From positions 3,952,001 to 4,016,000 of the forward strand of contig NZ_CP034179.1 in NCBI RefSeq assembly GCF_003860345.1: DNA of 64,000 nt, written 5' to 3'. The stretch is from Caenibius tardaugens NBRC 16725. Its GTDB lineage: Bacteria; Pseudomonadota; Alphaproteobacteria; Sphingomonadales; Sphingomonadaceae. The number at the start of each line of letters is the position of its first letter. Position 1 is the stretch's first letter. Below the pieces are notes generated by a model that saw only the letters and a program-made list of their open reading frames with translations, searched no databases and was not told the origin of the DNA. The position numbers were made by a program, and so were the translations under genes. Positions 1 to 64,000 of the stretch are shown here, piece by piece.

Positions 1-4
1 ATGC

Positions 5-25
5 ACCCTGTAGCAACTATAGGGT
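5..25. promoter_or_regulatory. MerR-family operator (imperfect dyad)
   Basis: The half sites ACCCTGTAG and CTATAGGGT flank a CAA centre and are inverted repeats with one mismatch, the layout of MerR-family operators. On the minus strand TTGACC (positions 28 to 23) would be the -35 of a leftward promoter. The dyad fills the unusually long spacer, and the -10 would fall just outside the window. The regulated gene is therefore expected to the left, divergent from the regulator that starts 7 bases downstream. Confidence 0.8.
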
Positions 26-31
26 CAAGCC

Positions 32-433
32 ATGAAGATCGGGGAACTGGCGGCCACTACCGCAACGAAGGTAGAGACAGTTCGGTATTATGAGAGGATC
101 GGCCTCCTGCCACCGCCTGGCCGCACGTCTGGCAATTATCGCAGCTACGGCATTGAGCATCTGGCGCGCCTATCGTTCATTCGCCGTGCGCGCGATCTGG
201 GCTTTACGCTCGAGGCCGTTCGCGAGCTTCTAACGCTCGCCGATGACCAGGAGCGCTCCTGCGAAGCCGTGGACGGCATCGCCCGCGCACATTTGACGGA
301 GGTGGACCGCAAGATCGCAGATCTCATGGCATTGCGCGGCGAACTCGACCGAGTGATCGGCTCGTGTAGCCGCGGCACGGTAGCGGATTGCAAGATCATC
401 GACGCGCTGGCGCCGCGCAACCCCGCCCCCTAG
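32..433 (+). CDS. MerR-family metal-responsive transcriptional regulator
   Basis: A 133-residue regulator that binds a metal ion and untwists its promoter. The N-terminal winged helix-turn-helix (residues 1-70) has the family pattern of TVRYYERIGLLPPP and NYRSY, followed by a dimerisation helix. Cys77, Cys112 and Cys120 are in the positions used for metal binding. CueR has Cys112 and Cys120 but Ser77, whereas divalent sensors (MerR, ZntR, PbrR and CadR types) have Cys at the 77-equivalent. A divalent metal such as Cd, Pb, Zn or Hg is therefore more likely than copper. The operator lies directly upstream and points to a divergent target outside the window. The specific metal cannot be decided from sequence alone. 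Confidence 0.9.
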   Translation: MKIGELAATTATKVETVRYYERIGLLPPPGRTSGNYRSYGIEHLARLSFIRRARDLGFTLEAVRELLTLADDQERSCEAVDGIARAHLTEVDRKIADLMALRGELDRVIGSCSRGTVADCKIIDALAPRNPAP

Positions 434-459
434 GTGGCTCCGGCAATGCGGGAGCAGGT

Positions 460-476
460 TGGGAATTTGTATCCCA
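460..476. promoter_or_regulatory. Inverted repeat upstream of response regulator
   Basis: TGGGA and TCCCA are separated by 7 bases in the 113-base gap between the MerR gene and the response regulator. It is a possible operator for the metal-responsive two-component operon. Nothing beyond the symmetry and the position supports it. Confidence 0.3.
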
Positions 477-546
477 TGGCGTTCGATCAATGTGGCTATG
501 TAACTTTCGGGGCGCCGATCCGGCTGTTCCATAAACACCGCGTTCG

Positions 547-1239
547 ATGGGAATGCCTGAATCTATGCGTATCCTGCTTGCCGAAGACGACACGGATACT
601 GCCCAGTTCATCGAGACCAGCCTCGGAGAGCTTAGCCATGTCGTGAAGTCGGTCGGCACCGGCGATGCGGCCTTGCGGATTGCCCGTTCGGAATCCTGGG
701 ATGTCATCATTCTCGATCGGATGCTGCCGGAGCTGGACGGCCTGACCCTGCTCAAGGCTGCGCGCAGCTGCGGCGTTACGACCCCCGTGCTCATGTTGAC
801 CGCGCTCGGCCGAATCGAGGATCGCGTTGACGGGCTCGATGCCGGTGCGGACGATTACCTGGTGAAGCCGTTTGCGCCGAGTGAGCTTGTCGCCCGTGTC
901 CAGGCGCTCGGGCGTAGGTACACACAAAGCGAGATCGCCACAAAGCTTCTGGCCGGGCCGCTTGAACTGGACCTGATCGCCCGCGAGATCAGACGCGATG
1001 GGCGGCTCGTCCTGCTTCAGCCCCGCGAATTGAGGTTGCTCGAAGTGCTCATGAGACACGCTGGAGAGTTCGTCACCCGGGCGATGCTGCTCGAGGATGT
1101 CTGGGATTTTCACTTCGATCCGCAGACCAAGCTCATCGAGACTCACATGAGCCGACTTCGTGCCAAGCTCAACGAGGGTGGACTCCCCGATCTCATCGAA
1201 ACCGTTCGTGGTTCCGGCTATCGGGTACGGGCGGTATGA
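547..1239 (+). CDS. OmpR-family response regulator (CusR/CzcR-like)
   Basis: Receiver plus winged-helix DNA-binding response regulator, 230 residues from the first ATG. An internal ATG at 565 (MRILLAEDD) gives the usual 224-residue start and has GGGA 12 bases upstream, so it may be the real start. The receiver has the acidic triplet EDD (13-15), phospho-acceptor Asp57 in IILDRMLP and Lys107 in LVKPF, numbered from the first Met. The C-terminal half has the OmpR winged helix ending in RGSGYRVRAV. Its stop overlaps the start of the histidine kinase gene (ATGA), so the pair is co-translated. Context makes a periplasmic metal signal controlling the RND efflux genes the likely role. Confidence 0.93.
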   Translation: MGMPESMRILLAEDDTDTAQFIETSLGELSHVVKSVGTGDAALRIARSESWDVIILDRMLPELDGLTLLKAARSCGVTTPVLMLTALGRIEDRVDGLDAGADDYLVKPFAPSELVARVQALGRRYTQSEIATKLLAGPLELDLIAREIRRDGRLVLLQPRELRLLEVLMRHAGEFVTRAMLLEDVWDFHFDPQTKLIETHMSRLRAKLNEGGLPDLIETVRGSGYRVRAV

Positions 1240-2585
1240 AGTTCGGGCCGGGCAGCGCCGCCAACCGCATCGCGCTCTTGGGCTGGCTGATCTACGCGGC
1301 AGCGACCTTGCTGCTGGGTATCGCGGTCTATTTCGCGACCCACGCCGCCTTCTCGCGTCAGATCGACGAGCGGATCGAGCAGGCGACCTCCGCCCTTCTG
1401 ATCGAGTATCACGATGACGGGGTCGGAGGTGTGCAGTCCGCGCTCGATCAGCAGGGGCGGAACAGGCCGATTGGTCTGGGCACTGCTTTGTTCGACGCCC
1501 GGGGAGCAAGGATTGCCGGTAACCTGGCAATCCCACTCACGGAGCCGGGCTGGCGCAACATCGTGTTCCACGACCCTGGTGAAGGGCGCGAGCAAGCGCG
1601 AGCCCAAGTGACCGTGCTCCCGGGCAACTATCGTCTCGTGGTTGCCGCCGACCTGGAGTCGTTAGAGACGATTGATCACACCATCCTGGCAATGTTCGGT
1701 GTCACGGTTGTCGTCTTGCTGCTGCTGGGCCTGGCAGGAGCCTTGTTGCTGGCCCGTTATCTGCATCGCCGTTTGGCGGGCATCGAGGCGACTTCTAGCG
1801 CTATTGTGCGGGGGGACTTCACGCGACGGGCCGGCATCGGCACCGCCGGAGATGAGTTTGACCGGGTGGCGCTTTCGCTCAACACCATGCTCGACCGGAT
1901 AGCGGGATTGATTGCGAACCTGCGTCAGGTCACCGCTGGTCTGGCGCACGACCTGCGCACGCCGCTATCGCACCTGCGCAACCATCTCGAACGGATGCGC
2001 GGTGGCCAGGGACAAGCTGCTACCGGTGCGTCGATCGACGAGGCCGTTGCGCAGGCGGACAATGTGCTGGCCCTGTTCGACGCGATTCTGCGCATCTCGG
2101 AAGTCGAGGAAGGTAGCCTGCGCCGTGCCTTCAGTGCGGTCGATTTGTCCACGCTCGTATCGGAGCTGGGCGATACGCTTGTCCTTCTCGCCGAAGATGA
2201 GCGGCATTTTCTGCACGTTGCCGTCGGCGATGGCATCAGAGTCCAGGGTGATCGGGAATTGATTGCCCAGGCGCTCACCAATCTCGTCGAGAATGCGTTG
2301 CGGCATACACCGGAGGGATCGGTCATCGGTCTTCAGGTCCGGTGCGACGAGGGTGGCGCGCTGGTGACGGTCAGTGACAACGGCCCCGGCATTCCCGAAG
2401 CTGATCACGAGCGCGCACAGCAACGCTTCGTCAGGCTTGAATCCGCGCGCTCGGCTCCCGGCCACGGGCTCGGGCTGAGCATGGTGCGGGCCATCGCGCA
2501 GGCGCACGGCGCAACCTTCTCGCTCGGCGATGCTGGGCCGGGCCTGCGCGCCGAAATTCGTTTTCCAAAGAGGATCATCGCGTGA
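1236..2585 (+). CDS. Sensor histidine kinase of metal-responsive two-component system
   Basis: Membrane-bound kinase of 449 residues that partners the upstream response regulator. TM1 is at about residues 11-33, the periplasmic sensor region about 34-150, TM2 about 151-173 and a HAMP linker about 174-226. His238 in GLAHDLRTPLSH is the phospho-acceptor. The ATPase domain has the N box with Asn349 and Asn353 (NLVENALRHT), G1 DNGPGIP (381-387) and G2 GHGLGLS (409-415). The sensor region has no CusS-like Met/His cluster, so the ligand is not obvious. The stop overlaps the start of the outer-membrane factor gene, which places regulation and efflux in one operon. Confidence 0.93.
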   Translation: MKFGPGSAANRIALLGWLIYAAATLLLGIAVYFATHAAFSRQIDERIEQATSALLIEYHDDGVGGVQSALDQQGRNRPIGLGTALFDARGARIAGNLAIPLTEPGWRNIVFHDPGEGREQARAQVTVLPGNYRLVVAADLESLETIDHTILAMFGVTVVVLLLLGLAGALLLARYLHRRLAGIEATSSAIVRGDFTRRAGIGTAGDEFDRVALSLNTMLDRIAGLIANLRQVTAGLAHDLRTPLSHLRNHLERMRGGQGQAATGASIDEAVAQADNVLALFDAILRISEVEEGSLRRAFSAVDLSTLVSELGDTLVLLAEDERHFLHVAVGDGIRVQGDRELIAQALTNLVENALRHTPEGSVIGLQVRCDEGGALVTVSDNGPGIPEADHERAQQRFVRLESARSAPGHGLGLSMVRAIAQAHGATFSLGDAGPGLRAEIRFPKRIIA

Positions 2586-4006
2586 CCGCGCAGACCCGCC
2601 AATCGCCGGTGACCGTTATCCGTCGCCGCCCGTGGGGGCGAGGCGCCGGGCTAACCGCCGTCGTGCTCGGGCTTGCCGGCTGCACCCACTATGCGCCGAA
2701 TCCAATCAGCATTCCCAATACAGCAACTCGTTTTTCCGCGCGAAGCGCAGATCTGAATGGCGCCGTGAGCGCCTGTCGGACGATGGCGCCCCGCGCGCCA
2801 TGCGACGCGGGCAATCCCGACAAGCTCGTGCTGTTCGAAGTGCTCCTCGCCAACAATCCCGCTGTTGCGATGGCTCGCGCCAGGGTGGCCAGCGCCGAGG
2901 CGGCGGCGCGCGCAGCGCATGCACCTATCGGCCCGACCATGACGCTGAGCAGCGAATATGCCGGCGCCGATCCCAAACCGTGGCTACTGGGCGTGGCCAC
3001 CGATTTCCCGCTCGATACCGGCGGCCGCAGGGCATCGCGTATCGGATCGGCCGATCTGGCGGTAACGGCGGCGCGCTACGATCTCGCCGAGGCGATCTGG
3101 GCCGCGCGAATGGCACTTGTGCGCGCATTGGCCGACCAAATGGTGGCGGATCGACAAGGAACCGTCGCCAATCGGTTGCAGGCCTTGCAGGAGCGGCGGT
3201 TTGCCGTGCTCGAACGACGTGTCGCACAAGGCGAGGCATCACGCGCCGAACTTGAGCGGACCCGGGCCGACCTTGCCGACGCTCGCTCGCGCCTTGCGAC
3301 CGCGCAAGCGAAACGGGAAGCCGCGACGGTCCAGATCGCCGCCGCGCTCGGCGTGCCACTCGATCAGGTACGGAAGCTCAGCGCAAGCTGGCCCGGCCTT
3401 GAAGCCCTGAGTCCGTTGGCAGCACTTGCGCCGGGCGATCGCTATTCGGCCTTGCTCGGCCGGGCCGATCTCCTGAAGGGCATGACCGCCTACGAACAGT
3501 CCGAGTTCGATCTGCGCGGCGAAGTGGCCAAGCAATATCCGGCGTTGAGCGTCGGGCCGGGGTTCAGCTGGGACCACGGGCTGGTCAAGATTCCGTTCAA
3601 TGTGGGCCTTGCTTTACCCCCGCTCGATCTCAATCGCCGTGCGATTGCCGCCGCAGAAGCGCGCCGCAGCGAAGCGGCTGCACAGCTCGAAGCGCTTTAT
3701 GCCGGGGCCGTCGCGGGGATCGATCAGGCCATGGCCGAAGCGACCGCGGCACGGCGCTCACTGAGCCAAGCGCGCGAACTGGACTTGCCGATCGCCACGC
3801 GGCTCGCTGCGCAGGCCGATCGCGAACTGGCGGCAGGAGCCATCGACCGGAACGACTGGGCGGCGGCGCAAGCCGGTCTCGAAGTGGCGCGCCTCGCCGA
3901 ACTCGATGCGCTGGCGCGCGTCCTTGCCGCGGACTCGGCGCTCGAAGAGGTTCTCCGCCGCCCGCTGACAGGGCCGGAAACACTGATTGAAGGAGCAGGA
4001 TCGTGA
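2582..4006 (+). CDS. TolC-family outer-membrane efflux lipoprotein (CusC/CzcC-like)
   Basis: Outer-membrane exit channel of a tripartite RND efflux pump, 474 residues from a GTG start that overlaps the kinase stop. The N-terminus is basic, then hydrophobic, and ends in a lipobox LAGC with the lipidated cysteine at residue 34. The rest is the two-repeat TolC fold with long Ala/Arg/Glu-rich helices (for example residues 205-255 and 345-440). The gene overlaps the adaptor start by 4 bases. Substrate specificity is set by the inner-membrane pump, not by this protein. Confidence 0.88.
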   Translation: MTAQTRQSPVTVIRRRPWGRGAGLTAVVLGLAGCTHYAPNPISIPNTATRFSARSADLNGAVSACRTMAPRAPCDAGNPDKLVLFEVLLANNPAVAMARARVASAEAAARAAHAPIGPTMTLSSEYAGADPKPWLLGVATDFPLDTGGRRASRIGSADLAVTAARYDLAEAIWAARMALVRALADQMVADRQGTVANRLQALQERRFAVLERRVAQGEASRAELERTRADLADARSRLATAQAKREAATVQIAAALGVPLDQVRKLSASWPGLEALSPLAALAPGDRYSALLGRADLLKGMTAYEQSEFDLRGEVAKQYPALSVGPGFSWDHGLVKIPFNVGLALPPLDLNRRAIAAAEARRSEAAAQLEALYAGAVAGIDQAMAEATAARRSLSQARELDLPIATRLAAQADRELAAGAIDRNDWAAAQAGLEVARLAELDALARVLAADSALEEVLRRPLTGPETLIEGAGS

Positions 4007-4992
4007 ACGGGGGCAAGGGAGCGGCGCTGGTCGCCATGGGAGCGGCGGCGGGCGCATCGATCCTTGCGCTCGCGCTTTATTGGGCAGGCGAGCTTGGCGA
4101 CAAGGAGAGCGACGCGGATCGCGACAAGCCGGTGGTGGTGGCCAGCCCCGACCCGGTTCGCGATCAGGCCCTGCGTCAGCGCCTAGGGATCGTGGTGGCG
4201 CCGCTCGCCGCCTGGTCGGGCGCGCAGCAGGCTGGCGGATTTGCCAAGGGACTCGATGCCGGAGCACTGGCCGCCATCGTCGCCGAGATCGACAGCGCGC
4301 GTGCCACCGCGGCTGCCTCGCAGGCCGAGGCGGCTCGGCTCGACGCGCTTTACCGCAACGATGTCAGTGCTTCACGCCGGGCGGTTGAAGCCGCACGGGC
4401 ACAGGCCGCCGCCGATCTCGCCCGGCTGCGCCTGGCACGCCAGCGGATCGGCCTGGAATACGGGCCAGGGCTCGCCAGTTTTGGCGATGCGGCCTTGCAT
4501 CAGCTGGTCTCCCGGATCGCGGCAGGCGATGCCGCACTGATCCGGATCGACGTTCCCGGCGTGCTGCTTGCCCCCGGCACGACCGTGCAGGTGCATGCTG
4601 GAGACCTCATTGCTGGCGCGCGCGTGCTCGGCGCGGCTGCGGCGGCGGACAGCAAGCTGCAATCCGCCGGCGTGCTGGCGGTCGTGAGCGGTCCTGCGGC
4701 ACGCCAGGTTCTGGCGGGACGAGTCCTGGCGGTGCAGGCGGCGTCCGGTGGTTCGGTCTCCGGCGTGCTCGTGCCACGCGACGCCATCGTGCGCTATCAG
4801 GGACAGATGTGGGTGTTCCGTCAGGAGGGCGGAAAGTTCGAGCGCGAGGCGCTGATCGATCCCCAACAGGTGGAAGCAGGCTGGCTGGTGCGCGGCGGCC
4901 TCAAACCGGGCGAGACCATCGTGATCCACGGCGGCGCCGGCCTGCTGGCACTCGAAACCCGCCCGGCGCAGACCTCGGGCGAGGAAGACTAA
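4003..4992 (+). CDS. RND efflux periplasmic adaptor (membrane fusion protein)
   Basis: Adaptor that bridges the inner-membrane pump and the outer-membrane channel, 329 residues from a GTG start. There is one N-terminal membrane anchor (about residues 8-27), a short Ala-rich helical hairpin (about 85-150) and C-terminal beta domains. These include the conserved stretch ending in GVLVPRDAIVRYQGQMWVF and VRGGLKPGETIVIHG. It is shorter than typical CzcB or CusB proteins (about 400-500) and has no recognisable N-terminal heavy-metal-binding segment, unlike the second adaptor in this window. It lies between the channel and pump genes with a 4-base gap to the pump gene. Confidence 0.85.
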   Translation: MNGGKGAALVAMGAAAGASILALALYWAGELGDKESDADRDKPVVVASPDPVRDQALRQRLGIVVAPLAAWSGAQQAGGFAKGLDAGALAAIVAEIDSARATAAASQAEAARLDALYRNDVSASRRAVEAARAQAAADLARLRLARQRIGLEYGPGLASFGDAALHQLVSRIAAGDAALIRIDVPGVLLAPGTTVQVHAGDLIAGARVLGAAAAADSKLQSAGVLAVVSGPAARQVLAGRVLAVQAASGGSVSGVLVPRDAIVRYQGQMWVFRQEGGKFEREALIDPQQVEAGWLVRGGLKPGETIVIHGGAGLLALETRPAQTSGEED

Positions 4993-4996
4993 GCCC

Positions 4997-7900
4997 ATGC
5001 TCAATCGGCTCGTTCGCTGGTGCGTGGGCAATGCCTGGGTCGTCCTCGGCCTTGCCGCGATCCTGCTCACTTACGGCATCGTTGTCGTCGGCCGGGCGCG
5101 CTACGACGTGTTTCCGGAATTCGTCCCCGCGCAGGTAACGGTACAAACCGAGTCTCCCGGGCTGGTCGCCGAACAGGTCGAGGCGCTGGTCACTCGCCCG
5201 CTCGAGAACGCGATCAACGGCGCCAACGGCATCGAGACCGTTCGTTCGGAATCCTCGCAGGGCCTGTCGCTGATCAAGGTCACCTTCCGGGAAGGATCGG
5301 ACCCGCTCAAGGTCAGGCAGATCGTGGCCGAGGCGCTCGCCAAGGTGTCGGGACAACTGCCGAGCGGCGTGGCGACGCCGACGCTTTCCCCACTGACTTC
5401 CTCGACGATGGACCTGATCAAGATCGGGCTGACGAGCGACAAACTCGATCAGCGCCAGCTCAGAGCGCTCGCCGAATGGACAATCAAGCCGCGGCTGCTC
5501 GCGACACGCGGCGTCGCGGGCGCGGTGATCTATGGTTCGGCAGACTCACGCTTCGAAGTGCGGGTCCGTCCCGAGGCGCTGGTGGCGCGGCAGATTTCGC
5601 TCGCGGATGTCTCGGCGGCGGTCTCGGCGCTGACCACCATGCGCGGGGGCGGCTTTGCCGAGACCGCGAACCAGCGCATCCTGGTGCGGCCGACCAACGG
5701 GCGGATCGACGCGGCAGCGCTGGGCAATGCGCTGATCTCCAGCGGTGGCGGGCCGGCAATCCGCTTGCGCGATGTCGCGGACATTGCCCTTGTTGCGGGG
5801 CCGCAGATGGGCGACGCGCTGATCATGGGGCGTCCCGGCGTGCTGGTCTCGCTGTTCAGCCAGTACGGCGCCAATACACTCGATGCGACGCGGGCGGTCG
5901 AGGCAACGCTTGACGATCTGCGCCCCACGCTCACCGCACAGGGCGTTACCATCTATCCCGCGCTGCATCGGCCGGCCAACTTCATCGAAACCGCGCTGCA
6001 CGGCATGTCGATCGATCTCATCATCGGCGCGGCGATGATCGGCTTCATCCTGATGGCGTTTCTGCGCGACCTCCGAGTCGCACTGATCGCCTTCCTCGCG
6101 ATCCCGCTGTCGCTGCTCGCCGCCCTGATCGTGCTCGATCTCCTGGGGCAAACGATCAACACCATGACACTGGGCGGGCTGACGGTGGCGCTCGGTGTGG
6201 TCGTCGACGACGCCGTGGTCGATGTCGAAAATATCGTCCGGCGCTTGCGCGGGACGAGAGGCGGGGACCGTCAGAAGATCATTGCCGAGGCGAGCGTCGA
6301 GGTGCGCGCCCCGGTGGTTTATGCAACTTATGTGCTGGCGCTGACCATCGCGCCGATCCTGTTCCTGACTGGTCTTCAGGGAGCGTTCTTTTCTCCCCTA
6401 GCGCTCGCGATCCTGCTGGCGGTGATCGCCTCGCTGTGCGTGGCAATCACCCTGACCCCGGCGCTCGCGTACCTGTTGCTTGCCCGCACAGAGCCGCACG
6501 ACGAGCCGGCTCTGCTGGTTCGCGCCAAGGCCTGGCATCGGGGTTTTCTGACCCGCGTTTGCGGTAGGCCTTCGCTCGTGCTCGGCGCGACAGCGATAAC
6601 CGGCCTCGTCGGGATCCTCGGCCTGCTGGCGTTCGGCGGCGAGCTTTTGCCAGCGTTCCGCGAGGGGCATTACGTGCTGAAGGTCAACGGCCCGCCCGGA
6701 GCCTCGATTGGCTGGATGCGCGAGACCGGCACCAAGCTGTCGCGCGATCTCATGGCCGTTCCCGGCATCGCTACCGTCGAGCAGCAGATCGGGCGCGCCG
6801 AGGCGGGCGAGGATCCGTTCCCGCCCAACCAGAGCGAGGTTCACGTCGAACTCAAGCCCGGCGGCGCCCACGCCCAGGAAGCAGCTCTCAATGCAATTCG
6901 CCGAACGCTCGGTAACTATCCCTCGCTTCAATCCGAAACCCTGACATTCCTCGGGGACCGGATCGGAGAATCCTTGTCGGGTGAAACCGCGCAGTTCGCC
7001 GTTAGCATCTACGGTGCCGACCTTGATACGCTCGACCGGGTGGCGATGCAGGTGGCCGATGTCGCGGCCCGGGTTCCAGGAGCGGCCGACGTGCGGGTGA
7101 AGTCACCGCCAGGAACACCGGTCCTGACCATTGAACTCGATCCCGCGCGCATGGCCGCCCATGGCGTCACTCCGGCCGATGCCAACGACGCGATCGAGAT
7201 CGCCAATCAGGGCCATGTCGCAGGGCAAGTTGCTGAGGCCGACCGGGTGACCGATGTCGCTGTGATCCTGCCGGCCGAGCTGCGCCGCGATCCCGAGAGC
7301 GTCGGAAACATTCTGGTGCGCTCGGCCGACGGTTCGTCGGTCAGGCTCGCCGATATTGCCACGATCTATCTCGAAGAGGGTCGCAGCAGCGTCAATCGCG
7401 ATGGCGGCCAGCGCCGCCAGATCGTGACGCTCAATCCGACCCGCGCCGATATCGCCGGCTTTGCCCGCGACGCGCGCGCGGCGATCGCGGCCAAGGTCAA
7501 ACTGCCGGCCGGGGTAACGCTCTCCTATACCGGCGTCGCGGAGGGGCAAGCCGCCGCAGCGCATCAGGTCATGCTCAATGTGGCCATCGCTGCGGTCGCG
7601 ATCGTCGGCCTGCTCGTCCTTGCTTTCGGGGGGCTGCGCTCAGCGGTGTTGATCCTAGCCGGAACGCCGTTCGCACTGGTCGGCGGGGTTGTCGCGGTGG
7701 TCATGACCGGCGGGGTGCTATCGCTCGGCGCGTTGGTCGGGTTTGTCACGCTGTTCGGCATCGCTGCGCGCAATGCGATCCTGCTGGTCTCGCACCTCGA
7801 TCACCTCGTTCAGGAGGAAGGCGAGACCTTCGGCCTGGCGACCGTCTTGCGGGCTGCGGAGGAGCGCGTAACCCCAATCCTGATGACCGCGCTGGTCACC

Positions 7901-8077
7901 GCGCTCGGCCTCCTGCCGCTCGCGCTCGAAAGCGGGCAGGCTGGCCGCGAGGTGCAGGGACCGATGGCGCTGGTCATTTTGGGAGGGCTTGTTACCTCCA
8001 CCATCATGAGCCTTTTGTTGTTGCCGGCATTGATCCTGAGGTTCCGTCAATCCCACACTTTGGGAGAGTCGGGATGA
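4997..8077 (+). CDS. RND efflux pump, heavy-metal efflux type, substrate uncertain
   Basis: Inner-membrane proton-driven pump of 1026 residues with the usual 12-TM, two large periplasmic loop architecture. The TM4 motif reads VVVDDAVVDVEN, with Asp404, Asp405 and Glu411, and has Ala where CzcA has the first Asp of its DFG signature. The three methionines that bind Cu/Ag in CusA are not present at aligned positions; the equivalent segments read VLKVNGPPG, SEVHVELKP and DRIGESLSG. It therefore matches neither classical CzcA (Zn/Cd/Co) nor CusA (Cu/Ag) at the diagnostic residues. The operon with a two-component system and a CDF-like protein makes metal export likely, but the metal is unknown. 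Confidence 0.88.
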   Translation: MLNRLVRWCVGNAWVVLGLAAILLTYGIVVVGRARYDVFPEFVPAQVTVQTESPGLVAEQVEALVTRPLENAINGANGIETVRSESSQGLSLIKVTFREGSDPLKVRQIVAEALAKVSGQLPSGVATPTLSPLTSSTMDLIKIGLTSDKLDQRQLRALAEWTIKPRLLATRGVAGAVIYGSADSRFEVRVRPEALVARQISLADVSAAVSALTTMRGGGFAETANQRILVRPTNGRIDAAALGNALISSGGGPAIRLRDVADIALVAGPQMGDALIMGRPGVLVSLFSQYGANTLDATRAVEATLDDLRPTLTAQGVTIYPALHRPANFIETALHGMSIDLIIGAAMIGFILMAFLRDLRVALIAFLAIPLSLLAALIVLDLLGQTINTMTLGGLTVALGVVVDDAVVDVENIVRRLRGTRGGDRQKIIAEASVEVRAPVVYATYVLALTIAPILFLTGLQGAFFSPLALAILLAVIASLCVAITLTPALAYLLLARTEPHDEPALLVRAKAWHRGFLTRVCGRPSLVLGATAITGLVGILGLLAFGGELLPAFREGHYVLKVNGPPGASIGWMRETGTKLSRDLMAVPGIATVEQQIGRAEAGEDPFPPNQSEVHVELKPGGAHAQEAALNAIRRTLGNYPSLQSETLTFLGDRIGESLSGETAQFAVSIYGADLDTLDRVAMQVADVAARVPGAADVRVKSPPGTPVLTIELDPARMAAHGVTPADANDAIEIANQGHVAGQVAEADRVTDVAVILPAELRRDPESVGNILVRSADGSSVRLADIATIYLEEGRSSVNRDGGQRRQIVTLNPTRADIAGFARDARAAIAAKVKLPAGVTLSYTGVAEGQAAAAHQVMLNVAIAAVAIVGLLVLAFGGLRSAVLILAGTPFALVGGVVAVVMTGGVLSLGALVGFVTLFGIAARNAILLVSHLDHLVQEEGETFGLATVLRAAEERVTPILMTALVTALGLLPLALESGQAGREVQGPMALVILGGLVTSTIMSLLLLPALILRFRQSHTLGESG

Positions 8078-8664
8078 CCAGCAACGCAGTCAGGCGCGCG
8101 ATTGCCGTCGTTGCTCTGCTCAATCTTGCCTATTTCTTCGTGGAGGGCACCGTTGCCCTGCGCATCGGATCGGCCTCGCTGCTTGCCGACAGCGCGGACT
8201 TCTTCGAGGATGCAGCAGTCAACTTCCTGATCCTGATGGCCTTGGGCTGGACCACGCTCGCTCGCCGAAGGGTCGGACACATGCTGGCTCTCATTCTTCT
8301 ACTGCCCGCAATCGCTTTCCTGGCGACCTTGTGGACGAAAGTCACAAATCCCCTCCCGCCCGATGCCTTCAGCCTGTCGATCACCGGGCTCGGTGCTCTC
8401 GTCATCAATCTCGGGTGCGCATTGTTGCTGGTTCGCGTGCGTCACGTCCATGGCAGCCTCACCCGCGCGGCCTTTCTGTCGGCCCGCAACGATGCTGTTG
8501 CCAATATCGGCATCATTGCGGCGGGTCTGATCACGCTCATTCTCCCCTCCGTATGGCCTGATATTGTTGTCGGCCTCGCCATCGCCTGGATGAATCTGGA
8601 CGCGGCAAAAGAGGTGTGGGAGGCTGCGCGGAACGAGGGAGAAGGCCTCGATCCCGAACCTTGA
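8074..8664 (+). CDS. CDF-like cation transporter, short form with altered site
   Basis: A 196-residue membrane protein that starts inside the pump gene stop (ATGA overlap). It matches the membrane half of cation diffusion facilitators: six hydrophobic segments and the TM2 site SLLADSADFFED with Asp42 and Asp46 spaced D-x3-D. In TM5 the canonical H-x3-D (or D-x3-D) is replaced by Ser136 and Asp140 in FLSARNDAVA. The C-terminal cytoplasmic ferredoxin-like domain is missing. It could be an exporter with changed metal preference or an accessory subunit of the RND pump. The reading frame is intact and operon coupling is tight, so it is probably functional. Confidence 0.8.
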   Translation: MTSNAVRRAIAVVALLNLAYFFVEGTVALRIGSASLLADSADFFEDAAVNFLILMALGWTTLARRRVGHMLALILLLPAIAFLATLWTKVTNPLPPDAFSLSITGLGALVINLGCALLLVRVRHVHGSLTRAAFLSARNDAVANIGIIAAGLITLILPSVWPDIVVGLAIAWMNLDAAKEVWEAARNEGEGLDPEP

Positions 8665-8685
8665 ATATGTGAGGGGACTCAAACG

Positions 8686-9084
8686 TCAGCGCGTCGGGGG
8701 TGTGACCGGCTCGATTGTGATTTTCGTGATTGAGGCGGAATTGGCAGCTCGCAAATAGGCCATGAAATAGGCCAAGCGGAACCTTCGGCTCATGAACGCA
8801 CCCCACGGCGCGTCAGTGATTGCAACGACGTTACCTGAATTGTCGAGGCCAACGACATGAAGATGACCGGGCACCGGACCGGCATAGCCATTTGTCCTTC
8901 GCACGTCGCCACCGACTAGAATGCCATCCGTCTTCCGGCGAGCGGTCGCGCGGACGATAACGATCTCGGTATTGGCGGAGAACTGGATAGGGCCGCGAAA
9001 GGCTGGACCGTTGGCACAGCCTTGGCAAAACGCGATGATTGCCAGCAAAGGCATGGATCGGAGGGGCGAGCAAATTTGCTTCAT
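8686..9084 (-). CDS. Putative small lipoprotein of unknown function
   Basis: A 132-residue protein convergent with the CDF-like gene. It has a hydrophobic N-terminus followed by AFCQGC, a weak lipobox with the candidate lipidated Cys at residue 23. The mature part has no recognisable catalytic motif and looks like a small beta-rich domain (segments TEIVIVRATARR, HLHVVGLDNSGNVVAIT and ASITKITIEP). I do not recognise a family. It separates the two efflux blocks and faces away from the next gene, so it has its own promoter. Confidence 0.6.
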   Translation of the reverse strand: MKQICSPLRSMPLLAIIAFCQGCANGPAFRGPIQFSANTEIVIVRATARRKTDGILVGGDVRRTNGYAGPVPGHLHVVGLDNSGNVVAITDAPWGAFMSRRFRLAYFMAYLRAANSASITKITIEPVTPPTR

Positions 9085-9226
9085 TCGGGCATCCTATCGG
9101 CCCTGCGATCTCTATTGAAGCGAGAATGCCGGGCAGATTGTCTCGTCGAATATTTACGAGGGACAAACCATCGAGCCGCCTTCGCAACGCCGAATTGACT
9201 GTTGAACGATCCGGGCCGATAAGGAC

Positions 9227-9601
9227 ATGATGAAGCGCTGGTTATCCTTGGCTCTGCTCTTGGGAGCACTGCTTGGCCTCTTGGGCCAGGAAGCCGCGTT
9301 TGCGCATATGATGCCGGTCGAGAAGGCTGAGCAAGCAACGGCTATGGCGCAGATGAGTCCCGAATGCGCGCAAATGATGGGGCTCGCCAAGCAACAACCT
9401 GAATCCGGGACGCCGTGCAAGGGCATGACGCCCGAATGCATCGCCAAGATGGGCTGCGCCGTGCCTCTCGCGCTGCTGCCTCCCTTTGCTTCCGGTGTAT
9501 CGCGAGAATTCCGCGAAGACACTCCGCCGCAGATGCCCGTATCGCCACTTGTCGGTCGCGATACCGGTCCCGAGCCCGAACCACCCGCACGCCTTGGCTG
9601 A
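9227..9601 (+). CDS. Secreted Met/Cys-rich small protein, likely copper-binding
   Basis: A 124-residue protein with a clear signal peptide; cleavage after AAFA would leave a mature N-terminus HMMP. The first 70 mature residues are rich in Met and Cys: HMM, MAQMSPECAQMMG, and CKGMTPECIAKMGC with a repeated M(S/T)PEC motif. The C-terminal part is Pro-rich and has no cysteine. Such thioether- and thiolate-rich periplasmic proteins are typical Cu(I) sponges or chaperones, and the gene leads the copper export block. No named family is recognised. Direct copper binding is inference from composition and context. Confidence 0.72.
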   Translation: MMKRWLSLALLLGALLGLLGQEAAFAHMMPVEKAEQATAMAQMSPECAQMMGLAKQQPESGTPCKGMTPECIAKMGCAVPLALLPPFASGVSREFREDTPPQMPVSPLVGRDTGPEPEPPARLG

Positions 9602-9671
9602 ACCCTAGCGGTGCGCGGCGAACCCTCATGTTCGCCGCGTGCCTCCACGCAGTTCAACCAAGGAATTTCAC

Positions 9672-9941
9672 ATGAAGACGTTTCTCACGCTTGCCGCTGT
9701 TGCGGCGGCCCTCGCAGGCGCATCCGCTGCTTCCGCTCACGATAACGCCGGCGGCCATTGGGAATGGCAATTCCGTCCCACTTTCGGACCGAACAAGTCG
9801 AACCGTCCTTCGCAGGTTCGCGTCTGGGTCAAGGACCGCAGCTCCGAAGTCGCGAATTGCAACTGCGACATGATGAAGATGAGCGTGGCCGATTGCATGA
9901 TGGACATGCGCGGCAAGGGTAAGGCTCCTTCGGCCGGCTAA
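9672..9941 (+). CDS. Secreted small protein with N-terminal His and CNCDMMKM cluster
   Basis: An 89-residue protein; the start at 9672 is chosen because AAGGA lies just upstream and a clean signal peptide follows. Cleavage at ASA gives a mature N-terminus HDNAGGHWEW. The C-terminal third holds CNCDMMKMSVADCMMDM, with three Cys and five Met within 17 residues. It is presumably a periplasmic metal-binding protein acting with its neighbour and the downstream Cus pump. A GC-rich hairpin lies between this gene and the pump operon, so the small genes may be expressed at a higher level. I do not recognise a named family. Confidence 0.75.
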   Translation: MKTFLTLAAVAAALAGASAASAHDNAGGHWEWQFRPTFGPNKSNRPSQVRVWVKDRSSEVANCNCDMMKMSVADCMMDMRGKGKAPSAG

Positions 9942-9987
9942 GGCGATTGCCTGGCCGATAGCCGATAATAAACACGGCCGGGCGCGT

Positions 9988-10022
9988 GGCGCCGGCGGAG
10001 AATGCCCCCCTTCGCCGGCGCC
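9988..10022 (+). terminator. Perfect 10-bp GC hairpin between small Cu genes and cus operon
   Basis: GGCGCCGGCG (9988-9997) pairs perfectly with CGCCGGCGCC (10013-10022) around a 15-base loop and is followed by GTTTGT. The U-run is short, so it is either a weak terminator or an attenuator that lets part of the transcription reach the cusC-like gene starting at 10080. Confidence 0.55.
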
Positions 10023-10079
10023 CGTTTGTCGAGGCAGTGTTTCGGTATTGGCCATGGCTCTCCCGATCAGGAGACTCCC

Positions 10080-11336
10080 ATGCGATCAATTGTGCGCTTG
10101 ATGGTTCTGGCGCTGCCATTCGCGGCGATCCCGTGCGTGGCGCTGGCCGAACCAATGACGTTCGATGCCGCGCTGGAGCGCGCTGCACGCGAGGCGCCGT
10201 CGCTTGCAGCAAGCACCGCTGGCGTTGATGCCACACGTTCGGCCGCGATTGCCGCCGGACGGCTACCCGATCCCACAATCGACCTCGGCGTGCAGGGGTT
10301 TCCAGTTTCCGGTCCCACCGCCGGGAGCTTCACCCGCAACGACTTCACCATGACAACCATCGGCCTCAGCCAGCAGTTTCCCAATCCGGCGAAGCGCCGA
10401 GCCCAGCGAGAACGCGCGCAGGCGGATATCGGCGTTGCCGAAGCAGGAGTTGCAATCGAGGCACAGAATGTCCGGCTCGAGACCGCACTTGCCTGGGTCG
10501 ATCTTTATTATGCCAAACGGCGGCTCGCGCAGTTGCAGGTTCTCGATCAAAGCCTCGGCGATCTCCAGGCGACCGTCGCCGCAAGACTGGCTTCCGGCTC
10601 GGCGCGGCCCAGCGCGGCGCTCGAACCTGACCAGTTGCGCGCTGCGGTGGGCGACCGGCGTAGTGAACTCACCGCCGACGTCGCCAAGGCACAGGCGAGG
10701 CTGGTGCGCTACACCGGCGATCCACAGGCTGACGTTTTTGGCGATCCGCCGTCACTGGAAGTCGATCGTGCCCGGCTGATGGCGGGAATATTCGCGCTGC
10801 CTCGCCTGAAAGCGCTTGATGCCGGCGTCAGCGCGGCGGAGGCGGACACCGAACTCGCCCGTGCCGACAAGCGGCCCGACTGGCGCGTCAGCACCTCCTA
10901 TGGCCGCCGAGACCCTGCGTTTGGTGATCTCGTGTCTGTCGGTGTCAGCATCGACCTGCCGCTCTTCGCCAAACGGCGCCAGGACCCGAAGATCGCCGCG
11001 CGCGCCAGCGAAGCCGAGCAGGCCCGGCTGATGCGCAGCGCGGGGGAACGCGAATTGGTCGCCGCGCTCGATGGCGATCTCGCCGACCATATGATGCACC
11101 ATCAGCGGCTGATGAATGCGCGAAATACACTGGTGCCACTCGCCAAGCGCCGCGCCGAGCTCGACATGGCGAGCTATGCCGCCGGCAAGCTCGATCTCGG
11201 CAGCGCGCTGCTCTCGACGCTGGCGCTGGCCGAAGCCGAGGTCGATGCGCTCGCGCGGGAAGCAGATGTCGCGCGCGACGCGATCCGGATCAATTTCACC
11301 TATGGGCCAATTACGGATGAGGGGGTGCGGCCATGA
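10080..11336 (+). CDS. cusC: TolC-family outer-membrane factor of Cus-like copper efflux
   Basis: Outer-membrane channel of the Cu/Ag efflux complex, 418 residues. The ATG at 10080 is chosen because AGGAGA precedes it by 6 bases and a signal peptide (MRSIVRLMVLALPF to LAEPM) follows directly. The longer in-frame reading from 10002 starts inside the hairpin region. The mature protein begins with PMTFDAALERAA, the usual first helix of the TolC repeat, and continues with two helix-rich repeats. There is no lipobox, unlike the other channel in this window. It overlaps the adaptor gene by 4 bases. Confidence 0.85.
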   Translation: MRSIVRLMVLALPFAAIPCVALAEPMTFDAALERAAREAPSLAASTAGVDATRSAAIAAGRLPDPTIDLGVQGFPVSGPTAGSFTRNDFTMTTIGLSQQFPNPAKRRAQRERAQADIGVAEAGVAIEAQNVRLETALAWVDLYYAKRRLAQLQVLDQSLGDLQATVAARLASGSARPSAALEPDQLRAAVGDRRSELTADVAKAQARLVRYTGDPQADVFGDPPSLEVDRARLMAGIFALPRLKALDAGVSAAEADTELARADKRPDWRVSTSYGRRDPAFGDLVSVGVSIDLPLFAKRRQDPKIAARASEAEQARLMRSAGERELVAALDGDLADHMMHHQRLMNARNTLVPLAKRRAELDMASYAAGKLDLGSALLSTLALAEAEVDALAREADVARDAIRINFTYGPITDEGVRP

Positions 11337-12565
11337 CCTGGCACGCGAAACAGGCCGCGCGTTGGGGCGCGAGTGTATTGGCAATCGCATTGGTTGCGGG
11401 TGGCGGCGGCTATTGGATAGGCCAGCGCGGTCTGACAACTGCGGCGGGATCGGCCCAAGCGGCACGCAAGATCCTCTACTGGTACGATCCGATGGTGCCT
11501 GCCGAGCACTACGACAATCCCAACTCGCTCTCGTCGATGGGAATGAAGACCGTTCCCAAATATGCGGACGAAGCGCCCGCCGTGAATTCGGCGCCGGGGG
11601 TCAGCATCGACCCGGCCGCGCGGCAGAATCTCGGCCTGCGGGTCGTCGCCGCCGAGATCGGCAGCTTGCCGTCTTCGCTTACGGTAACCGGCACCATCGA
11701 CTTCAACCAACGCAATGTGGCGATCGTCCAGGCGCGGTCGGGCGGGTTCGTCACCCGCGCCTATGACCGCGCGCCGGGCGACGTAGTCGGCGCGGGCGCT
11801 CCGATCGCCGATATCCAGTTGCCCGAATGGGGCGGGGCGCAGGGTGAGTTTCTCAGCGTGAAGCGGCTCGGCAGTCCCGAGCTTACCGCCGCCGCAAGGC
11901 AGCGATTGCGGCTGCTCGGCATGTCCGAGGGGCTGATCGCGGAAGTCGAACGCACCGGGCGGACCAGCGGCACCATAACGATCACCTCGCCGATTGGGGG
12001 CGTGATCCAGACGCTCGACGCCCGGGCAGGTGTCACATTGGCGCAGGGCCAGACACTGGCGCAAGTGACCGGTATCGGCACGGTGTGGCTCAATGCCGCC
12101 GTGCCCGAGGTGCAGGCGGGCGCGGTCAGGATCGGCCAGAGCGCCAGCGTGACGCTGGCCGCCTTTCCGGGCGAGACTTTCGCGGGGCGGGTGATTGCAA
12201 TCCTGCCCACCGCGCAGGCCGAGAGCCGCACGCTGACTGTCCGCATCGAGCTTGCCAACGCGCAAGGCCGCCTGCGACCGGGCATGTTCGGCAATGTCAT
12301 GCTGGGCGACGGCGGGGGTCAGGCATTGCTGGTCCCGAGCGAGGCGGTGATCCGCACCGGCGCGCGGACGCTGGTGATGCTGGCCTTGGCCGACGGCCGC
12401 TATCGTCCGGCGGAGGTCCGCACTGGCCGGGAGGGCGGCGGCAAGACCGAGATCGTCGCAGGGCTCATCCCTGGCGAGCAGGTTGTCGCTTCGGGCCAGT
12501 TCCTGCTCGATTCCGAAGCCAGCCTGACCGGCATCCCGGCGCGCCCGATCGGAGGCGGCAAATGA
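11333..12565 (+). CDS. cusB: CusB-like RND adaptor with N-terminal heavy-metal-binding domain
   Basis: Periplasmic adaptor of the Cu/Ag efflux pump, 410 residues. There is one membrane anchor (about residues 10-30), then the heavy-metal-binding segment [11 protein letters not shown] ... SMGMK (about 43-72). In this family that segment receives Cu(I) or Ag(I) through its methionines. It is followed by the barrel-sandwich and beta-barrel domains ([31 protein letters not shown]). It overlaps both neighbours by 4 bases and is co-translated with cusC and cusA. Confidence 0.9.
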
Positions 12566-15500
12566 TCGCGGCCATCATCCGCACCTCGGTCAGGGGGCGC
12601 AGTCTGGTGATTGCGGCGGCACTGGTACTGACAGCAATCGGAGTGGCGGCAGTGCGCACCACGCCGGTCGATGCGCTGCCCGACCTGTCCGATGTGCAGG
12701 TCATCATCCGCACCAGCTATCCGGGCCAAGCGCCTCAGATCGTCGAGAACCAGGTCACTTACCCCATCGCCTCGACCATGCTCTCGGTTCCAGGCGCGCG
12801 GGTGGTGCGCGGCTATTCGTTCAGCGGCGACAGTTTCGTCTATGTGCTGTTCGACGATGGCACCGATCTCTACTGGGCGAGGAGCCGCGTGCTCGAATAT
12901 CTGAGCCAGGTGCAGAGCCGGCTGCCGGAAGGCGCGAAAGCCTCGCTCGGGCCGGACGCGACCGGAGTGGGTTGGATCTACGAATATGCGCTGGTCGACA
13001 AAACAGGCGGGCACGATCTTGCCCAATTGCGGAGCTTGCAAGACTGGTTCCTGCGCTTCGAACTGAAGACTGTGCCCGGTGTCGCGGAAGTCGCCAGCAT
13101 CGGCGGCATGGTCAAGCAGTACCAAGTGCTGGTCGATCCACAGAAGCTAGCGGCCTATGGCGTCACCGCCGATCAGGTGGCGGAAGCCTTGAAGCGCGCC
13201 AATCAAGAGACTGGCGGTTCCAGCGTCGAGATGGCGGGCGCGGAATACACCGTTCGCGCCAGCGGCTACCTGAAGACGCTCGACGACTTTCGCGCCGTGC
13301 CGCTGCGCACCGCGGCGGGCGGGATTCCAGTCACGCTGGGCGATGTCGCGACGGTCCAGGTTGGCCCCGAGATGCGGCGCGGAATTGCCGAACTGAACGG
13401 CGAGGGCGAAGTCGCGGGCGGGGTCATTGTCATGCGCCAGGGCCAGAATGCGCGCGCGGTGATCGAGGGTGTCCGGGCGAAGCTCGAGGAGCTCAAGAAG
13501 AGCCTGCCTCCCGGTGTCGAGATCGTTCCGACCTATGATCGTTCGGGGTTGATCGACCGTGCAGTCGAGAATTTGAACCACAAGCTCATCGAGGAGTTCG
13601 TCATCGTCGCGCTCGTCTGCGCGCTGTTCCTCTGGCACGCCCGCTCGGCGCTGGTAGCGATCCTGACGCTCCCCTTGGGTATCTTGATCGCCTTCATTGT
13701 CATGCGGCTGCAGGGGCTCAACGCAAACATCCTGTCATTGGGCGGCATCGCCATTGCCATCGGTGCGATGGTCGACGCCGCAGTGGTGATGATCGAGAAT
13801 GCCCACAAGCATCTCGAACGCTGGCATCAGGCAAATCCCGACAGTGAACCGGACAAGGCGACACGCTGGCTCACCGTCACACTTGCGGCCGAGGAAGTCG
13901 GCCCGGCACTGTTCCTCAGCCTCCTCATCATCACGTTCTCGTTCCTCCCGATCTTCACCCTGCAAGGACAGGAAGGCCGCCTGTTCGCCCCGCTCGCCTT
14001 CACCAAGACTTACGCGATGGCGGCGGCGGCGTTCCTCTCGATCACGCTGATCCCCGTGCTGATGGGACTGCTGATCCGGGGGCGGATTCCGAGCGAGGAA
14101 GCCAATCCGGTCAACCGCTGGCTGGCGCGTCTCTACCAGCCCGTGATCGACTGGGTGCTGTTTCATCCCAAGCGAACGCTGGCCGCTGCCGCGCTGGTCT
14201 TTGCGACGACGCTCTGGCCGCTTGCCCAAGTCGGCGGCGAGTTCATGCCGCAGATGAACGAGGGCGACCTGCTCTACATGCCCTCGGCACTGCCAGGGCT
14301 TTCCGCTGCCGAAGCCGGGCATCTGCTTCAGCAGACCGACCGCCTCATCAAGACCGTGCCCGAGGTCGAGAGCGTGTTCGGCAAGGCCGGCCGCGCCGAC
14401 AGTACGACCGATCCCGCTCCCTTGGAAATGTTCGAGACGACGATCCGGTTCAAACCGCGCGACCAGTGGCGCCCAGGCATGACGCCGGAAAAGCTCGTTG
14501 ATGAGCTGGATGCGCGGGTGAAGGTGCCGGGGCTCGCCAATTTCTGGATCCCCCCGATCCGCAACCGCATCGACATGCTGGCGACCGGGATCAAGAGCCC
14601 GATCGGTATCAAGGTGGCGGGTTCCAATCTCGCCGAAATCGACGCCACCGCCAGGCAGATCGAGCAGGCGGTAAGGGGTGTGCCCGGCGTCGCCTCGGCG
14701 CTCGCCGAGCGGTTGACCGGCGGGCGCTACATCGATGTCGATGTCAACCGCGCGGAGGCGGGCCGCTACGGCCTCAACGTCGCCGATGTCCAGTCGGTGG
14801 TCTCGGGCGCAATCGGCGGCGAGAGCGTGGGCCAGACGGTCGAGGGACTGGCGCGCTATCCGATCTCTGTGCGCTACCCGCGCGAGCTGCGCGACAGTCC
14901 GGACAAGCTCGCCAACCTGCCGGTGCTGACGCCCTCGGGCCAGCAGATCACGCTTGGCACCGTCGCCACTGTCCGGATCAGCGATGGTCCGCCGATGCTC
15001 AGAAGCGAGAACGGCAGGCCGGTCACGTGGATCTACGTCGATGGCCGCGACCGCGACATGCAGGCGCTGGTGGGCGACATCAGCCACGCGATCGCGGCCC
15101 AAGTCAAACTCCCGCCCGGCGTCAGCGTTTCCTACACCGGCCAATACGAATTTTTCGTCCGCGCCAAGGAACGGATGAAGCTCGTCATCCCGGTGACGCT
15201 CGCGATCATCTTCGCGCTGCTTTACCTCACCTTCCGCCGCTGGGACGAAGCGCTCTTGATCATGGGTACGCTGCCATTCGCGCTGACCGGCGGGCTGTGG
15301 CTGCTCTACCTGCTCGGCTACAATCAGTCGGTGGCGAGCGCGGTCGGGTTCATCGCGCTCGCCGGCGTCGCTGCCGAATTCGGCGTGGTGATGCTGATCT
15401 ACCTCAAGCAGGCCTTGGAAAGGCGCGAGGATGGCGATGTCGCCGCAGCCGTCCGTGAAGGCGCGCTGCTGCGTGTGCGCCCCAAGGCCATGACGGTGGC

Positions 15501-15696
15501 GGTGATCCTCGCCGGTCTGTTCCCGGTCCTGGCGGGCGGCGGCACCGGCTCGGAAGTGATGAGCCGGATCGCCGCGCCCATGGTCGGCGGCATGCTCACC
15601 GCGCCGCTGCTTTCGATGCTGATCATCCCCGCAGCCTATCTGTTGATGCGCCGCAAATCCCAACCCCACGTTCAACCTGAAGGAGAAGTGCAATGA
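12562..15696 (+). CDS. cusA: CusA-type Cu(I)/Ag(I) RND efflux pump
   Basis: Inner-membrane proton antiporter of the copper/silver export complex, 1044 residues. The ATG at 12562 follows GGAGGCGG and overlaps the cusB stop. Met573, Met623 and Met672 (in [15 protein letters not shown] and RIDMLATG) fall at exactly the residue numbers of the three Cu/Ag-binding methionines of E. coli CusA. TM4 carries [18 protein letters not shown], the monovalent-metal version of the heavy-metal RND signature. These residues make Cu(I)/Ag(I) specificity well supported. CusF follows with a 4-base overlap. Confidence 0.96.
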
Positions 15697-16055
15697 AGAA
15701 GACCCTGATGATTGCGTCGAGCCTGGCACTGGTGGCCTCGCTTGCTGCCTGCAAGAAGGCCGAGCAGCCGGTCGCCGCCATGGCGGCAACTACCGACCAT
15801 GCCATGGACAAGATGGCGGCAAGCGCTGCGCCCAAGACCGGCACTGGCGAGGGCAAGGTGATCTCTGTCAATGCCGCAACCGGTGCGATTTCGATCCAGC
15901 ATGGCCCGATCAAGCAACTCGGCTGGCCGGGCATGACCATGGGGTTCACCGCCAAGCCTGACCTGCTCAAGGGGATCGCCGTCGGCGACAAGGTCGCATT
16001 CGAGATCAAGGGCACTGGCGAGAATTACGAGGTGACGTCGATTCACAAGGAGTGA
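15693..16055 (+). CDS. cusF: CusF-like periplasmic copper chaperone, lipoprotein form
   Basis: A 120-residue protein that hands Cu(I) to the CusCBA complex. A lipobox LAAC puts the lipid on Cys20, so it is membrane-anchored, unlike soluble E. coli CusF. The CusF domain (about 52-117) contains His70, Trp78, Met81 and Met83 in the order and spacing of E. coli CusF His36, Trp44, Met47 and Met49, the Cu(I)-pi site. The linker is Met-rich ([17 protein letters not shown]) and may bind extra copper. GGAG lies just upstream of the ATG. Confidence 0.93.
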
Positions 16056-16251
16056 TCTTCGGTGAACGTGATGGGCTGGACCGGCGCCGATGCGCGTCAG
16101 GCCAGCCTATCGCGTATTTCCAGTTGTGCGGATGGCCGCGAAGCCGAGATGTTCTTGCGTTCCCCACCTCTGCGAGGACGTGCCTGGGCAGATGATCCGA
16201 CCTGTTGGACGCGGCATTTACAATCGCGCCGATCTTCGCCAGCAGGAATGA

Positions 16252-16767
16252 ATGCGCGCGCCCTTTATCCCCATTGCCATCTTGATCGCCAGCTTGCTGT
16301 CGCTTTGCGGCGCCGTGGTCTTCAGCGCTGTGGAGGCGGCAGAGCCTGCCACAATTTCCGGACGAACGATTGCAGGCAACTCCTTCGACGTGAAAAACGA
16401 CACAGGCCGCGTCGTTATCGTCAATTTCTGGGCAACCTGGTGCCTGCCGTGCCGGGCGGAAATGCCCGCGCTCGATAGCTATTACCAAGCCCATCACGCC
16501 GCCGGGATTGAGATGGTCGCCATTTCGATGGACGATCCGAGCAAGGCGCAAACCGTCAGAAGCGTCGCTGCGGCTTTCCACTTCCCGGTGGCGCTGGCCC
16601 GCGATGTCAGAATTCCCGGCGCATACCGTCCATCACAACTCCCGGTGACGCTGGTGTTCGGCCGGGATGGCAGGCTGCGTTTCGACAGTCGCCGGGTGCC
16701 CGGTCTGATGACGCAGGCCCAACTCGACCGCATCGCCGGCCCGCTTCTCGCCGAAGCAGGCCGATAG
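16252..16767 (+). CDS. TlpA/ResA-like periplasmic thioredoxin
   Basis: A 171-residue membrane-anchored thiol-disulfide oxidoreductase. The N-terminal hydrophobic segment (about residues 5-28) is a signal anchor, and the thioredoxin domain contains WCLPC with Cys64 and Cys67 in the family context NFWATWCLPCRAEMP. SQLPVTLVFGRDG supplies the cis-proline. In copper contexts TlpA-like proteins reduce the CxxxC of SCO proteins or the cytochrome oxidase copper site, which fits the SCO1 gene nearby. AGGA precedes the ATG. The 196 bases upstream (16056-16251) contain no convincing gene. Confidence 0.9.
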   Translation: MRAPFIPIAILIASLLSLCGAVVFSAVEAAEPATISGRTIAGNSFDVKNDTGRVVIVNFWATWCLPCRAEMPALDSYYQAHHAAGIEMVAISMDDPSKAQTVRSVAAAFHFPVALARDVRIPGAYRPSQLPVTLVFGRDGRLRFDSRRVPGLMTQAQLDRIAGPLLAEAGR

Positions 16768-16776
16768 GGAAGGGGT

Positions 16777-17724
16777 TCACATCCGATAGAGCAGGCCGAA
16801 GGAAAGCGTATATTTGGGTGCGAGCTGATAGCCGTTGACATGGTTGTAGAGCGGCAGTTGCACGATCCCGTAGGCCGAGATGTGCGATGAGAGATTGGCC
16901 GAAAGACCCGGCGAGAGATAGAGTTGCTCGCCGCCGCTGTTCTCGCGGTCCGAATTGATGCCGCTGTCCTTGGCCGCAAGACGCAGGTTGAGCTGCAACT
17001 GCGGCGTGATGCCCTTCCAGCCGGTATAGTTGACGCCGGCCGAGAATGTGCCCGCGGCACCCGGCTTGAAATCCTCCCGCGAGGTCAAGGGCACGTCGCC
17101 CTGGGCCTGGAGGATATAGTCGAACGCGCCGGAAAGCTTGCCGAAGTGATAGGCACCGACAGTCAAATCCGTCGTCCCGGTCCCCGGTTGTAAGCCGCGA
17201 TCGACTTGCCCACCTGCTGCGGGGCCAGTGCGGAAGTTTTGATGAAATCCGCCGGTCGGCAATTTGAGGCCCAATTGCACGCCGGTGATGCCGGCGCCAC
17301 CGAACCCCTGAAAGCGCACGCTGAACCGGGCATCGCCAAGCCCGTTGGTGCGCGAATAGCTCTGGTCGGTATCGCCTTCCGCGATTGTCCGGTGCGGACG
17401 CAGGACGAAGGGTAGTTGCGCGTTGACCGCCCATTTGGCGTTGAAGGCGTGATCGACGCTCAGCGTCAGATATTGGTTGTAAGTGTTCTGCTCGATTTCG
17501 CGGGTGGTTGGCAGCGGAATCGTGCTGCGGTCGACGACATCGGTTCCGGACCTGAGTTCGGTCTGCGGAACATAGTCGTAGCGCAGCCCGATGGTCGTGC
17601 CCGGTTGCGCCACCAGGCCCTGGCTGAGCCAGTCGGAGGTCAGGTTGCAGCCGCAGCTCGAGCAGGCAAAGGCCGGGGTGGCCGTGAGCAAGGCAATCGG
17701 CAAGGCAATAAGCATGTGTTTCAT
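16777..17724 (-). CDS. Outer-membrane beta-barrel-like protein with N-terminal CSSCGC
   Basis: A 315-residue protein whose start at 17724 is fixed by AAGGAAAAT upstream and a signal peptide. The longer frame upstream reads through the PepSY gene in another phase and is rejected. Cleavage after TPAFA leaves CSSCGC at the mature N-terminus (Cys21, Cys24, Cys26), a likely metal ligand set. The rest has alternating amphipathic strands with aromatic belts (for example YHFGKLSGAFDYILQAQG) and ends in FGLLYRM, consistent with a transporter-like barrel. Its start overlaps the PepSY stop by 4 bases. The role is unknown; copper passage or binding is inferred from context. Confidence 0.72.
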   Translation of the reverse strand: MKHMLIALPIALLTATPAFACSSCGCNLTSDWLSQGLVAQPGTTIGLRYDYVPQTELRSGTDVVDRSTIPLPTTREIEQNTYNQYLTLSVDHAFNAKWAVNAQLPFVLRPHRTIAEGDTDQSYSRTNGLGDARFSVRFQGFGGAGITGVQLGLKLPTGGFHQNFRTGPAAGGQVDRGLQPGTGTTDLTVGAYHFGKLSGAFDYILQAQGDVPLTSREDFKPGAAGTFSAGVNYTGWKGITPQLQLNLRLAAKDSGINSDRENSGGEQLYLSPGLSANLSSHISAYGIVQLPLYNHVNGYQLAPKYTLSFGLLYRM

Positions 17725-19103
17725 GGGATTTTCCTTTGATGGTTTTGAATAGGAATGCCCAGCCACGCCCCAAGGCGTGGCAGGCGGGGAAGAACGAGGC
17801 GATCGAACAGCCAGAGCAGGATCAGTGATGCCGCCAGCAACGGCAGCAACGCCGCGAGCAGCAGCACGATTGCGACCACCCCGCCTATCTTCGCGGGTAC
17901 GGCGGGAGGCGGTGGGGCGCCGAGCTGGCCTTCGGGTTTGCGCCTGCGCCACACGACAAAGCCGCTGACCATCAGCGTGACGAGCGCTGTGGCGGTGAAC
18001 AGCCCGATGAGTTGATTGGTCCAGCCGAAGAGCTGGCCCTCATGCCATGCAACGCCATATCCCACCGCGCGGTCGATCGGATGCTTGTCGGCAAAGCCGG
18101 AGCGCGAGACTTCGCGGCCCGTGCCGGCATCGAACTGTACGGTGACGCGCAGCGGACGGTCTTGCGTGTCCGACTTGACCGTCCACCTGTCGGCGCTGGC
18201 GGGCGTTTCCCAGTCCGAGGCGCCCGGCGGTCGGATCAGCACCGGGTAGGGCAGGTTCAGCGGCACGGCCTTGGCGATGATCGTGGAGATCGGAACAGTC
18301 GACGATCCGGCTGGCATGTCCATACCTACCATCGCCATGTGCTGATGCGCGTCGTGCCCGGCAGTGGCGGGCACCTTCCCACCAATCGTCCAGTCCTGTG
18401 GGCCTTTGACAAGGCCAAGTTCGGCCCGAACCGCCGCGAAAGCAGATCCCCATACAGCAGCCCACGGCAAGCCTGTCACCAGCAGGACAAGCGCGAAGCC
18501 GCTGACCCAGAAGCCGGTAACGGCGTGAATATCGCGCCAGAATGTCCTGCGTCCCAGTCGCAGCCGCGGCCAAACAACGCCCGCCGGCCCACGCCCGCCC
18601 CCCTGATCCTTGGTCGGCCACCACAGGAACAGGCCGGTGAGGATCATGACGATGGCCCAGCTTCCCGCCAGTTCGACTAGCCACGAGCCTTTCTCGCCCA
18701 TCAGCAAAGTGCCGTGAAGCTTGAACACCAGATTGGTGATGCGCCATTCGGGGTCGAGGTCGCCAACGACCCGCCCCTGGGGCGAGACGAAGACATCACG
18801 CGTGGCCCCGTCTCGACGCCGGACGCTTACGAGGGCCGCATCGCCTTCGCTACGCGGTAGCCGATAGCTGTCGAGCGTTGCACTGGGCCAGGCCGCCAGT
18901 GCACGCGCCACCTGTTCGTCGCCGCTCACCCGGTGCGCGGTGGGAAGATCGCGAAAGCTGCGCTCCTCCCACCGGTCGATCTGCGGCTTGAACAGGTAGA
19001 TCGAGCCAGTGATCGCGAGCCATAGAATGAAGGGCATGACGAACAGCCCGGCATAGAAATGCCAGCGCCAGATCGTGCGATAGAGGTGCGCGCGAGTGTC
19101 CAT
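17721..19103 (-). CDS. PepSY-associated transmembrane protein with His/Met-rich loop
   Basis: A 460-residue inner-membrane protein of the PepSY_TM family, which includes reductase-like partners of TonB-dependent metal uptake such as FoxB and PiuB. Several TM helices are visible (about residues 16-38, 145-165, 192-215, 365-385 and 410-435). Conserved membrane-edge histidines His15, His130 and His193 could bind heme. A periplasmic-side loop carries GHDAHQHMAMVGMDMP, with His250, 253 and 255 and Met256, 258, 261 and 263, strongly suggesting copper binding. It lies between a TonB receptor and the CSSCGC protein. Reduction of imported Cu(II) to Cu(I) is a reasonable hypothesis, not a demonstrated function. 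Confidence 0.87.
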   Translation of the reverse strand: MDTRAHLYRTIWRWHFYAGLFVMPFILWLAITGSIYLFKPQIDRWEERSFRDLPTAHRVSGDEQVARALAAWPSATLDSYRLPRSEGDAALVSVRRRDGATRDVFVSPQGRVVGDLDPEWRITNLVFKLHGTLLMGEKGSWLVELAGSWAIVMILTGLFLWWPTKDQGGGRGPAGVVWPRLRLGRRTFWRDIHAVTGFWVSGFALVLLVTGLPWAAVWGSAFAAVRAELGLVKGPQDWTIGGKVPATAGHDAHQHMAMVGMDMPAGSSTVPISTIIAKAVPLNLPYPVLIRPPGASDWETPASADRWTVKSDTQDRPLRVTVQFDAGTGREVSRSGFADKHPIDRAVGYGVAWHEGQLFGWTNQLIGLFTATALVTLMVSGFVVWRRRKPEGQLGAPPPPAVPAKIGGVVAIVLLLAALLPLLAASLILLWLFDRLVLPRLPRLGAWLGIPIQNHQRKIP

Positions 19104-19108
19104 CGGGC

Positions 19109-21160
19109 TCAGTCCAGCTTCACGCGGACGCCGACGGTGGCGGTCAGCGGCGTGCTCAACCGGCGCGGTTCGAACCCGTTGTTGTCGGCGATATAGCGAT
19201 TATCGAACAGGTTCTGCACCTGGACGAAGGCATTGAACCTGTCCGTCAGCGGGTAGCTCGCGGCAAGATCGACGACGACATGCGCGTCCACCGGCAGCGT
19301 GTGGTCATTGTCGCCGTAGCTTTTCGAGAACCAGCGCAATTGCGGCGTGATCGTCAGGCCCCGCGGGCCGGTCCAGGTGATCGAGCCGGTCAGCTTGTGC
19401 CTGGGAATCCCCATTTGCTGGAGGCTGATGCTGGCGGGGTCGAGCGCGTTCTCGGTGATGATCGATTCCGCAAAGGTGTAGCCCGCGTTCAGCGACCAAT
19501 GTGGGCTGGGTGTCCAGCTCGCTTCGGCTTCGACGCCCCTGCTGCGCGCCGCTCCGGCGTTGATGTTGCGCGAGCCGAAGGCAAAGCCCGGCGGCAGCTC
19601 GCTGTCGTCGAGATTGCGGTAGGTGAGCAAGTTGCGGATGGTGTTGGTGTAGAGCGTCACCTGTCCGCGAAAACCCGGACGGGTATAGTCGAAGCCCACT
19701 TCTGCACCCTTGAGCGTTTCCGGTTTTAGAGAGGCATCGGAATAGAAAATCCCTTGAGGCACCGAGACGGTGCGATAGAGGTTGTCCATCGTCGGCGCGC
19801 GAAAGGCCGAATAACCCGCCGCGCGTAAGGCGAAGTGAGGGGTGACCGCATAGCGCAGCGATACGCGCGGATCGACGCTGGTAGTGCGCTGCGAGGGCAC
19901 ATTGCCGAGCAGCCCGCCGGGATTGCCATCGTAGCCGTCGTAATTGAGGAACGACTGATAGCGCACACTCGCCAGAATCTCGAGCGCCTCGACCGGCCGG
20001 ATACTCGCCTGCGCAAAGCCGCCAAGGAAGCGCTGCTTGCCCCGACCAATGTCGGTGCGCAGCCTGGTGCCCGTCTGGTCGAAAATGTCTGCATCGTCTT
20101 CGCCGCTGATGCCGTGATAATCGACACCCAGCGAATAGCTCCGCAACACGCCTGCGAGTGGCTGTGACCAGACCAGCGACGCGCCGGTATCATGCACCCG
20201 GCTGAAATGGCGGTTCTGGATATATTCCGCCGCATTGGCGGCAAAGCCATCGGGTGTCCCCGCATTGTCCGTCCGGAACAGGCCGTCGGTGTGAAACACC
20301 GTGGCGGTCAATGTCGCGCCCGAGGCGAATGTGCGCGTCACGTCGCCCGAATAGACCCAGTTGTGCTGCTTGTTGGATTGAAGCTTCGTCGAGTAATGCT
20401 GCTGATCGTTGTCATGATAGACCACGCGGGTATGGGCGGTGAGGTCTGCGCCAAGCTGGAACGTGCCGCCAAAGGCGATATTATGCGCAGTGAACGGCGT
20501 CGCGACAGTGATCGGCCCACGTTCGGCAGGCAGCGTTTCATTATAGCCATCGGTATGGTTGGTATCGGCATCGAGCGTGAATTTCACGGCATCGGAGACG
20601 ACATAGGCACCGTTCGCGCTGGCGCGATACGTGCCGTACATCCCACCACTGGCTTGCAGCGCCAGCGTGGTTTTGTCGGGATCGCGGCTGAGGATGTTGA
20701 TGACCCCGCCCATCGCATAGTTGCCCCACAGCGTCGCGCCGCCACCGCGCACGATCTCCACCCGGTCGATTGCTTCCAGCGGGGCACGTCCCCATTGGAC
20801 CGTGCCGAAGAACGGATCGTTGAGCGGGACGCCATCCAAGAGCACCAGCGCCCGGATGCCGCCAAGGCCGCGCATCGAAATGGTGTCCGCGGTGGGGTGG
20901 ATTTCCCCTGACGAGGCGATCGGCAGATCGACCGACGGCACGCGTCGCAGGATGTCATCCAGCGATTTGGCGGGTGTGGCTGAGATCCGGTCTGCGTTCA
21001 GGACCGACACGCTGACTGGCACGTCTTCGACGGAGCGTGCGGAACGGGTCGCGGTCACGACGATGTCGTCGCCAGAACCTTCGGTGGCTTCCTCGGCATG
21101 GGCGGTTTGGACGGCGGCCGCACCCAATACCGTGGCCATCGCAATGAGAGACGATTTCAT
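19109..21160 (-). CDS. TonB-dependent outer-membrane receptor (copper locus, first)
   Basis: A 683-residue active-transport barrel. The start at 21160 gives a signal peptide ending in TAHA. The TonB box is DDIVVTA, followed by a plug domain (about 50-155) with IRALVLLDGVPLNDPFFG and VEIVRGGGATLWG. The 22-strand barrel ends in TATVGVRVKLD, without the usual terminal aromatic residue. The frame running further upstream is an out-of-phase reading of the next receptor gene. It precedes the PepSY gene by only 5 bases. A copper complex or metallophore is the likely ligand by context, but the receptor sequence does not identify it. Confidence 0.9.
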   Translation of the reverse strand: MKSSLIAMATVLGAAAVQTAHAEEATEGSGDDIVVTATRSARSVEDVPVSVSVLNADRISATPAKSLDDILRRVPSVDLPIASSGEIHPTADTISMRGLGGIRALVLLDGVPLNDPFFGTVQWGRAPLEAIDRVEIVRGGGATLWGNYAMGGVINILSRDPDKTTLALQASGGMYGTYRASANGAYVVSDAVKFTLDADTNHTDGYNETLPAERGPITVATPFTAHNIAFGGTFQLGADLTAHTRVVYHDNDQQHYSTKLQSNKQHNWVYSGDVTRTFASGATLTATVFHTDGLFRTDNAGTPDGFAANAAEYIQNRHFSRVHDTGASLVWSQPLAGVLRSYSLGVDYHGISGEDDADIFDQTGTRLRTDIGRGKQRFLGGFAQASIRPVEALEILASVRYQSFLNYDGYDGNPGGLLGNVPSQRTTSVDPRVSLRYAVTPHFALRAAGYSAFRAPTMDNLYRTVSVPQGIFYSDASLKPETLKGAEVGFDYTRPGFRGQVTLYTNTIRNLLTYRNLDDSELPPGFAFGSRNINAGAARSRGVEAEASWTPSPHWSLNAGYTFAESIITENALDPASISLQQMGIPRHKLTGSITWTGPRGLTITPQLRWFSKSYGDNDHTLPVDAHVVVDLAASYPLTDRFNAFVQVQNLFDNRYIADNNGFEPRRLSTPLTATVGVRVKLD

Positions 21161-21195
21161 GACGTATTGCTTTCGATGAGTTTCGGTGATGCGGC

Positions 21196-23235
21196 TCAGA
21201 AGCGCGCGTGGACGCCAGCGAACACGGCCCGGCCGATGCCCGGATTGAAGAGTTCCGAACTCGCGCTTGCCGTTCCAGCAATCGCGACGGTCGAGATGTA
21301 GTGCTTGTCTGTGAGGTTGCGGCCTTCGAGATAGACCGACCAGTGCTTGCCGATGTCGAAGCCGGCCTTGAGGTTCAGCAGCGCATAGGGATCGACCGTC
21401 AGCGTGTTGGCATTGTCGGCAAAATAGTGCCCCGACGCCCACTCGACATTCGATCCCACATAGAAACCTGACGGGTGCTTGTAGAGCAGCTCGGCCCGCA
21501 GATAATGCCTCGGCACGCCCGGCAGGCGATTGTTGCCATAGGTCGCGTCGCCATCGAAGAGGAAGTCGCTGTAGGTGTAGGCGGCGGTAAGTTCCAACTT
21601 GTCGCCAGACGCCGAGAGCGGGATGTCCGCGTTGAGACCTGCCTCAATGCCCTGATGCACGGTGCGACCAGCGTTAATGATGCTGCATGCGCTATACGGT
21701 CCGGTGGTCAGGCATTGCAGCTCGTTCCTGAGCTCGGAACGGTAGAGCGCAATGTCCCAGCCAATCCCGCCGCTATGGCCGCGCGTTCCGAACTCGTAGG
21801 TCGTGGCGCGCTGCGCCTTCAGGTTCGGATTGGTGACGACATTCGCATCATAGCTCGGGACTTCCCCACTGCGCGAGACATTGGCGAAGACCTGAATGTC
21901 GGGACGGGCATCCCAGAGAATGCCGAACCGCGGGCTCCACAAGTCGTAACTTGGTTTGCCGGACTGGTTGCCATCGGAGAGGAAGCGGTCGCGCCGCTCG
22001 CGGCTCGCGTGCAGATATTGAACGCCGGCGATGAGGGACAGGTTCGGCCGAACGTAAAGCGAATCCTCCGCATAGAAGGAGAGATTCTTCGGCTTGTCGA
22101 CCATCGAGGTCGTGAGCGCGCCCTTGGTTGCGGCGATGTTGACATACTGGTTGGTGTCGATCGTGCCGTTTTGCAGATTTGCCCCGACGATCAGCCGGTT
22201 GCGGATGCCGTCCAGCGAGCGATCGTCGGTGGCACGCACGAAGCCGCCATAGTCATCGACGGTATAGTCCAGATACTGGTAGATCGGGTGGTCGACGTGC
22301 CGGTGGTTGTAGAACAGACCCAGTTCCACGACCGTATTGTCGAGGCGCAGCGTTGTCTTGTTGGAGACCCGGATCGAGTCGACGTTACGCTGCTGGTCCA
22401 GATAGACCCAGTAACCGTTCGCGTCGCGCGGCTTGTTCAGGGCATCGCTCTTGGTCACTTCGCCGGGGATGCGCTGGTTGGTGCTGGCGGCGGTAACGTA
22501 GAAGCGGGTCTCGACGTTGGACGAGATCCGATATCCGATGTTGAGATTTCCGCGCAGGGCATTGCCGTTGCTGTGGTCGCGATAGCCGTCGTTCCGCTGG
22601 GCCGACACGGTCGCGAAATAATCGAGAGGGCCGGACACACCGCCTGTGCTGGCCTGGCCCTTCACATAGCCGAAGCTGCCGCCGTCGATCCGCGCGTCCA
22701 ACCTAGAGGTGTCTCGTCCCGTCGGCGTGACGAGGTTGATTGCGCCGCCCAGCGCATTCGAGCCGTAACGCAGGGCATTGGCCCCCTTGAACACCTCGAC
22801 ATAGCGATAGGCGCTGGGGTCGATTTCGAAGAAATCCATCAACCCATCCGACGTGTTCATCGGTACGCCGTCGAGGTAGACCGCGATGCCGCGAATACCG
22901 TAGGCACGCGACAAGCCCGAGCCCCGAATGGCGACACGGGCATCGTCGCCCATGCGGGGCTGGACGATCACACCCGGCACATAGCCGAGGATATCCTTGA
23001 TGTTCTGCACGGGCGTGTTCTTGAACGCGGTGTCCGGCACGACCTCGACACCGCCAGCGGTGCGCTGGATGGTGGCCGTCGCCTGCGCCGTGTCGGGCGT
23101 GGCGGTGACGACGATCGTGTCGGACACCGATACCCCTGAGCCGGCCGCCCCAGAGTCCGCTGCCCCCGCGTCCGCCGCCATGGCGGGCGTTGCGGCGATC
23201 GAGGCCAAGGCCACGGCGATGAGTGATGATTTCAT
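21196..23235 (-). CDS. TonB-dependent outer-membrane receptor (copper locus, second)
   Basis: A 679-residue receptor; the start at 23235 has AGGGGG upstream and a signal peptide ending in PAMA. The TonB box is SDTIVVTA. The plug contains VQNIKDILGYVPGVIVQPRMG, IAVYLDGVPMN and VEVFKGANALRYGSNALGG. The barrel ends in VFAGVHARF with a terminal Phe, the normal outer-membrane insertion signal. It shares the first six residues (MKSSLI) with the downstream receptor, but the plug sequences differ clearly, so the two probably take different ligands. It is followed after 35 bases by the other receptor gene. Confidence 0.9.
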   Translation of the reverse strand: MKSSLIAVALASIAATPAMAADAGAADSGAAGSGVSVSDTIVVTATPDTAQATATIQRTAGGVEVVPDTAFKNTPVQNIKDILGYVPGVIVQPRMGDDARVAIRGSGLSRAYGIRGIAVYLDGVPMNTSDGLMDFFEIDPSAYRYVEVFKGANALRYGSNALGGAINLVTPTGRDTSRLDARIDGGSFGYVKGQASTGGVSGPLDYFATVSAQRNDGYRDHSNGNALRGNLNIGYRISSNVETRFYVTAASTNQRIPGEVTKSDALNKPRDANGYWVYLDQQRNVDSIRVSNKTTLRLDNTVVELGLFYNHRHVDHPIYQYLDYTVDDYGGFVRATDDRSLDGIRNRLIVGANLQNGTIDTNQYVNIAATKGALTTSMVDKPKNLSFYAEDSLYVRPNLSLIAGVQYLHASRERRDRFLSDGNQSGKPSYDLWSPRFGILWDARPDIQVFANVSRSGEVPSYDANVVTNPNLKAQRATTYEFGTRGHSGGIGWDIALYRSELRNELQCLTTGPYSACSIINAGRTVHQGIEAGLNADIPLSASGDKLELTAAYTYSDFLFDGDATYGNNRLPGVPRHYLRAELLYKHPSGFYVGSNVEWASGHYFADNANTLTVDPYALLNLKAGFDIGKHWSVYLEGRNLTDKHYISTVAIAGTASASSELFNPGIGRAVFAGVHARF

Positions 23236-23275
23236 GATATACCCCCTGAATTCTATTCGAATGCTTTTTGCTGTT

Positions 23276-23848
23276 TCAGCCGATGAGACGCTTGAGCTTG
23301 GCGAGCGCCATCTGGTCGCTCTCGTCATGGTCGATGGTGGAAACGAAGGTGCCATCCCGATCCATGAGGTAGACCGAGGCCGTGTGGTCGATCGTGTAAT
23401 CGCCGCCCGGCTGGGGCACGCGCTGGTAGAAGACCCCGAAATTCTTCACGGCCTGGGCAAGGTGCTCCTTGTCCCCGGTCAGTCCGATGACGGGCGTGCC
23501 GAAGAGGGCCACATAGCGGCCCAGGTCCTCTGGTTTGTCATGTTCGGGATCGACCGAGACGAAGACGATGGCAAACTTGCCGCCATCCGGTCCGAGCTGC
23601 TTCCTGAGCCGCGCCATGCGCGCGAGCGTCGTCGGGCAAACGTCGGGGCAGCGGGTGTAGCCGAAGAAGATCGCATAGGGCTTGCCCTTGAGACTGGCGC
23701 TGCCCACGGTGTGGCCATCGGGCGCGGTCAGTTCGAATGGCCCGCCGAATGCAGTCGGCGCGTCGGGCTGCGAACTGCTGCACGCAGCAAGGCCTGCCAG
23801 TAGCAGGGCCGCAAGCCCCACCCTGATCCGGCGATCAACGCGGCGCAT
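23276..23848 (-). CDS. SCO1/SenC/PrrC-family copper chaperone lipoprotein
   Basis: A 190-residue periplasmic copper chaperone or thiol reductase for cytochrome oxidase CuA assembly. The lipobox LAAC places the anchor at Cys23. The copper site is CPDVC with Cys67 and Cys71 (GYTRCPDVCPTTL) plus His155 in YTIDHTASVYL, the three ligands of SCO proteins. It overlaps the PCuAC gene end by 14 bases. SCO and PCuAC proteins act together in copper delivery, so the pair is a functional unit. Confidence 0.93.
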   Translation of the reverse strand: MRRVDRRIRVGLAALLLAGLAACSSSQPDAPTAFGGPFELTAPDGHTVGSASLKGKPYAIFFGYTRCPDVCPTTLARMARLRKQLGPDGGKFAIVFVSVDPEHDKPEDLGRYVALFGTPVIGLTGDKEHLAQAVKNFGVFYQRVPQPGGDYTIDHTASVYLMDRDGTFVSTIDHDESDQMALAKLKRLIG

Positions 23849-24332
23849 GATCGCGATCCATTGCGGGCATGCCGGGATTAGCGGTCATGGACTGGACGGC
23901 AAATTCCACGCGCACCTGTCCGGCGCGCTGGAATTGCAGGGTGACAGGAACCGTCGTGCCGGCCTGGAGCGGCGCCTTCAGCCCGATGAACATGAGGTGA
24001 TAGCTGCCTGGCCGCAGTTCGACACTGGCGCCCGCCGCAATGGGAAGGCCATCGACCAGGCGGCGCATCCGCATGATGCCGCCGTCCATGCTGACGGTGT
24101 GGATCTGGACTTCGGCCGCGATCGGCGTGGTGCCGCCGATCAGCCGGTCATCGGCCTTGCCCTTGTTGGTGATGACCATGAAACCGCCGCCGGTCGGCTG
24201 ACCCTGCGCGGTCTTGCGCGCCCAGGGATGCGCCACCGTGATGGCCCCGCTCACATAGTCACGTGCGAGCAGCGGTGCCGCGATCGCCAGCGACAGGCTC
24301 GATGCGACAATCGCGTGATGAAAGGCTTTCAT
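23835..24332 (-). CDS. PCuAC-type periplasmic copper chaperone (DUF461)
   Basis: A 165-residue exported chaperone that passes Cu(I) to the oxidase or to SCO. The start at 24332 is chosen for GGAGGA just upstream and a signal peptide (MKAFHHAIVASSLSL to LLARD). The Cu(I) site is complete: His78, Met82, Met87 and Met89 in QIHTVSMDGGIMRMRR, then His112 and Met114 in SYHLMFIGL, matching the family H-M-x(n)-M-H-x-M pattern. The C-terminus has a further MPAMDRDH. The upstream in-frame extension to 24479 is not supported by a ribosome binding site. Confidence 0.93.
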   Translation of the reverse strand: MKAFHHAIVASSLSLAIAAPLLARDYVSGAITVAHPWARKTAQGQPTGGGFMVITNKGKADDRLIGGTTPIAAEVQIHTVSMDGGIMRMRRLVDGLPIAAGASVELRPGSYHLMFIGLKAPLQAGTTVPVTLQFQRAGQVRVEFAVQSMTANPGMPAMDRDHAPR

Positions 24333-24501
24333 GAGAGTCCTCCGAGGAAATGAGCTGATTGGAAATGTCGATGGGAGTGGTCGCCTGCAGCGCGGCATCG
24401 CCGGCGCGAAAGGCAAGACAGAGGCCGATGGCGATCCAGGTCCGTCTGCGGAACCGTTTGAAGGCTCCGGCCTGGCCATCGCTGAGGGTGAGAGCGCTCA
24501 T
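24259..24501 (-). CDS. Small ORF coupled to DUF2244-like gene, uncertain
   Basis: An 80-codon frame that begins with an ATG overlapping the stop of the upstream gene (ATGA), the usual arrangement of genuine genes in this operon. It predicts a basic N-terminus and one short hydrophobic segment (about residues 21-40, TWIAIGLCLAFRAGDAALQA). Its last 74 bases overlap the PCuAC gene in another frame, which is unusual. It may be a small membrane protein or only a coupling ORF. No family is recognised. Confidence 0.35.
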   Translation of the reverse strand: MSALTLSDGQAGAFKRFRRRTWIAIGLCLAFRAGDAALQATTPIDISNQLISSEDSHESLSSRDCRIEPVAGDRGTAART

Positions 24502-25052
24502 TGACCGCCTCCACGCACATGGGCGAGGGCGGCGCGGATCAGCGGTGCGATGCGGGCGCGTTCCGTACTATCGACACAGCGGCCGATCTCGATGCTTTGC
24601 CAGTGGTAATGCAGCATGAGGCGAACGTCGAACGGACCTTTGCGTAGTTCCTCGATCCGCGTCCAGTGGCTGGGCAAGGTCGTTACCTTGCCGCGGTGGT
24701 CGCGGATCGTCAGCCGGTCGAAGTCGATCTCGATCGTTTCCGAAGGCACCGGCTGGCGCTGGAATATTTCGAGCGCCAGCAGCAGCGATGCCATGCCGAC
24801 AAGCACGGCGATCGGCACCAGATAATGGCCGCGCATGGCGGGCGCGATGGTGGCGGCACAGGACAGGCCCAGCATCGACAGCAGTGGCAACCGGCCCGAT
24901 GCGGGGAAGGATGAGCGGTTCTGCTGCACATGGAGAGCAAAGGGGACGGTTATCGATGTCAGCCTGGCCCTGGCGGCATCGCCCTCGATCGACCTTGGCG
25001 GCGCAAGGTCTTCGAATCGCCGCCCTTCCGGGCAGCGTAAAAGAATATGCAT
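24498..25052 (-). CDS. DUF2244-like integral membrane protein
   Basis: A 184-residue protein from the ATG at 25052, chosen because GGAG lies about 10 bases upstream; the reading from 25088 lacks a good site. It has two TM segments (about residues 56-75 and 78-98) and a C-terminal cytoplasmic domain with IEIDFDRLTIRDHRGK and HWQSIEIGRCVDSTERARI, resembling the DUF2244 signature for an unknown function. DUF2244 genes often sit near cytochrome oxidase genes in alphaproteobacteria, which fits the SCO and PCuAC neighbours. The assignment comes from recalled family patterns. Confidence 0.65.
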   Translation of the reverse strand: MHILLRCPEGRRFEDLAPPRSIEGDAARARLTSITVPFALHVQQNRSSFPASGRLPLLSMLGLSCAATIAPAMRGHYLVPIAVLVGMASLLLALEIFQRQPVPSETIEIDFDRLTIRDHRGKVTTLPSHWTRIEELRKGPFDVRLMLHYHWQSIEIGRCVDSTERARIAPLIRAALAHVRGGGQ

Positions 25053-25128
25053 GGGGATTTTCTCCGGCTGATCCGGAGCGCGCGACATAGGCGCACACCG
25101 GACACTTCCGACAATTCAGTTCAGAATG

Positions 25129-25536
25129 TCAGAGTGCAGCCGGTGGTCCGCGCAGCGGCGGACGGAGAAAATGAGGCCGGCCCCGCAGGACCGGCGTTGT
25201 GGGCGCGAAACCGAGCGCCAGAATGAAAGCGAGTGCGAGCGCCAGCAGCGGCGTATCGGCGCCGCCAAGCGCGCCCATGGTCAGCGACGAGAAGGCGCAG
25301 TGGCCGCCATCCTTGCCCTGGGACTGGCCATCGTCATGCGACTTACTATCCATGGGGATGGTCAGCGAGACAGCCTTGTGGGTGACACCGTCGAGACAGA
25401 GCTGAACGGTGAAGGTCTTCGAAGCGCCGCCGACCATATAGCCCTGCGGGACCAAAGCCTTCACGCACAGCGCCAGCGCCACCAGCAGGATGGCGAATGT
25501 GCGATGATCGCGCAGGAAGGCTCGAACAGTGCCCAT
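25129..25536 (-). CDS. DUF2946-family protein, copper-associated
   Basis: A 135-residue protein with an N-terminal TM segment (about 13-28) that ends in the typical DUF2946 sequence CVKALVPQGYM, then LCLDGVTHK and a His/Asp/Cys-containing stretch SKSHDDGQSQGKDGGHC. A second TM segment (about 95-113) follows, then a basic tail. DUF2946 members are repeatedly found beside copper TonB receptors, PCuAC and PepSY genes; their biochemical function is unknown. It is the first gene of the minus-strand copper set. Confidence 0.8.
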   Translation of the reverse strand: MGTVRAFLRDHRTFAILLVALALCVKALVPQGYMVGGASKTFTVQLCLDGVTHKAVSLTIPMDSKSHDDGQSQGKDGGHCAFSSLTMGALGGADTPLLALALAFILALGFAPTTPVLRGRPHFLRPPLRGPPAAL

Positions 25537-25588
25537 TACCGGGCGCCCTTAGTTACTTTGTCGCCGCTTGTCATCGTTCTTGGACAAA

Positions 25589-25609
25589 CCTTGGGCAATT
25601 TGACCAAGG
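25589..25609. promoter_or_regulatory. Inverted repeat upstream of copper acquisition operon
   Basis: CCTTGG and CCAAGG flank a 9-base centre about 55 bases before the DUF2946 start. The position suits an operator of a metal-responsive repressor, but I do not recognise the regulator. The rest of the 197-base gap 25537-25733 shows no other clear element. Confidence 0.3.
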
Positions 25610-25733
25610 AACGGCTTATCATAACCGCCGTTTTTCCAGCTTTCGCGCCAGTGTGAGGCGGTGCAAGCGGAAGCGACGTGCGCCTTCGGAGATTTTGAAA
25701 TCGCCCCAGATCAAGTGGTGCGCGTTTGATCGT

Positions 25734-26129
25734 TCACCAGCCTCGCTGCCAGCCGCCATGAGCTTCGGCGTTGATCCACTGCCCAATCCGGTCAAAGCGG
25801 TAAGCGATGTCGCGGATGGCGGGCCAGTCTCCCTCGGCACATTCGTGACGCTGCCGGTCCTCCAGTCGATCAATCGTAAAATGAATTCGGCGCGCGGTGT
25901 CTTCGTCGATTTCATCCTCGTCCTCTTCATGATCAAGACGATTTTCGAGTGCATGGGCCCTCTGGCCGGAGCATATTGAGCGCGCGAGCCTGTCGTCGTC
26001 ATCGAATTGGCGATAGCGCGGGGCATAACCACCACCATTACCAATATAGATGCCCCAGCTTTGTGCGTTCGCCGAAGCACTTGTGAACAGTCCGGCCCCC
26101 AATATTGCCGCCAGCAGCACCTTGCGCAT
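25734..26129 (-). CDS. Exported acidic protein of unknown function
   Basis: A 131-residue protein with signal peptide MRKVLLAAILGAGLFTSASANAQ and GGAGGG before the ATG. The mature part has a Gly/Tyr-rich start (GIYIGNGGGYAPRYRQFDDDD), then a strongly charged helical region DHEEDEDEIDEDTARRIHFTIDRLEDRQ, and ends with Trp-containing HGGWQRGW. It holds two cysteines (SICSGQ and ECAEGD). Small periplasmic proteins with a similar layout are common in sphingomonads, but I cannot name a function. The acidic cluster could bind cations. Confidence 0.65.
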   Translation of the reverse strand: MRKVLLAAILGAGLFTSASANAQSWGIYIGNGGGYAPRYRQFDDDDRLARSICSGQRAHALENRLDHEEDEDEIDEDTARRIHFTIDRLEDRQRHECAEGDWPAIRDIAYRFDRIGQWINAEAHGGWQRGW

Positions 26130-26323
26130 TTATCCCTCCGTGATCGGGCAATTCACCCATCTCGGGTTAACGCGATCCGCGTGGCGTCATGCTGAATGTG
26201 TTCGTAGTCTGGCGTTCATCCATCGGCTGGACCAGGCAAGGTTCGACTTACCGGTATTGTGCCCTGACATCAGGGGAAACACGACGTTGGCCGAACCGAC
26301 TTGCTTTTCTTAACGCTTATCCC

Positions 26324-26345
26324 CTAACGAGGGCTTGCCCGTTAG
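26324..26345 (+). other. Short stem-loop in 26130-26575 intergenic region
   Basis: CTAAC (324-328) pairs with GTTAG (341-345) and GGG with CCC, with a two-base bulge and a CTTG loop. It precedes the larger structured element. The interval 26130-26323 has no gene or motif I can identify. The CTAAC/GTTAG pair resembles half of an integron attC core, but the element is far too short for one. Confidence 0.4.
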
Positions 26346-26360
26346 CGCGGGCGGAGGCGT

Positions 26361-26470
26361 GGAAACCTTCTGAAACACGAGCCGGTCAGCTTCGGCGACC
26401 GGGTGGCGGACGCGTATGTCCAGGGCCACCCGGCCTAAAGGCGTTCGCGCCTGACGTGTTTCAGGTTTCC
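26361..26470 (+). ncRNA. Candidate structured RNA with multibranch fold
   Basis: A long closing stem is formed by GGAAACC (26361-26367) with GGTTTCC (26464-26470) and TGAAACACG (26371-26379) with CGTGTTTCA (26455-26463). That is 16 base pairs with one 3-base bulge. Inside are further helices: CCGGTC/GACCGG (26382-26402, partly competing), GGGTGGC-GGAC/GTCC-GCCACCC (26401-26431), and AGGCG-TTCG-CGCCT (26439-26452). Such a multibranch fold is typical of riboswitches or structured sRNAs. No known class is recognised. It sits about 105 bases upstream of the GGDEF-like gene on the same strand. Confidence 0.55.
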
Positions 26471-26488
26471 AACACCCGGTTCCAGGGC

Positions 26489-26516
26489 CGGCACGTCTCC
26501 AATCGGAGATGTGCCG
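26489..26516 (+). other. 12-bp hairpin upstream of GGDEF-like gene
   Basis: CGGCACGTCTCC pairs with GGAGATGTGCCG (one G-U pair) around an AATC loop. There is no U-run after it, so it is not an ordinary intrinsic terminator. It lies between the multibranch element and the GTG start at 26576 and could act as its expression platform. Confidence 0.5.
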
Positions 26517-26575
26517 CCGGCTGTCCGGAAGACTCGCGGCACGGTAGTTGGAGCGCTGGTCGAGTAGGACAAGAT

Positions 26576-27469
26576 GTGAACATCGAGGTTCCCGTTGAAC
26601 AGCTCGGCGATCGGCAGCAACGGTTCGTGCGAGAAGGCATATGGCTGGGTATTGTCGTCGCCTGCGCGCTGCTGGCGGCCGTGAAGCCGGCTCTGTCCAG
26701 TATCACCGCAGCAGCCCTCTACATCCCGATTGTCTGCGTCGCGTTTTGGAAACTCGGCGAAAAAGCTGGCTGGTTCGTGGCGTTTTTGATCGGCCTTACC
26801 ACAGGCTTATCGGCATCCGGACCGGCCCCCATCAACCTGGCAGTCCATGTTCTGGTTTTTGCACTCGCCGGCTGGGTTGGTTCGAGAGTTCTACGCATCT
26901 CCACGGGCCCGGGCAATCATGCCGGGCACGATCCTTTGACCGGGGCACTTACCAGAGAGGCGTTTGACGACGCCTTGAAGCAGGCAGTTGAGCCGACGCA
27001 GGGAAGCAGAAGTCTGGTGTTGCTCGCCGTGGTCGATCTCGATGATCTCGGAGCCATCAATGGCCGCTTCGGTCGACGAGAAGGCGATCGAGTTCTGATG
27101 GCCTTCGCACAGCAGGCTCGACGGTCATTAGGAAGCACAGGCATCTTCGGAAGGATTGGAGGAGACCGGTTCGGTTTCCTCGTTGCTGTCAATTCACACG
27201 ACAAGGGCGAACGCTTCGCCATTGGACTACAGACAGCCCTGTCCTTCGTTCTCGCCAGGCGCACCAATATGGTGACATGCAGCATGGGAGCCTTGCTGAT
27301 TTCTCCCCAGAACCGGCGGAGCGTCGTATCGCTGATGGACAGTGTCGAGCAGCTTGTGATTACCGCAAAGCGTTCCGGGAAGAATGCAGTCGAGCTTGAG
27401 TGGAACGGGCTTCACTCCCTGCGCCTGGTTCCGCGATATTCGTCGGTTGTGACCAGGGGTGAGCAATGA
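26576..27469 (+). CDS. Membrane GGDEF-domain protein with altered signature (GGDRF)
   Basis: A 297-residue protein read from GTG 26576, which has AGGA upstream. The in-frame stretch back to 26189 overlaps folded RNA and looks non-coding. Three or four TM segments (about residues 18-110) precede a GGDEF domain. That domain has DPLTGALTREAF, DLDDLGAINGRFGRREGDRVL and the signature IGGDRF in place of GG(D/E)EF. Loss of the catalytic Glu suggests weak or no cyclase activity and a possible c-di-GMP or GTP sensing role. The upstream RxxD inhibitory site is absent. It ends inside the start of a 58-codon ORF. Confidence 0.75.
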   Translation: MNIEVPVEQLGDRQQRFVREGIWLGIVVACALLAAVKPALSSITAAALYIPIVCVAFWKLGEKAGWFVAFLIGLTTGLSASGPAPINLAVHVLVFALAGWVGSRVLRISTGPGNHAGHDPLTGALTREAFDDALKQAVEPTQGSRSLVLLAVVDLDDLGAINGRFGRREGDRVLMAFAQQARRSLGSTGIFGRIGGDRFGFLVAVNSHDKGERFAIGLQTALSFVLARRTNMVTCSMGALLISPQNRRSVVSLMDSVEQLVITAKRSGKNAVELEWNGLHSLRLVPRYSSVVTRGEQ

Positions 27470-27642
27470 TGGAACGGGACGTCATGCAGGGCAGGGCGGC
27501 CGACCTGATGCGCGAAGCCCTTGTCTTGCTCGACAGGCTCGACGCGGACCTTGCCGCTGTTCATCTCCAATGGGCGCTGGATTTGATGAGACAGAAATCG
27601 ATCACGACAAGGCTGAGGGCGCCTAAGAGGAAAATTAGATAA
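27466..27642 (+). CDS. Small 58-residue protein coupled to GGDEF-like gene
   Basis: The ATG overlaps the GGDEF stop (ATGATG). The product is amphipathic and helical: ADLMREALVLLDRLDADLAA and HLQWALDLM, followed by a basic tail TTRLRAPKRKIR. It resembles small sphingomonad proteins of unknown function with LLD and VAxHLQxALD patterns, from memory only. The coupling suggests a role linked to the upstream signalling protein. Confidence 0.6.
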   Translation: MMERDVMQGRAADLMREALVLLDRLDADLAAVHLQWALDLMRQKSITTRLRAPKRKIR

Positions 27643-27688
27643 GATAATATGTTAGCTGACATTTTCGAGGGAATTTACGATCCTCCGA

Positions 27689-27829
27689 GATTTCATCGGC
27701 CTGATGTTTTCGGCGGGAATCGCGACGATCCAGAACGATCCGGAGGAGGCCATGCGCGAAGCTGACCTGTCCCTCTACAAGGCCAAGAACGCCGGCCGCA
27801 ATCGGACGAGCTACAAGGAGGCGGCGTAG
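27689..27829 (+). pseudogene. Remnant of a second GGDEF domain (C-terminal end)
   Basis: The frame ending at TAG 27827-27829 reads MFSAGIATI, then DPEEAMREADLSLYKAKNAG, then RNRTSYKEAA. This is the standard C-terminal part of diguanylate cyclases (SxGIA, ADxALYxAKxxGRNR). The signature half is missing, there is a stop just upstream (27653-27655) and no start or ribosome site. It is probably debris of a deleted or duplicated cyclase next to the intact GGDEF-like gene. Confidence 0.75.
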
Positions 27830-27946
27830 CCCCAATCCGAGCAAATCGGGCTGGCCGATCGTCTGACGCGCCAGGCAAGCATTTGCAATCCCCCTCACTT
27901 CGTTTAGGTAGCCGCTCCGAGAGTCGGGTTATCCGGCTCTCATTGA

Positions 27947-28155
27947 TCGCGCCGGTGCCCCGAAAGGGGCTTAATCGGGAATGCGGTGCGGGGCTTGCCT
28001 CCAAATCCGCGGCTGTCCCTGCAACTGTAAGCGGATAGCGCGATGCACATCGCTCCTCGTTGAAGGAGCAGCCACTGGGCCGGACGCTAAATCATGCGAG
28101 GCCTGGGAAGGCGCGCATCAAGCTTTGACCCGCGAGCCAGGAGACCTGCCGGCGT
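27947..28155 (+). promoter_or_regulatory. Cobalamin riboswitch 1 (controls btuB-like gene)
   Basis: Adenosylcobalamin-sensing aptamer with its conserved blocks in order. These are CCGGTGCCC (27952-27960), AATCGGGAATGCGGTGCGG, CAAATCCGCGGCTGTCCC with the B12 box GCAACTGTAAGCGG (28021-28034), GCCACTGG, CTGGGAAGG and GAGCCAGGAGACCTGCC (28134-28150). It lies about 190 bases upstream of the TonB receptor GTG start, so B12 is expected to repress receptor and transporter expression. Confidence 0.95.
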
Positions 28156-28158
28156 CTG

Positions 28159-28216
28159 GTCGCTCTTGCCTTGGTCCAGGGGATGGCCGCGGCACGGTGA
28201 ACTCCGTCTGAGCGAC
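28159..28216 (+). promoter_or_regulatory. Expression platform stem of riboswitch 1
   Basis: GTCGCTC (28159-28165) can pair with GAGCGAC (28210-28216) across 44 bases that contain an inner ACGG-CCGT hairpin. The same stem, loop length and inner hairpin recur after riboswitch 2, so it is likely a functional switch element. A further perfect 8-bp stem GCGTGCCG/CGGCACGC (28279-28306) lies before the receptor start. Confidence 0.5.
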
Positions 28217-28341
28217 GAACGAGCGGCTGGGGCCGCATCGGAGACGTGTGTCGACCGCCCATGGCGTCCGGTCGCCACGCGTGCCGACCGTTCGTGAACG
28301 GCACGCCCCCGCCACGTCGCAAGACGCCGGGGGACCATTTC

Positions 28342-30378
28342 GTGATCAAGACCATCCTTTCCAGCGGCGCGATCGCCCTGATTTTCGGGGCTGTGCCTGC
28401 AAATGCCTGGGCGGAAGAGAGCAATCCGGTTGCCGACACCGAAACCGATGGCGGAAGCGATGCAATCGTCGTTTTCGGCCGTGGTGAGGCCAAGATCGGT
28501 ACAGCGCAGGCCGCCAGCGAAGGCAGTATCGGCGGAAGCGACTTGCTCGTTCGGCCACTGCTGCGCGTGGCCGAACTGCTTGAGGCGGTGCCGGGCATGG
28601 TTGCGGCCCAGCATTCGGGCAGCGGCAAGGCCAACCAGTATTTCCTGCGCGGGTTCAATCTCGATCATGGCTCGGACTTCACGACCTATATCGATGGCGT
28701 GCAGATGAACTTTCGCACGCATGGGCACGGTCAGGGCTATCTCGATCTCAACGGCCTCATCCCCGAAATCGTTGCGAAAGAGGATTTCCGAAAAGGCCCA
28801 TACCGCGCCGATGGCGGTGATTTCGCGCTGGCGGGGGCTGCCTATATGACGACCGTCGATGCATTCACCCGGCCATGGCTATCGGTCGAGGGTGGCTCCT
28901 ACGGTTGGCGCCGGGTTGCCGCAGGCGCGACCTTGCGCAATTTCGGACCCGGTGACCTTACGCTGGTCGCGCAGGCGAAAGTCTATGACGGCCCCTGGCA
29001 GGAGCCGGAACATTTGCGGCATTATTCCGGTTTTGCCAAATCCCGCGTGCCGGTCGGCGCGGGAACGCTGGAGGTTTCGCTTCATGCCTACCGTGCGACA
29101 TGGCGCCCGACAGAACAGATCCCCGAGCGGATCATCGGGACGCCGCTGTGTGCCGACGTGTTTTGTTCGCCCGATTCATCGGCGCGGGGAGAGACGACGC
29201 GCATCCTTGGCAACATCGCTATCAAGCAGCCGACGTGGCACGCCAATGCCTATGCGCAATTTTATGATTGGAGTATGTTCTCCAATCCCACCTACGCCGA
29301 TCCGGACGGCTCCAGCGCACAAATCGAGCAGTTCGACCGCCGCTGGGTCATGGGGCTCACGGCCCAGAAACACTGGGACATCGCGCATGGCCTGGCCTTG
29401 GCCGTGGGCACGGAGAACCGCTATGACCGCATTGGCAATGTCGGCGTCGATCATACGGCTGACCGGCGCTTTTTGGCCTCATTGGGACACTATCGTGTCG
29501 AAGAACTGTCGGGCGCGCTTTACGCGGAAGCGACCTGGAAGCCGGCCCCGGGTCTGCGCCTGACCGGCGGCGTTCGCGGCGACTATTACCATTATTCGGT
29601 GAGGGCCCGGGACGCGGTCGCCGCCGCGCTTGGCGAAGGGAGTGGTTCGGCCTCGATCGTTTCGCCCAAGCTATCGGCCGCTTACGCGATTTCACCCCAT
29701 TTCGAGGTCTACGCCAACTGGGGCCGAGGCTTCCACTCCAACGACGTCCGGGGGGCGGTGAACTCGGCCACCCCTGTTCCTGTTCTTGTTCGCGGTGTGG
29801 GCAAGGAACTGGGCGCGCGCCTGCAACTTTCCGGCGTGTCGCTCACGGCGACATACTGGTGGCTCGACGTCGATAGCGAACTTCGCTTTGTCGGCGATTC
29901 CAATGCGGTCGAACCGTCAGGTGCCAGCCGCCGCCACGGCTATGAGATCGTGGCCTTCTGGCGGCCGCTGCCCTGGCTCGCACTCGACGCCAATTACACG
30001 GCGAGCCACGCTCGCTACGACAACGGCGATCACATCCCCAACGCATTCGAGAATGCCGCATCGGCGAGTGTGGCCATTGTCCGTGATCCCTGGGAGGCGA
30101 GCATTCGGGTGCGTCACCTGGGGCCATCGCCGCTGATCGAGGACAACAGCGTTCGCGATAAAGGCAGCACGGTGGTTAATGCCCGCGCAGCCTGGAAGGG
30201 CAAGCGGATCGAGCTGTTCGGCGAGGTTCTGAACGTGTTCGACAGCCGCGACAAGGACATCGCCTATTTCTACGAATCCTACATCCCGGCCTATGACCCC
30301 GGCCGCCCGGTGGAAGGCCGGCTCAGCCGGGTAGTCGAACCCCGAACCCTCAGATTGGGCGCGAAATTCAATTTCTGA
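28342..30378 (+). CDS. btuB: BtuB-like TonB-dependent cobalamin (or cobalt complex) receptor
   Basis: Outer-membrane receptor of 678 residues. The GTG at 28342 is chosen because it follows CGGGGGA and starts an exact signal peptide (VIKTILSSGAIALIF to NAWAEES); the ATG at 28246 would add 32 residues of riboswitch leader. The plug contains LLRVAELLEAVPGMVAAQH and YFLRGFNLDHGSDFTTYIDGVQMN. The barrel ends in RLGAKFNF with a terminal Phe. Riboswitch control and the cobalt transporter downstream make cobalamin or corrinoid uptake the likely role. The plug DHG motif also appears in receptors for other ligands, so specificity is inferred from context. Confidence 0.85.
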   Translation: MIKTILSSGAIALIFGAVPANAWAEESNPVADTETDGGSDAIVVFGRGEAKIGTAQAASEGSIGGSDLLVRPLLRVAELLEAVPGMVAAQHSGSGKANQYFLRGFNLDHGSDFTTYIDGVQMNFRTHGHGQGYLDLNGLIPEIVAKEDFRKGPYRADGGDFALAGAAYMTTVDAFTRPWLSVEGGSYGWRRVAAGATLRNFGPGDLTLVAQAKVYDGPWQEPEHLRHYSGFAKSRVPVGAGTLEVSLHAYRATWRPTEQIPERIIGTPLCADVFCSPDSSARGETTRILGNIAIKQPTWHANAYAQFYDWSMFSNPTYADPDGSSAQIEQFDRRWVMGLTAQKHWDIAHGLALAVGTENRYDRIGNVGVDHTADRRFLASLGHYRVEELSGALYAEATWKPAPGLRLTGGVRGDYYHYSVRARDAVAAALGEGSGSASIVSPKLSAAYAISPHFEVYANWGRGFHSNDVRGAVNSATPVPVLVRGVGKELGARLQLSGVSLTATYWWLDVDSELRFVGDSNAVEPSGASRRHGYEIVAFWRPLPWLALDANYTASHARYDNGDHIPNAFENAASASVAIVRDPWEASIRVRHLGPSPLIEDNSVRDKGSTVVNARAAWKGKRIELFGEVLNVFDSRDKDIAYFYESYIPAYDPGRPVEGRLSRVVEPRTLRLGAKFNF

Positions 30379-30395
30379 CGCTGCCGTTCGACCGG

Positions 30396-30424
30396 GCTGC
30401 GCGGGGTTTGTTCCGCCGCGCGGC
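30396..30424 (+). terminator. GC-rich stem-loop after btuB-like gene
   Basis: GCTGCGCGG (30396-30404) pairs with CCGCGCGGC (30416-30424), one G-U pair, 11-base loop, then TTTCGTCCCT. The T-run is only three bases, so it is probably a weak terminator or an mRNA-stabilising hairpin within the btuB-nicT operon. Confidence 0.4.
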
Positions 30425-30451
30425 TTTCGTCCCTCAATCTCGGAAACGATC

Positions 30452-31492
30452 ATGCCACCATTCGCCAAACCTGCTTCCCTGCGCCGGCGGATCGCCGTTC
30501 TCTTCGCCGGGCTGATCGCCGCCAATATCGCTGCCTGGACCTGGGCGTTTAGCCTCTTTCACGCACAACCCCTGATGCTGGGCACGGCCTTGCTCGCTTG
30601 GGGGCTGGGCCTGCGCCACGCGGTCGATGCCGATCATATCGCGGCCATCGACAACGTGACCCGCAAGCTGATGCAGGAGGGGCAGCGACCGATTGCGGTC
30701 GGTTTCTGGTTTGCGATCGGGCATTCGGCGATTATCGCCGTGGCCTCTATCACCATCGCCCTCACTGCCAGCGTTCTCTCCCGGTTCGGCGCATTCAAGG
30801 AAATCGGCGGGGTGATCGCCACCGTGGTTTCTGCCTTCTTCCTGTTCACCATCGCCGGCATGAACCTACTCATTCTGCGTTCCGTGTGGAGCATTTTTGC
30901 TCATGTCCGCGCGGGTGGAACCTATGTCGAGGACGACCTCGATCTGCTGGTGAGCTCGCGCGGTCTGCTCTCGCGGCTGTTTCGGCCAATGTTCCGCCTG
31001 GTGAATACGAGCTGGCACATGGCCCCGCTCGGCTTCCTGTTCGGTCTCGGCTTCGATACGGCCAGCGAAGTCGCCATTCTGGGCATGTCCGCCAACCAGG
31101 CCGCCAACGGGCTTTCGATCGGCACGATCCTGGTCCTGCCCGCGCTGTTCACTGCCGGCATGGCGCTGATCGATACGGCGGACGGGGTAGTGATGTTGGG
31201 TGCCTACGAGTGGGCTTTCGTCAAGCCGCTCCGCAAGCTCTACTACAACATCACCATCACCCTGATCTCGGCCATCGTGGCGATCCTGATCGGCGGAATC
31301 GAAACTCTGGCCCTAATTGGCGACAAACTTGGCCTGACCGGTTGGCCTTGGGGGCTGGCGACCAGGCTGGGCGAGAACTTCAACAGCCTTGGCTTTGCAA
31401 TCATCGGGCTTTTCGCGCTGTGTTGGCTCGCCAGCTTCGCGATCTACCGCTGGAAGCGCTTCGACGAGATCGAGGTGCCGGTCGCCGGGTGA
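30452..31492 (+). CDS. NiCoT-family nickel/cobalt transporter
   Basis: A 346-residue inner-membrane permease for Co(II) or Ni(II). The family signature LRHAVDADHIAAIDN (HAVDADH at residues 56-62) is the metal selectivity site in TM2, and FWFAIGHSAIIA and LGFDTASE are the second and third conserved motifs. About eight TM segments are seen. It lies 73 bases after the B12-regulated receptor and directly before the second cobalamin riboswitch, so cobalt for corrinoid synthesis is the probable substrate. Confidence 0.93.
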   Translation: MPPFAKPASLRRRIAVLFAGLIAANIAAWTWAFSLFHAQPLMLGTALLAWGLGLRHAVDADHIAAIDNVTRKLMQEGQRPIAVGFWFAIGHSAIIAVASITIALTASVLSRFGAFKEIGGVIATVVSAFFLFTIAGMNLLILRSVWSIFAHVRAGGTYVEDDLDLLVSSRGLLSRLFRPMFRLVNTSWHMAPLGFLFGLGFDTASEVAILGMSANQAANGLSIGTILVLPALFTAGMALIDTADGVVMLGAYEWAFVKPLRKLYYNITITLISAIVAILIGGIETLALIGDKLGLTGWPWGLATRLGENFNSLGFAIIGLFALCWLASFAIYRWKRFDEIEVPVAG

Positions 31493-31586
31493 GCGGTTAT
31501 CCGTGAAACCGGCGACAAGGATTGGCTTGCCATTCATTTTGCGATAGGGGCCGCGGCGAAGGTCCGGCCTGTTCGGCCCTTCACTG

Positions 31587-31793
31587 ATCGCGCCGGTGCC
31601 CCGAACGGGGCTTAATCGGGAATGCGGTGCGGAATGCCTGGCTTTCCAAATCCGCGGCTGTCCCTGCAACTGTAAGCGGATAGCGCGATGCACATGCCCC
31701 TCATTTGCGGGGGCGGCCACTGGACTGCGCCTCGGCAAGTCTGGGAAGGCGTGCATCAAGCTGTGACCCGCGAGCCAGGAGACCTGCCGGCGC
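31587..31793 (+). promoter_or_regulatory. Cobalamin riboswitch 2 (controls cobW-cob operon)
   Basis: A second complete cobalamin aptamer: CGCCGGTGCC (31591-31600), AATCGGGAATGCGGTGCGG, CAAATCCGCGGCTGTCCC plus the B12 box GCAACTGTAAGCGG (31667-31680), GCCACTGG, CTGGGAAGG and GAGCCAGGAGACCTGCC (31772-31788). It is very similar to riboswitch 1 except for the P6-type arm. The operon it heads makes B12, so this is end-product repression of synthesis. Confidence 0.95.
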
Positions 31794-31797
31794 ACCG

Positions 31798-31855
31798 GTC
31801 GCTCTTGCCTGATCCAGGGGATGGTCACGGCACGGTAACTCTCCGTCTGAGCGAC
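31798..31855 (+). promoter_or_regulatory. Expression platform stem of riboswitch 2
   Basis: GTCGCTC (31798-31804) and GAGCGAC (31849-31855) enclose 44 bases with an inner ACGG-CCGT hairpin, matching the arrangement after riboswitch 1. The remaining leader 31856-31988 is GC-rich and holds no other gene. Confidence 0.5.
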
Positions 31856-31988
31856 GAAGCTGTGCGGCTGGGGCTGCACGGCCGCGTGGTCACGGGTGCC
31901 TTGTCGCGCCCGCCCGTCGCCCGCGCGCCGACCGGACCTGTCCGGCAAGCCCTGCGCTTTCTCGCTCCGGCGCGCGGGGGAAGTTGCC

Positions 31989-33026
31989 ATGTCCGACCTG
32001 TCCAAGCTGCCGGTCACGATCATTACGGGTTTTCTGGGCGCGGGGAAAACCACGCTCATCAGCCATCTGATCCGCAATGCCGGCGGCCGCAGGCTGGCGG
32101 TGGTGGTCAACGAATTCGGCACGCTGGGGGTGGACGGCGACATCCTGCAATCCTGCGCCATTCCCGACTGCCCGGCGGAAAACATCGTCGAATTGGCCAA
32201 TGGCTGCATCTGCTGCACAGTGGCCGATGATTTCATCCCCACGGTCGAGAAGTTGCTGGCGCTCGATCCGCGCCCCGATCACATCCTGATTGAAACCTCG
32301 GGCCTTGCCCTGCCCAAGCCCTTGCTGAAGGCGTTCGACTGGCCGGCGATCCGCAGCCGGATCACGGTCGATGGCGTGCTGGCGCTGGCCGATGCCGAGG
32401 CGGTCGCCGCTGGCCGTTTCGCGCCAGACCTTGCCGCGCTCGAGGCGCAGCGCGCCGCCGATCCGGGCATCGATCACGAAACCCCGCTGTCCGAGGTGTT
32501 CGAGGACCAGCTTGCCTGCGCCGACATGGTGCTGCTCACCAAGTGCGATCTGGCCGGGCCGGAGGGCATCGCCGCCGCCCGCGCGGTGATCGCCGCCGAG
32601 GCACCGCGCCCGGTGCCGGTGATCGAGATGGCCGAGGGCGTGGTCGATCCGCGCGTGATCTTGGGGCTTGGCGCCGCCGCCGAGGACGACATCGCCGCGC
32701 GCCCGTCGCACCACGACGGCGACGATGAACACGAGCACGAGGATTTCGACAGCACCGTGATCGCGTTTGGCGAGATCGCCGATCCGGCGGACCTTGCGCG
32801 CCGGATCGAGACGCTGGCGCGCGATCATGCGATCCTGCGTGTGAAGGGCTATGCCGCCGTGACCGGCAAGCCGATGCGCCTGCTGGTGCAGGCGGTCGGC
32901 GCGCGCGTGCGCCACCACTATGACCGCCCGTGGCGTCCGGGCGAGTCGCGCCTGACCCAACTAGTCGCCATCGCCGAGCACGACGCGATCGACCACGGCG
33001 TGCTGCGCGCGGTGCTCGAAGGCTGA
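31989..33026 (+). CDS. cobW: CobW-family G3E GTPase metallochaperone
   Basis: A 345-residue GTPase that supplies cobalt for CobN-dependent insertion. The ATG at 31989 is followed by SDLSKLPVTIITGFLGAGKTT; the Walker A motif GFLGAGKT is at residues 14-21. The metal site GCICC is in ELANGCICCTV, and TKCD is the guanine-specificity motif. An acidic, His-rich loop SHHDGDDEHEHED before the C-terminal domain can bind divalent metal. It is the first gene after riboswitch 2 and lies 9 bases before cobN. Confidence 0.95.
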   Translation: MSDLSKLPVTIITGFLGAGKTTLISHLIRNAGGRRLAVVVNEFGTLGVDGDILQSCAIPDCPAENIVELANGCICCTVADDFIPTVEKLLALDPRPDHILIETSGLALPKPLLKAFDWPAIRSRITVDGVLALADAEAVAAGRFAPDLAALEAQRAADPGIDHETPLSEVFEDQLACADMVLLTKCDLAGPEGIAAARAVIAAEAPRPVPVIEMAEGVVDPRVILGLGAAAEDDIAARPSHHDGDDEHEHEDFDSTVIAFGEIADPADLARRIETLARDHAILRVKGYAAVTGKPMRLLVQAVGARVRHHYDRPWRPGESRLTQLVAIAEHDAIDHGVLRAVLEG

Positions 33027-33035
33027 ACGCCGGCG

Positions 33036-36000
33036 ATGCACGTCATCTTCCGCGAAACCCATGGGATGGAGGAAAGTGCCGTCCCGCAGGATCTCGGGCA
33101 GTCGCCCGCGGATCTGGTGGTCCTGTCCTTTTCGGACAGCGATCTGGGGGCCTTTGCGGGCGGATGGCGTCAGGCCCGCGAGGCCGATCCGGCCTTTCCC
33201 GCATTGCGGCTCGCCAATCTGGCGGCACTGGCGCATCCGCTCTCGGTCGATACCTATGTGGAGCGCACGCTGTCGGGCGCGCGGGCCATCCTGATCCGGC
33301 TGATCGGGGGGACGCCCTATTGGGCCTATGGGCTTCAGCAGGTGGAGCTGCTGGCCCGTTCGCGTGGTATCGCGCTGGCGGTGCTGTCGGGCGATGGCCG
33401 GCCCGACGCGCGGCTCGACGCGGCATCGACGGTGCCGGTCGGGATCTTGCGCGCGTTGGCGCGGTGCTGCGAGGCGGGGGGGGCGTCGGCGGCGCGGGCC
33501 GCGCTGGGCGTGCTGGCCGCCACCGCAGGGCTCCGCCACACGCCTATCGCCGAGCAAACGCCCTTGCCGACGGCGGGGTTCTGGCATCCCGATCGCGGCG
33601 TCATTCCGGCAGATGGTTTCGTTCCGGCGGGGGATCGCCCGCTGGTGCTGATCGTCTTCTACCGCGCCTACCTCGCCGCGCATGATCTCGACCCCTTCGT
33701 GGCGCTGCACGCGGCGCTGGAGCGGCGGGGTTTCGCGACGCTGTCGATCTTCGCGCCCTCGCTGAAGGCGCCCGAGGTGCGCGCGCAGGTCGCCGAATGG
33801 GTACGGCGCGTGCAGCCGGTCGCGATCCTCAACGCCACCGCCTTTTCCGCGCGCGATGAGGCGGGTGAAACGCCGCTCGACGGCGTCGGCGTGCCGGTGT
33901 TTCAGGTGGCGCTGGCGACATCGGACCGGGCGGCATGGGCACAGGCGGCGCGGGGGCTGTCCCCGGCGGACCTCGCCATGCATGTCGTTCTGCCCGAGAT
34001 CGATGGCAGGGTGCTGGCCGGGGTCGCCAGCTTCAAGCAAGCGGGCGAGCGCGATCCCGAGCTTGGCTTCGCGCGCCAAGTGCACCGCGCGGATGCGGGG
34101 CGGGTCGACGCGATCGTCGACCGGGTGGCGGGGTGGATCGCACTGGCGCGAAAGCCCGCCGCCGACCGCCGTCCGGTGCTGGTGCTCTCGACCTATCCCG
34201 GCAAGGCGCACCAGATGGCGCATGCGGTGGGTCTGGACGCGCTGGCGTCGGCAGAGGCGATACTCGCCCATCTCGCCGATGCTGGCTACGCGGTCGCGCC
34301 GGTGGCGGACATGGCCAGCGCTCTGCTGTGCGAACATCTCGCATGGCCGGTATCCGAATACGCCCAAGCGCTGGCCGCCTTGCCGGAAGGGCTGCGCGCC
34401 GATCTGGCGGCGGCCTGGGGCGATCCCGAAAGCGATGCGGCGGTCGTCGATGGCGCGTTCCGCTTTGCCGCGATCCGCGCGGGCAATGCGCTGGTCGCCT
34501 TGCAGCCGGAGCGCGGGGCAACTGCCAGCCGCGATGACGAATATCACGATCTCTCGCGCTGCCCGCGCCACGCCTATGTGGCGTTCTATCTCTGGCTGCA
34601 TGCGCAAGGGGTCGACGCGCTGGTGCATGTCGGCGCGCATGGCACGCTGGAATGGCTGCCGGGCAAGGCGGTGGCGCTGTCGGAAACCTGCTGGCCCGAG
34701 GCGCTGACCGGGGCGCTGCCGGTGATCTATCCGTTCATCGTCAACGATCCGGGCGAGGCCGCGCAAGCCAAGCGGCGGATCGGGGCGGTGACCCTCGGCC
34801 ACGCGCCGCCGCCGCTGGCGCCGTCGGGTACGGGGGCGGGACTGGCGCGCCTCGAGGCGCTGCTCGATGAATTTTCCAACGCCAGCGGCCTCGATCCGGC
34901 GCGCCGCGACCGGTTGCAGGGTGCTATCCGCGACGAGGCGCGGGCGCTGGGGCTGGAGGCCGAATTGGGGCTCGATGGCGCGACCACGCTGGTCGAGGCG
35001 ATCACGCGGATCGACCGCTTCGTCTGCGATGTGAAGGAAAGCCAGTTCGGCGACGGGCTGCATGTTTTCGGGCGGGGCGATCATGGCGCCGGCGAAAGGG
35101 CGGGGCTGCTCGCCGCGCTCGATGGCCGGCGGGTGGCGCCGGGGCCCTCCGGCTCGCCGTTCCGGGGGCGGCGCGACGTCCTGCCCACGGGCCGCAACCT
35201 CTACACGATCGACCCGCGCGCGGTCCCCTCGCGCGCGGCGCATGCGCAAGGCGTGACTCTGGCCGAGGAGTTGATCCGCCGCCACTTGCAGGATCACGGC
35301 GATTATCCGCGCGGGCTGGTGGTCGATTTGTGGGGCTCGGCGACGATGCGCACGGCGGGTGAGGAATTCGCCATGGCGCTGCACCTGCTGGGGGTGAAAC
35401 CCGTGTGGGACATGGCTTCCGAACGCGTGACCGGGATCGAGATCCTGCCTTTGCCGCTGCTCGACCGGCCACGGATCGATGTCACCTTGCGGGTTTCCGG
35501 GCTGTTTCGCGATGCGTTTCCCGCGCTGCCGGCGCTGTTCGGGCAGGCGGTCCGGGCGCTGTGCGGGCGCGACGAGCCTGCCGACTGGAACCCCTTTGCC
35601 GGTCGCCCGGTGGGCCCCCGCGTCTATGGTCCGGCGCCGGGCGCCTATGGGCTCGGCCTGGGCGATACGACCGAGACCTACACCGACGAGGCGCGCCGCC
35701 GGGCGGGCGAGGCGTGGCTCGCCGCATCAAGCCACGCGCTCGATCTGCCGGGGGACGCGTCCAAATCCGCCGAAGACCCCGATGGCTTGCGGCTGCGCGT
35801 GGCGGGTGCCGATGCCTTCGTGCATCTGCAGGACCTGCCCGAGACCGACCTGCTGCTCAGCATGGACTATGCCGCGCATGAAGCGGGCTTTGCTGCGGCG
35901 AAGGCGCTGACGGGCGGCGCGGCGGCGCTCTATCACCTCGACAATCGCGATCCGGCCAGCCCGCGCGCGCGAACCCTGCAGGAGGAAATCGCGCGTGTGG

Positions 36001-36329
36001 TGCGGGCGCGGGCGGCGCATCCCGGCTGGGTTGCGGGCATGATGCGGCACGGCTTTCGCGGCGCAGCGGAGCTGGCGGCCACGCTCGACCATCTCGGCGC
36101 CTTTGCGCATCTGGCGGGCAGCGTGCCGCCGCAATTGTTCGACCTCTATCACGACGCGACGCTGGGCAGCGCCGAGGTGCGCGACTTCCTTCGCCGCGAA
36201 AATCCCGGTGCGCTGGCGGCGATGGAGGCGCGTTTTGCCGCGTTGCACGCCGCCGGATTGTGGGCGACGCGGCGCAATTCGATCCTGGCCGCGCTGCCGC
36301 TGGCTTCGGGGCAGGAGGGCACGCCATGA
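33036..36329 (+). CDS. cobN: Cobaltochelatase large subunit CobN
   Basis: ATP-dependent insertion of Co(II) into hydrogenobyrinic acid a,c-diamide. It has 1097 residues, somewhat shorter than characterised CobN (about 1250-1300). Conserved CobN/BchH-type segments are VLVLSTYPGKAHQMAH, HVGAHGTLEWLPGKAVALSETCWPE, YPFIVNDPGEAAQAKRRIG, GRNLYTIDPRAVPSRAA and VVDLWGSATMRTAGEE. The enzyme needs the AAA+ partner subunits CobS and CobT, which are not in this window. The end overlaps cobG by 4 bases. Confidence 0.96.
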   Translation: MHVIFRETHGMEESAVPQDLGQSPADLVVLSFSDSDLGAFAGGWRQAREADPAFPALRLANLAALAHPLSVDTYVERTLSGARAILIRLIGGTPYWAYGLQQVELLARSRGIALAVLSGDGRPDARLDAASTVPVGILRALARCCEAGGASAARAALGVLAATAGLRHTPIAEQTPLPTAGFWHPDRGVIPADGFVPAGDRPLVLIVFYRAYLAAHDLDPFVALHAALERRGFATLSIFAPSLKAPEVRAQVAEWVRRVQPVAILNATAFSARDEAGETPLDGVGVPVFQVALATSDRAAWAQAARGLSPADLAMHVVLPEIDGRVLAGVASFKQAGERDPELGFARQVHRADAGRVDAIVDRVAGWIALARKPAADRRPVLVLSTYPGKAHQMAHAVGLDALASAEAILAHLADAGYAVAPVADMASALLCEHLAWPVSEYAQALAALPEGLRADLAAAWGDPESDAAVVDGAFRFAAIRAGNALVALQPERGATASRDDEYHDLSRCPRHAYVAFYLWLHAQGVDALVHVGAHGTLEWLPGKAVALSETCWPEALTGALPVIYPFIVNDPGEAAQAKRRIGAVTLGHAPPPLAPSGTGAGLARLEALLDEFSNASGLDPARRDRLQGAIRDEARALGLEAELGLDGATTLVEAITRIDRFVCDVKESQFGDGLHVFGRGDHGAGERAGLLAALDGRRVAPGPSGSPFRGRRDVLPTGRNLYTIDPRAVPSRAAHAQGVTLAEELIRRHLQDHGDYPRGLVVDLWGSATMRTAGEEFAMALHLLGVKPVWDMASERVTGIEILPLPLLDRPRIDVTLRVSGLFRDAFPALPALFGQAVRALCGRDEPADWNPFAGRPVGPRVYGPAPGAYGLGLGDTTETYTDEARRRAGEAWLAASSHALDLPGDASKSAEDPDGLRLRVAGADAFVHLQDLPETDLLLSMDYAAHEAGFAAAKALTGGAAALYHLDNRDPASPRARTLQEEIARVVRARAAHPGWVAGMMRHGFRGAAELAATLDHLGAFAHLAGSVPPQLFDLYHDATLGSAEVRDFLRRENPGALAAMEARFAALHAAGLWATRRNSILAALPLASGQEGTP

Positions 36330-37474
36330 GCGGGTTTGCGGTCAAGGGCTGGTGTCCCGATGCCTGGCGCCCGATGCGGTCGGGCGATGGGTTGCTGGTG
36401 CGGGTCAAGCCGCGGCTGGGCCGTCTCACCCGCGCGCAGGTGCTGGGCCTGTGCGATGCCGCGATCACGCATGGCAGCGGGCAGATCGACGTGACCCGCC
36501 GCGCCAATCTCCAGATCCGGGGCGTGGACGAGGGCGGCTGGCCGGGTTTGCTGGAGCGGCTGATCGCGCTGGGGCTGGTCGATGCCGATGCCGCGCGGGA
36601 GACGCGCCGCAACATTCTGATCGCGCCCGATTGGCGCGAGGGCGACGACAGCCACCGCATCGCCTCGGCTTTGGCCGGTCGGCTGGGCGAGTTTCCGGCA
36701 CTGCCGGGCAAGGTCGGCTTTGTCGTTGATGCTGGCCTGGTCCGGCGGCTGGCCGACGAGCCGGGCGACTTCCGCATCGAGCGCGGGGCCGACGGTGGGC
36801 TGATCCTGCGCGCCGAGGGGCATGCCGAGGGCTGCGCGCTGGCGCCGGGCGGTGAAGTCGACGCGCTGATCGCGCTTGCGCGGTGGTTCGTGGAGAGCGG
36901 TGGTGCCGCCGCCGGACGCATGGGGCGGCATCGCGCGGCCCTGCCGCCACAGCTTGCGGCTACCGTCCCGCCGGCGCCATCGGTCGGCGCCATCATGCCC
37001 GGCCCCATCGAGATGGGCGCGGCCTACGGCGTGCCGTTCGGCCGGATCCACGGTGAGGTGCTGGCGCATGCGGTAGAAGCCTCGGGTGCCACCGCCATGC
37101 GGGTCACACCGTGGCGGGTGATCGCGTTCGAAGGCGCGGAATTCGGCGAAGGTGCGGAATTTGGCGAAGTCGCGGGGCTGATCAGCGATCCGGCGGACCC
37201 GTTGCTGCGCGCCGATGCCTGCCCCGGCGCCCCGGACTGCCCGCAGGCCTCGGTGGAAACGCGTGCGCTTGCCCGCCAATTGGCGCCGCATGTCGCCGGG
37301 CATCTCCATGTTTCGGGCTGCGACAAGCACTGCGCTCGCTCCCGCACCGCCGATGTCGAAGTGACGGGGCGCGAGGGCATGTATCATCTCGCCGGCAAAA
37401 CCATTGCAGCGCGGCCCACGGATCAACCGGCGCGCGATCGCGCAGCCATCCTTGCCTATTTCGGAGCTGACTGA
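36326..37474 (+). CDS. cobG: Precorrin-3B synthase CobG
   Basis: Oxygen-dependent enzyme that converts precorrin-3A to precorrin-3B, the hallmark of the aerobic pathway. It has 382 residues with the nitrite/sulfite reductase-like fold. The Fe-S cluster cysteines are in CPGAPDCPQAS and SGCDKHCARS near the C-terminus. A short in-frame tandem duplication reads GAEFGEGAEFGE at about residue 270 and may be strain-specific. The stop and next start overlap by one base. Confidence 0.94.
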   Translation: MSGFAVKGWCPDAWRPMRSGDGLLVRVKPRLGRLTRAQVLGLCDAAITHGSGQIDVTRRANLQIRGVDEGGWPGLLERLIALGLVDADAARETRRNILIAPDWREGDDSHRIASALAGRLGEFPALPGKVGFVVDAGLVRRLADEPGDFRIERGADGGLILRAEGHAEGCALAPGGEVDALIALARWFVESGGAAAGRMGRHRAALPPQLAATVPPAPSVGAIMPGPIEMGAAYGVPFGRIHGEVLAHAVEASGATAMRVTPWRVIAFEGAEFGEGAEFGEVAGLISDPADPLLRADACPGAPDCPQASVETRALARQLAPHVAGHLHVSGCDKHCARSRTADVEVTGREGMYHLAGKTIAARPTDQPARDRAAILAYFGAD

Positions 37475-38103
37475 TGCCCCATGCGTATGAAACCGATGGC
37501 GCGGCGATCTATCGCCAATCCTTCGCAACCATCCGTGCCGAGGCCGATCTCGCCCGCTTTTCCGTCGAGGAAGAGCCGGTGGCGGTGCGGATGATCCACG
37601 CGGCGGGGATGGTCGAACTGGCGCCGCACATCCGCTTCTCGCCGGGCTTTGCCGAGGCCGCCCGCGCGGCGCTGGCGGCGGGCGCGCCGATCCTGTGCGA
37701 TGCGCGGATGGTCTCGGAAGGGGTTACGCGGTCGCGCCTGCCCGCCGACAACACGGTTCTATGCACCCTGCATGAGCCTAGTGTGCCCCAATTGGCGCAG
37801 GACATGGCCAACACCCGCTCGGCGGCGGCGCTGGAATTGTGGCGACCGCATCTGGCCGGCGCGGTGGTGGCGATCGGTAATGCGCCGACCGCGCTGTTCC
37901 ATCTGCTCAACATGCTGGAAGACCCCGATTGTCCGCGCCCGGCGGCGATCATCGGCTGCCCGGTCGGTTTTGTCGGCGCGGCGGAATCCAAGGCGGCGCT
38001 GTGGGAAGCGCCGCCGGTGCCCTGCTGCATCGTCGAAGGGCGGCTGGGCGGCAGCGCGATCACCGTCGCGACGATCAACGCGCTGGCGAGCCGCGCCGAA
38101 TGA
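37474..38103 (+). CDS. cobH: Precorrin-8X methylmutase CobH
   Basis: Moves the C-11 methyl to C-12 to give hydrogenobyrinic acid. It has 209 residues, the usual size. VRMIHAAGMVELAPHIRFSPG contains the conserved active-site His (His39 of this protein), and ILCDARMVSEGVTRSRLP and CPVGFVGAAESK are family motifs. It is flanked by cobG and cobI with overlapping stop and start codons. Confidence 0.95.
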   Translation: MPHAYETDGAAIYRQSFATIRAEADLARFSVEEEPVAVRMIHAAGMVELAPHIRFSPGFAEAARAALAAGAPILCDARMVSEGVTRSRLPADNTVLCTLHEPSVPQLAQDMANTRSAAALELWRPHLAGAVVAIGNAPTALFHLLNMLEDPDCPRPAAIIGCPVGFVGAAESKAALWEAPPVPCCIVEGRLGGSAITVATINALASRAE

Positions 38104-38849
38104 CCGTGGTGGCATCCTCTTCGCCGCCGGTCGGCACGATTCACGGCGTCGGGCTGGGGCCGGGCGCGGCGGATCTGCTCAGCGTCCGGGCGGACCGGCT
38201 CGTGCGCGGCGCCCGCCATGTCGCCTATTTCCGCAAGGCTGGCCGTCCGGGACAGGCCCGGCGCATCGTCGAGGGGATGTTGCGCGCCGACGTTGTCGAA
38301 CTGCCCATGGAATATCCGGTCACCACCGAAATTCCGCTGACCGACCCGCGCTATAACGACTGCCTCGCGGGATTTTACGCCGAATGTACGGCGCGGCTTG
38401 CCGCTCTGGCACAGGCCGGCGAGGATGTGGTGGTGCTGTGCGAGGGCGATCCGTTCTTCTACGGCTCGTTCATGCACCTGCATGCGCGCCTGTCGGGCGT
38501 GGTGCCGGTGGCGGTGGTGCCGGGGATTACCGGCATGGCCGGGGCGTGGAACGCGACGGGCGTGCCGATCACCTGGGGCGACGATGTGCTGACCGTGGCG
38601 ATGGCGACATTGCCCGAAGACGAGTTGGCGCGCCGTATCCGCGACACCGATGCGCTGGTGGTGATGAAGATTGGGCGCAACCTGCCCAAGCTGCGCCGCG
38701 CCGTCGCCGCCGCCGGGCGCGAGGAGGCGGCATGGCTGGTCGAACATGCGGCGATGCCGGGCCAGACGGTCACGCGGCTGGCCGATGCGACCAGCGTCAC
38801 CCCCTATTTCTCGATCCTGCTGATCCATGGCCGAGGACGCAGGCCATGA
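38100..38849 (+). CDS. cobI: Precorrin-2 C20-methyltransferase CobI
   Basis: SAM-dependent methyltransferase making precorrin-3A, 249 residues. The first glycine loop GVGLGPGAADLLSVRA and the SAM-site segments VVLCEGDPFFYGSFMHLH and VPGITGMAGAWNATGVPI are those of the precorrin methylase superfamily. Start ATG 38100 overlaps the cobH stop. It precedes cobJ with a 4-base overlap. Confidence 0.95.
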   Translation: MTVVASSSPPVGTIHGVGLGPGAADLLSVRADRLVRGARHVAYFRKAGRPGQARRIVEGMLRADVVELPMEYPVTTEIPLTDPRYNDCLAGFYAECTARLAALAQAGEDVVVLCEGDPFFYGSFMHLHARLSGVVPVAVVPGITGMAGAWNATGVPITWGDDVLTVAMATLPEDELARRIRDTDALVVMKIGRNLPKLRRAVAAAGREEAAWLVEHAAMPGQTVTRLADATSVTPYFSILLIHGRGRRP

Positions 38850-39640
38850 ACGCGGCGCAGGCCATGACGGCGTCTGGTGATGGTGGCTGGCTGGCGATCG
38901 CCGGCCTTGGGCCGGGCGACGCGGCGCTGGTCACGCCCGAAGTCAGTGCCGTGCTGGCCGAGGCGACCGACGTTATCGGCTACATCCCCTATGTCGCCCG
39001 TATCACCCCGCGCGACGGGCTGACGCTGCACGCCTCGGACAACCGGGTGGAACTCGACCGGGCCGGGCTTGCCCTGCAACTGGCGGCGCAGGGGCGGCGC
39101 GTGGTGGTCGTCTCCTCGGGCGATCCCGGCGTCTTTGCCATGGCGGCGGCGGTGTTCGAGGCGCTGGAGGCCGGGCCGGCGATCTGGCGCGATCTGGACA
39201 TCCGCGTGCTGCCGGGGATCACCGCGATGCTGGCGGCGGCGGCGCGCGCCGGGGCGCCGCTGGGCCATGATTTCTGCGCGATCAACCTGTCGGACAATCT
39301 GAAGCCGTGGGCGCTGATCGAGAAGCGGTTGCGGCTTGCCGCCGAGGCGGATTTCGCCATGGCCTTTTACAACCCGCGCTCGAAGGCCCGGCCCGAAGGG
39401 TTCGCCCGCGTGCTTGAAGTGCTGCGCGCGGCGTGCGGCGATGATCGCCCGGTGCTGTTTGCCCGTGCGGTTACCACCCCCGAGGAACAGCTGCGGATCG
39501 TGCCGCTGGGTGAGGCGCGCGCCGAGATGGCGGACATGCGCACCATGGTGATCGTGGGGTCCAGCCTGACGCGGATAATCGCGCGGTCCGCAGGGCCGAT
39601 CCTCTATACGCCGCGCTCGGTGGTGGAGGTACCAGCATGA
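38846..39640 (+). CDS. cobJ: Precorrin-3B C17-methyltransferase CobJ
   Basis: SAM-dependent ring-contraction enzyme producing precorrin-4, 264 residues. Motifs are IAGLGPGDAALVTPE, DVIGYIPYVARI, VVVVSSGDPGVFAMAAAVFE, LPGITAMLAAAARAGAPLGHDFCAINLSD-type sequence and MAFYNPRSKARPE. The last 37 bases overlap the 3' end of cobK on the opposite strand. Confidence 0.95.
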   Translation: MNAAQAMTASGDGGWLAIAGLGPGDAALVTPEVSAVLAEATDVIGYIPYVARITPRDGLTLHASDNRVELDRAGLALQLAAQGRRVVVVSSGDPGVFAMAAAVFEALEAGPAIWRDLDIRVLPGITAMLAAAARAGAPLGHDFCAINLSDNLKPWALIEKRLRLAAEADFAMAFYNPRSKARPEGFARVLEVLRAACGDDRPVLFARAVTTPEEQLRIVPLGEARAEMADMRTMVIVGSSLTRIIARSAGPILYTPRSVVEVPA

Positions 39641-40365
39641 TCCAGCCAGGCGAGCACCTCTTTGGGGCGGTAAACCTCGATGCGTACGGGCAGCGCCGGG
39701 CGGTCGATCATCAGCACCGGCAGGCCGAGGTTGCGGGCGGCGACCAGTTTGGCCTCGGCGCCGGTGCCGCCGGCATTCTTGCAGACGACCAGATCGATGG
39801 CATGGCCCTGCAACTGGCGCGTATCGCCCGCGACGGTGAAGGGTCCGCGATCGACGACCAGATCATGATGGGGCAGCGCCGGGAGCTTGTCGGGCGCATC
39901 GACAAAACGCAGCAGGTAATGGTGCTGGGGTTGGGCGGCGAAGGCATCGACATGCATCCGCCCCAGCGCCAGCATGACCCGGCGCGGCGGCCCCGCCAGC
40001 GCCGACACTGCGCCGGCGATGTCGGATACATGGGTCCAGCGATCCCCGGCGGCGGATTGCCAGCCAGGACGGGTCAGCGCGATCAGCGGGATGCCTGCCA
40101 TTTGCGCGGCCTCGACGGCATGGGCGCTCATCGTCGCGGCAAAGGGATGGGTGGCGTCGACCAGATGCGTCACGCGCTGTTCACGCAGGTAGGCGGCCAG
40201 CCCCGCGACACCGCCAAAACCACCGATGCGCACCGGCAAGGGCTGGGCGACGGGCGCACGCGTCCGACCGGCATAACTCAGCACCGCAGATATGCCGCGT
40301 TCCGCCAGCAGGCGCGCCAGCGCGCTCGCCTCGGTCGTCCCGCCGAGCAGGAGGAGGTTGGGCAT
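39604..40365 (-). CDS. cobK: Precorrin-6A reductase CobK
   Basis: NADPH-dependent reduction of precorrin-6A, 253 residues. [20 protein letters not shown] is the nucleotide-binding start, and VDATHPFAATMSAHA is the family signature. It is the only gene of the cob block on the minus strand. Its start codon at 40365 overlaps the cobL start codon in the sequence GCATGG, and its end overlaps cobJ by 37 bases, so no non-coding DNA exists on either side. Its promoter must lie inside the cobL coding region. Confidence 0.93.
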   Translation of the reverse strand: MPNLLLLGGTTEASALARLLAERGISAVLSYAGRTRAPVAQPLPVRIGGFGGVAGLAAYLREQRVTHLVDATHPFAATMSAHAVEAAQMAGIPLIALTRPGWQSAAGDRWTHVSDIAGAVSALAGPPRRVMLALGRMHVDAFAAQPQHHYLLRFVDAPDKLPALPHHDLVVDRGPFTVAGDTRQLQGHAIDLVVCKNAGGTGAEAKLVAARNLGLPVLMIDRPALPVRIEVYRPKEVLAWLDHAGTSTTERGV

Positions 40366-40366
40366 G
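40363..40366. other. Shared divergent start codons of cobK and cobL
   Basis: CATG serves as ATG on both strands: 40365 down to 40363 starts cobK, and 40364-40366 starts cobL. GAGGAGG (in the cobK coding region) is the cobL ribosome site; GGGAG about 14 bases upstream is a weaker site for cobK. Confidence 0.75.
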
Positions 40367-41584
40367 GCTGAACTGGCTCCCGCATTCCGGCAAGCGCCGT
40401 GGTTGACGATCGTCGGCATCGGCGAGGATGGTTTGGATGGCCTGTCCGCTGCGAGCCGCGAGGCTTTGGCTGGTGCCGATCTGGTCATGGGATCGGCCCG
40501 GCACCTCAGCCTGTTGCTGGCGATTAGCTGTCGCACGCTGGAATGGCCAGTGCCCTTCGCCGATGGCATCGCGGCGTTGCTGGCGCATCGCGGCAGTCGG
40601 GTGGTGATGCTCGCCTCGGGCGATCCGTTCTGGTTCGGCGCGGGCAGCAGCGTGACGCGCCATTTGGAGCGGCATGAGTGGGTGGCTCATCCGGCGCCGT
40701 CCACCTTCAGCCTGGTGGCCGCGCGGCTTGGCTGGGCGCTACAGGACATCGCCTGCCATGGCCTGCATGCGGCGCCTGTCGCGCGGCTGCGCCCGCATCT
40801 GGCGGCGGGTGCGCGTGCGATCGTGCTGTTGCGCGACGGTGCGGCGGTGGCGGAACTGGCCGCGTGGCTGGCCGGGCAGGGGTTCGGCGCATCGCGGCTC
40901 CATGTGCTCGAAGCGCTCGGTGGACCGCGCGAAAGGATCCGCAATGCGCGCGCCGACGCGCTCGATTTCACCGATATCGCGCATCCGGTCGCGGTGGCGC
41001 TGGAATGCGCGGGCGAGGGGCCGGCGATGCAGCGCACGGCGGGCCTGCCCGATGAGATGTTCGACCACGATGGCCAGATCACCAAGCGACCGGTGCGCGC
41101 GCTGACGCTGTCGGCCCTTGCGCCGCGCCCCGGCGAGTGCCTGTGGGACATCGGCGCCGGTTCGGGGTCGATTGGAATCGAATGGCTGCTGGCGCATCCC
41201 GCCAACCGCGCGCTGGCGATCGAGGCCGATCCCGCGCGGGCCGAACGCGCGCGCGCCAACGCGCGGGCGCTGGGCGTGGACCGGCTGGAGATCGTGACCG
41301 GCGCCGCGCCCGACGCCTTGCCCGATGGCCCCGGGCCCGATGCGGTGTTCATCGGCGGCGGCCTGTCGCAGACTCTGCTCGAAGCCGTGTGGACGCGCCT
41401 GCCCGCCGCCACGCGGCTGGTGGCCAATGCCGTGACGCTGGAATCCGAAGCGCTGGTCGCGCAATGGCACGCCGAGAGGGGGGGCACGCTGTTGCGCATC
41501 GAGCTGGCCGATGCCGCGCCATTGGGTGACCGGCGCGGCTGGAAGGCGCGCTATCCGGTGGTGCAATGGAGTGTGGTGCTGTGA
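40364..41584 (+). CDS. cobL: Precorrin-6B C5,15-methyltransferase (decarboxylating) CobL
   Basis: Bifunctional enzyme of 406 residues that methylates C-5 and C-15 and decarboxylates the C-12 acetate. The N-terminal CbiE-like half (about 1-205) has [20 protein letters not shown] and [16 protein letters not shown]. The C-terminal CbiT-like half (about 235-406) has the SAM site [15 protein letters not shown] and [18 protein letters not shown] strong GAGGAGG site supports the start at 40364. Confidence 0.95.
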
Positions 41585-41973
41585 TTGCCCCGATGATCGT
41601 CGCCGGCTTCGGCTTTCGGCAGGGTACGGGCCTCGCCTCGCTGCGCGACGCGCTGGCGCTGGCGCAAGAGGGGCAACCAGCGGCCACCCATCTCGCCACC
41701 GCAGCCGACAAGGCGGCGGCGTTGATGCCGCTCGCCGAAGGTCTGGGCCTGCCCCTGCGCGGCCTGTCGCCCGAGGAGATCGCCAGCGTGGCAACGTACA
41801 CGCATTCGCCCGCCAGCCTTGCCGCGCGCGCCACCGGCAGCCTCGCCGAAGCCAGTGCGCTGGCCGCCGCCGGCCCCGGTGCGCGCCTGTTGGGGCCGCG
41901 CCATGTTTCCCCCGATCGCATGGCCACTTGCGCCCTTGCCGCCAGCCTCACCATTCAGGAATTTCTGCCATGA
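41581..41973 (+). CDS. cobE: CobE/CbiG C-terminal-domain protein
   Basis: A 130-residue protein from GTG 41581, which overlaps the cobL stop (GTGA). It begins [15 protein letters not shown] and contains [21 protein letters not shown] and a C-terminal APR-like [21 protein letters not shown], the pattern of CobE and the CbiG C-terminal domain. CobE is required for aerobic B12 synthesis, but its exact reaction is not firmly established; it may act near the precorrin-3B to 4 steps. It overlaps cobM by 4 bases. Confidence 0.88.
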
Positions 41974-42755
41974 CCGTACATTTCATCGGCGCCGGCCCCG
42001 GCGCACCCGACCTTTTGACCCTACGCGGGCGCGACCTGATCGCGGCATCGCCGGTGTGCCTCTATGCTGGCTCGCTGATCCCGGCGGAGGTGCTCGATCA
42101 TTGCCCGGCGGGTGCGCGGATCATCAACACCGCGCCGATGGAGCTGGACGAGATCATCGCCGAGATCGCCGCCGCGCATGCCGCCGGGCAGGATGTCGCG
42201 CGCCTGCATTCGGGCGACCTGTCGGTGTGGTCGGCGATGGGCGAGCAGTTGCGCCGCCTGCGCGCGCTGGACATCCCCTTCACGGTCACGCCGGGCGTAC
42301 CCGCCTTTGCCGCCGCCGCCGCCGCGCTCGAGGCCGAACTGACCCTGCCCGAGCTGTCGCAATCGCTGGTGCTGACCCGCACGCCGGGCCGGGCCAGCAC
42401 CATGCCGCCGGCGGAAAGCCTGACCAATTTCGCCGTGACGGGGGCGACGCTGGCGATCCATCTGTCGATCCACAATCTCGATCGGGTGGTGGCGGATCTC
42501 GTCCCCGCCTATGGCGCCGATTGCCCGGTGGCGGTGGTATGGCGGGCCAGTTGGCCCGATCAGCGCATTGTCCGGGCGACGCTGGCCAGCATCGGGGATG
42601 CGGTCGCTGGCAGCATGGAACGCACCGCGCTGATCCTCGTCGGCCGGGTGCTGGCGGCGCAGGATTTCGCCGAAAGCAGCCTGTACGCGCATGGTTATGA
42701 TCGGCGTTTCCGTCCGCAGGATGCGCATTCGCGCTTTTCGGGGGTGACCGAGTGA
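41970..42755 (+). CDS. cobM: Precorrin-4 C11-methyltransferase CobM
   Basis: SAM-dependent methylation of precorrin-4 to precorrin-5, 261 residues. [18 protein letters not shown] is the N-terminal glycine loop; [25 protein letters not shown] and [17 protein letters not shown] follow, all typical CobM/CbiF segments. Its stop overlaps the GTG start of cobB. Confidence 0.95.
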
Positions 42756-44119
42756 GCGGACGCCTGCCCACTGCCGGTGCGATCCCGGGCCTGATGATCG
42801 CAGCGCCCGCCTCGGGCGAGGGCAAGACGACGGTGATGCTCGGCCTGCTGCGCGCGCTGACCGGGCGCGGCATGGTGGTGCAGCCGTTCAAGAGCGGCCC
42901 CGACTATATCGATCCCGCGTTCCATCGGGCCGCCAGCGGTCGCCGTTCGTTCAACCTCGACGGTTGGGCGATGGATGGCGACATGCTCGATGCCATCGCG
43001 GGCGAGGCCGAGGGCGCGGACATCATCCTTGCGGAAGGATCGATGGGCTTGTTCGACGGTGTCGCCAGCATCGGCGCCACCGGCAATGGGGCCAGCGCCG
43101 ATATCGCCCGCCGCATGGGCTGGCCGGTGGTGCTGGTGCTCGATATTTCGGGGCAGGCGCAGTCCGCCGCCGCGACGGCCCTGGGTTTCAAGCTGCTCGA
43201 CAGCGGGATCACGCTGGCGGGGGTGATCCTCAACCGCGTGGCCAGCCCCCGGCATGAGCGGTTGGCGCGCGCGGGGCTGGATGCGGCGGGTATCGCGGTG
43301 CTGGGGGCGCTGCCAAGGCGCGGCGATCTGGTCCTGCCCGAGCGGCATTTGGGCCTCGTGCAGGCGGTGGAGCATCCCGCGCTGGATGCGGCGATCGCCG
43401 ATTACGCCGCCTTGCTGAGCGAGCACGCCGATCTCGACGCGATCTGCCGCGCCGCCGCAACATCGGGGCAGGCGCCGTCGCCGGACCCAGCGGACCTGCC
43501 CGCGCCGCCGGCCCAGCGCATCGCGATGGCGCGCGATGCGGCCTTCTCCTTCGTCTATCCGCATGTGCTGGAAGGCTGGCGCAGGGCCGGCGCCGAAATC
43601 CTGCCCTTCTCGCCCTTGGCCGATGAAGCGCCCGCCGCCGACGCCGACATGGTCTGGCTTCCCGGCGGCTATCCCGAACTGCACGCGGGTACCATCGCCG
43701 CCGCCGCGCGGTTTCTCGATGGCCTGCGCGCGCATGCCGCAACCCGTCCGGTCCATGGTGAATGTGGCGGCTATATGGTGCTGGGCGAGGCGTTGATCGA
43801 CAAGGCGGGCGAGGCGCATCGCATGGCCGGCTTGCTTGGTCTCGTCACCAGCCATGCGCAGCGCCGGATGCATCTGGGCTATCGCCGGGCCGAATTGCTG
43901 GGGCCGATCGCCGGCATGGCGGCGGGGACGCGGCTGCGCGGGCACGAGTTCCATTACTCGACGATCGTGCAACAGGGCGACGAACCGCTGGCCCGCGTGA
44001 CCGATGCCGATGGCGCGGTGGTGGCGGAAACCGGATCGCGGCGCGGCGGGGTGACGGGCAGCTATTTCCACATGATCGCGCGCGATGCCGCCCATATCCT
44101 TCTTGGGGGCGCGGCATGA
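42752..44119 (+). CDS. cobB: Hydrogenobyrinate a,c-diamide synthase CobB
   Basis: Glutamine-dependent amidation of the a and c side chains, 455 residues from a GTG start. The N-terminal ATPase has [16 protein letters not shown] (P-loop) and [13 protein letters not shown]. The C-terminal class-I-like glutaminase domain has [11 protein letters not shown] and the nucleophile Cys in [13 protein letters not shown]. It lies between cobM and cobF with 4-base overlaps. Confidence 0.95.
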
Positions 44120-44880
44120 TCGACCTTGCGCTCATTGGCATCGGCACCGGCAACCCCGATCATCTGACGGCAGAGGCCGTGCGCGCGATGAACGAGGCGG
44201 ACCTGATCCTGCTGCCCGACAAGGGCGCGGCGAAGTCCGACCTGATCGACCTGCGGCGCGCGATCTGCGACCATGCGTTGACGGGCCCCGTGCGGGTGGT
44301 CGAATTCGCCATGCCCGAGCGCGATGCCGCAGCCGCCTATGCGCATGCGGTCGACGATTGGCACGCGGCGATCGCGGCGCAATGGCGCGCCTGCATCGCC
44401 GAGCATCTACCCGCCGGGGGCCGGCTCGCGCTGCTCGTCTGGGGCGATCCCTCGCTCTATGACAGCACGCTGAGGATCGCCGAAAGGCTGGAGGCGGGCG
44501 GACAGCCCTTGCGCGTGCGGGTCGTGCCGGGCCTGACCAGCATCCAGTTGCTGACCGCGGCCCACGCCATCCCGCTGAACGCGCTGGCCGGGGCGGTCAC
44601 CATCACCACCGGGCGGCTGTTGCGTGCGCATGGCTGGCCGGGCGATGCCGATACGGCTGTGGTCATGCTCGATGCCGGCTGCGCTTTCGAGGTGCTGGCG
44701 CCGCAGGGCGTGTCGATCTGGTGGGGCGCCTATCTCGGCATGGCGCAGGAGGTGCTGATCCATGGCCCGCTGGCCGAGGCGGCCCCGCGCATCGCCGCGC
44801 AAAGGGCCGAACTGCGCGCGCGCCATGGCTGGATCATGGATGTCTATCTGATGCGGAAGGAACAGGCCGATGCCAAGTGA
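44116..44880 (+). CDS. cobF: Precorrin-6A synthase (deacetylating) CobF
   Basis: SAM-dependent C-1 methylation with loss of acetate, an enzyme specific to the aerobic pathway. It has 254 residues; motifs include LIGIGTGNPDHLTAEAVRAMN, LLPDKGAAKSDLIDLR, VWGDPSLYDSTLRIAER and VPGLTSIQLLTAAHAIPLN. Its 3' end overlaps cobO by 11 bases. Confidence 0.95.
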   Translation: MIDLALIGIGTGNPDHLTAEAVRAMNEADLILLPDKGAAKSDLIDLRRAICDHALTGPVRVVEFAMPERDAAAAYAHAVDDWHAAIAAQWRACIAEHLPAGGRLALLVWGDPSLYDSTLRIAERLEAGGQPLRVRVVPGLTSIQLLTAAHAIPLNALAGAVTITTGRLLRAHGWPGDADTAVVMLDAGCAFEVLAPQGVSIWWGAYLGMAQEVLIHGPLAEAAPRIAAQRAELRARHGWIMDVYLMRKEQADAK

Positions 44881-45496
44881 AACGCCGGGCGCAGAGCCCG
44901 CAGACGATGCCCGCCACGCCGAAAAGATGCGCAAAAAACAGGCCGCGCGCACCACGATCATGGCCGGCAAGACGCGCGAAAAGGGCCTGTTGATCGTCCA
45001 CACCGGCAAGGGCAAGGGCAAGACCAGCGCCGCGCTGGGCATGGTGATCCGCGCTATCGGCCATGGCATGAAGGTGGGCGTCGTCCAGTTCGTCAAGGGC
45101 GCGATGCAGACCGGTGAAAAGACCGTGTTCGACGCCTTCCCCGACCATGTCGAGTTCAAGCCGATGGGCGAGGGCTTCACCTGGGATACGCAGGACCGCG
45201 CGCGCGATATCGCCGCCGCGCGCCGGGCGTGGGAAGAGGTGAAGCGGATGATCGCCGATCCCGCCTATCACATGGTGATGGCCGACGAGATGAACATCGC
45301 CCTGCGCTATGAATATCTGCCGCTCGACGAGGTGCTGGAGGTGCTGGCCGCCAAGCCCGAGATGAAGCATGTCATCGTCACCGGTCGCAATGCGCCCGAC
45401 GCGCTGATCGAGGCGGCCGATCTCGTTACCGAGATGACGATGGTCAAGCACCCCTTCCGCGCGGGCGTGAAGGCCCAGCCGGGCATCGAATTCTGA
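44870..45496 (+). CDS. cobO: Cob(I)yrinic acid a,c-diamide adenosyltransferase CobO
   Basis: Transfers the adenosyl group from ATP to reduced cobalt, 208 residues. The unusual P-loop HTGKGKGKTSAALG (motif about residues 46-53) is diagnostic of CobO/CobA/BtuR. VVQFVKGAMQTGE, MADEMNIALRY and VIVTGRNAPDALIEAADLVTEM are further signatures. The N-terminal 30 residues are basic and hydrophilic, as in other CobO proteins. Confidence 0.96.
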   Translation: MPSETPGAEPADDARHAEKMRKKQAARTTIMAGKTREKGLLIVHTGKGKGKTSAALGMVIRAIGHGMKVGVVQFVKGAMQTGEKTVFDAFPDHVEFKPMGEGFTWDTQDRARDIAAARRAWEEVKRMIADPAYHMVMADEMNIALRYEYLPLDEVLEVLAAKPEMKHVIVTGRNAPDALIEAADLVTEMTMVKHPFRAGVKAQPGIEF

Positions 45497-45510
45497 TCGG
45501 AAACCACGCC

Positions 45511-46158
45511 TTGCCGGAAACCCCGCCCCTCTTTGACGCGTCTTTCCAGCAGCAGTTCGGGCAACTGCTGCGCTGGCGCCGCGATGTCCGCCATTTCGCG
45601 TCCCAACCGGTGGCGGAGGCGGATATGCGGACCATGCTCGATTGTGCCGCGCTGGCGCCATCGGTGGGGCATTCGCAGCCGTGGCGCTTCGTGCGGCTGC
45701 GCACGCCGGCGCTGCGCGACAGGCTGGTCGCGCATGTCGACGGCGCGAACGCGCGGGCGGCGGAGCGCTATGCCGGCGATTCGCGCCTGCAGCACTATCT
45801 GTCGCTGAAATTGCATGGCCTGCGCGAGGCGCCCGAATTGCTGGCGGTCTATTGCGAGGAGCAGCCCGAAGCGGGGCACGGTCTGGGCATCGCGACCATG
45901 CCCGAAATGCTGCGCTATTCCTGCGTCATGGCCGTGCACAATCTCTGGCTGGCGGCCCGACTGCGCGGGATCGGCGTCGGCTGGGTTTCCATCCTCGATC
46001 CGGGGGAAGTGCAGGCCCTGCTCGATGTGCCGGCGCACTGGTCGCTGATCGCGCTGCTGTGCATCGGCTATCCCGTGGAAGAATCGGAAACGCCCGAATT
46101 GGAACTGCGCGGCTGGCAGGGGCGCGAAGCGCTCGCCGACCGTGTTCTGGAAAGATGA
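45511..46158 (+). CDS. bluB: 5,6-dimethylbenzimidazole synthase BluB
   Basis: Flavin-destroying enzyme that makes the lower ligand of B12 from reduced FMN and oxygen, 215 residues from a TTG start (needed to include the conserved N-terminus). It has the nitroreductase-like fold with LRWRRDVRHF, LAPSVGHSQPWRFVRL, PEMLRYSCVMAVHNLWLAAR and GVGWVSILDP. The gap to cobO is 14 bases. BluB is consistent with the fully oxygen-dependent pathway encoded here. Confidence 0.94.
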   Translation: MPETPPLFDASFQQQFGQLLRWRRDVRHFASQPVAEADMRTMLDCAALAPSVGHSQPWRFVRLRTPALRDRLVAHVDGANARAAERYAGDSRLQHYLSLKLHGLREAPELLAVYCEEQPEAGHGLGIATMPEMLRYSCVMAVHNLWLAARLRGIGVGWVSILDPGEVQALLDVPAHWSLIALLCIGYPVEESETPELELRGWQGREALADRVLER

Positions 46159-46183
46159 GCCTCATGCAAAGGACAAACACCCC

Positions 46184-46591
46184 ATGCTGACCGCCGTGGA
46201 GGATGGCCCGGCCATCGTCGCCTGCAACACCTGTCGCCATAGCGGCGACGCCCGCGAGGATGAGGCTGGCCAGCGCGGTGGCCAGCGCATGGTCGAGGCC
46301 TTGCGCCATGCGCAGGCGAGCGATCCGCGCTATACCGGGATCGCCGTGCAGGAGATGCCGTGCCTGTTCGCCTGCACCGAATTCTGCACCGTGCATCTGC
46401 GCGCGCCCGACAAGGTCGGCTATGTGTTAGGCCGGTTCGTGCCCGGCGAGGAGGCGGCCACCGCGCTGCTCGATTATGCCGTGCATTATGCCGCCAGCGA
46501 ACATGGCCGCGTGCCGTTCAAGGATTGGCCGCAGGGGGTGAAGGGGCATTTCATCACCCGCACCCCGCCACCGGGCTTTGTCGCGCAATGA
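46184..46591 (+). CDS. DUF1636-family metal/Fe-S protein in cob operon
   Basis: A 135-residue protein; ATG 46184 is preceded by AAAGGA. The four-cysteine pattern ACNTC near the N-terminus and CLFACTEFC in the middle resembles [2Fe-2S] thioredoxin-like ferredoxins. The family is frequently found beside cobW and cobN genes, but its role in cobalt or corrinoid metabolism is unknown. It may supply electrons for Co(II) reduction or for CobG. It is within the operon and overlaps cobT by 4 bases. Confidence 0.8.
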   Translation: MLTAVEDGPAIVACNTCRHSGDAREDEAGQRGGQRMVEALRHAQASDPRYTGIAVQEMPCLFACTEFCTVHLRAPDKVGYVLGRFVPGEEAATALLDYAVHYAASEHGRVPFKDWPQGVKGHFITRTPPPGFVAQ

Positions 46592-47604
46592 GCGGCTTTG
46601 CCACCCGCGCCGCCTTCGATGCGGCCCTTGCCGATTTGCCCATGGCCGATGGCGTGGCCCGCGATGCCGCACGCGCGCGGCAGAACGATCTGACCAAGCC
46701 GCCCGGATCGCTGGGCCGGCTGGAGGACATCGCCGTGTTCCTCGCCGGCTGGCAGGGTACGGCGAGGCCGGCGCTGGGGCAGCGGCGCGCCGCGATTTTC
46801 GCCGGCAATCACGGCTTTGTCGTGCACGGTGTCAGCGCCTTCCCCGCCAGCGTGACGCAGGCGATGGTCGCCAATTTTTCCGCCGGTGGCGCGGCGATCA
46901 ACGCGTTGGCGGACTCCTCGGGCCTCGATCTGCGGGTGGTGGCACTTGATCTTGACCGGCCCACCGCGGACTTCACCACCAGCCCGGCAATGGACGAAGC
47001 CGAATGCCTGGCCGCGCTCGATGCCGGCGCCTCGGTGGTCGAACCGGGGCTGGACCTGCTGGTGGTGGGTGAAATGGGCATCGGCAACACCACGGCCGCC
47101 GCCGCACTGTGCGCCCGCGCCTTCGGGGGCGCGGCAGGCGATTGGGTCGGCCCTGGAACCGGGGTCGATTCCGACGGGATCGCGCGCAAGGTCGCCGTGG
47201 TCGAGCAAGCCCTGGCGCTGCATGGCAATGCGCCGTCGACGCCGTTCGAAGCCCTGCGCCGGCTGGGCGGGCGGGAGATCGCCGCGATTGCCGGCGCGGT
47301 GCTGGCCGCCCGCCAACAACGCGTGCCGGTGGTGCTAGACGGATTTATCACCTGCGCGGCGATCGCTCCGCTGGCGGCCGCCGTTCCGGCGATCACCGAT
47401 CATTGCCTCGCGGGGCATTGCTCGGCCGAACCAGGGCATATCCGGCTGCTCGGCCATCTCGGCCTTGACCCATTGCTGTCGCTGGGCATGCGGCTGGGCG
47501 AAGGCAGCGGGGCAGCCGTCGCCGTATCGGTGATCCGTGCCGCGCTGGCGGCCCACAACGGCATGGCCACCTTCGCCGAGGCCGGGGTGGCAGGCGCGCT
47601 GTGA
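46588..47604 (+). CDS. cobT: Nicotinate-nucleotide:dimethylbenzimidazole phosphoribosyltransferase
   Basis: Activates dimethylbenzimidazole to alpha-ribazole phosphate, 338 residues. This is CobT in Salmonella naming and CobU in Pseudomonas denitrificans naming; it is not the chelatase subunit CobT. NDLTKPPGSLGRLEDIA, VVGEMGIGNTTAAAAL, WVGPGTGVDSDGIARK and LGEGSGAAVA, with the catalytic Glu, are family motifs. It ends with a GTGA overlap with the phosphatase gene. Confidence 0.95.
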   Translation: MSGFATRAAFDAALADLPMADGVARDAARARQNDLTKPPGSLGRLEDIAVFLAGWQGTARPALGQRRAAIFAGNHGFVVHGVSAFPASVTQAMVANFSAGGAAINALADSSGLDLRVVALDLDRPTADFTTSPAMDEAECLAALDAGASVVEPGLDLLVVGEMGIGNTTAAAALCARAFGGAAGDWVGPGTGVDSDGIARKVAVVEQALALHGNAPSTPFEALRRLGGREIAAIAGAVLAARQQRVPVVLDGFITCAAIAPLAAAVPAITDHCLAGHCSAEPGHIRLLGHLGLDPLLSLGMRLGEGSGAAVAVSVIRAALAAHNGMATFAEAGVAGAL

Positions 47605-48191
47605 ACGGGGCAAGCAGCTTCGCGCTCCACCTGCTGCGGCATGGCGAGCCGGAAGGCGCGGGCCGGCTGATCGGCGCCACCGATGCCACGCCCACCCCCG
47701 CAGGGCTATCGGCCTGTGTCGATCAGGGGCGGGATTTGGGCGCGGAGGTGCTGATCGCCTCCGACCTGTCCCGGGCGCGGCTGGCGGGCGAAGCGATCGC
47801 AAGCGAAACCGGCGTGCCGTTGTCTATCGACCCGCGCTGGCGCGAACTGGACTTTGGCACATGGGACGGGTTGGCGCCGGGTGACGTCGATGGGGCGGCT
47901 TTGGCGCGGTTCTGGGACGACCCGGATGCCTACGCGCCGCCAGAAGCGGAAACCTGGTCGACGCTGGTCCGCCGTGTCGGTTCGGCCATTGGCAGCCTGG
48001 CTGTACGGCCGACTTTGGTGGTTACCCATGGCGGAGCGATGCGGGCGGCGCTGGCGGTGTTGTGCGGATTTGGCCAGCGCCAAACCTGGGCACTGGACCT
48101 GCCCTATGGCTGCGTGCTGTCGCTGCGGGTCTGGCCCGGCGATGGGGCGGGCCAACAGCCCGCGGCGCAGATCGCGAGGCTCTATCCATGA
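47601..48191 (+). CDS. Histidine phosphatase family protein (alpha-ribazole phosphatase)
   Basis: Probable removal of the phosphate from alpha-ribazole-5'-phosphate (CobC in Salmonella naming), 196 residues from a GTG start. The catalytic motif LLRHGEPE holds the phospho-histidine, SDLSRARLAGEAIA and RELDFGTWDG supply the Arg and Glu, and VVTHGGAMRA the second His. Context between cobT and cobS gives the substrate assignment. Confidence 0.9.
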   Translation: MNGASSFALHLLRHGEPEGAGRLIGATDATPTPAGLSACVDQGRDLGAEVLIASDLSRARLAGEAIASETGVPLSIDPRWRELDFGTWDGLAPGDVDGAALARFWDDPDAYAPPEAETWSTLVRRVGSAIGSLAVRPTLVVTHGGAMRAALAVLCGFGQRQTWALDLPYGCVLSLRVWPGDGAGQQPAAQIARLYP

Positions 48192-48916
48192 AGGGCTTCA
48201 TCATCGCCCTGCAATTCCTGACACGCCTGCCAACCCCGGCGGTGGCGGCCGATGGCGGCGCGTTCGCGCGGTCGATGCACTGGTTTCCCGCCGTGGGCGT
48301 GGTGATCGGCGCGCTGGTCGCGGGGGCGGCCTGGGCGGGGGCGCACCTCGATCCTCGGCTGGGTGCCCTGGCCGCGCTGATCGTCTGGGTGGGGGTGACC
48401 GGCGCGCTGCATCTCGACGGGCTGGGCGATCTGGCCGATGCCAGCGGGGCCGCGCACAAAGATCGCGAAAGGGTGCTGGCCGTCCTTGCCGATCCGCATG
48501 TCGGCAGTTTCGGCGTTGTCGCGATCGTGCTGCAACTGATCGCCAAGCTGGTGCTGCTGGGCCTGCTGGTCGAGGCGCGGGCGTTCGCCGGCCTGATGCT
48601 GGTGCCTTTTGCCGCGCGCATCGGCCCGCTGGTCTGGAACTGGTGGCTGGAGCCGCTGCATCAGGGGCTGGCGGCGCGCTTCCGCTCCGCCATCGGCCCG
48701 GCGATCCTGCTGGCGTGGGCCGCCGCGCTGGTCACGGCATCATGGTGGGTGCCGGCGCTGCTGGTCACGCCGCTGCTCGTGCTGGGGTGGGGCTGGCGGG
48801 TGCGCCGGACGATCGGCGGAATATCCGGCGACGGGCATGGCGCGGGCATCGAAGTGATCGAAACCGCGCTCTTGTTGGCGCTGGTCGTGTCCGCCGCCGG
48901 AGGGCACGGGCGATGA
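48188..48916 (+). CDS. cobS: Adenosylcobinamide-GDP ribazoletransferase (cobalamin synthase)
   Basis: Integral membrane enzyme that joins alpha-ribazole to adenosylcobinamide-GDP, 242 residues (CobS in Salmonella naming, CobV in Pseudomonas naming). IALQFLTRLPTP starts the protein. The Asp-rich motif HLDGLGDLADASGA binds metal, and GISGDGHGAGIEVIET is the second conserved segment. About six TM segments are seen. It starts inside the phosphatase stop and ends inside the start of cobD. Confidence 0.94.
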   Translation: MKGFIIALQFLTRLPTPAVAADGGAFARSMHWFPAVGVVIGALVAGAAWAGAHLDPRLGALAALIVWVGVTGALHLDGLGDLADASGAAHKDRERVLAVLADPHVGSFGVVAIVLQLIAKLVLLGLLVEARAFAGLMLVPFAARIGPLVWNWWLEPLHQGLAARFRSAIGPAILLAWAAALVTASWWVPALLVTPLLVLGWGWRVRRTIGGISGDGHGAGIEVIETALLLALVVSAAGGHGR

Positions 48917-49904
48917 CCGGTTTCCGCTTTCACGGGGGCAAGCTGGCCGAGGCGCGGGCACATTTCGGCCCCGGCGACTGGATCGACCTTTCAACCGGCA
49001 TCAACCCGGATGCCTGGCCCGGCGTTGACCAACTGACGATGGATTGGCGGGCCCTTCCCGATACCGGTGCGCTCGCCGATCTGGAGGCCGCCGCAGCCTC
49101 CTGTTTCGGCACCGATCCCGCCCATGTCTGCGCTGTTCCCGGCACCGAAATCGGTCTGCGCCTGCTGGGCGACAATCTGCCGGGGCCGGCCATCCATGCC
49201 TGGCCCAGCTATCGCACCCACGGCGAGATGATACCCGGCAGCCGCGCCGCAGACCTGTCCGATCTGGCGGGCCTGCAAGACGCGAGCCTCATCGTGGCCA
49301 ACCCGAACAACCCCGACGGGCGGATCATCCCCCCGCCACACTGCTTGGCTGGCTGACGGCGCGCCAGCATCATCCGTCGTGGCTGGTGGTGGACGAGGCC
49401 TTTGCCGATGCCTCTCCCGAAATCAGCCTCGCCGCTCATGTCGAAGACGGGCGGCGGCTGGTCATCTTCCGCTCCTTCGGCAAATTCTTTGGGCTGGCTG
49501 GGGTGCGGCTGGGTTTCGTGCTGGGGCCGCGTCCGCTGATCGCGCGCTATCGCCAGCGCCTCGGTGCCTGGCCACTCTCGGCGGCGGCGCTGGCCATCGG
49601 CACGGCGGCCTATCGGGATACGGCGTGGATCGCAGCCATGCGCCAATCCCTGTCCGAACGGGCCGCCGCGCTCGACGCAGTTCTGGGCCGGCGGGGTTTC
49701 AGGGCCGCGGGTGCCTGTGCGCTGTTCCGGCTGATTGAGACGCGCGATGCCGCCGCGCTGTTCGAACATCTTGCTGCCCGCGCGATCCTGACGCGGCCGT
49801 TCGACTATAACCCCCGCTGGCTGCGTCTGGGCCTTCCCGCCAATCGGCAGGCGCTCGATCGCCTCGATCAGGCATTGGCCAACGATTGGGGGGGCGATGG
49901 CTGA
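48913..49904 (+). pseudogene. cobD: Threonine-phosphate decarboxylase, frameshifted at C6 run
   Basis: PLP enzyme making (R)-1-amino-2-propanol phosphate (CobD in Salmonella naming, CobC in Pseudomonas naming). The frame from ATG 48913 reads MTGFRFHGGKLAEARAHF, STGINPDAWP and ANPNNPDGRII, then meets a stop at 49354-49356. Homology continues in another frame with LLGWLTARQ, WLVVDEAFAD, FRSFGKFFGLAGVRLGFVLG (the PLP lysine segment) and WLRLGLPANRQALDRL to 49904. The switch is at CATCCCCCCG (49324-49333); one extra C would restore the 331-residue protein. It is a sequencing error, a recent mutation or slippage. The cbiB start overlaps its end, so an intact gene was present recently. Confidence 0.85.
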
Positions 49905-50814
49905 GCCGACCGCTTTGCTCGCCCTGGCGCTTGATGCCGCGATGGGCTGGCCCCTGGCGGTGTATCGCCGAATCGGCCATCCGGTCGGGCTTTTCGCGTG
50001 GGTGATCGACCGGGCGGAAGCGGCGTGGAACGACCACGCGCGTGCCGATGCGTGGCGGCGCGTGGCGGGGGTGGGCACCGTGCTGATCCTGCTGGGGGTT
50101 GGCGGTGGCGGCGGCTGGCTGTTGCAGCGGCTGCTTGGCTGGCCGCTGGCGGCGTTGTTCGCCTGGCCGGGCCTCGCGCAGCGCAGCCTTTACAGTCATG
50201 TCCGTGCCGTGGCCCAGGCGCTGGAGCGGCGGGACATGCCCGGCGCGCGCAAAGCCGTTGGCATGATCGTGGGGCGCGATACGGCGGCGCTCGACGAAGC
50301 GGGCGTCTCGCGCGCGGCGATCGAAAGCCTGGCCGAGAGTTTTTGCGACGGGGTGGTGGCGCCGCTGTTCTGGCTGCTCGTCCTGGGCCTGCCCGGCATC
50401 TGGGCCTACAAGGCGATCAACACCGCCGACAGCATGATCGGCCACCGCGAGGAGCGCTGGCGGGCTTTCGGCTGGGCGGCGGCGCGCACCGACGATGTGA
50501 TGAATTTCGTCCCGGCGCGCCTCGCCGGGCTGCTGGTTTGCCTGATCGGTCCGGGCGGATGGCGGATCTTATGGCGCGATGCCTCCAACCACGCTTCGCC
50601 CAATGCGGGCTGGCCAGAGGCGGCGATGGCCGGTGTGCTGGGGCTGCGCCTGGCGGGGCCGCTCGCCTACGACGGCGTTGTTTCGCAAAAACCGTGGATC
50701 GGCGAGGGCGCGCGCGCCGCCGAGCCAGGGGATATCCGGCGCGCGCTCAATGTCTTCCTGCGCGCCTGTTTGGGTTTGTGGATCATTGCAGGGGGTGCGG
50801 CATGGGTGCTCTGA
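49897..50814 (+). CDS. cbiB: Adenosylcobinamide-phosphate synthase CbiB
   Basis: Membrane enzyme that amidates adenosylcobyric acid with aminopropanol phosphate, 305 residues (CbiB, also called CobD in Pseudomonas naming). ALALDAAMGWP, YRRIGHPVGLFAWVID, GRDTAALDEAGVSRAAIESLAES, FWLLVLGLPGIWAYKAINTADSMIGHRE and DDVMNFVPARL are strong family motifs. The start lies inside the 3' end of the frameshifted gene. Confidence 0.95.
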   Translation: MAEPTALLALALDAAMGWPLAVYRRIGHPVGLFAWVIDRAEAAWNDHARADAWRRVAGVGTVLILLGVGGGGGWLLQRLLGWPLAALFAWPGLAQRSLYSHVRAVAQALERRDMPGARKAVGMIVGRDTAALDEAGVSRAAIESLAESFCDGVVAPLFWLLVLGLPGIWAYKAINTADSMIGHREERWRAFGWAAARTDDVMNFVPARLAGLLVCLIGPGGWRILWRDASNHASPNAGWPEAAMAGVLGLRLAGPLAYDGVVSQKPWIGEGARAAEPGDIRRALNVFLRACLGLWIIAGGAAWVL

Positions 50815-52277
50815 TGTTGCAGGGGACGGGTTCCGACGTGGGCAAATCGGTGCTGGTGGCCGGGCTGTGCCGTGCTCTGGTGAGGCGCGGCCTCAAGGTC
50901 CTGCCGTTCAAGCCGCAGAACATGTCGAACAATGCGGCGGTCACCAGCGATGGCGGCGAGATCGGGCGGGCGCAGGCCTTGCAGGCGATCGCCTGCGGGG
51001 TTGAACCACATACCGACATGAACCCGGTGCTGCTGAAACCGCAGGCCGACCGCACCTCGCAACTGATCGTCCACGGCCAGGTACGCGGAACCCAGGGCGC
51101 GGGCAATTTCCGGCAGGCGCGCGGCAGCCTGCTTGGCGAGGTGATGGCCAGCTATCACCGGCTGCGCAAGGCCTGCGATATCGTCGTGGTCGAGGGCGCC
51201 GGCTCCCCGGCGGAAATCAATCTACGCGCTGGTGACATCGCCAACATGGGCTTTGCGCGCGCGGCGGGTGTGCCGGTGGTGCTGGTGGGCGATATCGATC
51301 GTGGCGGGGTGATTGCCGCCATCGTCGGCACGAAGACGATCATCGACCCGGCCGACGCGGCGATGATCCAGGGCTTCATCATCAACAAGTTCCGGGGCGA
51401 TCCCGCGCTGTTCACCGATGGCTACGCCCAGATCGAGAGCCTGTCGGGCTGGCGTGGTTTCGGTGTCGTGCCGTGGCTCGGAGCAACAGCGCGGTTGCCC
51501 AGCGAGGATGCCGTGGTGTTGGAGCGCTGCAAGGCGCGGACGAGGAATGCCAAGCTGATCGCCTGCCCGATCCTGCCGCGCATCTCCAATTTCGACGATC
51601 TCGATCCGCTGAAACTGGAAGATGAGGTCGAATTGCTGATGGTCGCGCCCGGCCAGCCGATCCCGACGGAGGCGGCCCTGATCATCCTGCCTGGATCGAA
51701 GGCGACAATCGCCGATCTGGCGGCGCTGTGCCGTGAAGGCTGGGACATCGACATTCTGGCGCATCACCGGCGCGGGGGACTGATCCTTGGGCTTTGCGGT
51801 GGCTACCAGATGCTTGGGCGCAGCATCGCCGATCCGGATGGGCTGGAAGGGCCGCCGAGTAAGGCTAGCGGGCTTGGCCTGCTCGATGTCGAAACGACCC
51901 TGCACGCGCACAAGGCGCTGCGCCCGGTCAGCGGCACGGCGATGGGGGCGCCTTTCCAGGGCTATGAAATGCATATAGGCCAGACCGGTGGACCGGATAC
52001 CGCGCGGCCTTTCGCCCTGTTCTCTGATGGTCGCTGCGATGGCGCGATCAATGCGGCGGGAACGGTGTTCGGCTCCTACGTCCACGGTCTTCTAGCCGAC
52101 GCCGAACTGCGCCGCGCGCTGCTGTCGCGCATCAATGTCGAAGCCGGGCGCGCGGACTATGGTTCCTCGGTCGACGCAGCGCTGAACGAGATCGCATCCG
52201 CGCTGGAGGAGCATCTCGACATTGACGCGCTGGTGGCGTTGGCAAAGACAAACGCTGGGGCGGGAGAGAGGGTATGA
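50802..52277 (+). CDS. cobQ: Cobyric acid synthase CobQ
   Basis: Glutamine-dependent amidation of the b, d, e and g side chains, 491 residues. MGALMLQGTGSDVGKSVLVAGLCR is the ATPase P-loop start; LPFKPQNMSNNAAV and NMGFARAAGVPVVLVGDIDRGG-type segments follow. The glutaminase domain has LPGSKATIADL and the nucleophile Cys in LGLCGGYQMLG. It overlaps cbiB by 13 bases and cobU by 4. Confidence 0.96.
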   Translation: MGALMLQGTGSDVGKSVLVAGLCRALVRRGLKVLPFKPQNMSNNAAVTSDGGEIGRAQALQAIACGVEPHTDMNPVLLKPQADRTSQLIVHGQVRGTQGAGNFRQARGSLLGEVMASYHRLRKACDIVVVEGAGSPAEINLRAGDIANMGFARAAGVPVVLVGDIDRGGVIAAIVGTKTIIDPADAAMIQGFIINKFRGDPALFTDGYAQIESLSGWRGFGVVPWLGATARLPSEDAVVLERCKARTRNAKLIACPILPRISNFDDLDPLKLEDEVELLMVAPGQPIPTEAALIILPGSKATIADLAALCREGWDIDILAHHRRGGLILGLCGGYQMLGRSIADPDGLEGPPSKASGLGLLDVETTLHAHKALRPVSGTAMGAPFQGYEMHIGQTGGPDTARPFALFSDGRCDGAINAAGTVFGSYVHGLLADAELRRALLSRINVEAGRADYGSSVDAALNEIASALEEHLDIDALVALAKTNAGAGERV

Positions 52278-52780
52278 GTAGCCTGCTGGTGCTGGGCGGT
52301 GCGCGTTCGGGTAAGAGCCACTATGCACAACATCGCGCCGAAGCCTTGCCCGGTGCGCTCGTCTATCTGGCGACGGCCCAGGCCTTCGACGAGGAAATGC
52401 GCGAACGGATCGCCTTGCACCGTGGCGAGCGCGGCCCACGCTGGTCAACCGTTGAGGCCCCGCTGGAGCTGGCGAAAGCGATTTCGGCATTTAGCTGGCC
52501 CGACACGGTGGTGCTTGTGGACTGCCTGACGCTTTGGGCATCCAACCTGCTACTGGCGGAACAGGATGTGGAGGCTGCCACGCAGGCTCTGATACGCGCC
52601 GTGGCGATGGCAGGCGGACCGGTCATCCTGGTCGCAAACGAAGTGGGGCTGGGCATTGTGCCCGACAACGCACTGGCTAGGCGCTTTCGCGATATCGCTG
52701 GCCGGATGAACCAAGCCTTAGCCCAAGCTGCCGATGGTGTTGTTTTCGTTGCCGCTGGACTGCCGTTGGCTTTGAAATAG
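52274..52780 (+). CDS. cobU: Bifunctional adenosylcobinamide kinase/guanylyltransferase CobU
   Basis: Activates adenosylcobinamide to the GDP form, 168 residues (CobU in Salmonella naming, CobP in Pseudomonas naming). The P-loop LGGARSGKSHYAQ is at residues 7-19; YLATAQAFDEEMRERIALHR holds the guanylylated His, and VLVDCLTLWASNLL and ANEVGLGIVPDNALARRFRD are signatures. It is the last gene of the cob operon and converges on hipA with a 13-base gap. Confidence 0.95.
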   Translation: MSSLLVLGGARSGKSHYAQHRAEALPGALVYLATAQAFDEEMRERIALHRGERGPRWSTVEAPLELAKAISAFSWPDTVVLVDCLTLWASNLLLAEQDVEAATQALIRAVAMAGGPVILVANEVGLGIVPDNALARRFRDIAGRMNQALAQAADGVVFVAAGLPLALK

Positions 52781-52793
52781 CGTCACAGCCTAT

Positions 52794-54059
52794 TCAATCA
52801 CGAAACCCCGGGTAGCAGAACGCACCTGCAATGAGGCCGCAGTCTTTCTCGCTGACGCCTCCGGATCGGGCAATCTCGTACCAGCGCTGACTGACACATT
52901 GCTCCATGTCGTGGACGATTGCCTCGGCTTGTGCATGGGGCAAAAGGAATCTCTGGCTTTGTGAACAGAGATTCGCCGCAGTTGCGATACGGCCAGCGTC
53001 ACCGATCGTCAGCGCAAGATCGCGCCGTTCCAGGCTAATGGGCGTCGTCGGTGTGAGGTCATAGGCCGGCGACAACCGCCAATCCTGGTCTCGGGCAAGG
53101 AGGGCATGGTTGCGCGGATGATCGTCGGAGTTCGAGATCAACGCATTATAGCACATTCGCCGGAACAGCTCTGGCGCGTCATGCTTCGGGTCCGCCGATG
53201 CCCGCCTGAGTTCTTCCGCAAGAAGAACATAGGACCAGCGATCTCGATCCCTGTGGCTGTCTTCCGTCCGGAGCAGGGTCAAGGCGCTTACCATGCGCGC
53301 GCGCTGATACCCGTCTTCGGTCTTGTCTCGGTCGAAGCGGCGGACCATCAGGACGTCGCGTCCTCCGGCAACCACCACCTTGCTCTGCGCGACATCGATG
53401 CCGCAGGCCCCCGCCAGCCTCAACATCGCATGCTCGACGCGCGCGCTGTTCCAGCGATCGTCCGCGCGGTTGAATTTCGCGACCCATAATGCGTCATGGT
53501 CTTCGACGACGGCTTTGGGGCGAGCACCACCCATTGATGTTCCGACGAGCAGCAATTCCTGAATTTGTTCGGCTTCGGCATCAACGGGCAATTCTTCGTC
53601 CGCGACAATGGCATCCGCGATCCGTTGCAGTTTTTCCAACGCAACGGTCTGATTGAAGTTACGTCTGGGGGCAGGGGGCTGTTGGTTGAACCCGAAACCA
53701 AGCGCACCCGCACGGTCATCGGCGGAATGGAGTAGATAGTCGAGTTCGCTCAGCTCGGCCTTGCCTGCATGCTTCTCGATGACACGCCGCCCCCAATAGT
53801 CGGGACCGGCATCGCGCAGCGCGCCAAAAACGCCCCGTAAGCCTGCCGTTTCATAGGTTTTTGCACCAAGCTTGAGCTCGACCGGATCGAATTCCACCGC
53901 ATTGGGGCGCGCGAGATAACTCCGCCCATAGACGAACCGGCCGATCACAGTACCGGCGCGATCGGTCTGCATCTGGAAACGGCCAGCGGTGACGGGCTCT
54001 GTCGAACCGGGAAGAGTGATGTAGACATAGCACTCACCATCCCTGGCTTCAGAAGTCAT
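52794..54059 (-). CDS. hipA: HipA-family serine/threonine kinase toxin
   Basis: Kinase toxin of a type II toxin-antitoxin pair, 421 residues. The HipA N-terminal domain (FVYGRSYLARPNAVEFDP) is followed by the kinase core: GTSMGGARPKAVVE (P-loop-like), LWVAKFNR (ATP-binding Lys), MVRRFDRDK, and the catalytic NALISNSDDHPRNHALL with the conserved Asp and Asn. LSPAYDLTPT supplies the metal-binding Asp. It overlaps the antitoxin gene by 11 bases. E. coli HipA phosphorylates GltX; the target here is not known. Confidence 0.94.
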   Translation of the reverse strand: MTSEARDGECYVYITLPGSTEPVTAGRFQMQTDRAGTVIGRFVYGRSYLARPNAVEFDPVELKLGAKTYETAGLRGVFGALRDAGPDYWGRRVIEKHAGKAELSELDYLLHSADDRAGALGFGFNQQPPAPRRNFNQTVALEKLQRIADAIVADEELPVDAEAEQIQELLLVGTSMGGARPKAVVEDHDALWVAKFNRADDRWNSARVEHAMLRLAGACGIDVAQSKVVVAGGRDVLMVRRFDRDKTEDGYQRARMVSALTLLRTEDSHRDRDRWSYVLLAEELRRASADPKHDAPELFRRMCYNALISNSDDHPRNHALLARDQDWRLSPAYDLTPTTPISLERRDLALTIGDAGRIATAANLCSQSQRFLLPHAQAEAIVHDMEQCVSQRWYEIARSGGVSEKDCGLIAGAFCYPGFRD

Positions 54060-54390
54060 TGCTCAGTCCCTGGCTCGGGCGTGCCCGTGACCGCTGCTTC
54101 GAGCGCGCGAGAATCAAGCCTTCCTGATCCAGCGATGGATCGGCCAAGCGCTCCATGCCGCCAAGAAGGTCGTAACTCCACAACAGGGCCGCATAGACGG
54201 CCATCGACGTCGTCGCCTTGCCACGCTCGGCATCGGCCACGGCACGTCGGCCTGATCCGATCTTCGCGGCGACCTCGTCTATTGTGAGGTTCCGGCGAAG
54301 CCGTGCCGTGCGTAGATCCTCGCCTAGGTGAGCGAGGGCCGACAGGATCGCATGGGGCGGCGCCGCAGAAAGGGCGTTGCGAGCAGGCAT
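54049..54390 (-). CDS. hipB: HipB-like XRE-family antitoxin
   Basis: A 113-residue DNA-binding antitoxin. The helix-turn-helix is LGEDLRTARLRRNLTIDEVAAKIGSGRRAVADAERGK (about residues 22-58 in two helical pairs), the Cro/CI type seen in HipB. The C-terminal tail is basic. It is first in the minus-strand operon with hipA. Several CTTGA-type repeats around its promoter are candidates for autoregulation. Confidence 0.9.
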   Translation of the reverse strand: MPARNALSAAPPHAILSALAHLGEDLRTARLRRNLTIDEVAAKIGSGRRAVADAERGKATTSMAVYAALLWSYDLLGGMERLADPSLDQEGLILARSKQRSRARPSQGLSNDF

Positions 54391-54432
54391 GATCGTTCAA
54401 GGGCCTCTAAAGGTCGATTATCTGCTTTCAAG

Positions 54433-54461
54433 GCTATATTGGCAAATTTGTAAAATGTCAA
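54433..54461 (-). promoter_or_regulatory. Sigma70-type promoter of hipBA
   Basis: On the minus strand TTGACA (54461 to 54456) and TATAGC (54438 to 54433) are separated by exactly 17 bases. The expected transcript starts at about 54427, 37 bases before the hipB ATG. Confidence 0.7.
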
Positions 54462-54472
54462 GATATGTGCCC

Positions 54473-54499
54473 TTGAGTGCCTTATATGGCATATATAAT
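54473..54499 (+). promoter_or_regulatory. Possible rightward promoter divergent from hipBA
   Basis: A perfect TATAAT lies at 54494-54499, with TTGAGT at 54473-54478 (15-base spacer) as a poor -35. It overlaps two of the HipB-like repeats, so the membrane protein gene on the right may be co-regulated with hipBA. Confidence 0.4.
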
Positions 54500-54597
54500 G
54501 CTCTTGAACGCACATTTATGAGGAGCTTCTACGCTCCCATTCGGGAGGTAGGCGTGGAGAGGAGGAGGAAATCGAAGATGAAGACCGGAGGCGCGCC

Positions 54598-55110
54598 ATG
54601 GGACAGGAATTCTTCGAGACAGCCCTCGCCGCCAGATTCCCTCTCTTCGATGTTGGTGCTATAGCTTACCCCGGAAAGGATCCGGCTATGGACCCGGTTA
54701 TCGAACCAGGCGAGGCATTGAGGGACGACGAGACCGTTCAGACGCAGCCACGTCCGCGTGCGTCCGCCTGGCTGTGGCGTCCATGGTACGCAAAGTCCTG
54801 GTGGGCTGGGATTGCGATCTATTGGGCGGGCATGGTTGATTCATTCTATTCACCCGCCCTGGACGAATTCTACACCAGCACGCTAGCCGGTTTCCTCAAC
54901 ATCGCCTTCTTCCCGCCGCTGGCGCTGATGGTGCTCGGTTTGGGATATGCGCGGGAATGGTTCGAGTGGAGCGATTGGGAGTTCGTCGAGCCGACGCACG
55001 AGCAGATGTTCCCCAAGCGCTCGGTCGGCGGGATGCGGGATCCCTATTCTGATCCGCTCGATCCACGTTCAGGCGCGTTGCATAGGCGACATTTCAACCG
55101 CCATCGCTGA
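54598..55110 (+). CDS. Putative membrane protein next to the transfer region
   Basis: A 170-residue frame starting after CGGAGG; an internal ATG at 54688 (MDPVIEPGEAL) also has a good site (GGAAAGGA) and would give 140 residues, so the start is uncertain. The product has a Trp-rich segment WLWRPWYAKSWWAGIAIYWAGMV and two hydrophobic stretches (about residues 73-90 and 100-125), then a polar tail DPYSDPLDPRSG. No family is recognised. A 28-codon frame with a strong GGAGGAGG site (54578-54664) overlaps its start and could be a leader peptide. The position between hipBA and traG suggests a plasmid backbone function. Confidence 0.6.
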   Translation: MGQEFFETALAARFPLFDVGAIAYPGKDPAMDPVIEPGEALRDDETVQTQPRPRASAWLWRPWYAKSWWAGIAIYWAGMVDSFYSPALDEFYTSTLAGFLNIAFFPPLALMVLGLGYAREWFEWSDWEFVEPTHEQMFPKRSVGGMRDPYSDPLDPRSGALHRRHFNRHR

Positions 55111-55115
55111 TCGGA

Positions 55116-58100
55116 TCATTTGTCTCGACGTTCTTTGAAGGTCGGGTCTCCGTCCTGCGGGCCATGTTCGAGATCGGTCGAGAAGTTTCCGCTTCGCAGC
55201 AGGGACGATTGTTCGATCGACGTCAGCGGGCCGGTGATATCCGCTGTGCCGCGACCGGAATCCGCCTGTTCGAGATAGCGGTTACGAAGACCGCGCTGTC
55301 CAAGAACCTGCTGGCCAAGTTCGCGCGAGAAGGCTTCAGCTGGGTCGTGTGATCGAGCAGCGGCGCGTTCAGCGGCGGCAATTGCCTCTCGCACATCGTA
55401 ATTGACGATATCGATATTCGCATTGGCTGTTTCCGAGGTCGTTCCCCGATCAGAGCTTTCGAAGCCCAGGTTCGCTCCAGCGCCGCCAGCAACAGAACTG
55501 CCAGATTGCTTTCCTGCATTGGTACCTGCCTTGCCAGGACCGGCGCGGCTGACCGACGCAGATATAGACGCACCGACATCGGTTCCCATGGATGTCTGAT
55601 CTTGAGCCAGCCGGTCGATGCTCCTCGTCCATCCCGTCTGCGCCATGATCGCCTGGACATCGCGCTGCAGCGTGTCGGCAACCTGCGGCTTCAGCCGCCA
55701 GTCGCCCTTGCGGTCCATCTCAAATCCGCCCCTGAGCCAGTTGGCCATGGCCGCATGACCTTCCGCACCACCGCCCAAGAAATGCTCGACCGTATCGGGA
55801 CCGGCCTGCTTGCCGGCCTCGAAGCGGGTGCTGGTGTCGTTGCGCGCCGACCTTTGAGAATTCGTGCTGCTCGAAACCAGCAGATCGTTATGGGCAAAAC
55901 TGAACCGCGCGGAACCGCCATTGGCGACAGCTCCGAGCTGGCTTTCGTTGATCAGCCCACCTTTCCACATCTGGGCGGCGGTCTCCGGCGTCAGGTTGAG
56001 GTTGAAATCGCCGTTCTGATCCATGGCGATCTGGCGCCTGGTCATGTTGATGCCATGCTCGCGCAGCAGGCCCTGCATCCGGGTCAGCCGCTCCTTGTCG
56101 ACGATGCCGGTCAAGCGGTCGTTGCGGGCGCGATCGGCGATCCCGCCGGCACCGCCCTCAGCCATATCGACCTGGTTCCCGGCGGTTCGGCTCAGTGCCT
56201 GGATGAAGCTGTCGAGACGGGCGGCCTCCCGCGTCGAGGTGCCGGCAGCGGCCGCGCCTTGGGCAAAGCCAAAGTTCTCCGACTGGCGCCGTTCCTCGCC
56301 GATGCGGGCGGCGCTGCGCGTCCCGCCAGTTCCGACCTCGCGCTGGGCGTCGAGCTTGCCGGCCCGTTCGGCCACGTCGTAGCGTGCTGTCTCGCGGGTC
56401 CGTCCATAGACGCTGGAGCCTTCACGCGCCGTTTCGGCTGTGGCGCCGTCGGCGGTGCCAAGCTGGGTCGCGGCGTTGTAGGTTTCCAGGGCGTGCATCA
56501 CCTGAGCCTCGTTTCGACCGGTCGCGCGGGAAAGCTGGGTGATGGCCGAAGAGCGCGCTTCGCCCGACAGCGCATTGATGAACGAAACCCGCCTGCTGGT
56601 CTCGCCGACCGAGAGACCGAGCATTGCGGCGGCACCCCGCTGACCCTCGTTGCCGCCGGTGCGCCAGGCCTGCTCGGTCGCGACATTGCCGCGCTCGACT
56701 TGGGCGACCCGATCACCGGCATAGTCCCGCCGCCCTTCCATCGCGCCGACCTGAATCTGGGCACCAGTCAGATCGTTCCTGAGCATTGCTTCCTGATCGA
56801 AGGCGTTGGCGGTAAGCTTGGCGAAGGTCGGGTCGGCCGCCGCATCGCCGATCACGCCCGATGCCTTGAGCTGGGCATCCTGCGGCGAATAGCCATTCCG
56901 CTCAAAATGCCGGGCGGCGCCCTGCAACATCATCCCGTAGGCGCGCTCGTCGCCGAACGCCTTCCACTGCACCATGTTCTGCGCGAACGAGGCAAAGGCC
57001 CGCTCGCCGGCCTGGCCCTGCCCAAAATAGGTCGTGCCAAGCGACCTGAGCGCATCCTTCTCGGCAAAGTTATGGATCGCCGAGGTCATTGCATTGGCGC
57101 GCACCGCCTTTGCCGTCGCCGGGTCGCTCAGATCGCGGCCATTCAGCGCTGGAGAGAGCCCGCCCAGTTCGCGCGCAGCATCGGTCGCGCCCAGACCGAA
57201 CGCCGGGATGCCGGGCGCGCCGCCGCCCTGTTCGCCGATGACCGCGCCCGCCGCTCCGAATGCCCGATTGGTCCCGAATGAGGACCGCTCGCCAAAATCG
57301 CCGAAGCTGGTGGCCGCGCTGCGCCTTGCAAGCGTGCCGGCGGCCGAGGCCTGGGATTCGAGCGCCGAGGCATAGCCTTCGCGGGTCGCCAATGGCGCGG
57401 CGGCGGCAACGCCCTGACCCTGCTCCTGAAGCGCCCCGCCGGTGAAGCTGGAAAAGACATTGCCCGAGAAGCGGAACACGGTGAACACGAAGGCCCCGGC
57501 AAGGCCCGCCGCCGCCGTGCGGAAGCTGCCGAAGATGGCGAGCGCCTTCATCGCCGAGGAGGGCGCCAGCATCCAGGCATTGGCCGCCACAGAATTCGAT
57601 CGCATCTCGGAGAGTACGTCCATCGCCCGGCCGAGCGTCAACTGGTAGATGCCGGCATCGATCACGCCCCACAATGCCACGAACACGAACAGCCCCAGCG
57701 CGAAACTCGCCACGCGCAGGTTGATCGGGGTCAGGATGAACAGCAGCGCGATCGGCACCATGAACAGCATGATGCCGAAGACGGTAGCACGGATCGTCGG
57801 CATCCATTCATTGGCGACCGACATGGTGGCAAGCCCGTTCGAGATGATCGCGCGGTTCGCCATGACGCGTGCGGCTGATGCGGGACTGTCCTCGAACAGG
57901 ACATCGCCGACGGTATTGCCGAGCAATATGTCGGTCATGAAGGCCTGGAGCGAGAGCGGGGTTCCCATCATCATCTGGCCCATTTCTCCAAGATGCGAGC
58001 GGCAACGCGAGAGCTGCGAGGCATTGGTCACGTCATAGCCGGTGCGCTGGCAGACCTGGGTCGTATAGCCGTCGAACAGGGTCGGATCGGACAGACGCGA

Positions 58101-58856
58101 CTGGATGCTGTCCCAGGCCTCCTGGCAACTGACCGTGGCGCCGCCCTTGTTGGCAGCGGTATAGACCGTGCTGAAGGTCGCCGGCCCGGCCATCGCGGCA
58201 AAGGAGGCGGGCAGGTCGGTGCTGGTGCGGAAGAGTTGGTCGTCATCGACACCGTAGGCCGGTGAGACCCGCGCCACCGGATAACATTGCCGGACATAGT
58301 CCTTGATCGTCGCGTCGAGGAAGGTGTCGGTCATCGGTCCGCGCGGGGAGACGGCGTTCAAAAACAGGTCGAAGCTGTGGCCGCCCGCGCCAAATTCCAG
58401 CTTGGCATTGGGATCGAGCGTATTGTCGTCGATGATCTCGGCGAGCGAGCGCTCCATGAGATTGGTGACGCCCGCAACCAGTACGAGCAGGTTGGGCACG
58501 CCGCCGACCGGCTGATAGGCATTGCGTACCCGGTCATAGACATGGACGGTGCCGGTCGTGGCGACGAGGCCGGTGAACAGGCCGATCCCAACCAGCATCT
58601 GGAAACCGAACGCGACGATCCCCATGCCCTGGCCGCGAATGACGGCGAGTATTGCCCCCAATGACATGCCGACCACCGCGATGATCAGCACCAGCGTTTC
58701 GTAGCGGTGATCGGCAAAGATCATGGAGACCAGACGGAAGGCGTCGACTGTCTCGGCAAAGCCGTCATAGGTGTGAAAACTGGTATCCACGGCCCATGCG
58801 GGCGCGGCGACAAGGCCAAGCGGAAGGGCGAGGAGCGAACGCAAGCGAAGACGCAT
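55116..58856 (-). CDS. traG: F-type conjugal transfer protein TraG
   Basis: Inner-membrane mating-pair stabilisation and entry-exclusion protein, 1246 residues. The start at 58856 is chosen for GGAAAG upstream and the signal-like MRLRLRSLLALPLGLVAAPAWA. The N-terminal TraG domain (about residues 25-480) has several TM segments, including VLIIAVVGMSLGAILAV and the 380-470 region. The rest is a long periplasmic/cytoplasmic domain rich in Ala, Gly, Gln and Arg. Length is close to F TraG (about 940) plus an extended C-terminus. Confidence 0.9.
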   Translation of the reverse strand: MRLRLRSLLALPLGLVAAPAWAVDTSFHTYDGFAETVDAFRLVSMIFADHRYETLVLIIAVVGMSLGAILAVIRGQGMGIVAFGFQMLVGIGLFTGLVATTGTVHVYDRVRNAYQPVGGVPNLLVLVAGVTNLMERSLAEIIDDNTLDPNAKLEFGAGGHSFDLFLNAVSPRGPMTDTFLDATIKDYVRQCYPVARVSPAYGVDDDQLFRTSTDLPASFAAMAGPATFSTVYTAANKGGATVSCQEAWDSIQSRLSDPTLFDGYTTQVCQRTGYDVTNASQLSRCRSHLGEMGQMMMGTPLSLQAFMTDILLGNTVGDVLFEDSPASAARVMANRAIISNGLATMSVANEWMPTIRATVFGIMLFMVPIALLFILTPINLRVASFALGLFVFVALWGVIDAGIYQLTLGRAMDVLSEMRSNSVAANAWMLAPSSAMKALAIFGSFRTAAAGLAGAFVFTVFRFSGNVFSSFTGGALQEQGQGVAAAAPLATREGYASALESQASAAGTLARRSAATSFGDFGERSSFGTNRAFGAAGAVIGEQGGGAPGIPAFGLGATDAARELGGLSPALNGRDLSDPATAKAVRANAMTSAIHNFAEKDALRSLGTTYFGQGQAGERAFASFAQNMVQWKAFGDERAYGMMLQGAARHFERNGYSPQDAQLKASGVIGDAAADPTFAKLTANAFDQEAMLRNDLTGAQIQVGAMEGRRDYAGDRVAQVERGNVATEQAWRTGGNEGQRGAAAMLGLSVGETSRRVSFINALSGEARSSAITQLSRATGRNEAQVMHALETYNAATQLGTADGATAETAREGSSVYGRTRETARYDVAERAGKLDAQREVGTGGTRSAARIGEERRQSENFGFAQGAAAAGTSTREAARLDSFIQALSRTAGNQVDMAEGGAGGIADRARNDRLTGIVDKERLTRMQGLLREHGINMTRRQIAMDQNGDFNLNLTPETAAQMWKGGLINESQLGAVANGGSARFSFAHNDLLVSSSTNSQRSARNDTSTRFEAGKQAGPDTVEHFLGGGAEGHAAMANWLRGGFEMDRKGDWRLKPQVADTLQRDVQAIMAQTGWTRSIDRLAQDQTSMGTDVGASISASVSRAGPGKAGTNAGKQSGSSVAGGAGANLGFESSDRGTTSETANANIDIVNYDVREAIAAAERAAARSHDPAEAFSRELGQQVLGQRGLRNRYLEQADSGRGTADITGPLTSIEQSSLLRSGNFSTDLEHGPQDGDPTFKERRDK

Positions 58857-58872
58857 GGCGGGTCTTTCCGGT

Positions 58873-60294
58873 TCAGTGATTCGGGTTGGCGGCGGTGCCC
58901 TGGGCATCGCGGGCGTCATGGTCGCGCTGGCGCAGCAGCCCGGCATAGTTGGCCGAGAGATTGGCGGCGCCTAGTGCTGCGAGATAGCTCTGGCGCATCT
59001 GCGCACGCTGGCGCAGCACCTCCTCTCGCAGGTCGCGCAACTGCTCGATGCCCTTGGTCAGGATGCGGGTCTGACAGACATTGGCGTTGCCGGCATCGGC
59101 CGCGCCCGCCGCGCTTGCGCCGCGCTCGGCATTGCCGATGGCGAAGTCGATCGAGCGGGTGAGGTCGTTGAGCATCTGATAGGCGAGCGTCAGCGCCACC
59201 AGCTCGTCGGTATCGCCGATCACTGAATCGGGCACGCCTTGCCGGACGCCCCACTCGAGCATGCGGTAGACCGGCAGCGTGCGGACATTGGCGACGAACT
59301 GCTTTTCTTCGGCGGTGAGCGCGGCGCGGGTGCGGATCTTGGTTGCGATCGACTGCATCCGGTCGCGGGCGAGTTCGAGCGCGCCCTTGCCGTTATCTGT
59401 CGAGCAGTCGGCGCCGGTAGCCGGGATATTGAGCGCGCGGCGCTGGACCTTGCCGGTCAGGAAATCGTCCGAGCTTTCGGTATCCTGGCGCGGGCAGGCG
59501 GGGATCGCGGAAAACAGCGGCACCTTGTCGGTCGGGTCCCAGCGCATGTAGACATCGCCGACCCGGGCCCGCATCACGTTTGCCCAGTCGCCCGCGCCGA
59601 CGCGCGTCGCGGCGTGGGCAAGCAGCGAGCCGGTGCGGAAGATGTCGGTCACCTCGGCCGGGCAGTTGGCGAGCGCGTCGCGCAGATCCTCGGTCGGATT
59701 GTTCTGGTTGGCCTGAATCTTTTCGCGGGACTGCTGGTAGCTCTTGGCGAAGCCTGCCTTGACCGACTTGTAGCCGGTCATCTCCTCGATGATGCCGGAC
59801 ATGTTGTCGTCGCCCTTGGCGATCTGGACCATGCGGTTGGCAAGACGGCAATCGTTGACCTGGATCGAGTTGAGGAAATTGGTCGCCGCCTCCATCTTCG
59901 AGATGATGTTGCCCATCTTCTCGTCCAAGGTTTCGAGGAGATACTGGAAGGCGACGGCGGGCGCGGCCTGAAGGATGCTCTCCAATTTCTGGACGAGATA
60001 GTCGGGATCGAGGAACGACATGCCGCCGAGGAACATGTCGATGCCGCCGCAGCCGGCTTTCACCTTGGGCAGGCTGAGGCTCATCAGATAGTCGTTATGG
60101 ACATCGACCCGGCCCGACATGCCGCCCGCCGTCACATAGCCGCGGGTCTGGTCCTGGAATGAGCCTGGCGAAGTATAGGTGACATTGTCGAACCAGCTTT
60201 CCGCCCAGCTCTGGGCATGGGCGGGAGCGGTTGTCCCGCAGGCTGCGAGACCAGCGCAGGCAAGAGTGATCAGGCGGGCTTTGACCGGGCGCAT
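58873..60294 (-). CDS. traH: F-type conjugal transfer protein TraH
   Basis: Outer-membrane/periplasmic pilus assembly protein, 473 residues. It has an N-terminal signal (MRPVKARLITLACAGLAACG; LAAC resembles a lipobox but SPI cleavage after HAHA-type AHA is also possible). GSFQDQTRGYVTAGGMSGRV, CGGIDMFLGGMSFL and NDCRLANRMVQIAKG are TraH-like segments. The stop is 17 bases before traG. It acts with TraF and TraG in pilus extension and mating-pair formation. Confidence 0.9.
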   Translation of the reverse strand: MRPVKARLITLACAGLAACGTTAPAHAQSWAESWFDNVTYTSPGSFQDQTRGYVTAGGMSGRVDVHNDYLMSLSLPKVKAGCGGIDMFLGGMSFLDPDYLVQKLESILQAAPAVAFQYLLETLDEKMGNIISKMEAATNFLNSIQVNDCRLANRMVQIAKGDDNMSGIIEEMTGYKSVKAGFAKSYQQSREKIQANQNNPTEDLRDALANCPAEVTDIFRTGSLLAHAATRVGAGDWANVMRARVGDVYMRWDPTDKVPLFSAIPACPRQDTESSDDFLTGKVQRRALNIPATGADCSTDNGKGALELARDRMQSIATKIRTRAALTAEEKQFVANVRTLPVYRMLEWGVRQGVPDSVIGDTDELVALTLAYQMLNDLTRSIDFAIGNAERGASAAGAADAGNANVCQTRILTKGIEQLRDLREEVLRQRAQMRQSYLAALGAANLSANYAGLLRQRDHDARDAQGTAANPNH

Positions 60295-60346
60295 GGCGGG
60301 CTTCCTTGCAGGTGAGGGGAAGGGAGAAGGAACTGGCCCGCCATGA

Positions 60347-60946
60347 TCAGTTCCTTTCCGTTTTGTTTGCCGGGCGAGGCGCTAGCCCCACGATCCCGGT
60401 GAATTTCGACAACGCCCGCACACCGACATCGGCGCGGACGCCGGTCAGCATCTTGGCCGCGAGATAGAGGTTGCGCGCGAGATTGGGGGCATGATCGGTG
60501 CCGATCGCAACCGGCACGACACGGTTCGAATCATCGATGGCACGAACCCAGGCGACCGGGTGGCCGACCCAGGGGAGCCCAAGTCGTCCCGACCGGAGCA
60601 TCGCCTCCTGACTGTCGAGCACGGCGACGTGCCAGCCATATTGGCGGGCCAGGCTATTCAGCTTGCTCCAGAGATCGGCGCAGGGCAGACAGCCGGGCGC
60701 CGACGACATCTCGACGATGAAGGCTGGACCTTGCCCGCGCAGGCTCGCGGCAAAATCAGGCGGGAACTCGCGCGTCACCGGCACGCGCGCGAGCCATGCC
60801 TGCATGTCGGGATTGCTGGCGACCGGATGGATCGCCGCGCGCATCGCCTCTTCACGGGTGACGGGTCGCGCCCATGCCGCGACGCCCGGCAGGACGGCGG
60901 CAGCCGCGAGCGCGAACGCGGCAGGCAGTCGCAACCGCCGAATCAT
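60347..60946 (-). CDS. trbB: TrbB-like thioredoxin-fold conjugation protein
   Basis: A 199-residue periplasmic protein with signal peptide and a thioredoxin-like active site APGCLPCADL (Cys86 and Cys89). It resembles the disulfide isomerase TrbB of F-type systems, which helps fold cysteine-rich TraH/TraN-type proteins. VAVLDSQEAMLRSGRLGLPWVGHPVAW supplies the cis-Pro region. Its start overlaps the traF stop by 4 bases. Confidence 0.78.
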   Translation of the reverse strand: MIRRLRLPAAFALAAAAVLPGVAAWARPVTREEAMRAAIHPVASNPDMQAWLARVPVTREFPPDFAASLRGQGPAFIVEMSSAPGCLPCADLWSKLNSLARQYGWHVAVLDSQEAMLRSGRLGLPWVGHPVAWVRAIDDSNRVVPVAIGTDHAPNLARNLYLAAKMLTGVRADVGVRALSKFTGIVGLAPRPANKTERN

Positions 60947-61839
60947 GGCTTCGGCCCCAGTCCAGTCGCCACCAGATCACCGCCGATCACCCGCGGATCG
61001 GTTGCCGACACCGGCCCGTTGCTCAGCGCGTCGAAGAAGGTATTTTCCTCGCCGGCCCCGGTCATGAACTGTTCGGGCCGGATGTCACCGGTAAGCAGCT
61101 TGACCGCCTGGTAGGCCATTTGCGCGAGGTTGGGATAGGCTTCGACCCCGGCGGCGATCACCATGCGCTGCTGGCTATTCCGGCGTATGATCATGGTGGT
61201 GGGCGTCACCTCGACGCCGAAGCGGGTGCCGAGATCGGGCCTGCGGTCGAGATCCATCAGCGTGACCTGCCAGCCCATCTCGTCCTGGAAGCGCTGGATG
61301 ATCGGCCACTCGACCCGGCAATAGCCGCAGGTGCTGCGCGAAAACATCACCAGGGCAAATTCCTGGGCATGGGCGCGCAGATATTGGCGGCGGATCATGT
61401 CCTTGCCCGCCGCCATCTGGTCGCGCGCGTCGCCGACCATCGGGTTGGCGGATTTGGAATTGAGTTCGGGATGTTGCAGCATGGCGATCTGGGTCACGCC
61501 AGCAAAGGCGCGGGCCTTGCGCCGGGCAAAATCCTCCAGTCGCCAGAAATCCGCGACAGCATCAATGGTGAGCACCGTCGCGGCATAGTCGCGCTGCTCT
61601 TCGATCAGCTTGCGGATCCGGGGCGGGGTCCAGGTCGCGAGTTCCGCCATCGGCGGGATCGCCGGTTTGACCAGCGGATCGGGCTCGGCGGTTTGTTCTG
61701 CCGCCGGCTTGGACGGCGCCTGATACCACCAATAGCCGGCCTTTGGTCCGGGATCGCCGGGGCTTTGCGCCTGCGCGGCACCTGCGACTGCGCAGGCCAG
61801 CAGGGCGGCTGCCACGATGCGGACAGAACGCCGCGTCAC
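60943..61839 (-). CDS. traF: F-type conjugal transfer protein TraF
   Basis: Periplasmic pilus assembly protein with a thioredoxin fold, 298 residues from GTG 61839, which overlaps the upstream stop (GTGA). The longer frame to 62409 reads the signal peptidase gene out of phase. The signal peptide is VTRRSVRIVAAALLACAVAG to AQAQS. MFSRSTCGYCRVEWPII contains CGYC; many TraF proteins have lost this motif, so the protein here may be redox active. TPTTMIIRR is the cis-Pro loop. Confidence 0.9.
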   Translation of the reverse strand: MTRRSVRIVAAALLACAVAGAAQAQSPGDPGPKAGYWWYQAPSKPAAEQTAEPDPLVKPAIPPMAELATWTPPRIRKLIEEQRDYAATVLTIDAVADFWRLEDFARRKARAFAGVTQIAMLQHPELNSKSANPMVGDARDQMAAGKDMIRRQYLRAHAQEFALVMFSRSTCGYCRVEWPIIQRFQDEMGWQVTLMDLDRRPDLGTRFGVEVTPTTMIIRRNSQQRMVIAAGVEAYPNLAQMAYQAVKLLTGDIRPEQFMTGAGEENTFFDALSNGPVSATDPRVIGGDLVATGLGPKP

Positions 61840-62444
61840 AGCACCCGCTCCATCCGGGTCAGGCGGGGAATCGCGACAGGCCCATAGTAACGGCTGTCGA
61901 ACCCATTGGGGTGGCTCGATCCGACATAGATGAAGCCCGCAGGAATGACCGTGCCCTGGGGGTGGAAATGCGCGAGGCGCTGGCCGCCCCGGCCGATCGG
62001 CTTGCTCACACCCAGGAGATGTCCGTTGCAATAGTAGTAGCCATCTCCCTCGCCGCCAGGAACGCCCGGCGTCATTGAGGGCTTCTCGATCATGGCGAGC
62101 CGATCGCCGGGCATGCACAGTGCATATTTGGTGACGGGCACCGGGCTCGGGCCGGCCAGCGGGTGCGAGAGCATGAACGAGACGAGATCGCCCTTGTGGA
62201 TCACCCCCGGCGCTGCGCGCACCGCCCATGCGGAGATCGACGGGCTCATCACCCAGGTCACCTGCGGGATCGCCCACCAGGTGAGGTAACCGATCGGCAG
62301 CACGATGCACCAGGCCCTCAAAAGTTGCTCGGGCCGTGGCGGCTGTCCGAGACCGGCGCTGCCGAGCGCGACAGCGGCGCGCAAGGGGAGCAGCTTGATC
62401 CGGGGCCACAGCGCCTTAGCGGCTTTCCAGGCGAGACTGAGCAT
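61836..62444 (-). CDS. S26-family signal peptidase of the transfer system
   Basis: A 202-residue inner-membrane protease of the TraF(RP4)/LepB type, associated with F-type clusters of alphaproteobacteria. ATG 62444 follows GGAGGAGG. One TM segment (about residues 38-55) precedes the catalytic Ser in VMSPSISAWAV and the Lys region KYALCMPGDRLAMIE. The C-terminal stretch GTVIPAGFIYVGSSHPNGFDSRYYGPV is the conserved box E-like segment. It probably matures pilin or a secreted transfer protein. Confidence 0.88.
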   Translation of the reverse strand: MLSLAWKAAKALWPRIKLLPLRAAVALGSAGLGQPPRPEQLLRAWCIVLPIGYLTWWAIPQVTWVMSPSISAWAVRAAPGVIHKGDLVSFMLSHPLAGPSPVPVTKYALCMPGDRLAMIEKPSMTPGVPGGEGDGYYYCNGHLLGVSKPIGRGGQRLAHFHPQGTVIPAGFIYVGSSHPNGFDSRYYGPVAIPRLTRMERVL

Positions 62445-63357
62445 CGCGGACCTCCTCCTTGCCGCCGAGGCGGGCATATTCTTCGAGCATTCCCGACAGC
62501 GCGGCGTCGCCATAGACGATTCTACCGGCCAATTTGGGGAGCGTAGCGGGGGCGGACGCATCCTCGCCGCGCTCGCAATAGGGCTGGGTTGGATCGCCCG
62601 GGATCATGGCGAGCGCGGGAACCTGGGCAATGCCGTGCTGTCGAAAGACGATCGGATCGACGATGAGCTGGACATCGCGCATCGCGCAGGCCGGACCTTC
62701 GCAGCCGGGATCGAGCCGGAGAATCTCGGCCGAGAGCCTGGCCATCGGCGCGACATGGGTGAGACCGCCCGGCATTCCGCGGAACGCCATCACGCCGCGC
62801 GCCTTTTCGAGCTGGAGCGCATAGGCACGCAGCGTCGTGATCGGCATCGAGGAGGATACGAACAGCACCGGTACCCAATTGTCCGCCGGCTTGGGCGCGG
62901 CCGCCCGCGCGAGTGCCGCCATATCGGGAGCCTCCAGCCCGAGCGCCTGGTTAAGCCGCCGCGCCATGGCATCGCGCTGGGCGGCGAAAGCCGCCTTGCC
63001 GGCATCGAGCGCAGAGCGCGCCCGCGCATCCATCGCCGGCGACGGCGTGTGGGCGTGCATGGCCTCGAACGCGCGGCGCCGGACCGGCTCGGGGATTGCC
63101 GGTAGCGCCGCAGGGCCGGATACGGTGGCATGTTCCTTCTGTGCGGCCACGGCTTGGCGCAGGCGTTCGAGCGCGCCATCGCCTTCCTGCTGGACCTTCT
63201 CGCGCGCATTGGCCGACGGATTCTGGCTCGGTGTCTGGTTCGACGCCTGGCTCGGCTCCTGCGCCAGTGCTGGAGCCTGCATCGCGGACAGCGAGGCGAT
63301 AATCAGCCCCAGGGCCAACGCCCCGCGCCGGACGGCCAAGTGGGATGGCGTGCGCAT
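62416..63357 (-). CDS. trbC: F-type pilus assembly protein TrbC
   Basis: Periplasmic pilin-assembly protein of 313 residues. The ATG at 63357 begins a signal peptide MRTPSHLAVRRGALALGLII to ALAQE. A Gln/Pro/Ser-rich linker (about residues 33-60) follows, then the TrbC_Ftype domain with VLFVSSSMPITTLRAYALQLEKAR, MAFRGMPGG and VDPIVFRQHGIAQVPALAM. It starts one base past the traN stop and ends inside the signal peptidase gene. Confidence 0.88.
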   Translation of the reverse strand: MRTPSHLAVRRGALALGLIIASLSAMQAPALAQEPSQASNQTPSQNPSANAREKVQQEGDGALERLRQAVAAQKEHATVSGPAALPAIPEPVRRRAFEAMHAHTPSPAMDARARSALDAGKAAFAAQRDAMARRLNQALGLEAPDMAALARAAAPKPADNWVPVLFVSSSMPITTLRAYALQLEKARGVMAFRGMPGGLTHVAPMARLSAEILRLDPGCEGPACAMRDVQLIVDPIVFRQHGIAQVPALAMIPGDPTQPYCERGEDASAPATLPKLAGRIVYGDAALSGMLEEYARLGGKEEVRDAQSRLESR

Positions 63358-63358
63358 C

Positions 63359-64000
63359 CTATTTGCCGAGGACTTGCATATAGGCATCGATCTTGTCCTT
63401 CATATCGACCTGGATCTGGCCCTGAGTGCGCGCCTCGATGTCCGAATAATATTCGGACAGATCCATCTTCGAGAAATCGAGCGCCTGGAACTCGTCGGGC
63501 GTGAGCCCCCGGCAGTAGGGTGCCTTGGGTGTGCCCCAGCCAACGGCGTTGAAGCTCTTGAGCTGGGGCCGGCCCTGTTCCTGGATGATGCGGCCGAGCT
63601 TGGTGTTGAAGCAGCAATGGCCCTTGGCCTTCTGGAGGCAGATGCCAAGGAACTTGGCGGTGCAATAGCTGCCGACCTCGTGGCACATGCCCGAGCCGCG
63701 CAGCATGCCGGTTTCCATATCTTCCTGATCGCAGCCCTGCAGCAGCACCTCGATCATGAAGTTGATGGCAAGGCTGATCGCGATTGAGGTCGGATCGATC
63801 CCGGCGATGATCGCGTGGGCGCCGGCGCTCGCCGCCTCGCTGGCGGTCGCCCCGGCTTTGAATGCGACATAGGCCGCCTTCATGCCGCTGAGCACGCCCT
63901 TGGCGACCGCGATCTTGGTGCCGATCGAGCCGATCGACGAGCCCATGCCGTCCTTGACGATCTTGCCCTTGTCCTTGCAGCAATTGCTGAAGGTGGTGAA
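63359..64000 (-). CDS. traN: F-type mating-pair stabilisation protein TraN (C-terminal part)
   Basis: Partial at the right window edge; 213 residues are visible and the frame is open to position 64000. It is a cysteine-rich outer-membrane protein. Visible segments are SNCCKDKGKIVKDGMGSSIGSIGTK-type start, CDQEDMETGMLRGSGMCHEVGSYC, CLQKAKGHCCFNTKLGRII and PYCRGLTPDEFQALDFSKMDLSEYY, all characteristic of TraN C-termini. The internal ATG at 63946 is not the start. Confidence 0.9.
   Translation of the reverse strand, partial: FTTFSNCCKDKGKIVKDGMGSSIGSIGTKIAVAKGVLSGMKAAYVAFKAGATASEAASAGAHAIIAGIDPTSIAISLAINFMIEVLLQGCDQEDMETGMLRGSGMCHEVGSYCTAKFLGICLQKAKGHCCFNTKLGRIIQEQGRPQLKSFNAVGWGTPKAPYCRGLTPDEFQALDFSKMDLSEYYSDIEARTQGQIQVDMKDKIDAYMQVLGK

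What the first reader, a model, noticed from the sequence alone, without database searches (positions are those of the whole stretch)
16777..25536. Candidate copper acquisition system: two TonB receptors, PepSY reductase-like protein, CSSCGC barrel, SCO, PCuAC, DUF2244-like and DUF2946
Seen: eight tightly packed minus-strand genes, several with explicit copper motifs (SCO CPDVC plus His155, PCuAC H-M-H-M set, PepSY loop GHDAHQHMAMVGMDMP, barrel N-terminus CSSCGC). Known: PepSY_TM proteins such as FoxB and PiuB act after TonB receptors in siderophore iron release; SCO and PCuAC load cytochrome oxidase. Inference: the locus takes up a copper complex, reduces Cu(II) at the PepSY protein and passes Cu(I) to PCuAC and SCO. 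Its placement next to a copper export block would give opposing import and export modules. DUF2946, the CSSCGC protein and the small coupled ORF have no known function. This is my best candidate for an undescribed system.
Basis: partly seen in the sequence, partly recalled or inferred. Interest (0 to 1): 0.75.

Follow-up and report, generated by a model that had tools for sequence, protein, structure and literature searches.

The report
Copper-supply operon led by arrest peptide
A bacterial gene cluster that probably imports copper for respiration is headed by a short leader peptide that likely stalls its own ribosome when copper is scarce, and many related clusters carry an RNA hairpin placed so that the stall could turn on the next gene.

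Summary
The genes are as described, but the system is not undescribed: it is a sphingomonad relative of operons headed by the copper leader CruR (DUF2946) with TonB receptors and CrpH-type PepSY_TM (Bordetella, 2022-2026), and of Bradyrhizobium pcuABCDE. Best reading: copper-starvation supply of periplasmic copper to heme-copper oxidases. No expression or transport data exist here.

New relative to what I could search: (1) in the window's family the CruR motif CXXC lacks its second Cys in 54 of 56 scored leaders (CAFS here), while most keep an R[A/G]PP arrest motif. (2) The CSSCGC protein is an unnamed predicted outer-membrane channel of FapF/COG4313 fold; it directly follows a DUF2946 leader in 13 of 19 Pseudomonadota loci examined and a different CXXC leader in 3 of 3 Verrucomicrobiota loci. 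(3) In 89 leader loci, codons a stalled ribosome would cover pair with the next gene's Shine-Dalgarno (4.5 versus 1.3 in chimeras, p = 3e-12; control gene pairs 0.6), predicting SecM-like unmasking besides or instead of the published Rho model. (4) Most leader-linked PepSY proteins share a His/Met-rich loop. All are computational.

The parts
25129..25536 (-). CruR-like leader peptide gene (DUF2946, 135 aa): Cys24, Cys47, Cys80; CAFS at 80-83 in place of CXXC; RGPP at 129-132; 45 residues between the two motifs, 3 residues after RGPP
   Evidence: PF11162 32.1 bits, cut-off 23.7; motif positions; comparison with 56 other family matches and 60 from elsewhere in the phylum
25062..25146 (-). RNA hairpin: arm CCGGCUG (25143-25137, starting at the predicted A-site codon) pairs with CAGCCGG (25070-25064), which overlaps the first two bases of the GGAG Shine-Dalgarno (25065-25062) of DUF2244
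   Evidence: region 25155-25040 folds with z = -4.46 against 200 shuffles; arm-to-SD score 5.90 versus 0.55 in chimeras, 0 of 20 reach it; 2 of 40 shuffles reach it; structure printed
24498..25052 (-). DUF2244 membrane protein (196 aa if started at 25088); function unknown, possibly PH-like (PMC2817789, passages)
   Evidence: PF10003 60.5 bits; also directly after the leader in L063 and L071
24259..24501 (-). small ORF overlapping the DUF2244 stop (ATGA); its C-terminal half overlaps PCuAC
   Evidence: weak tblastn matches to L063, L069, L077 at E 0.1-0.4
23835..24332 (-). PCu(A)C periplasmic copper chaperone
   Evidence: PF04314 133.7 bits
23276..23848 (-). SCO1/SenC copper chaperone (CPDVC)
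   Evidence: PF02630 165.5 bits
21196..23235 (-). TonB-dependent receptor 1; 14 homologs (36-75% identical) in the leader loci; His319 and His530 invariant in all 15 aligned
19109..21160 (-). TonB-dependent receptor 2; two homologs (about 30%) directly follow DUF2946 leaders, with PCuAC further downstream
17721..19103 (-). CrpH-like PepSY_TM protein; His15, 130, 193, 354 invariant; His/Met-rich loop 250-265
   Evidence: PF03929 221.9 bits; 36 of 36 leader-linked PepSY proteins keep the four His; loop compared with 28 controls
16777..17724 (-). CSSCGC protein, unnamed family; predicted outer-membrane beta-barrel with a disordered N-terminal segment that holds CSSCGC
   Evidence: no Pfam/NCBIfam match; alignment A1; AF2 model pLDDT 81, pTM 0.80; FapF best fold match

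Best explanation
A copper-starvation operon that brings copper into the periplasm and prepares it for heme-copper oxidases. Two TonB receptors, and possibly the CSSCGC channel, carry copper across the outer membrane (inferred). The CrpH-like PepSY protein, with four heme-type His and a His/Met-rich loop, reduces Cu(II) (inferred; proposed for CrpH in print). PCuAC and SCO pass copper to oxidase copper sites (established for these families). Expression is set by the CruR-like leader. With little copper the ribosome arrests on RGPP and covers the codons right after it. Those codons are one arm of a hairpin whose other arm holds part of the Shine-Dalgarno of DUF2244, so the arrest opens it and the operon is translated. 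When copper binds the nascent leader, through Cys80 and perhaps Cys47 instead of a CXXC pair, the arrest is released, the hairpin re-forms and the operon shuts. The hairpin and its co-adaptation with the arrest site are shown by computation; arrest, copper binding and the direction of the response are inferred from published CruR work. Rho termination may act in addition.
For: Leader: DUF2946, RGPP 3 residues before the end and 45 residues after the Cys motif, the spacing reported for B. pertussis CruR. RGPP gave the most stable arrest of the variants tested in print (passages). Hairpin: 89 scored loci of 117 analysed; arm-to-SD pairing 4.58 versus 1.30 in chimeras (46 family loci, window included) and 4.50 versus 1.29 (43 others), Wilcoxon p = 3.3e-12. 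The arm peaks at +6 to +17 nt from the P-site codon (0.24-0.27, against 0.008-0.029 upstream); 150 non-leader gene pairs score 0.59 versus 0.71 in chimeras. 81 of 89 leaders are under 60% identical to each other and 50 of these 81 score above 3. CCTGA spans the leader stop in 42 of 114, versus 54 of 732 long ORFs. Copper role: next gene after the leader in 45 family loci is a TonB plug protein in 30, PCuAC in 6, DUF2244 in 2. PepSY four His in 36 of 36. The genome has 4 COX1-family loci.
Against: No expression, metal or arrest data for this organism. The leader lacks CXXC, and changing CXXC to SXXS in B. pertussis strongly impaired copper control, while changing its upstream semi-conserved Cys (C51S) had no effect, which speaks against a role of Cys47. 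In the window only two bases of GGAG lie in the helix, and the mean paired probability of the SD (0.54) is not above its shuffles (0.66). 34 of 89 loci score 3 or less, and only 7 of 14 scored leaders before CSSCGC score above 3. For tails other than 3 residues the arm position is less sharp. TGA stops are near-universal in the family (55 of 56) but elsewhere 40 of 58, close to background 447 of 732. In B. pertussis the published evidence is for Rho termination with a 162-nt gap. Folding of GC-rich RNA by computer is fallible. PcuB deletion in Bradyrhizobium had no detectable phenotype, and crtA and crpH mutants did not phenocopy each other.
Confidence: 0.6

Rival explanations
1. Same copper operon, but the leader works only as published for B. 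pertussis CruR: the arrested ribosome blocks Rho, and copper-released translation allows Rho-dependent termination; the hairpin is incidental.
For: Direct genetic and in vitro evidence in B. pertussis (PMC9426467). The window RNA is C-rich at the end of the leader gene, C/G 1.36-1.52 in 80-nt windows between 25240 and 25101. The window SD is not more paired than in shuffles.
Against: Co-adapted arm-to-SD pairing at the ribosome position is not expected if only Rho matters. The gap to the likely start is 76 nt, shorter than the 162 nt of B. pertussis.
Confidence: 0.22
2. The receptors import another metal or compound (siderophore iron, B12-like, PQQ-like) and the copper genes are only neighbours.
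For: Among solved structures TBDT1 matches PqqU/YncD best and TBDT2 matches BtuB best; some PepSY_TM proteins reduce ferrisiderophores.
Against: TBDT1 homologs follow DUF2946 leaders and precede PepSY or PCuAC in several other genomes; TBDT2 homologs follow leaders in two loci. The best NCBIfam matches of both (siderophore receptor TIGR01783, 184 and 188 bits) stay under the cut-off of 223.5.
Confidence: 0.1
3. The leader has lost copper sensing (CXXC gone) and senses another signal such as another metal, redox state or export, still by arrest.
For: 54 of 56 scored family leaders lack the second Cys; CutF-like proteins with only His motifs are linked to other metals in print.
Against: The genes downstream are still copper genes or receptors; the first Cys is present in 56 of 56 scored and an upstream Cys in 53 of 56, versus 16 of 36 outside the class, which suggests a rebuilt rather than a lost site.
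Confidence: 0.15

Closest known systems
cruR-crtA-crpH operon of Bordetella pertussis (PMC9426467, PMC12914433, PMC13038864)
   Same: DUF2946 leader with C-terminal arrest motif, TonB receptor, PepSY_TM protein with four His, link to heme-copper oxidases
   Different: Leader here is CxxS and RGPP with a short gap; two receptors whose membership of the CrtA cluster was not shown; SCO, PCuAC, DUF2244, small ORF and CSSCGC protein added
pcuABCDE of Bradyrhizobium japonicum (Serventi 2012, not held; seen only through a passage of PMC12617631 and recalled)
   Same: Copper-starvation operon with a TonB receptor and PCuAC; TBDT1 homologs 53-54% identical lie between a leader and PCuAC in L183 and L208
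   Different: PepSY, DUF2244 and CSSCGC present here; whether L183/L208 are pcu operons was not tested
CutF-cutO of Rhodobacter capsulatus (PMC9973294)
   Same: DUF2946-like leader, proline-rich end, hairpin shielding the next Shine-Dalgarno
   Different: CutF is reported to raise CutO when copper is present; the logic expected here is on when copper is scarce
TccA of Caulobacter vibrioides (PMC12617631, passages)
   Same: Alphaproteobacterial TonB receptor needed for aa3 oxidase, predicted copper site with two His
   Different: Its sequence was not in hand, so no comparison with TBDT1 or TBDT2
FapF and COG4313 outer-membrane channels (PDB 5o67, 4rl8)
   Same: Best fold matches of the CSSCGC model (TM 0.67/0.74 and 0.64/0.74)
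   Different: 12-14% identity; N-terminal CxxCGC; leader-linked

Membership tests
CruR (DUF2946 copper leader) | DUF2946 profile match | tested here: met
   32.1 bits over cut-off 23.7
CruR (DUF2946 copper leader) | C-terminal RAPP-type arrest motif | tested here: met
   RGPP with a 3-residue tail; R[AG]PP in 46 of 56 scored family leaders
CruR (DUF2946 copper leader) | CXXC copper motif | tested here: not met
   CAFS; 54 of 56 scored family leaders lack the second Cys, versus 36 of 36 scored outside the class and 15 of 22 other Alphaproteobacteria with it
CruR (DUF2946 copper leader) | about 45 residues between the two motifs | tested here: met
   45
CruR (DUF2946 copper leader) | first gene of a copper operon | tested here: met
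   gene order; transcript not tested
CruR (DUF2946 copper leader) | copper-controlled arrest and Rho termination | not testable with these tools
   needs experiments
CrtA TonB receptors | conserved binding-site residues (W, E, QxH, R) including His358 | tested here: inconclusive
   no E..QxH spacing pattern in TBDT1 or TBDT2, but it was also absent from 24 of 28 other leader-near receptors-sized ORFs, so the pattern discriminates poorly
CrtA TonB receptors | same sequence-similarity cluster | not tested
   CrtA sequence not in hand; a 732-aa receptor in the PDB (9rvq) may be CrtA, not verified, and is not the best match of either receptor
CrpH PepSY_TM | four heme-ligand His | tested here: met
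   His15, 130, 193, 354; 27 of 28 controls share them too, so this defines PepSY_TM rather than CrpH
CrpH PepSY_TM | same similarity cluster as CrpH | not tested
   CrpH sequence not in hand; 33-35% identical to the PepSY of leader loci L156-L158
pcuABCDE operon | leader, TonB receptor and PCuAC together | tested here: met
pcuABCDE operon | PcuE (YcnJ-like) membrane protein | tested here: not met
   none among the eight operon proteins scanned; the YcnJ label is recalled
FapF/COG4313 channel fold | barrel fold | tested here: met
   Foldseek E 1.6e-12; profile E 1e-4 to FapF
FapF amyloid exporter | fap gene neighbourhood | not tested
   fap genes were not searched for

The most novel reading that the evidence does not exclude
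DUF2946 leaders across Pseudomonadota are SecM-type switches: the codons under the arrested ribosome, often with the stop codon, form the anti-Shine-Dalgarno arm of the next gene, so copper-controlled arrest acts on translation initiation. One branch (the window's family) has rebuilt the copper sensor around a single Cys of the old CXXC. And the CSSCGC family is a TonB-independent outer-membrane copper channel under leader control in more than one phylum.
Probability: 0.38. Interest if true: 0.8.

Novelty: new variant of a known kind. Interest (0 to 1): 0.6.

Why it matters
How copper crosses the outer membrane and how metal-sensing leader peptides switch genes are both open. The EMBO J 2025 paper (passages) asks whether RAPP/RGPP arrest regulates downstream genes and by what mechanism; the co-adapted hairpin gives a mechanism that a few point mutations can test. 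The CSSCGC family gives an uncharacterised outer-membrane protein tied to copper leaders. The loss of CXXC across a family is a natural experiment on what such a leader needs to sense copper.

Tried and rejected
Undescribed system: rejected after literature search. CrtA membership by a residue pattern: it failed on most leader-near receptors, so it is not used. CrtA by PDB: 9rvq suspected only. Hairpin by dinucleotide shuffles alone (4.35 versus 0.78 in 49 family loci, 4.08 versus 0.68 in 50 others; 48 of 99 with at most 2 of 40 shuffles) was judged too weak, because proline codons are inherently complementary to GGAGG, and chimeras and control gene pairs were added. Rfam: no match at E 1 in 24000-26200. 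Promoters and terminators: 2 and 8 found versus 1.9 and 6.3 in shuffles, uninformative. Plasmid search for a CSSCGC name gave 'transporter' or 'hypothetical protein' only. Paper search for CSSCGC found one unrelated virology paper; DUF2244 gave two papers, one seen in passages.

Rows dropped before counts: G190 (partial DUF2946 at a contig end) left out of the 58 listed family matches, so 57 used; L072 had no tail motif, so 56 scored. From I fetched 60 DUF2946 matches for analysis, chosen by me, mostly high-scoring and spread over families, not at random; its list was also cut by the tool. Of these 60, 2 had no tail motif. Hairpin: 117 loci, 99 scored and 89; the others lacked a tail motif, a next ORF with an SD-like site, or the distance window. 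CSSCGC: fragments or weak matches in G341, G421 and G524 not examined. PepSY controls (28) include L219 and L235, which lie in leader loci (G027, G007), and other close relatives; one distant control (L237) also reaches 5. Four linked PepSY proteins (L203, L192, L198, L174) have no such loop (2-3).

In this check I changed: confidence 0.62 to 0.60, Rho rival 0.20 to 0.22 and novel case 0.40 to 0.38, because the window SD is not more paired than in shuffles, only 13 of 42 CCTGA leaders have an exact TCAGG downstream, and C51S had no effect in print.
Full report
WHAT IS THERE. The window belongs to a 4.36-Mb single-contig genome. A MAG titled Sphingomonadales bacterium carries the same receptor 2-PepSY-CSSCGC run at 86-93% identity (L099), so I treat the window's taxonomic family as a sphingomonad family; the tool does not name it. 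The eight minus-strand genes are confirmed by Pfam except the CSSCGC protein, which matches no Pfam or NCBIfam family. A small ORF coupled to DUF2244 has weak partial matches in a similar position in three loci. A plus-strand copper export block lies beside it.

NOT UNDESCRIBED. DUF2946 is CruR: in B. pertussis it heads a copper-repressed operon with a TonB receptor (CrtA) and a PepSY_TM protein (CrpH). I saw PMC9426467 (outline, sections 9-11, passages), PMC12914433 (outline, part 1 of 3 of Results, sections 7 and 11, passages) and PMC13038864 (outline, sections 20-21, passages). CruR's CXXC senses copper and RAPP arrests the ribosome; Rho terminates transcription when copper is present. Over 75% of crtA genes are followed by PepSY_TM genes, over 40% of operons start with cruR, and a few have PCuAC and ScoI. 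Bradyrhizobium pcuABCDE is a similar operon (passage in PMC12617631; original paper not held).

OPERON CONTEXT. DUF2946 occurs in 52 of 199 genomes of the window's family and 114 of 398 sampled genomes of the phylum, own genome included. In 45 family loci (of 57) scanned, the next gene is a TonB plug protein in 30, PCuAC in 6 and DUF2244 in 2. Receptor 1 has 14 homologs (36-75% identical) among the leader loci, including L183 and L208, where a 53-54% homolog stands between leader and PCuAC. Receptor 2 has two leader-linked homologs at about 30%. The host genome has two more DUF2946 genes, one heading PCuAC-SCO-receptor 1 homolog (L034), and four COX1-family loci.

LEADER VARIANT. The window leader has RGPP at 129-132 with a 3-residue tail and exactly 45 residues after the Cys motif, as in B. 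pertussis, but the motif reads CAFS. Among 57 family matches (one of 58 left out), 56 could be scored: fourth position A 22, S 19, T 6, G 6, L 1, C 2; tail RGPP 39, RAPP 7, other 10. Outside the class, 36 of 36 scored have CXXC; in other Alphaproteobacteria 15 of 22 (60 matches fetched by choice). An upstream Cys 20-45 residues before is present in 53 of 56, 22 of 22 and 16 of 36 respectively. I infer a rebuilt copper site; this is not shown, and in B. pertussis the upstream Cys was dispensable. PMC12992588 (passages) reports RGPP as the most stable arrest variant. The CutF paper describes varied Cys/His motifs in a supplementary figure that I could not read, so the CxxS form may appear there.

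HAIRPIN. The window RNA after the arrest site folds with z = -4.46, pairing the codons from the A site onward with a stretch that takes in two bases of the Shine-Dalgarno of DUF2244. To test generality I scored pairing of nucleotides +3 to +20 from the P-site codon with the next SD. Chimeras that join the arrest half of one locus to the SD half of another keep proline codons and SDs but break co-adaptation: 4.58 versus 1.30 in 46 family loci and 4.50 versus 1.29 in 43 others, p = 3.3e-12; in 49 of 89 loci at most one of up to 20 chimeras reaches the observed value; 55 of 89 score above 3. The pairing arm peaks at +6 to +17, the stretch expected under the leading edge of an arrested ribosome (footprint length recalled). 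In 150 of 255 control gene pairs the score is 0.59 versus 0.71 in chimeras, and 11 exceed 3. Redundancy does not explain it (81 of 89 under 60% identity, 50 of 81 above 3). In several printed structures the anti-SD is the last codon plus UGA; CCTGA spans the leader stop in 42 of 114 versus 54 of 732 long ORFs, though only 13 of the 42 have an exact TCAGG downstream; TGA stops are 55 of 56 in the family, 40 of 58 elsewhere, 447 of 732 in background. Against: 34 of 89 loci score 3 or less; mean SD pairedness is only modestly above shuffles (0.71 versus 0.58, 0.70 versus 0.56) and in the window below them (0.54 versus 0.66); for tails longer than 3 the arm spreads to +23; only 7 of 14 scored leaders before CSSCGC score above 3. 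In print, such a hairpin is known for CutF, SecM and a SecDF leader (PMC9973294 sections 10-12 and passages; PMC10987492 passages). The CutF paper says intergenic RNA motifs were analysed, but in the sections I read it reports gap lengths. The main text of the CruR paper has no 'Shine-Dalgarno' or 'sequester'. Searches behind my view that this is not in print for CruR; supplements were not readable.

CSSCGC PROTEIN. Found in 8 of 199 family and 16 of 398 phylum genomes, own genome included and some matches partial, and in three Verrucomicrobiota MAGs. Of 22 homologs examined (one contig has two identical copies, counted once), 16 directly follow a leader ORF, 5 do not, and 1 (L099) sits behind PepSY as in the window. 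The 13 Pseudomonadota leaders all match DUF2946 best (7 over its cut-off, 6 below, weakest E 0.047); the 3 Verrucomicrobiota leaders match nothing in Pfam but have CXXC and end in PPPRGG-type tails. C21, C24 and G25 are invariant in 21 aligned members and C26 is in at least 90%. The model (pLDDT 81, pTM 0.80) lists 14 strands with residues 1-38 disordered; best folds are FapF and the COG4313 channel, which I recall as 12-strand barrels; profile search agrees (FapF E 1e-4). I infer an outer-membrane channel whose N-terminal thiols bind or gate copper; transport is not shown.

PEPSY. Four heme-type His are invariant in 36 of 36 leader-linked proteins and in 27 of 28 controls, so they mark PepSY_TM in general. 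The His/Met-rich loop distinguishes better: median maximum of 6 His+Met per 20 residues in linked versus 2 in controls; the higher controls are mostly close relatives of the window protein, two of them themselves in leader loci, with one distant exception (L237); four linked proteins lack the loop. The CrpH paper's main text has no 'loop', 'histidine' or 'methionine'.

VERDICT. Function largely known in kind; the leader mechanism, its altered sensor and the CSSCGC family are the new, testable parts.

Noticed in passing
L100:5318-5812, L101:1458-1901, L102:6738-7223: Verrucomicrobiota leaders before CSSCGC have CELC/CEIC and end in PPPRGG-type tails, with no Pfam match: possibly an independent copper leader family.
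   Followed up: partly
L104:6534-9821: Two identical leader-CSSCGC units facing away from each other on one contig; may be an assembly palindrome.
   Followed up: no
G000:C1:1979949-1980308 (L035): Third DUF2946 gene of the host genome, tail SQAPP, with a 724-aa ORF next that gave no match to either window receptor; near-identical leader in L066.
   Followed up: no
window 28246-33026: TonB receptor, NicO nickel/cobalt transporter and CobW protein in a row on the plus strand, a possible second metal locus.
   Followed up: partly
L079 (-128..2079 from leader stop): Receptor 1 homolog is split into two reading frames; described only.
   Followed up: no
tails (L035, L044, L055, L066, L070, L075, L085, L087): Some family leaders lack the Arg of R[AG]PP (TGPP, SGPP, QAPP, LGPP), yet 6 of 10 such scored loci keep a hairpin score above 3 (QAPP 2 of 2, SGPP 1 of 1, TGPP 3 of 6, LGPP 0 of 1).
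   Followed up: partly
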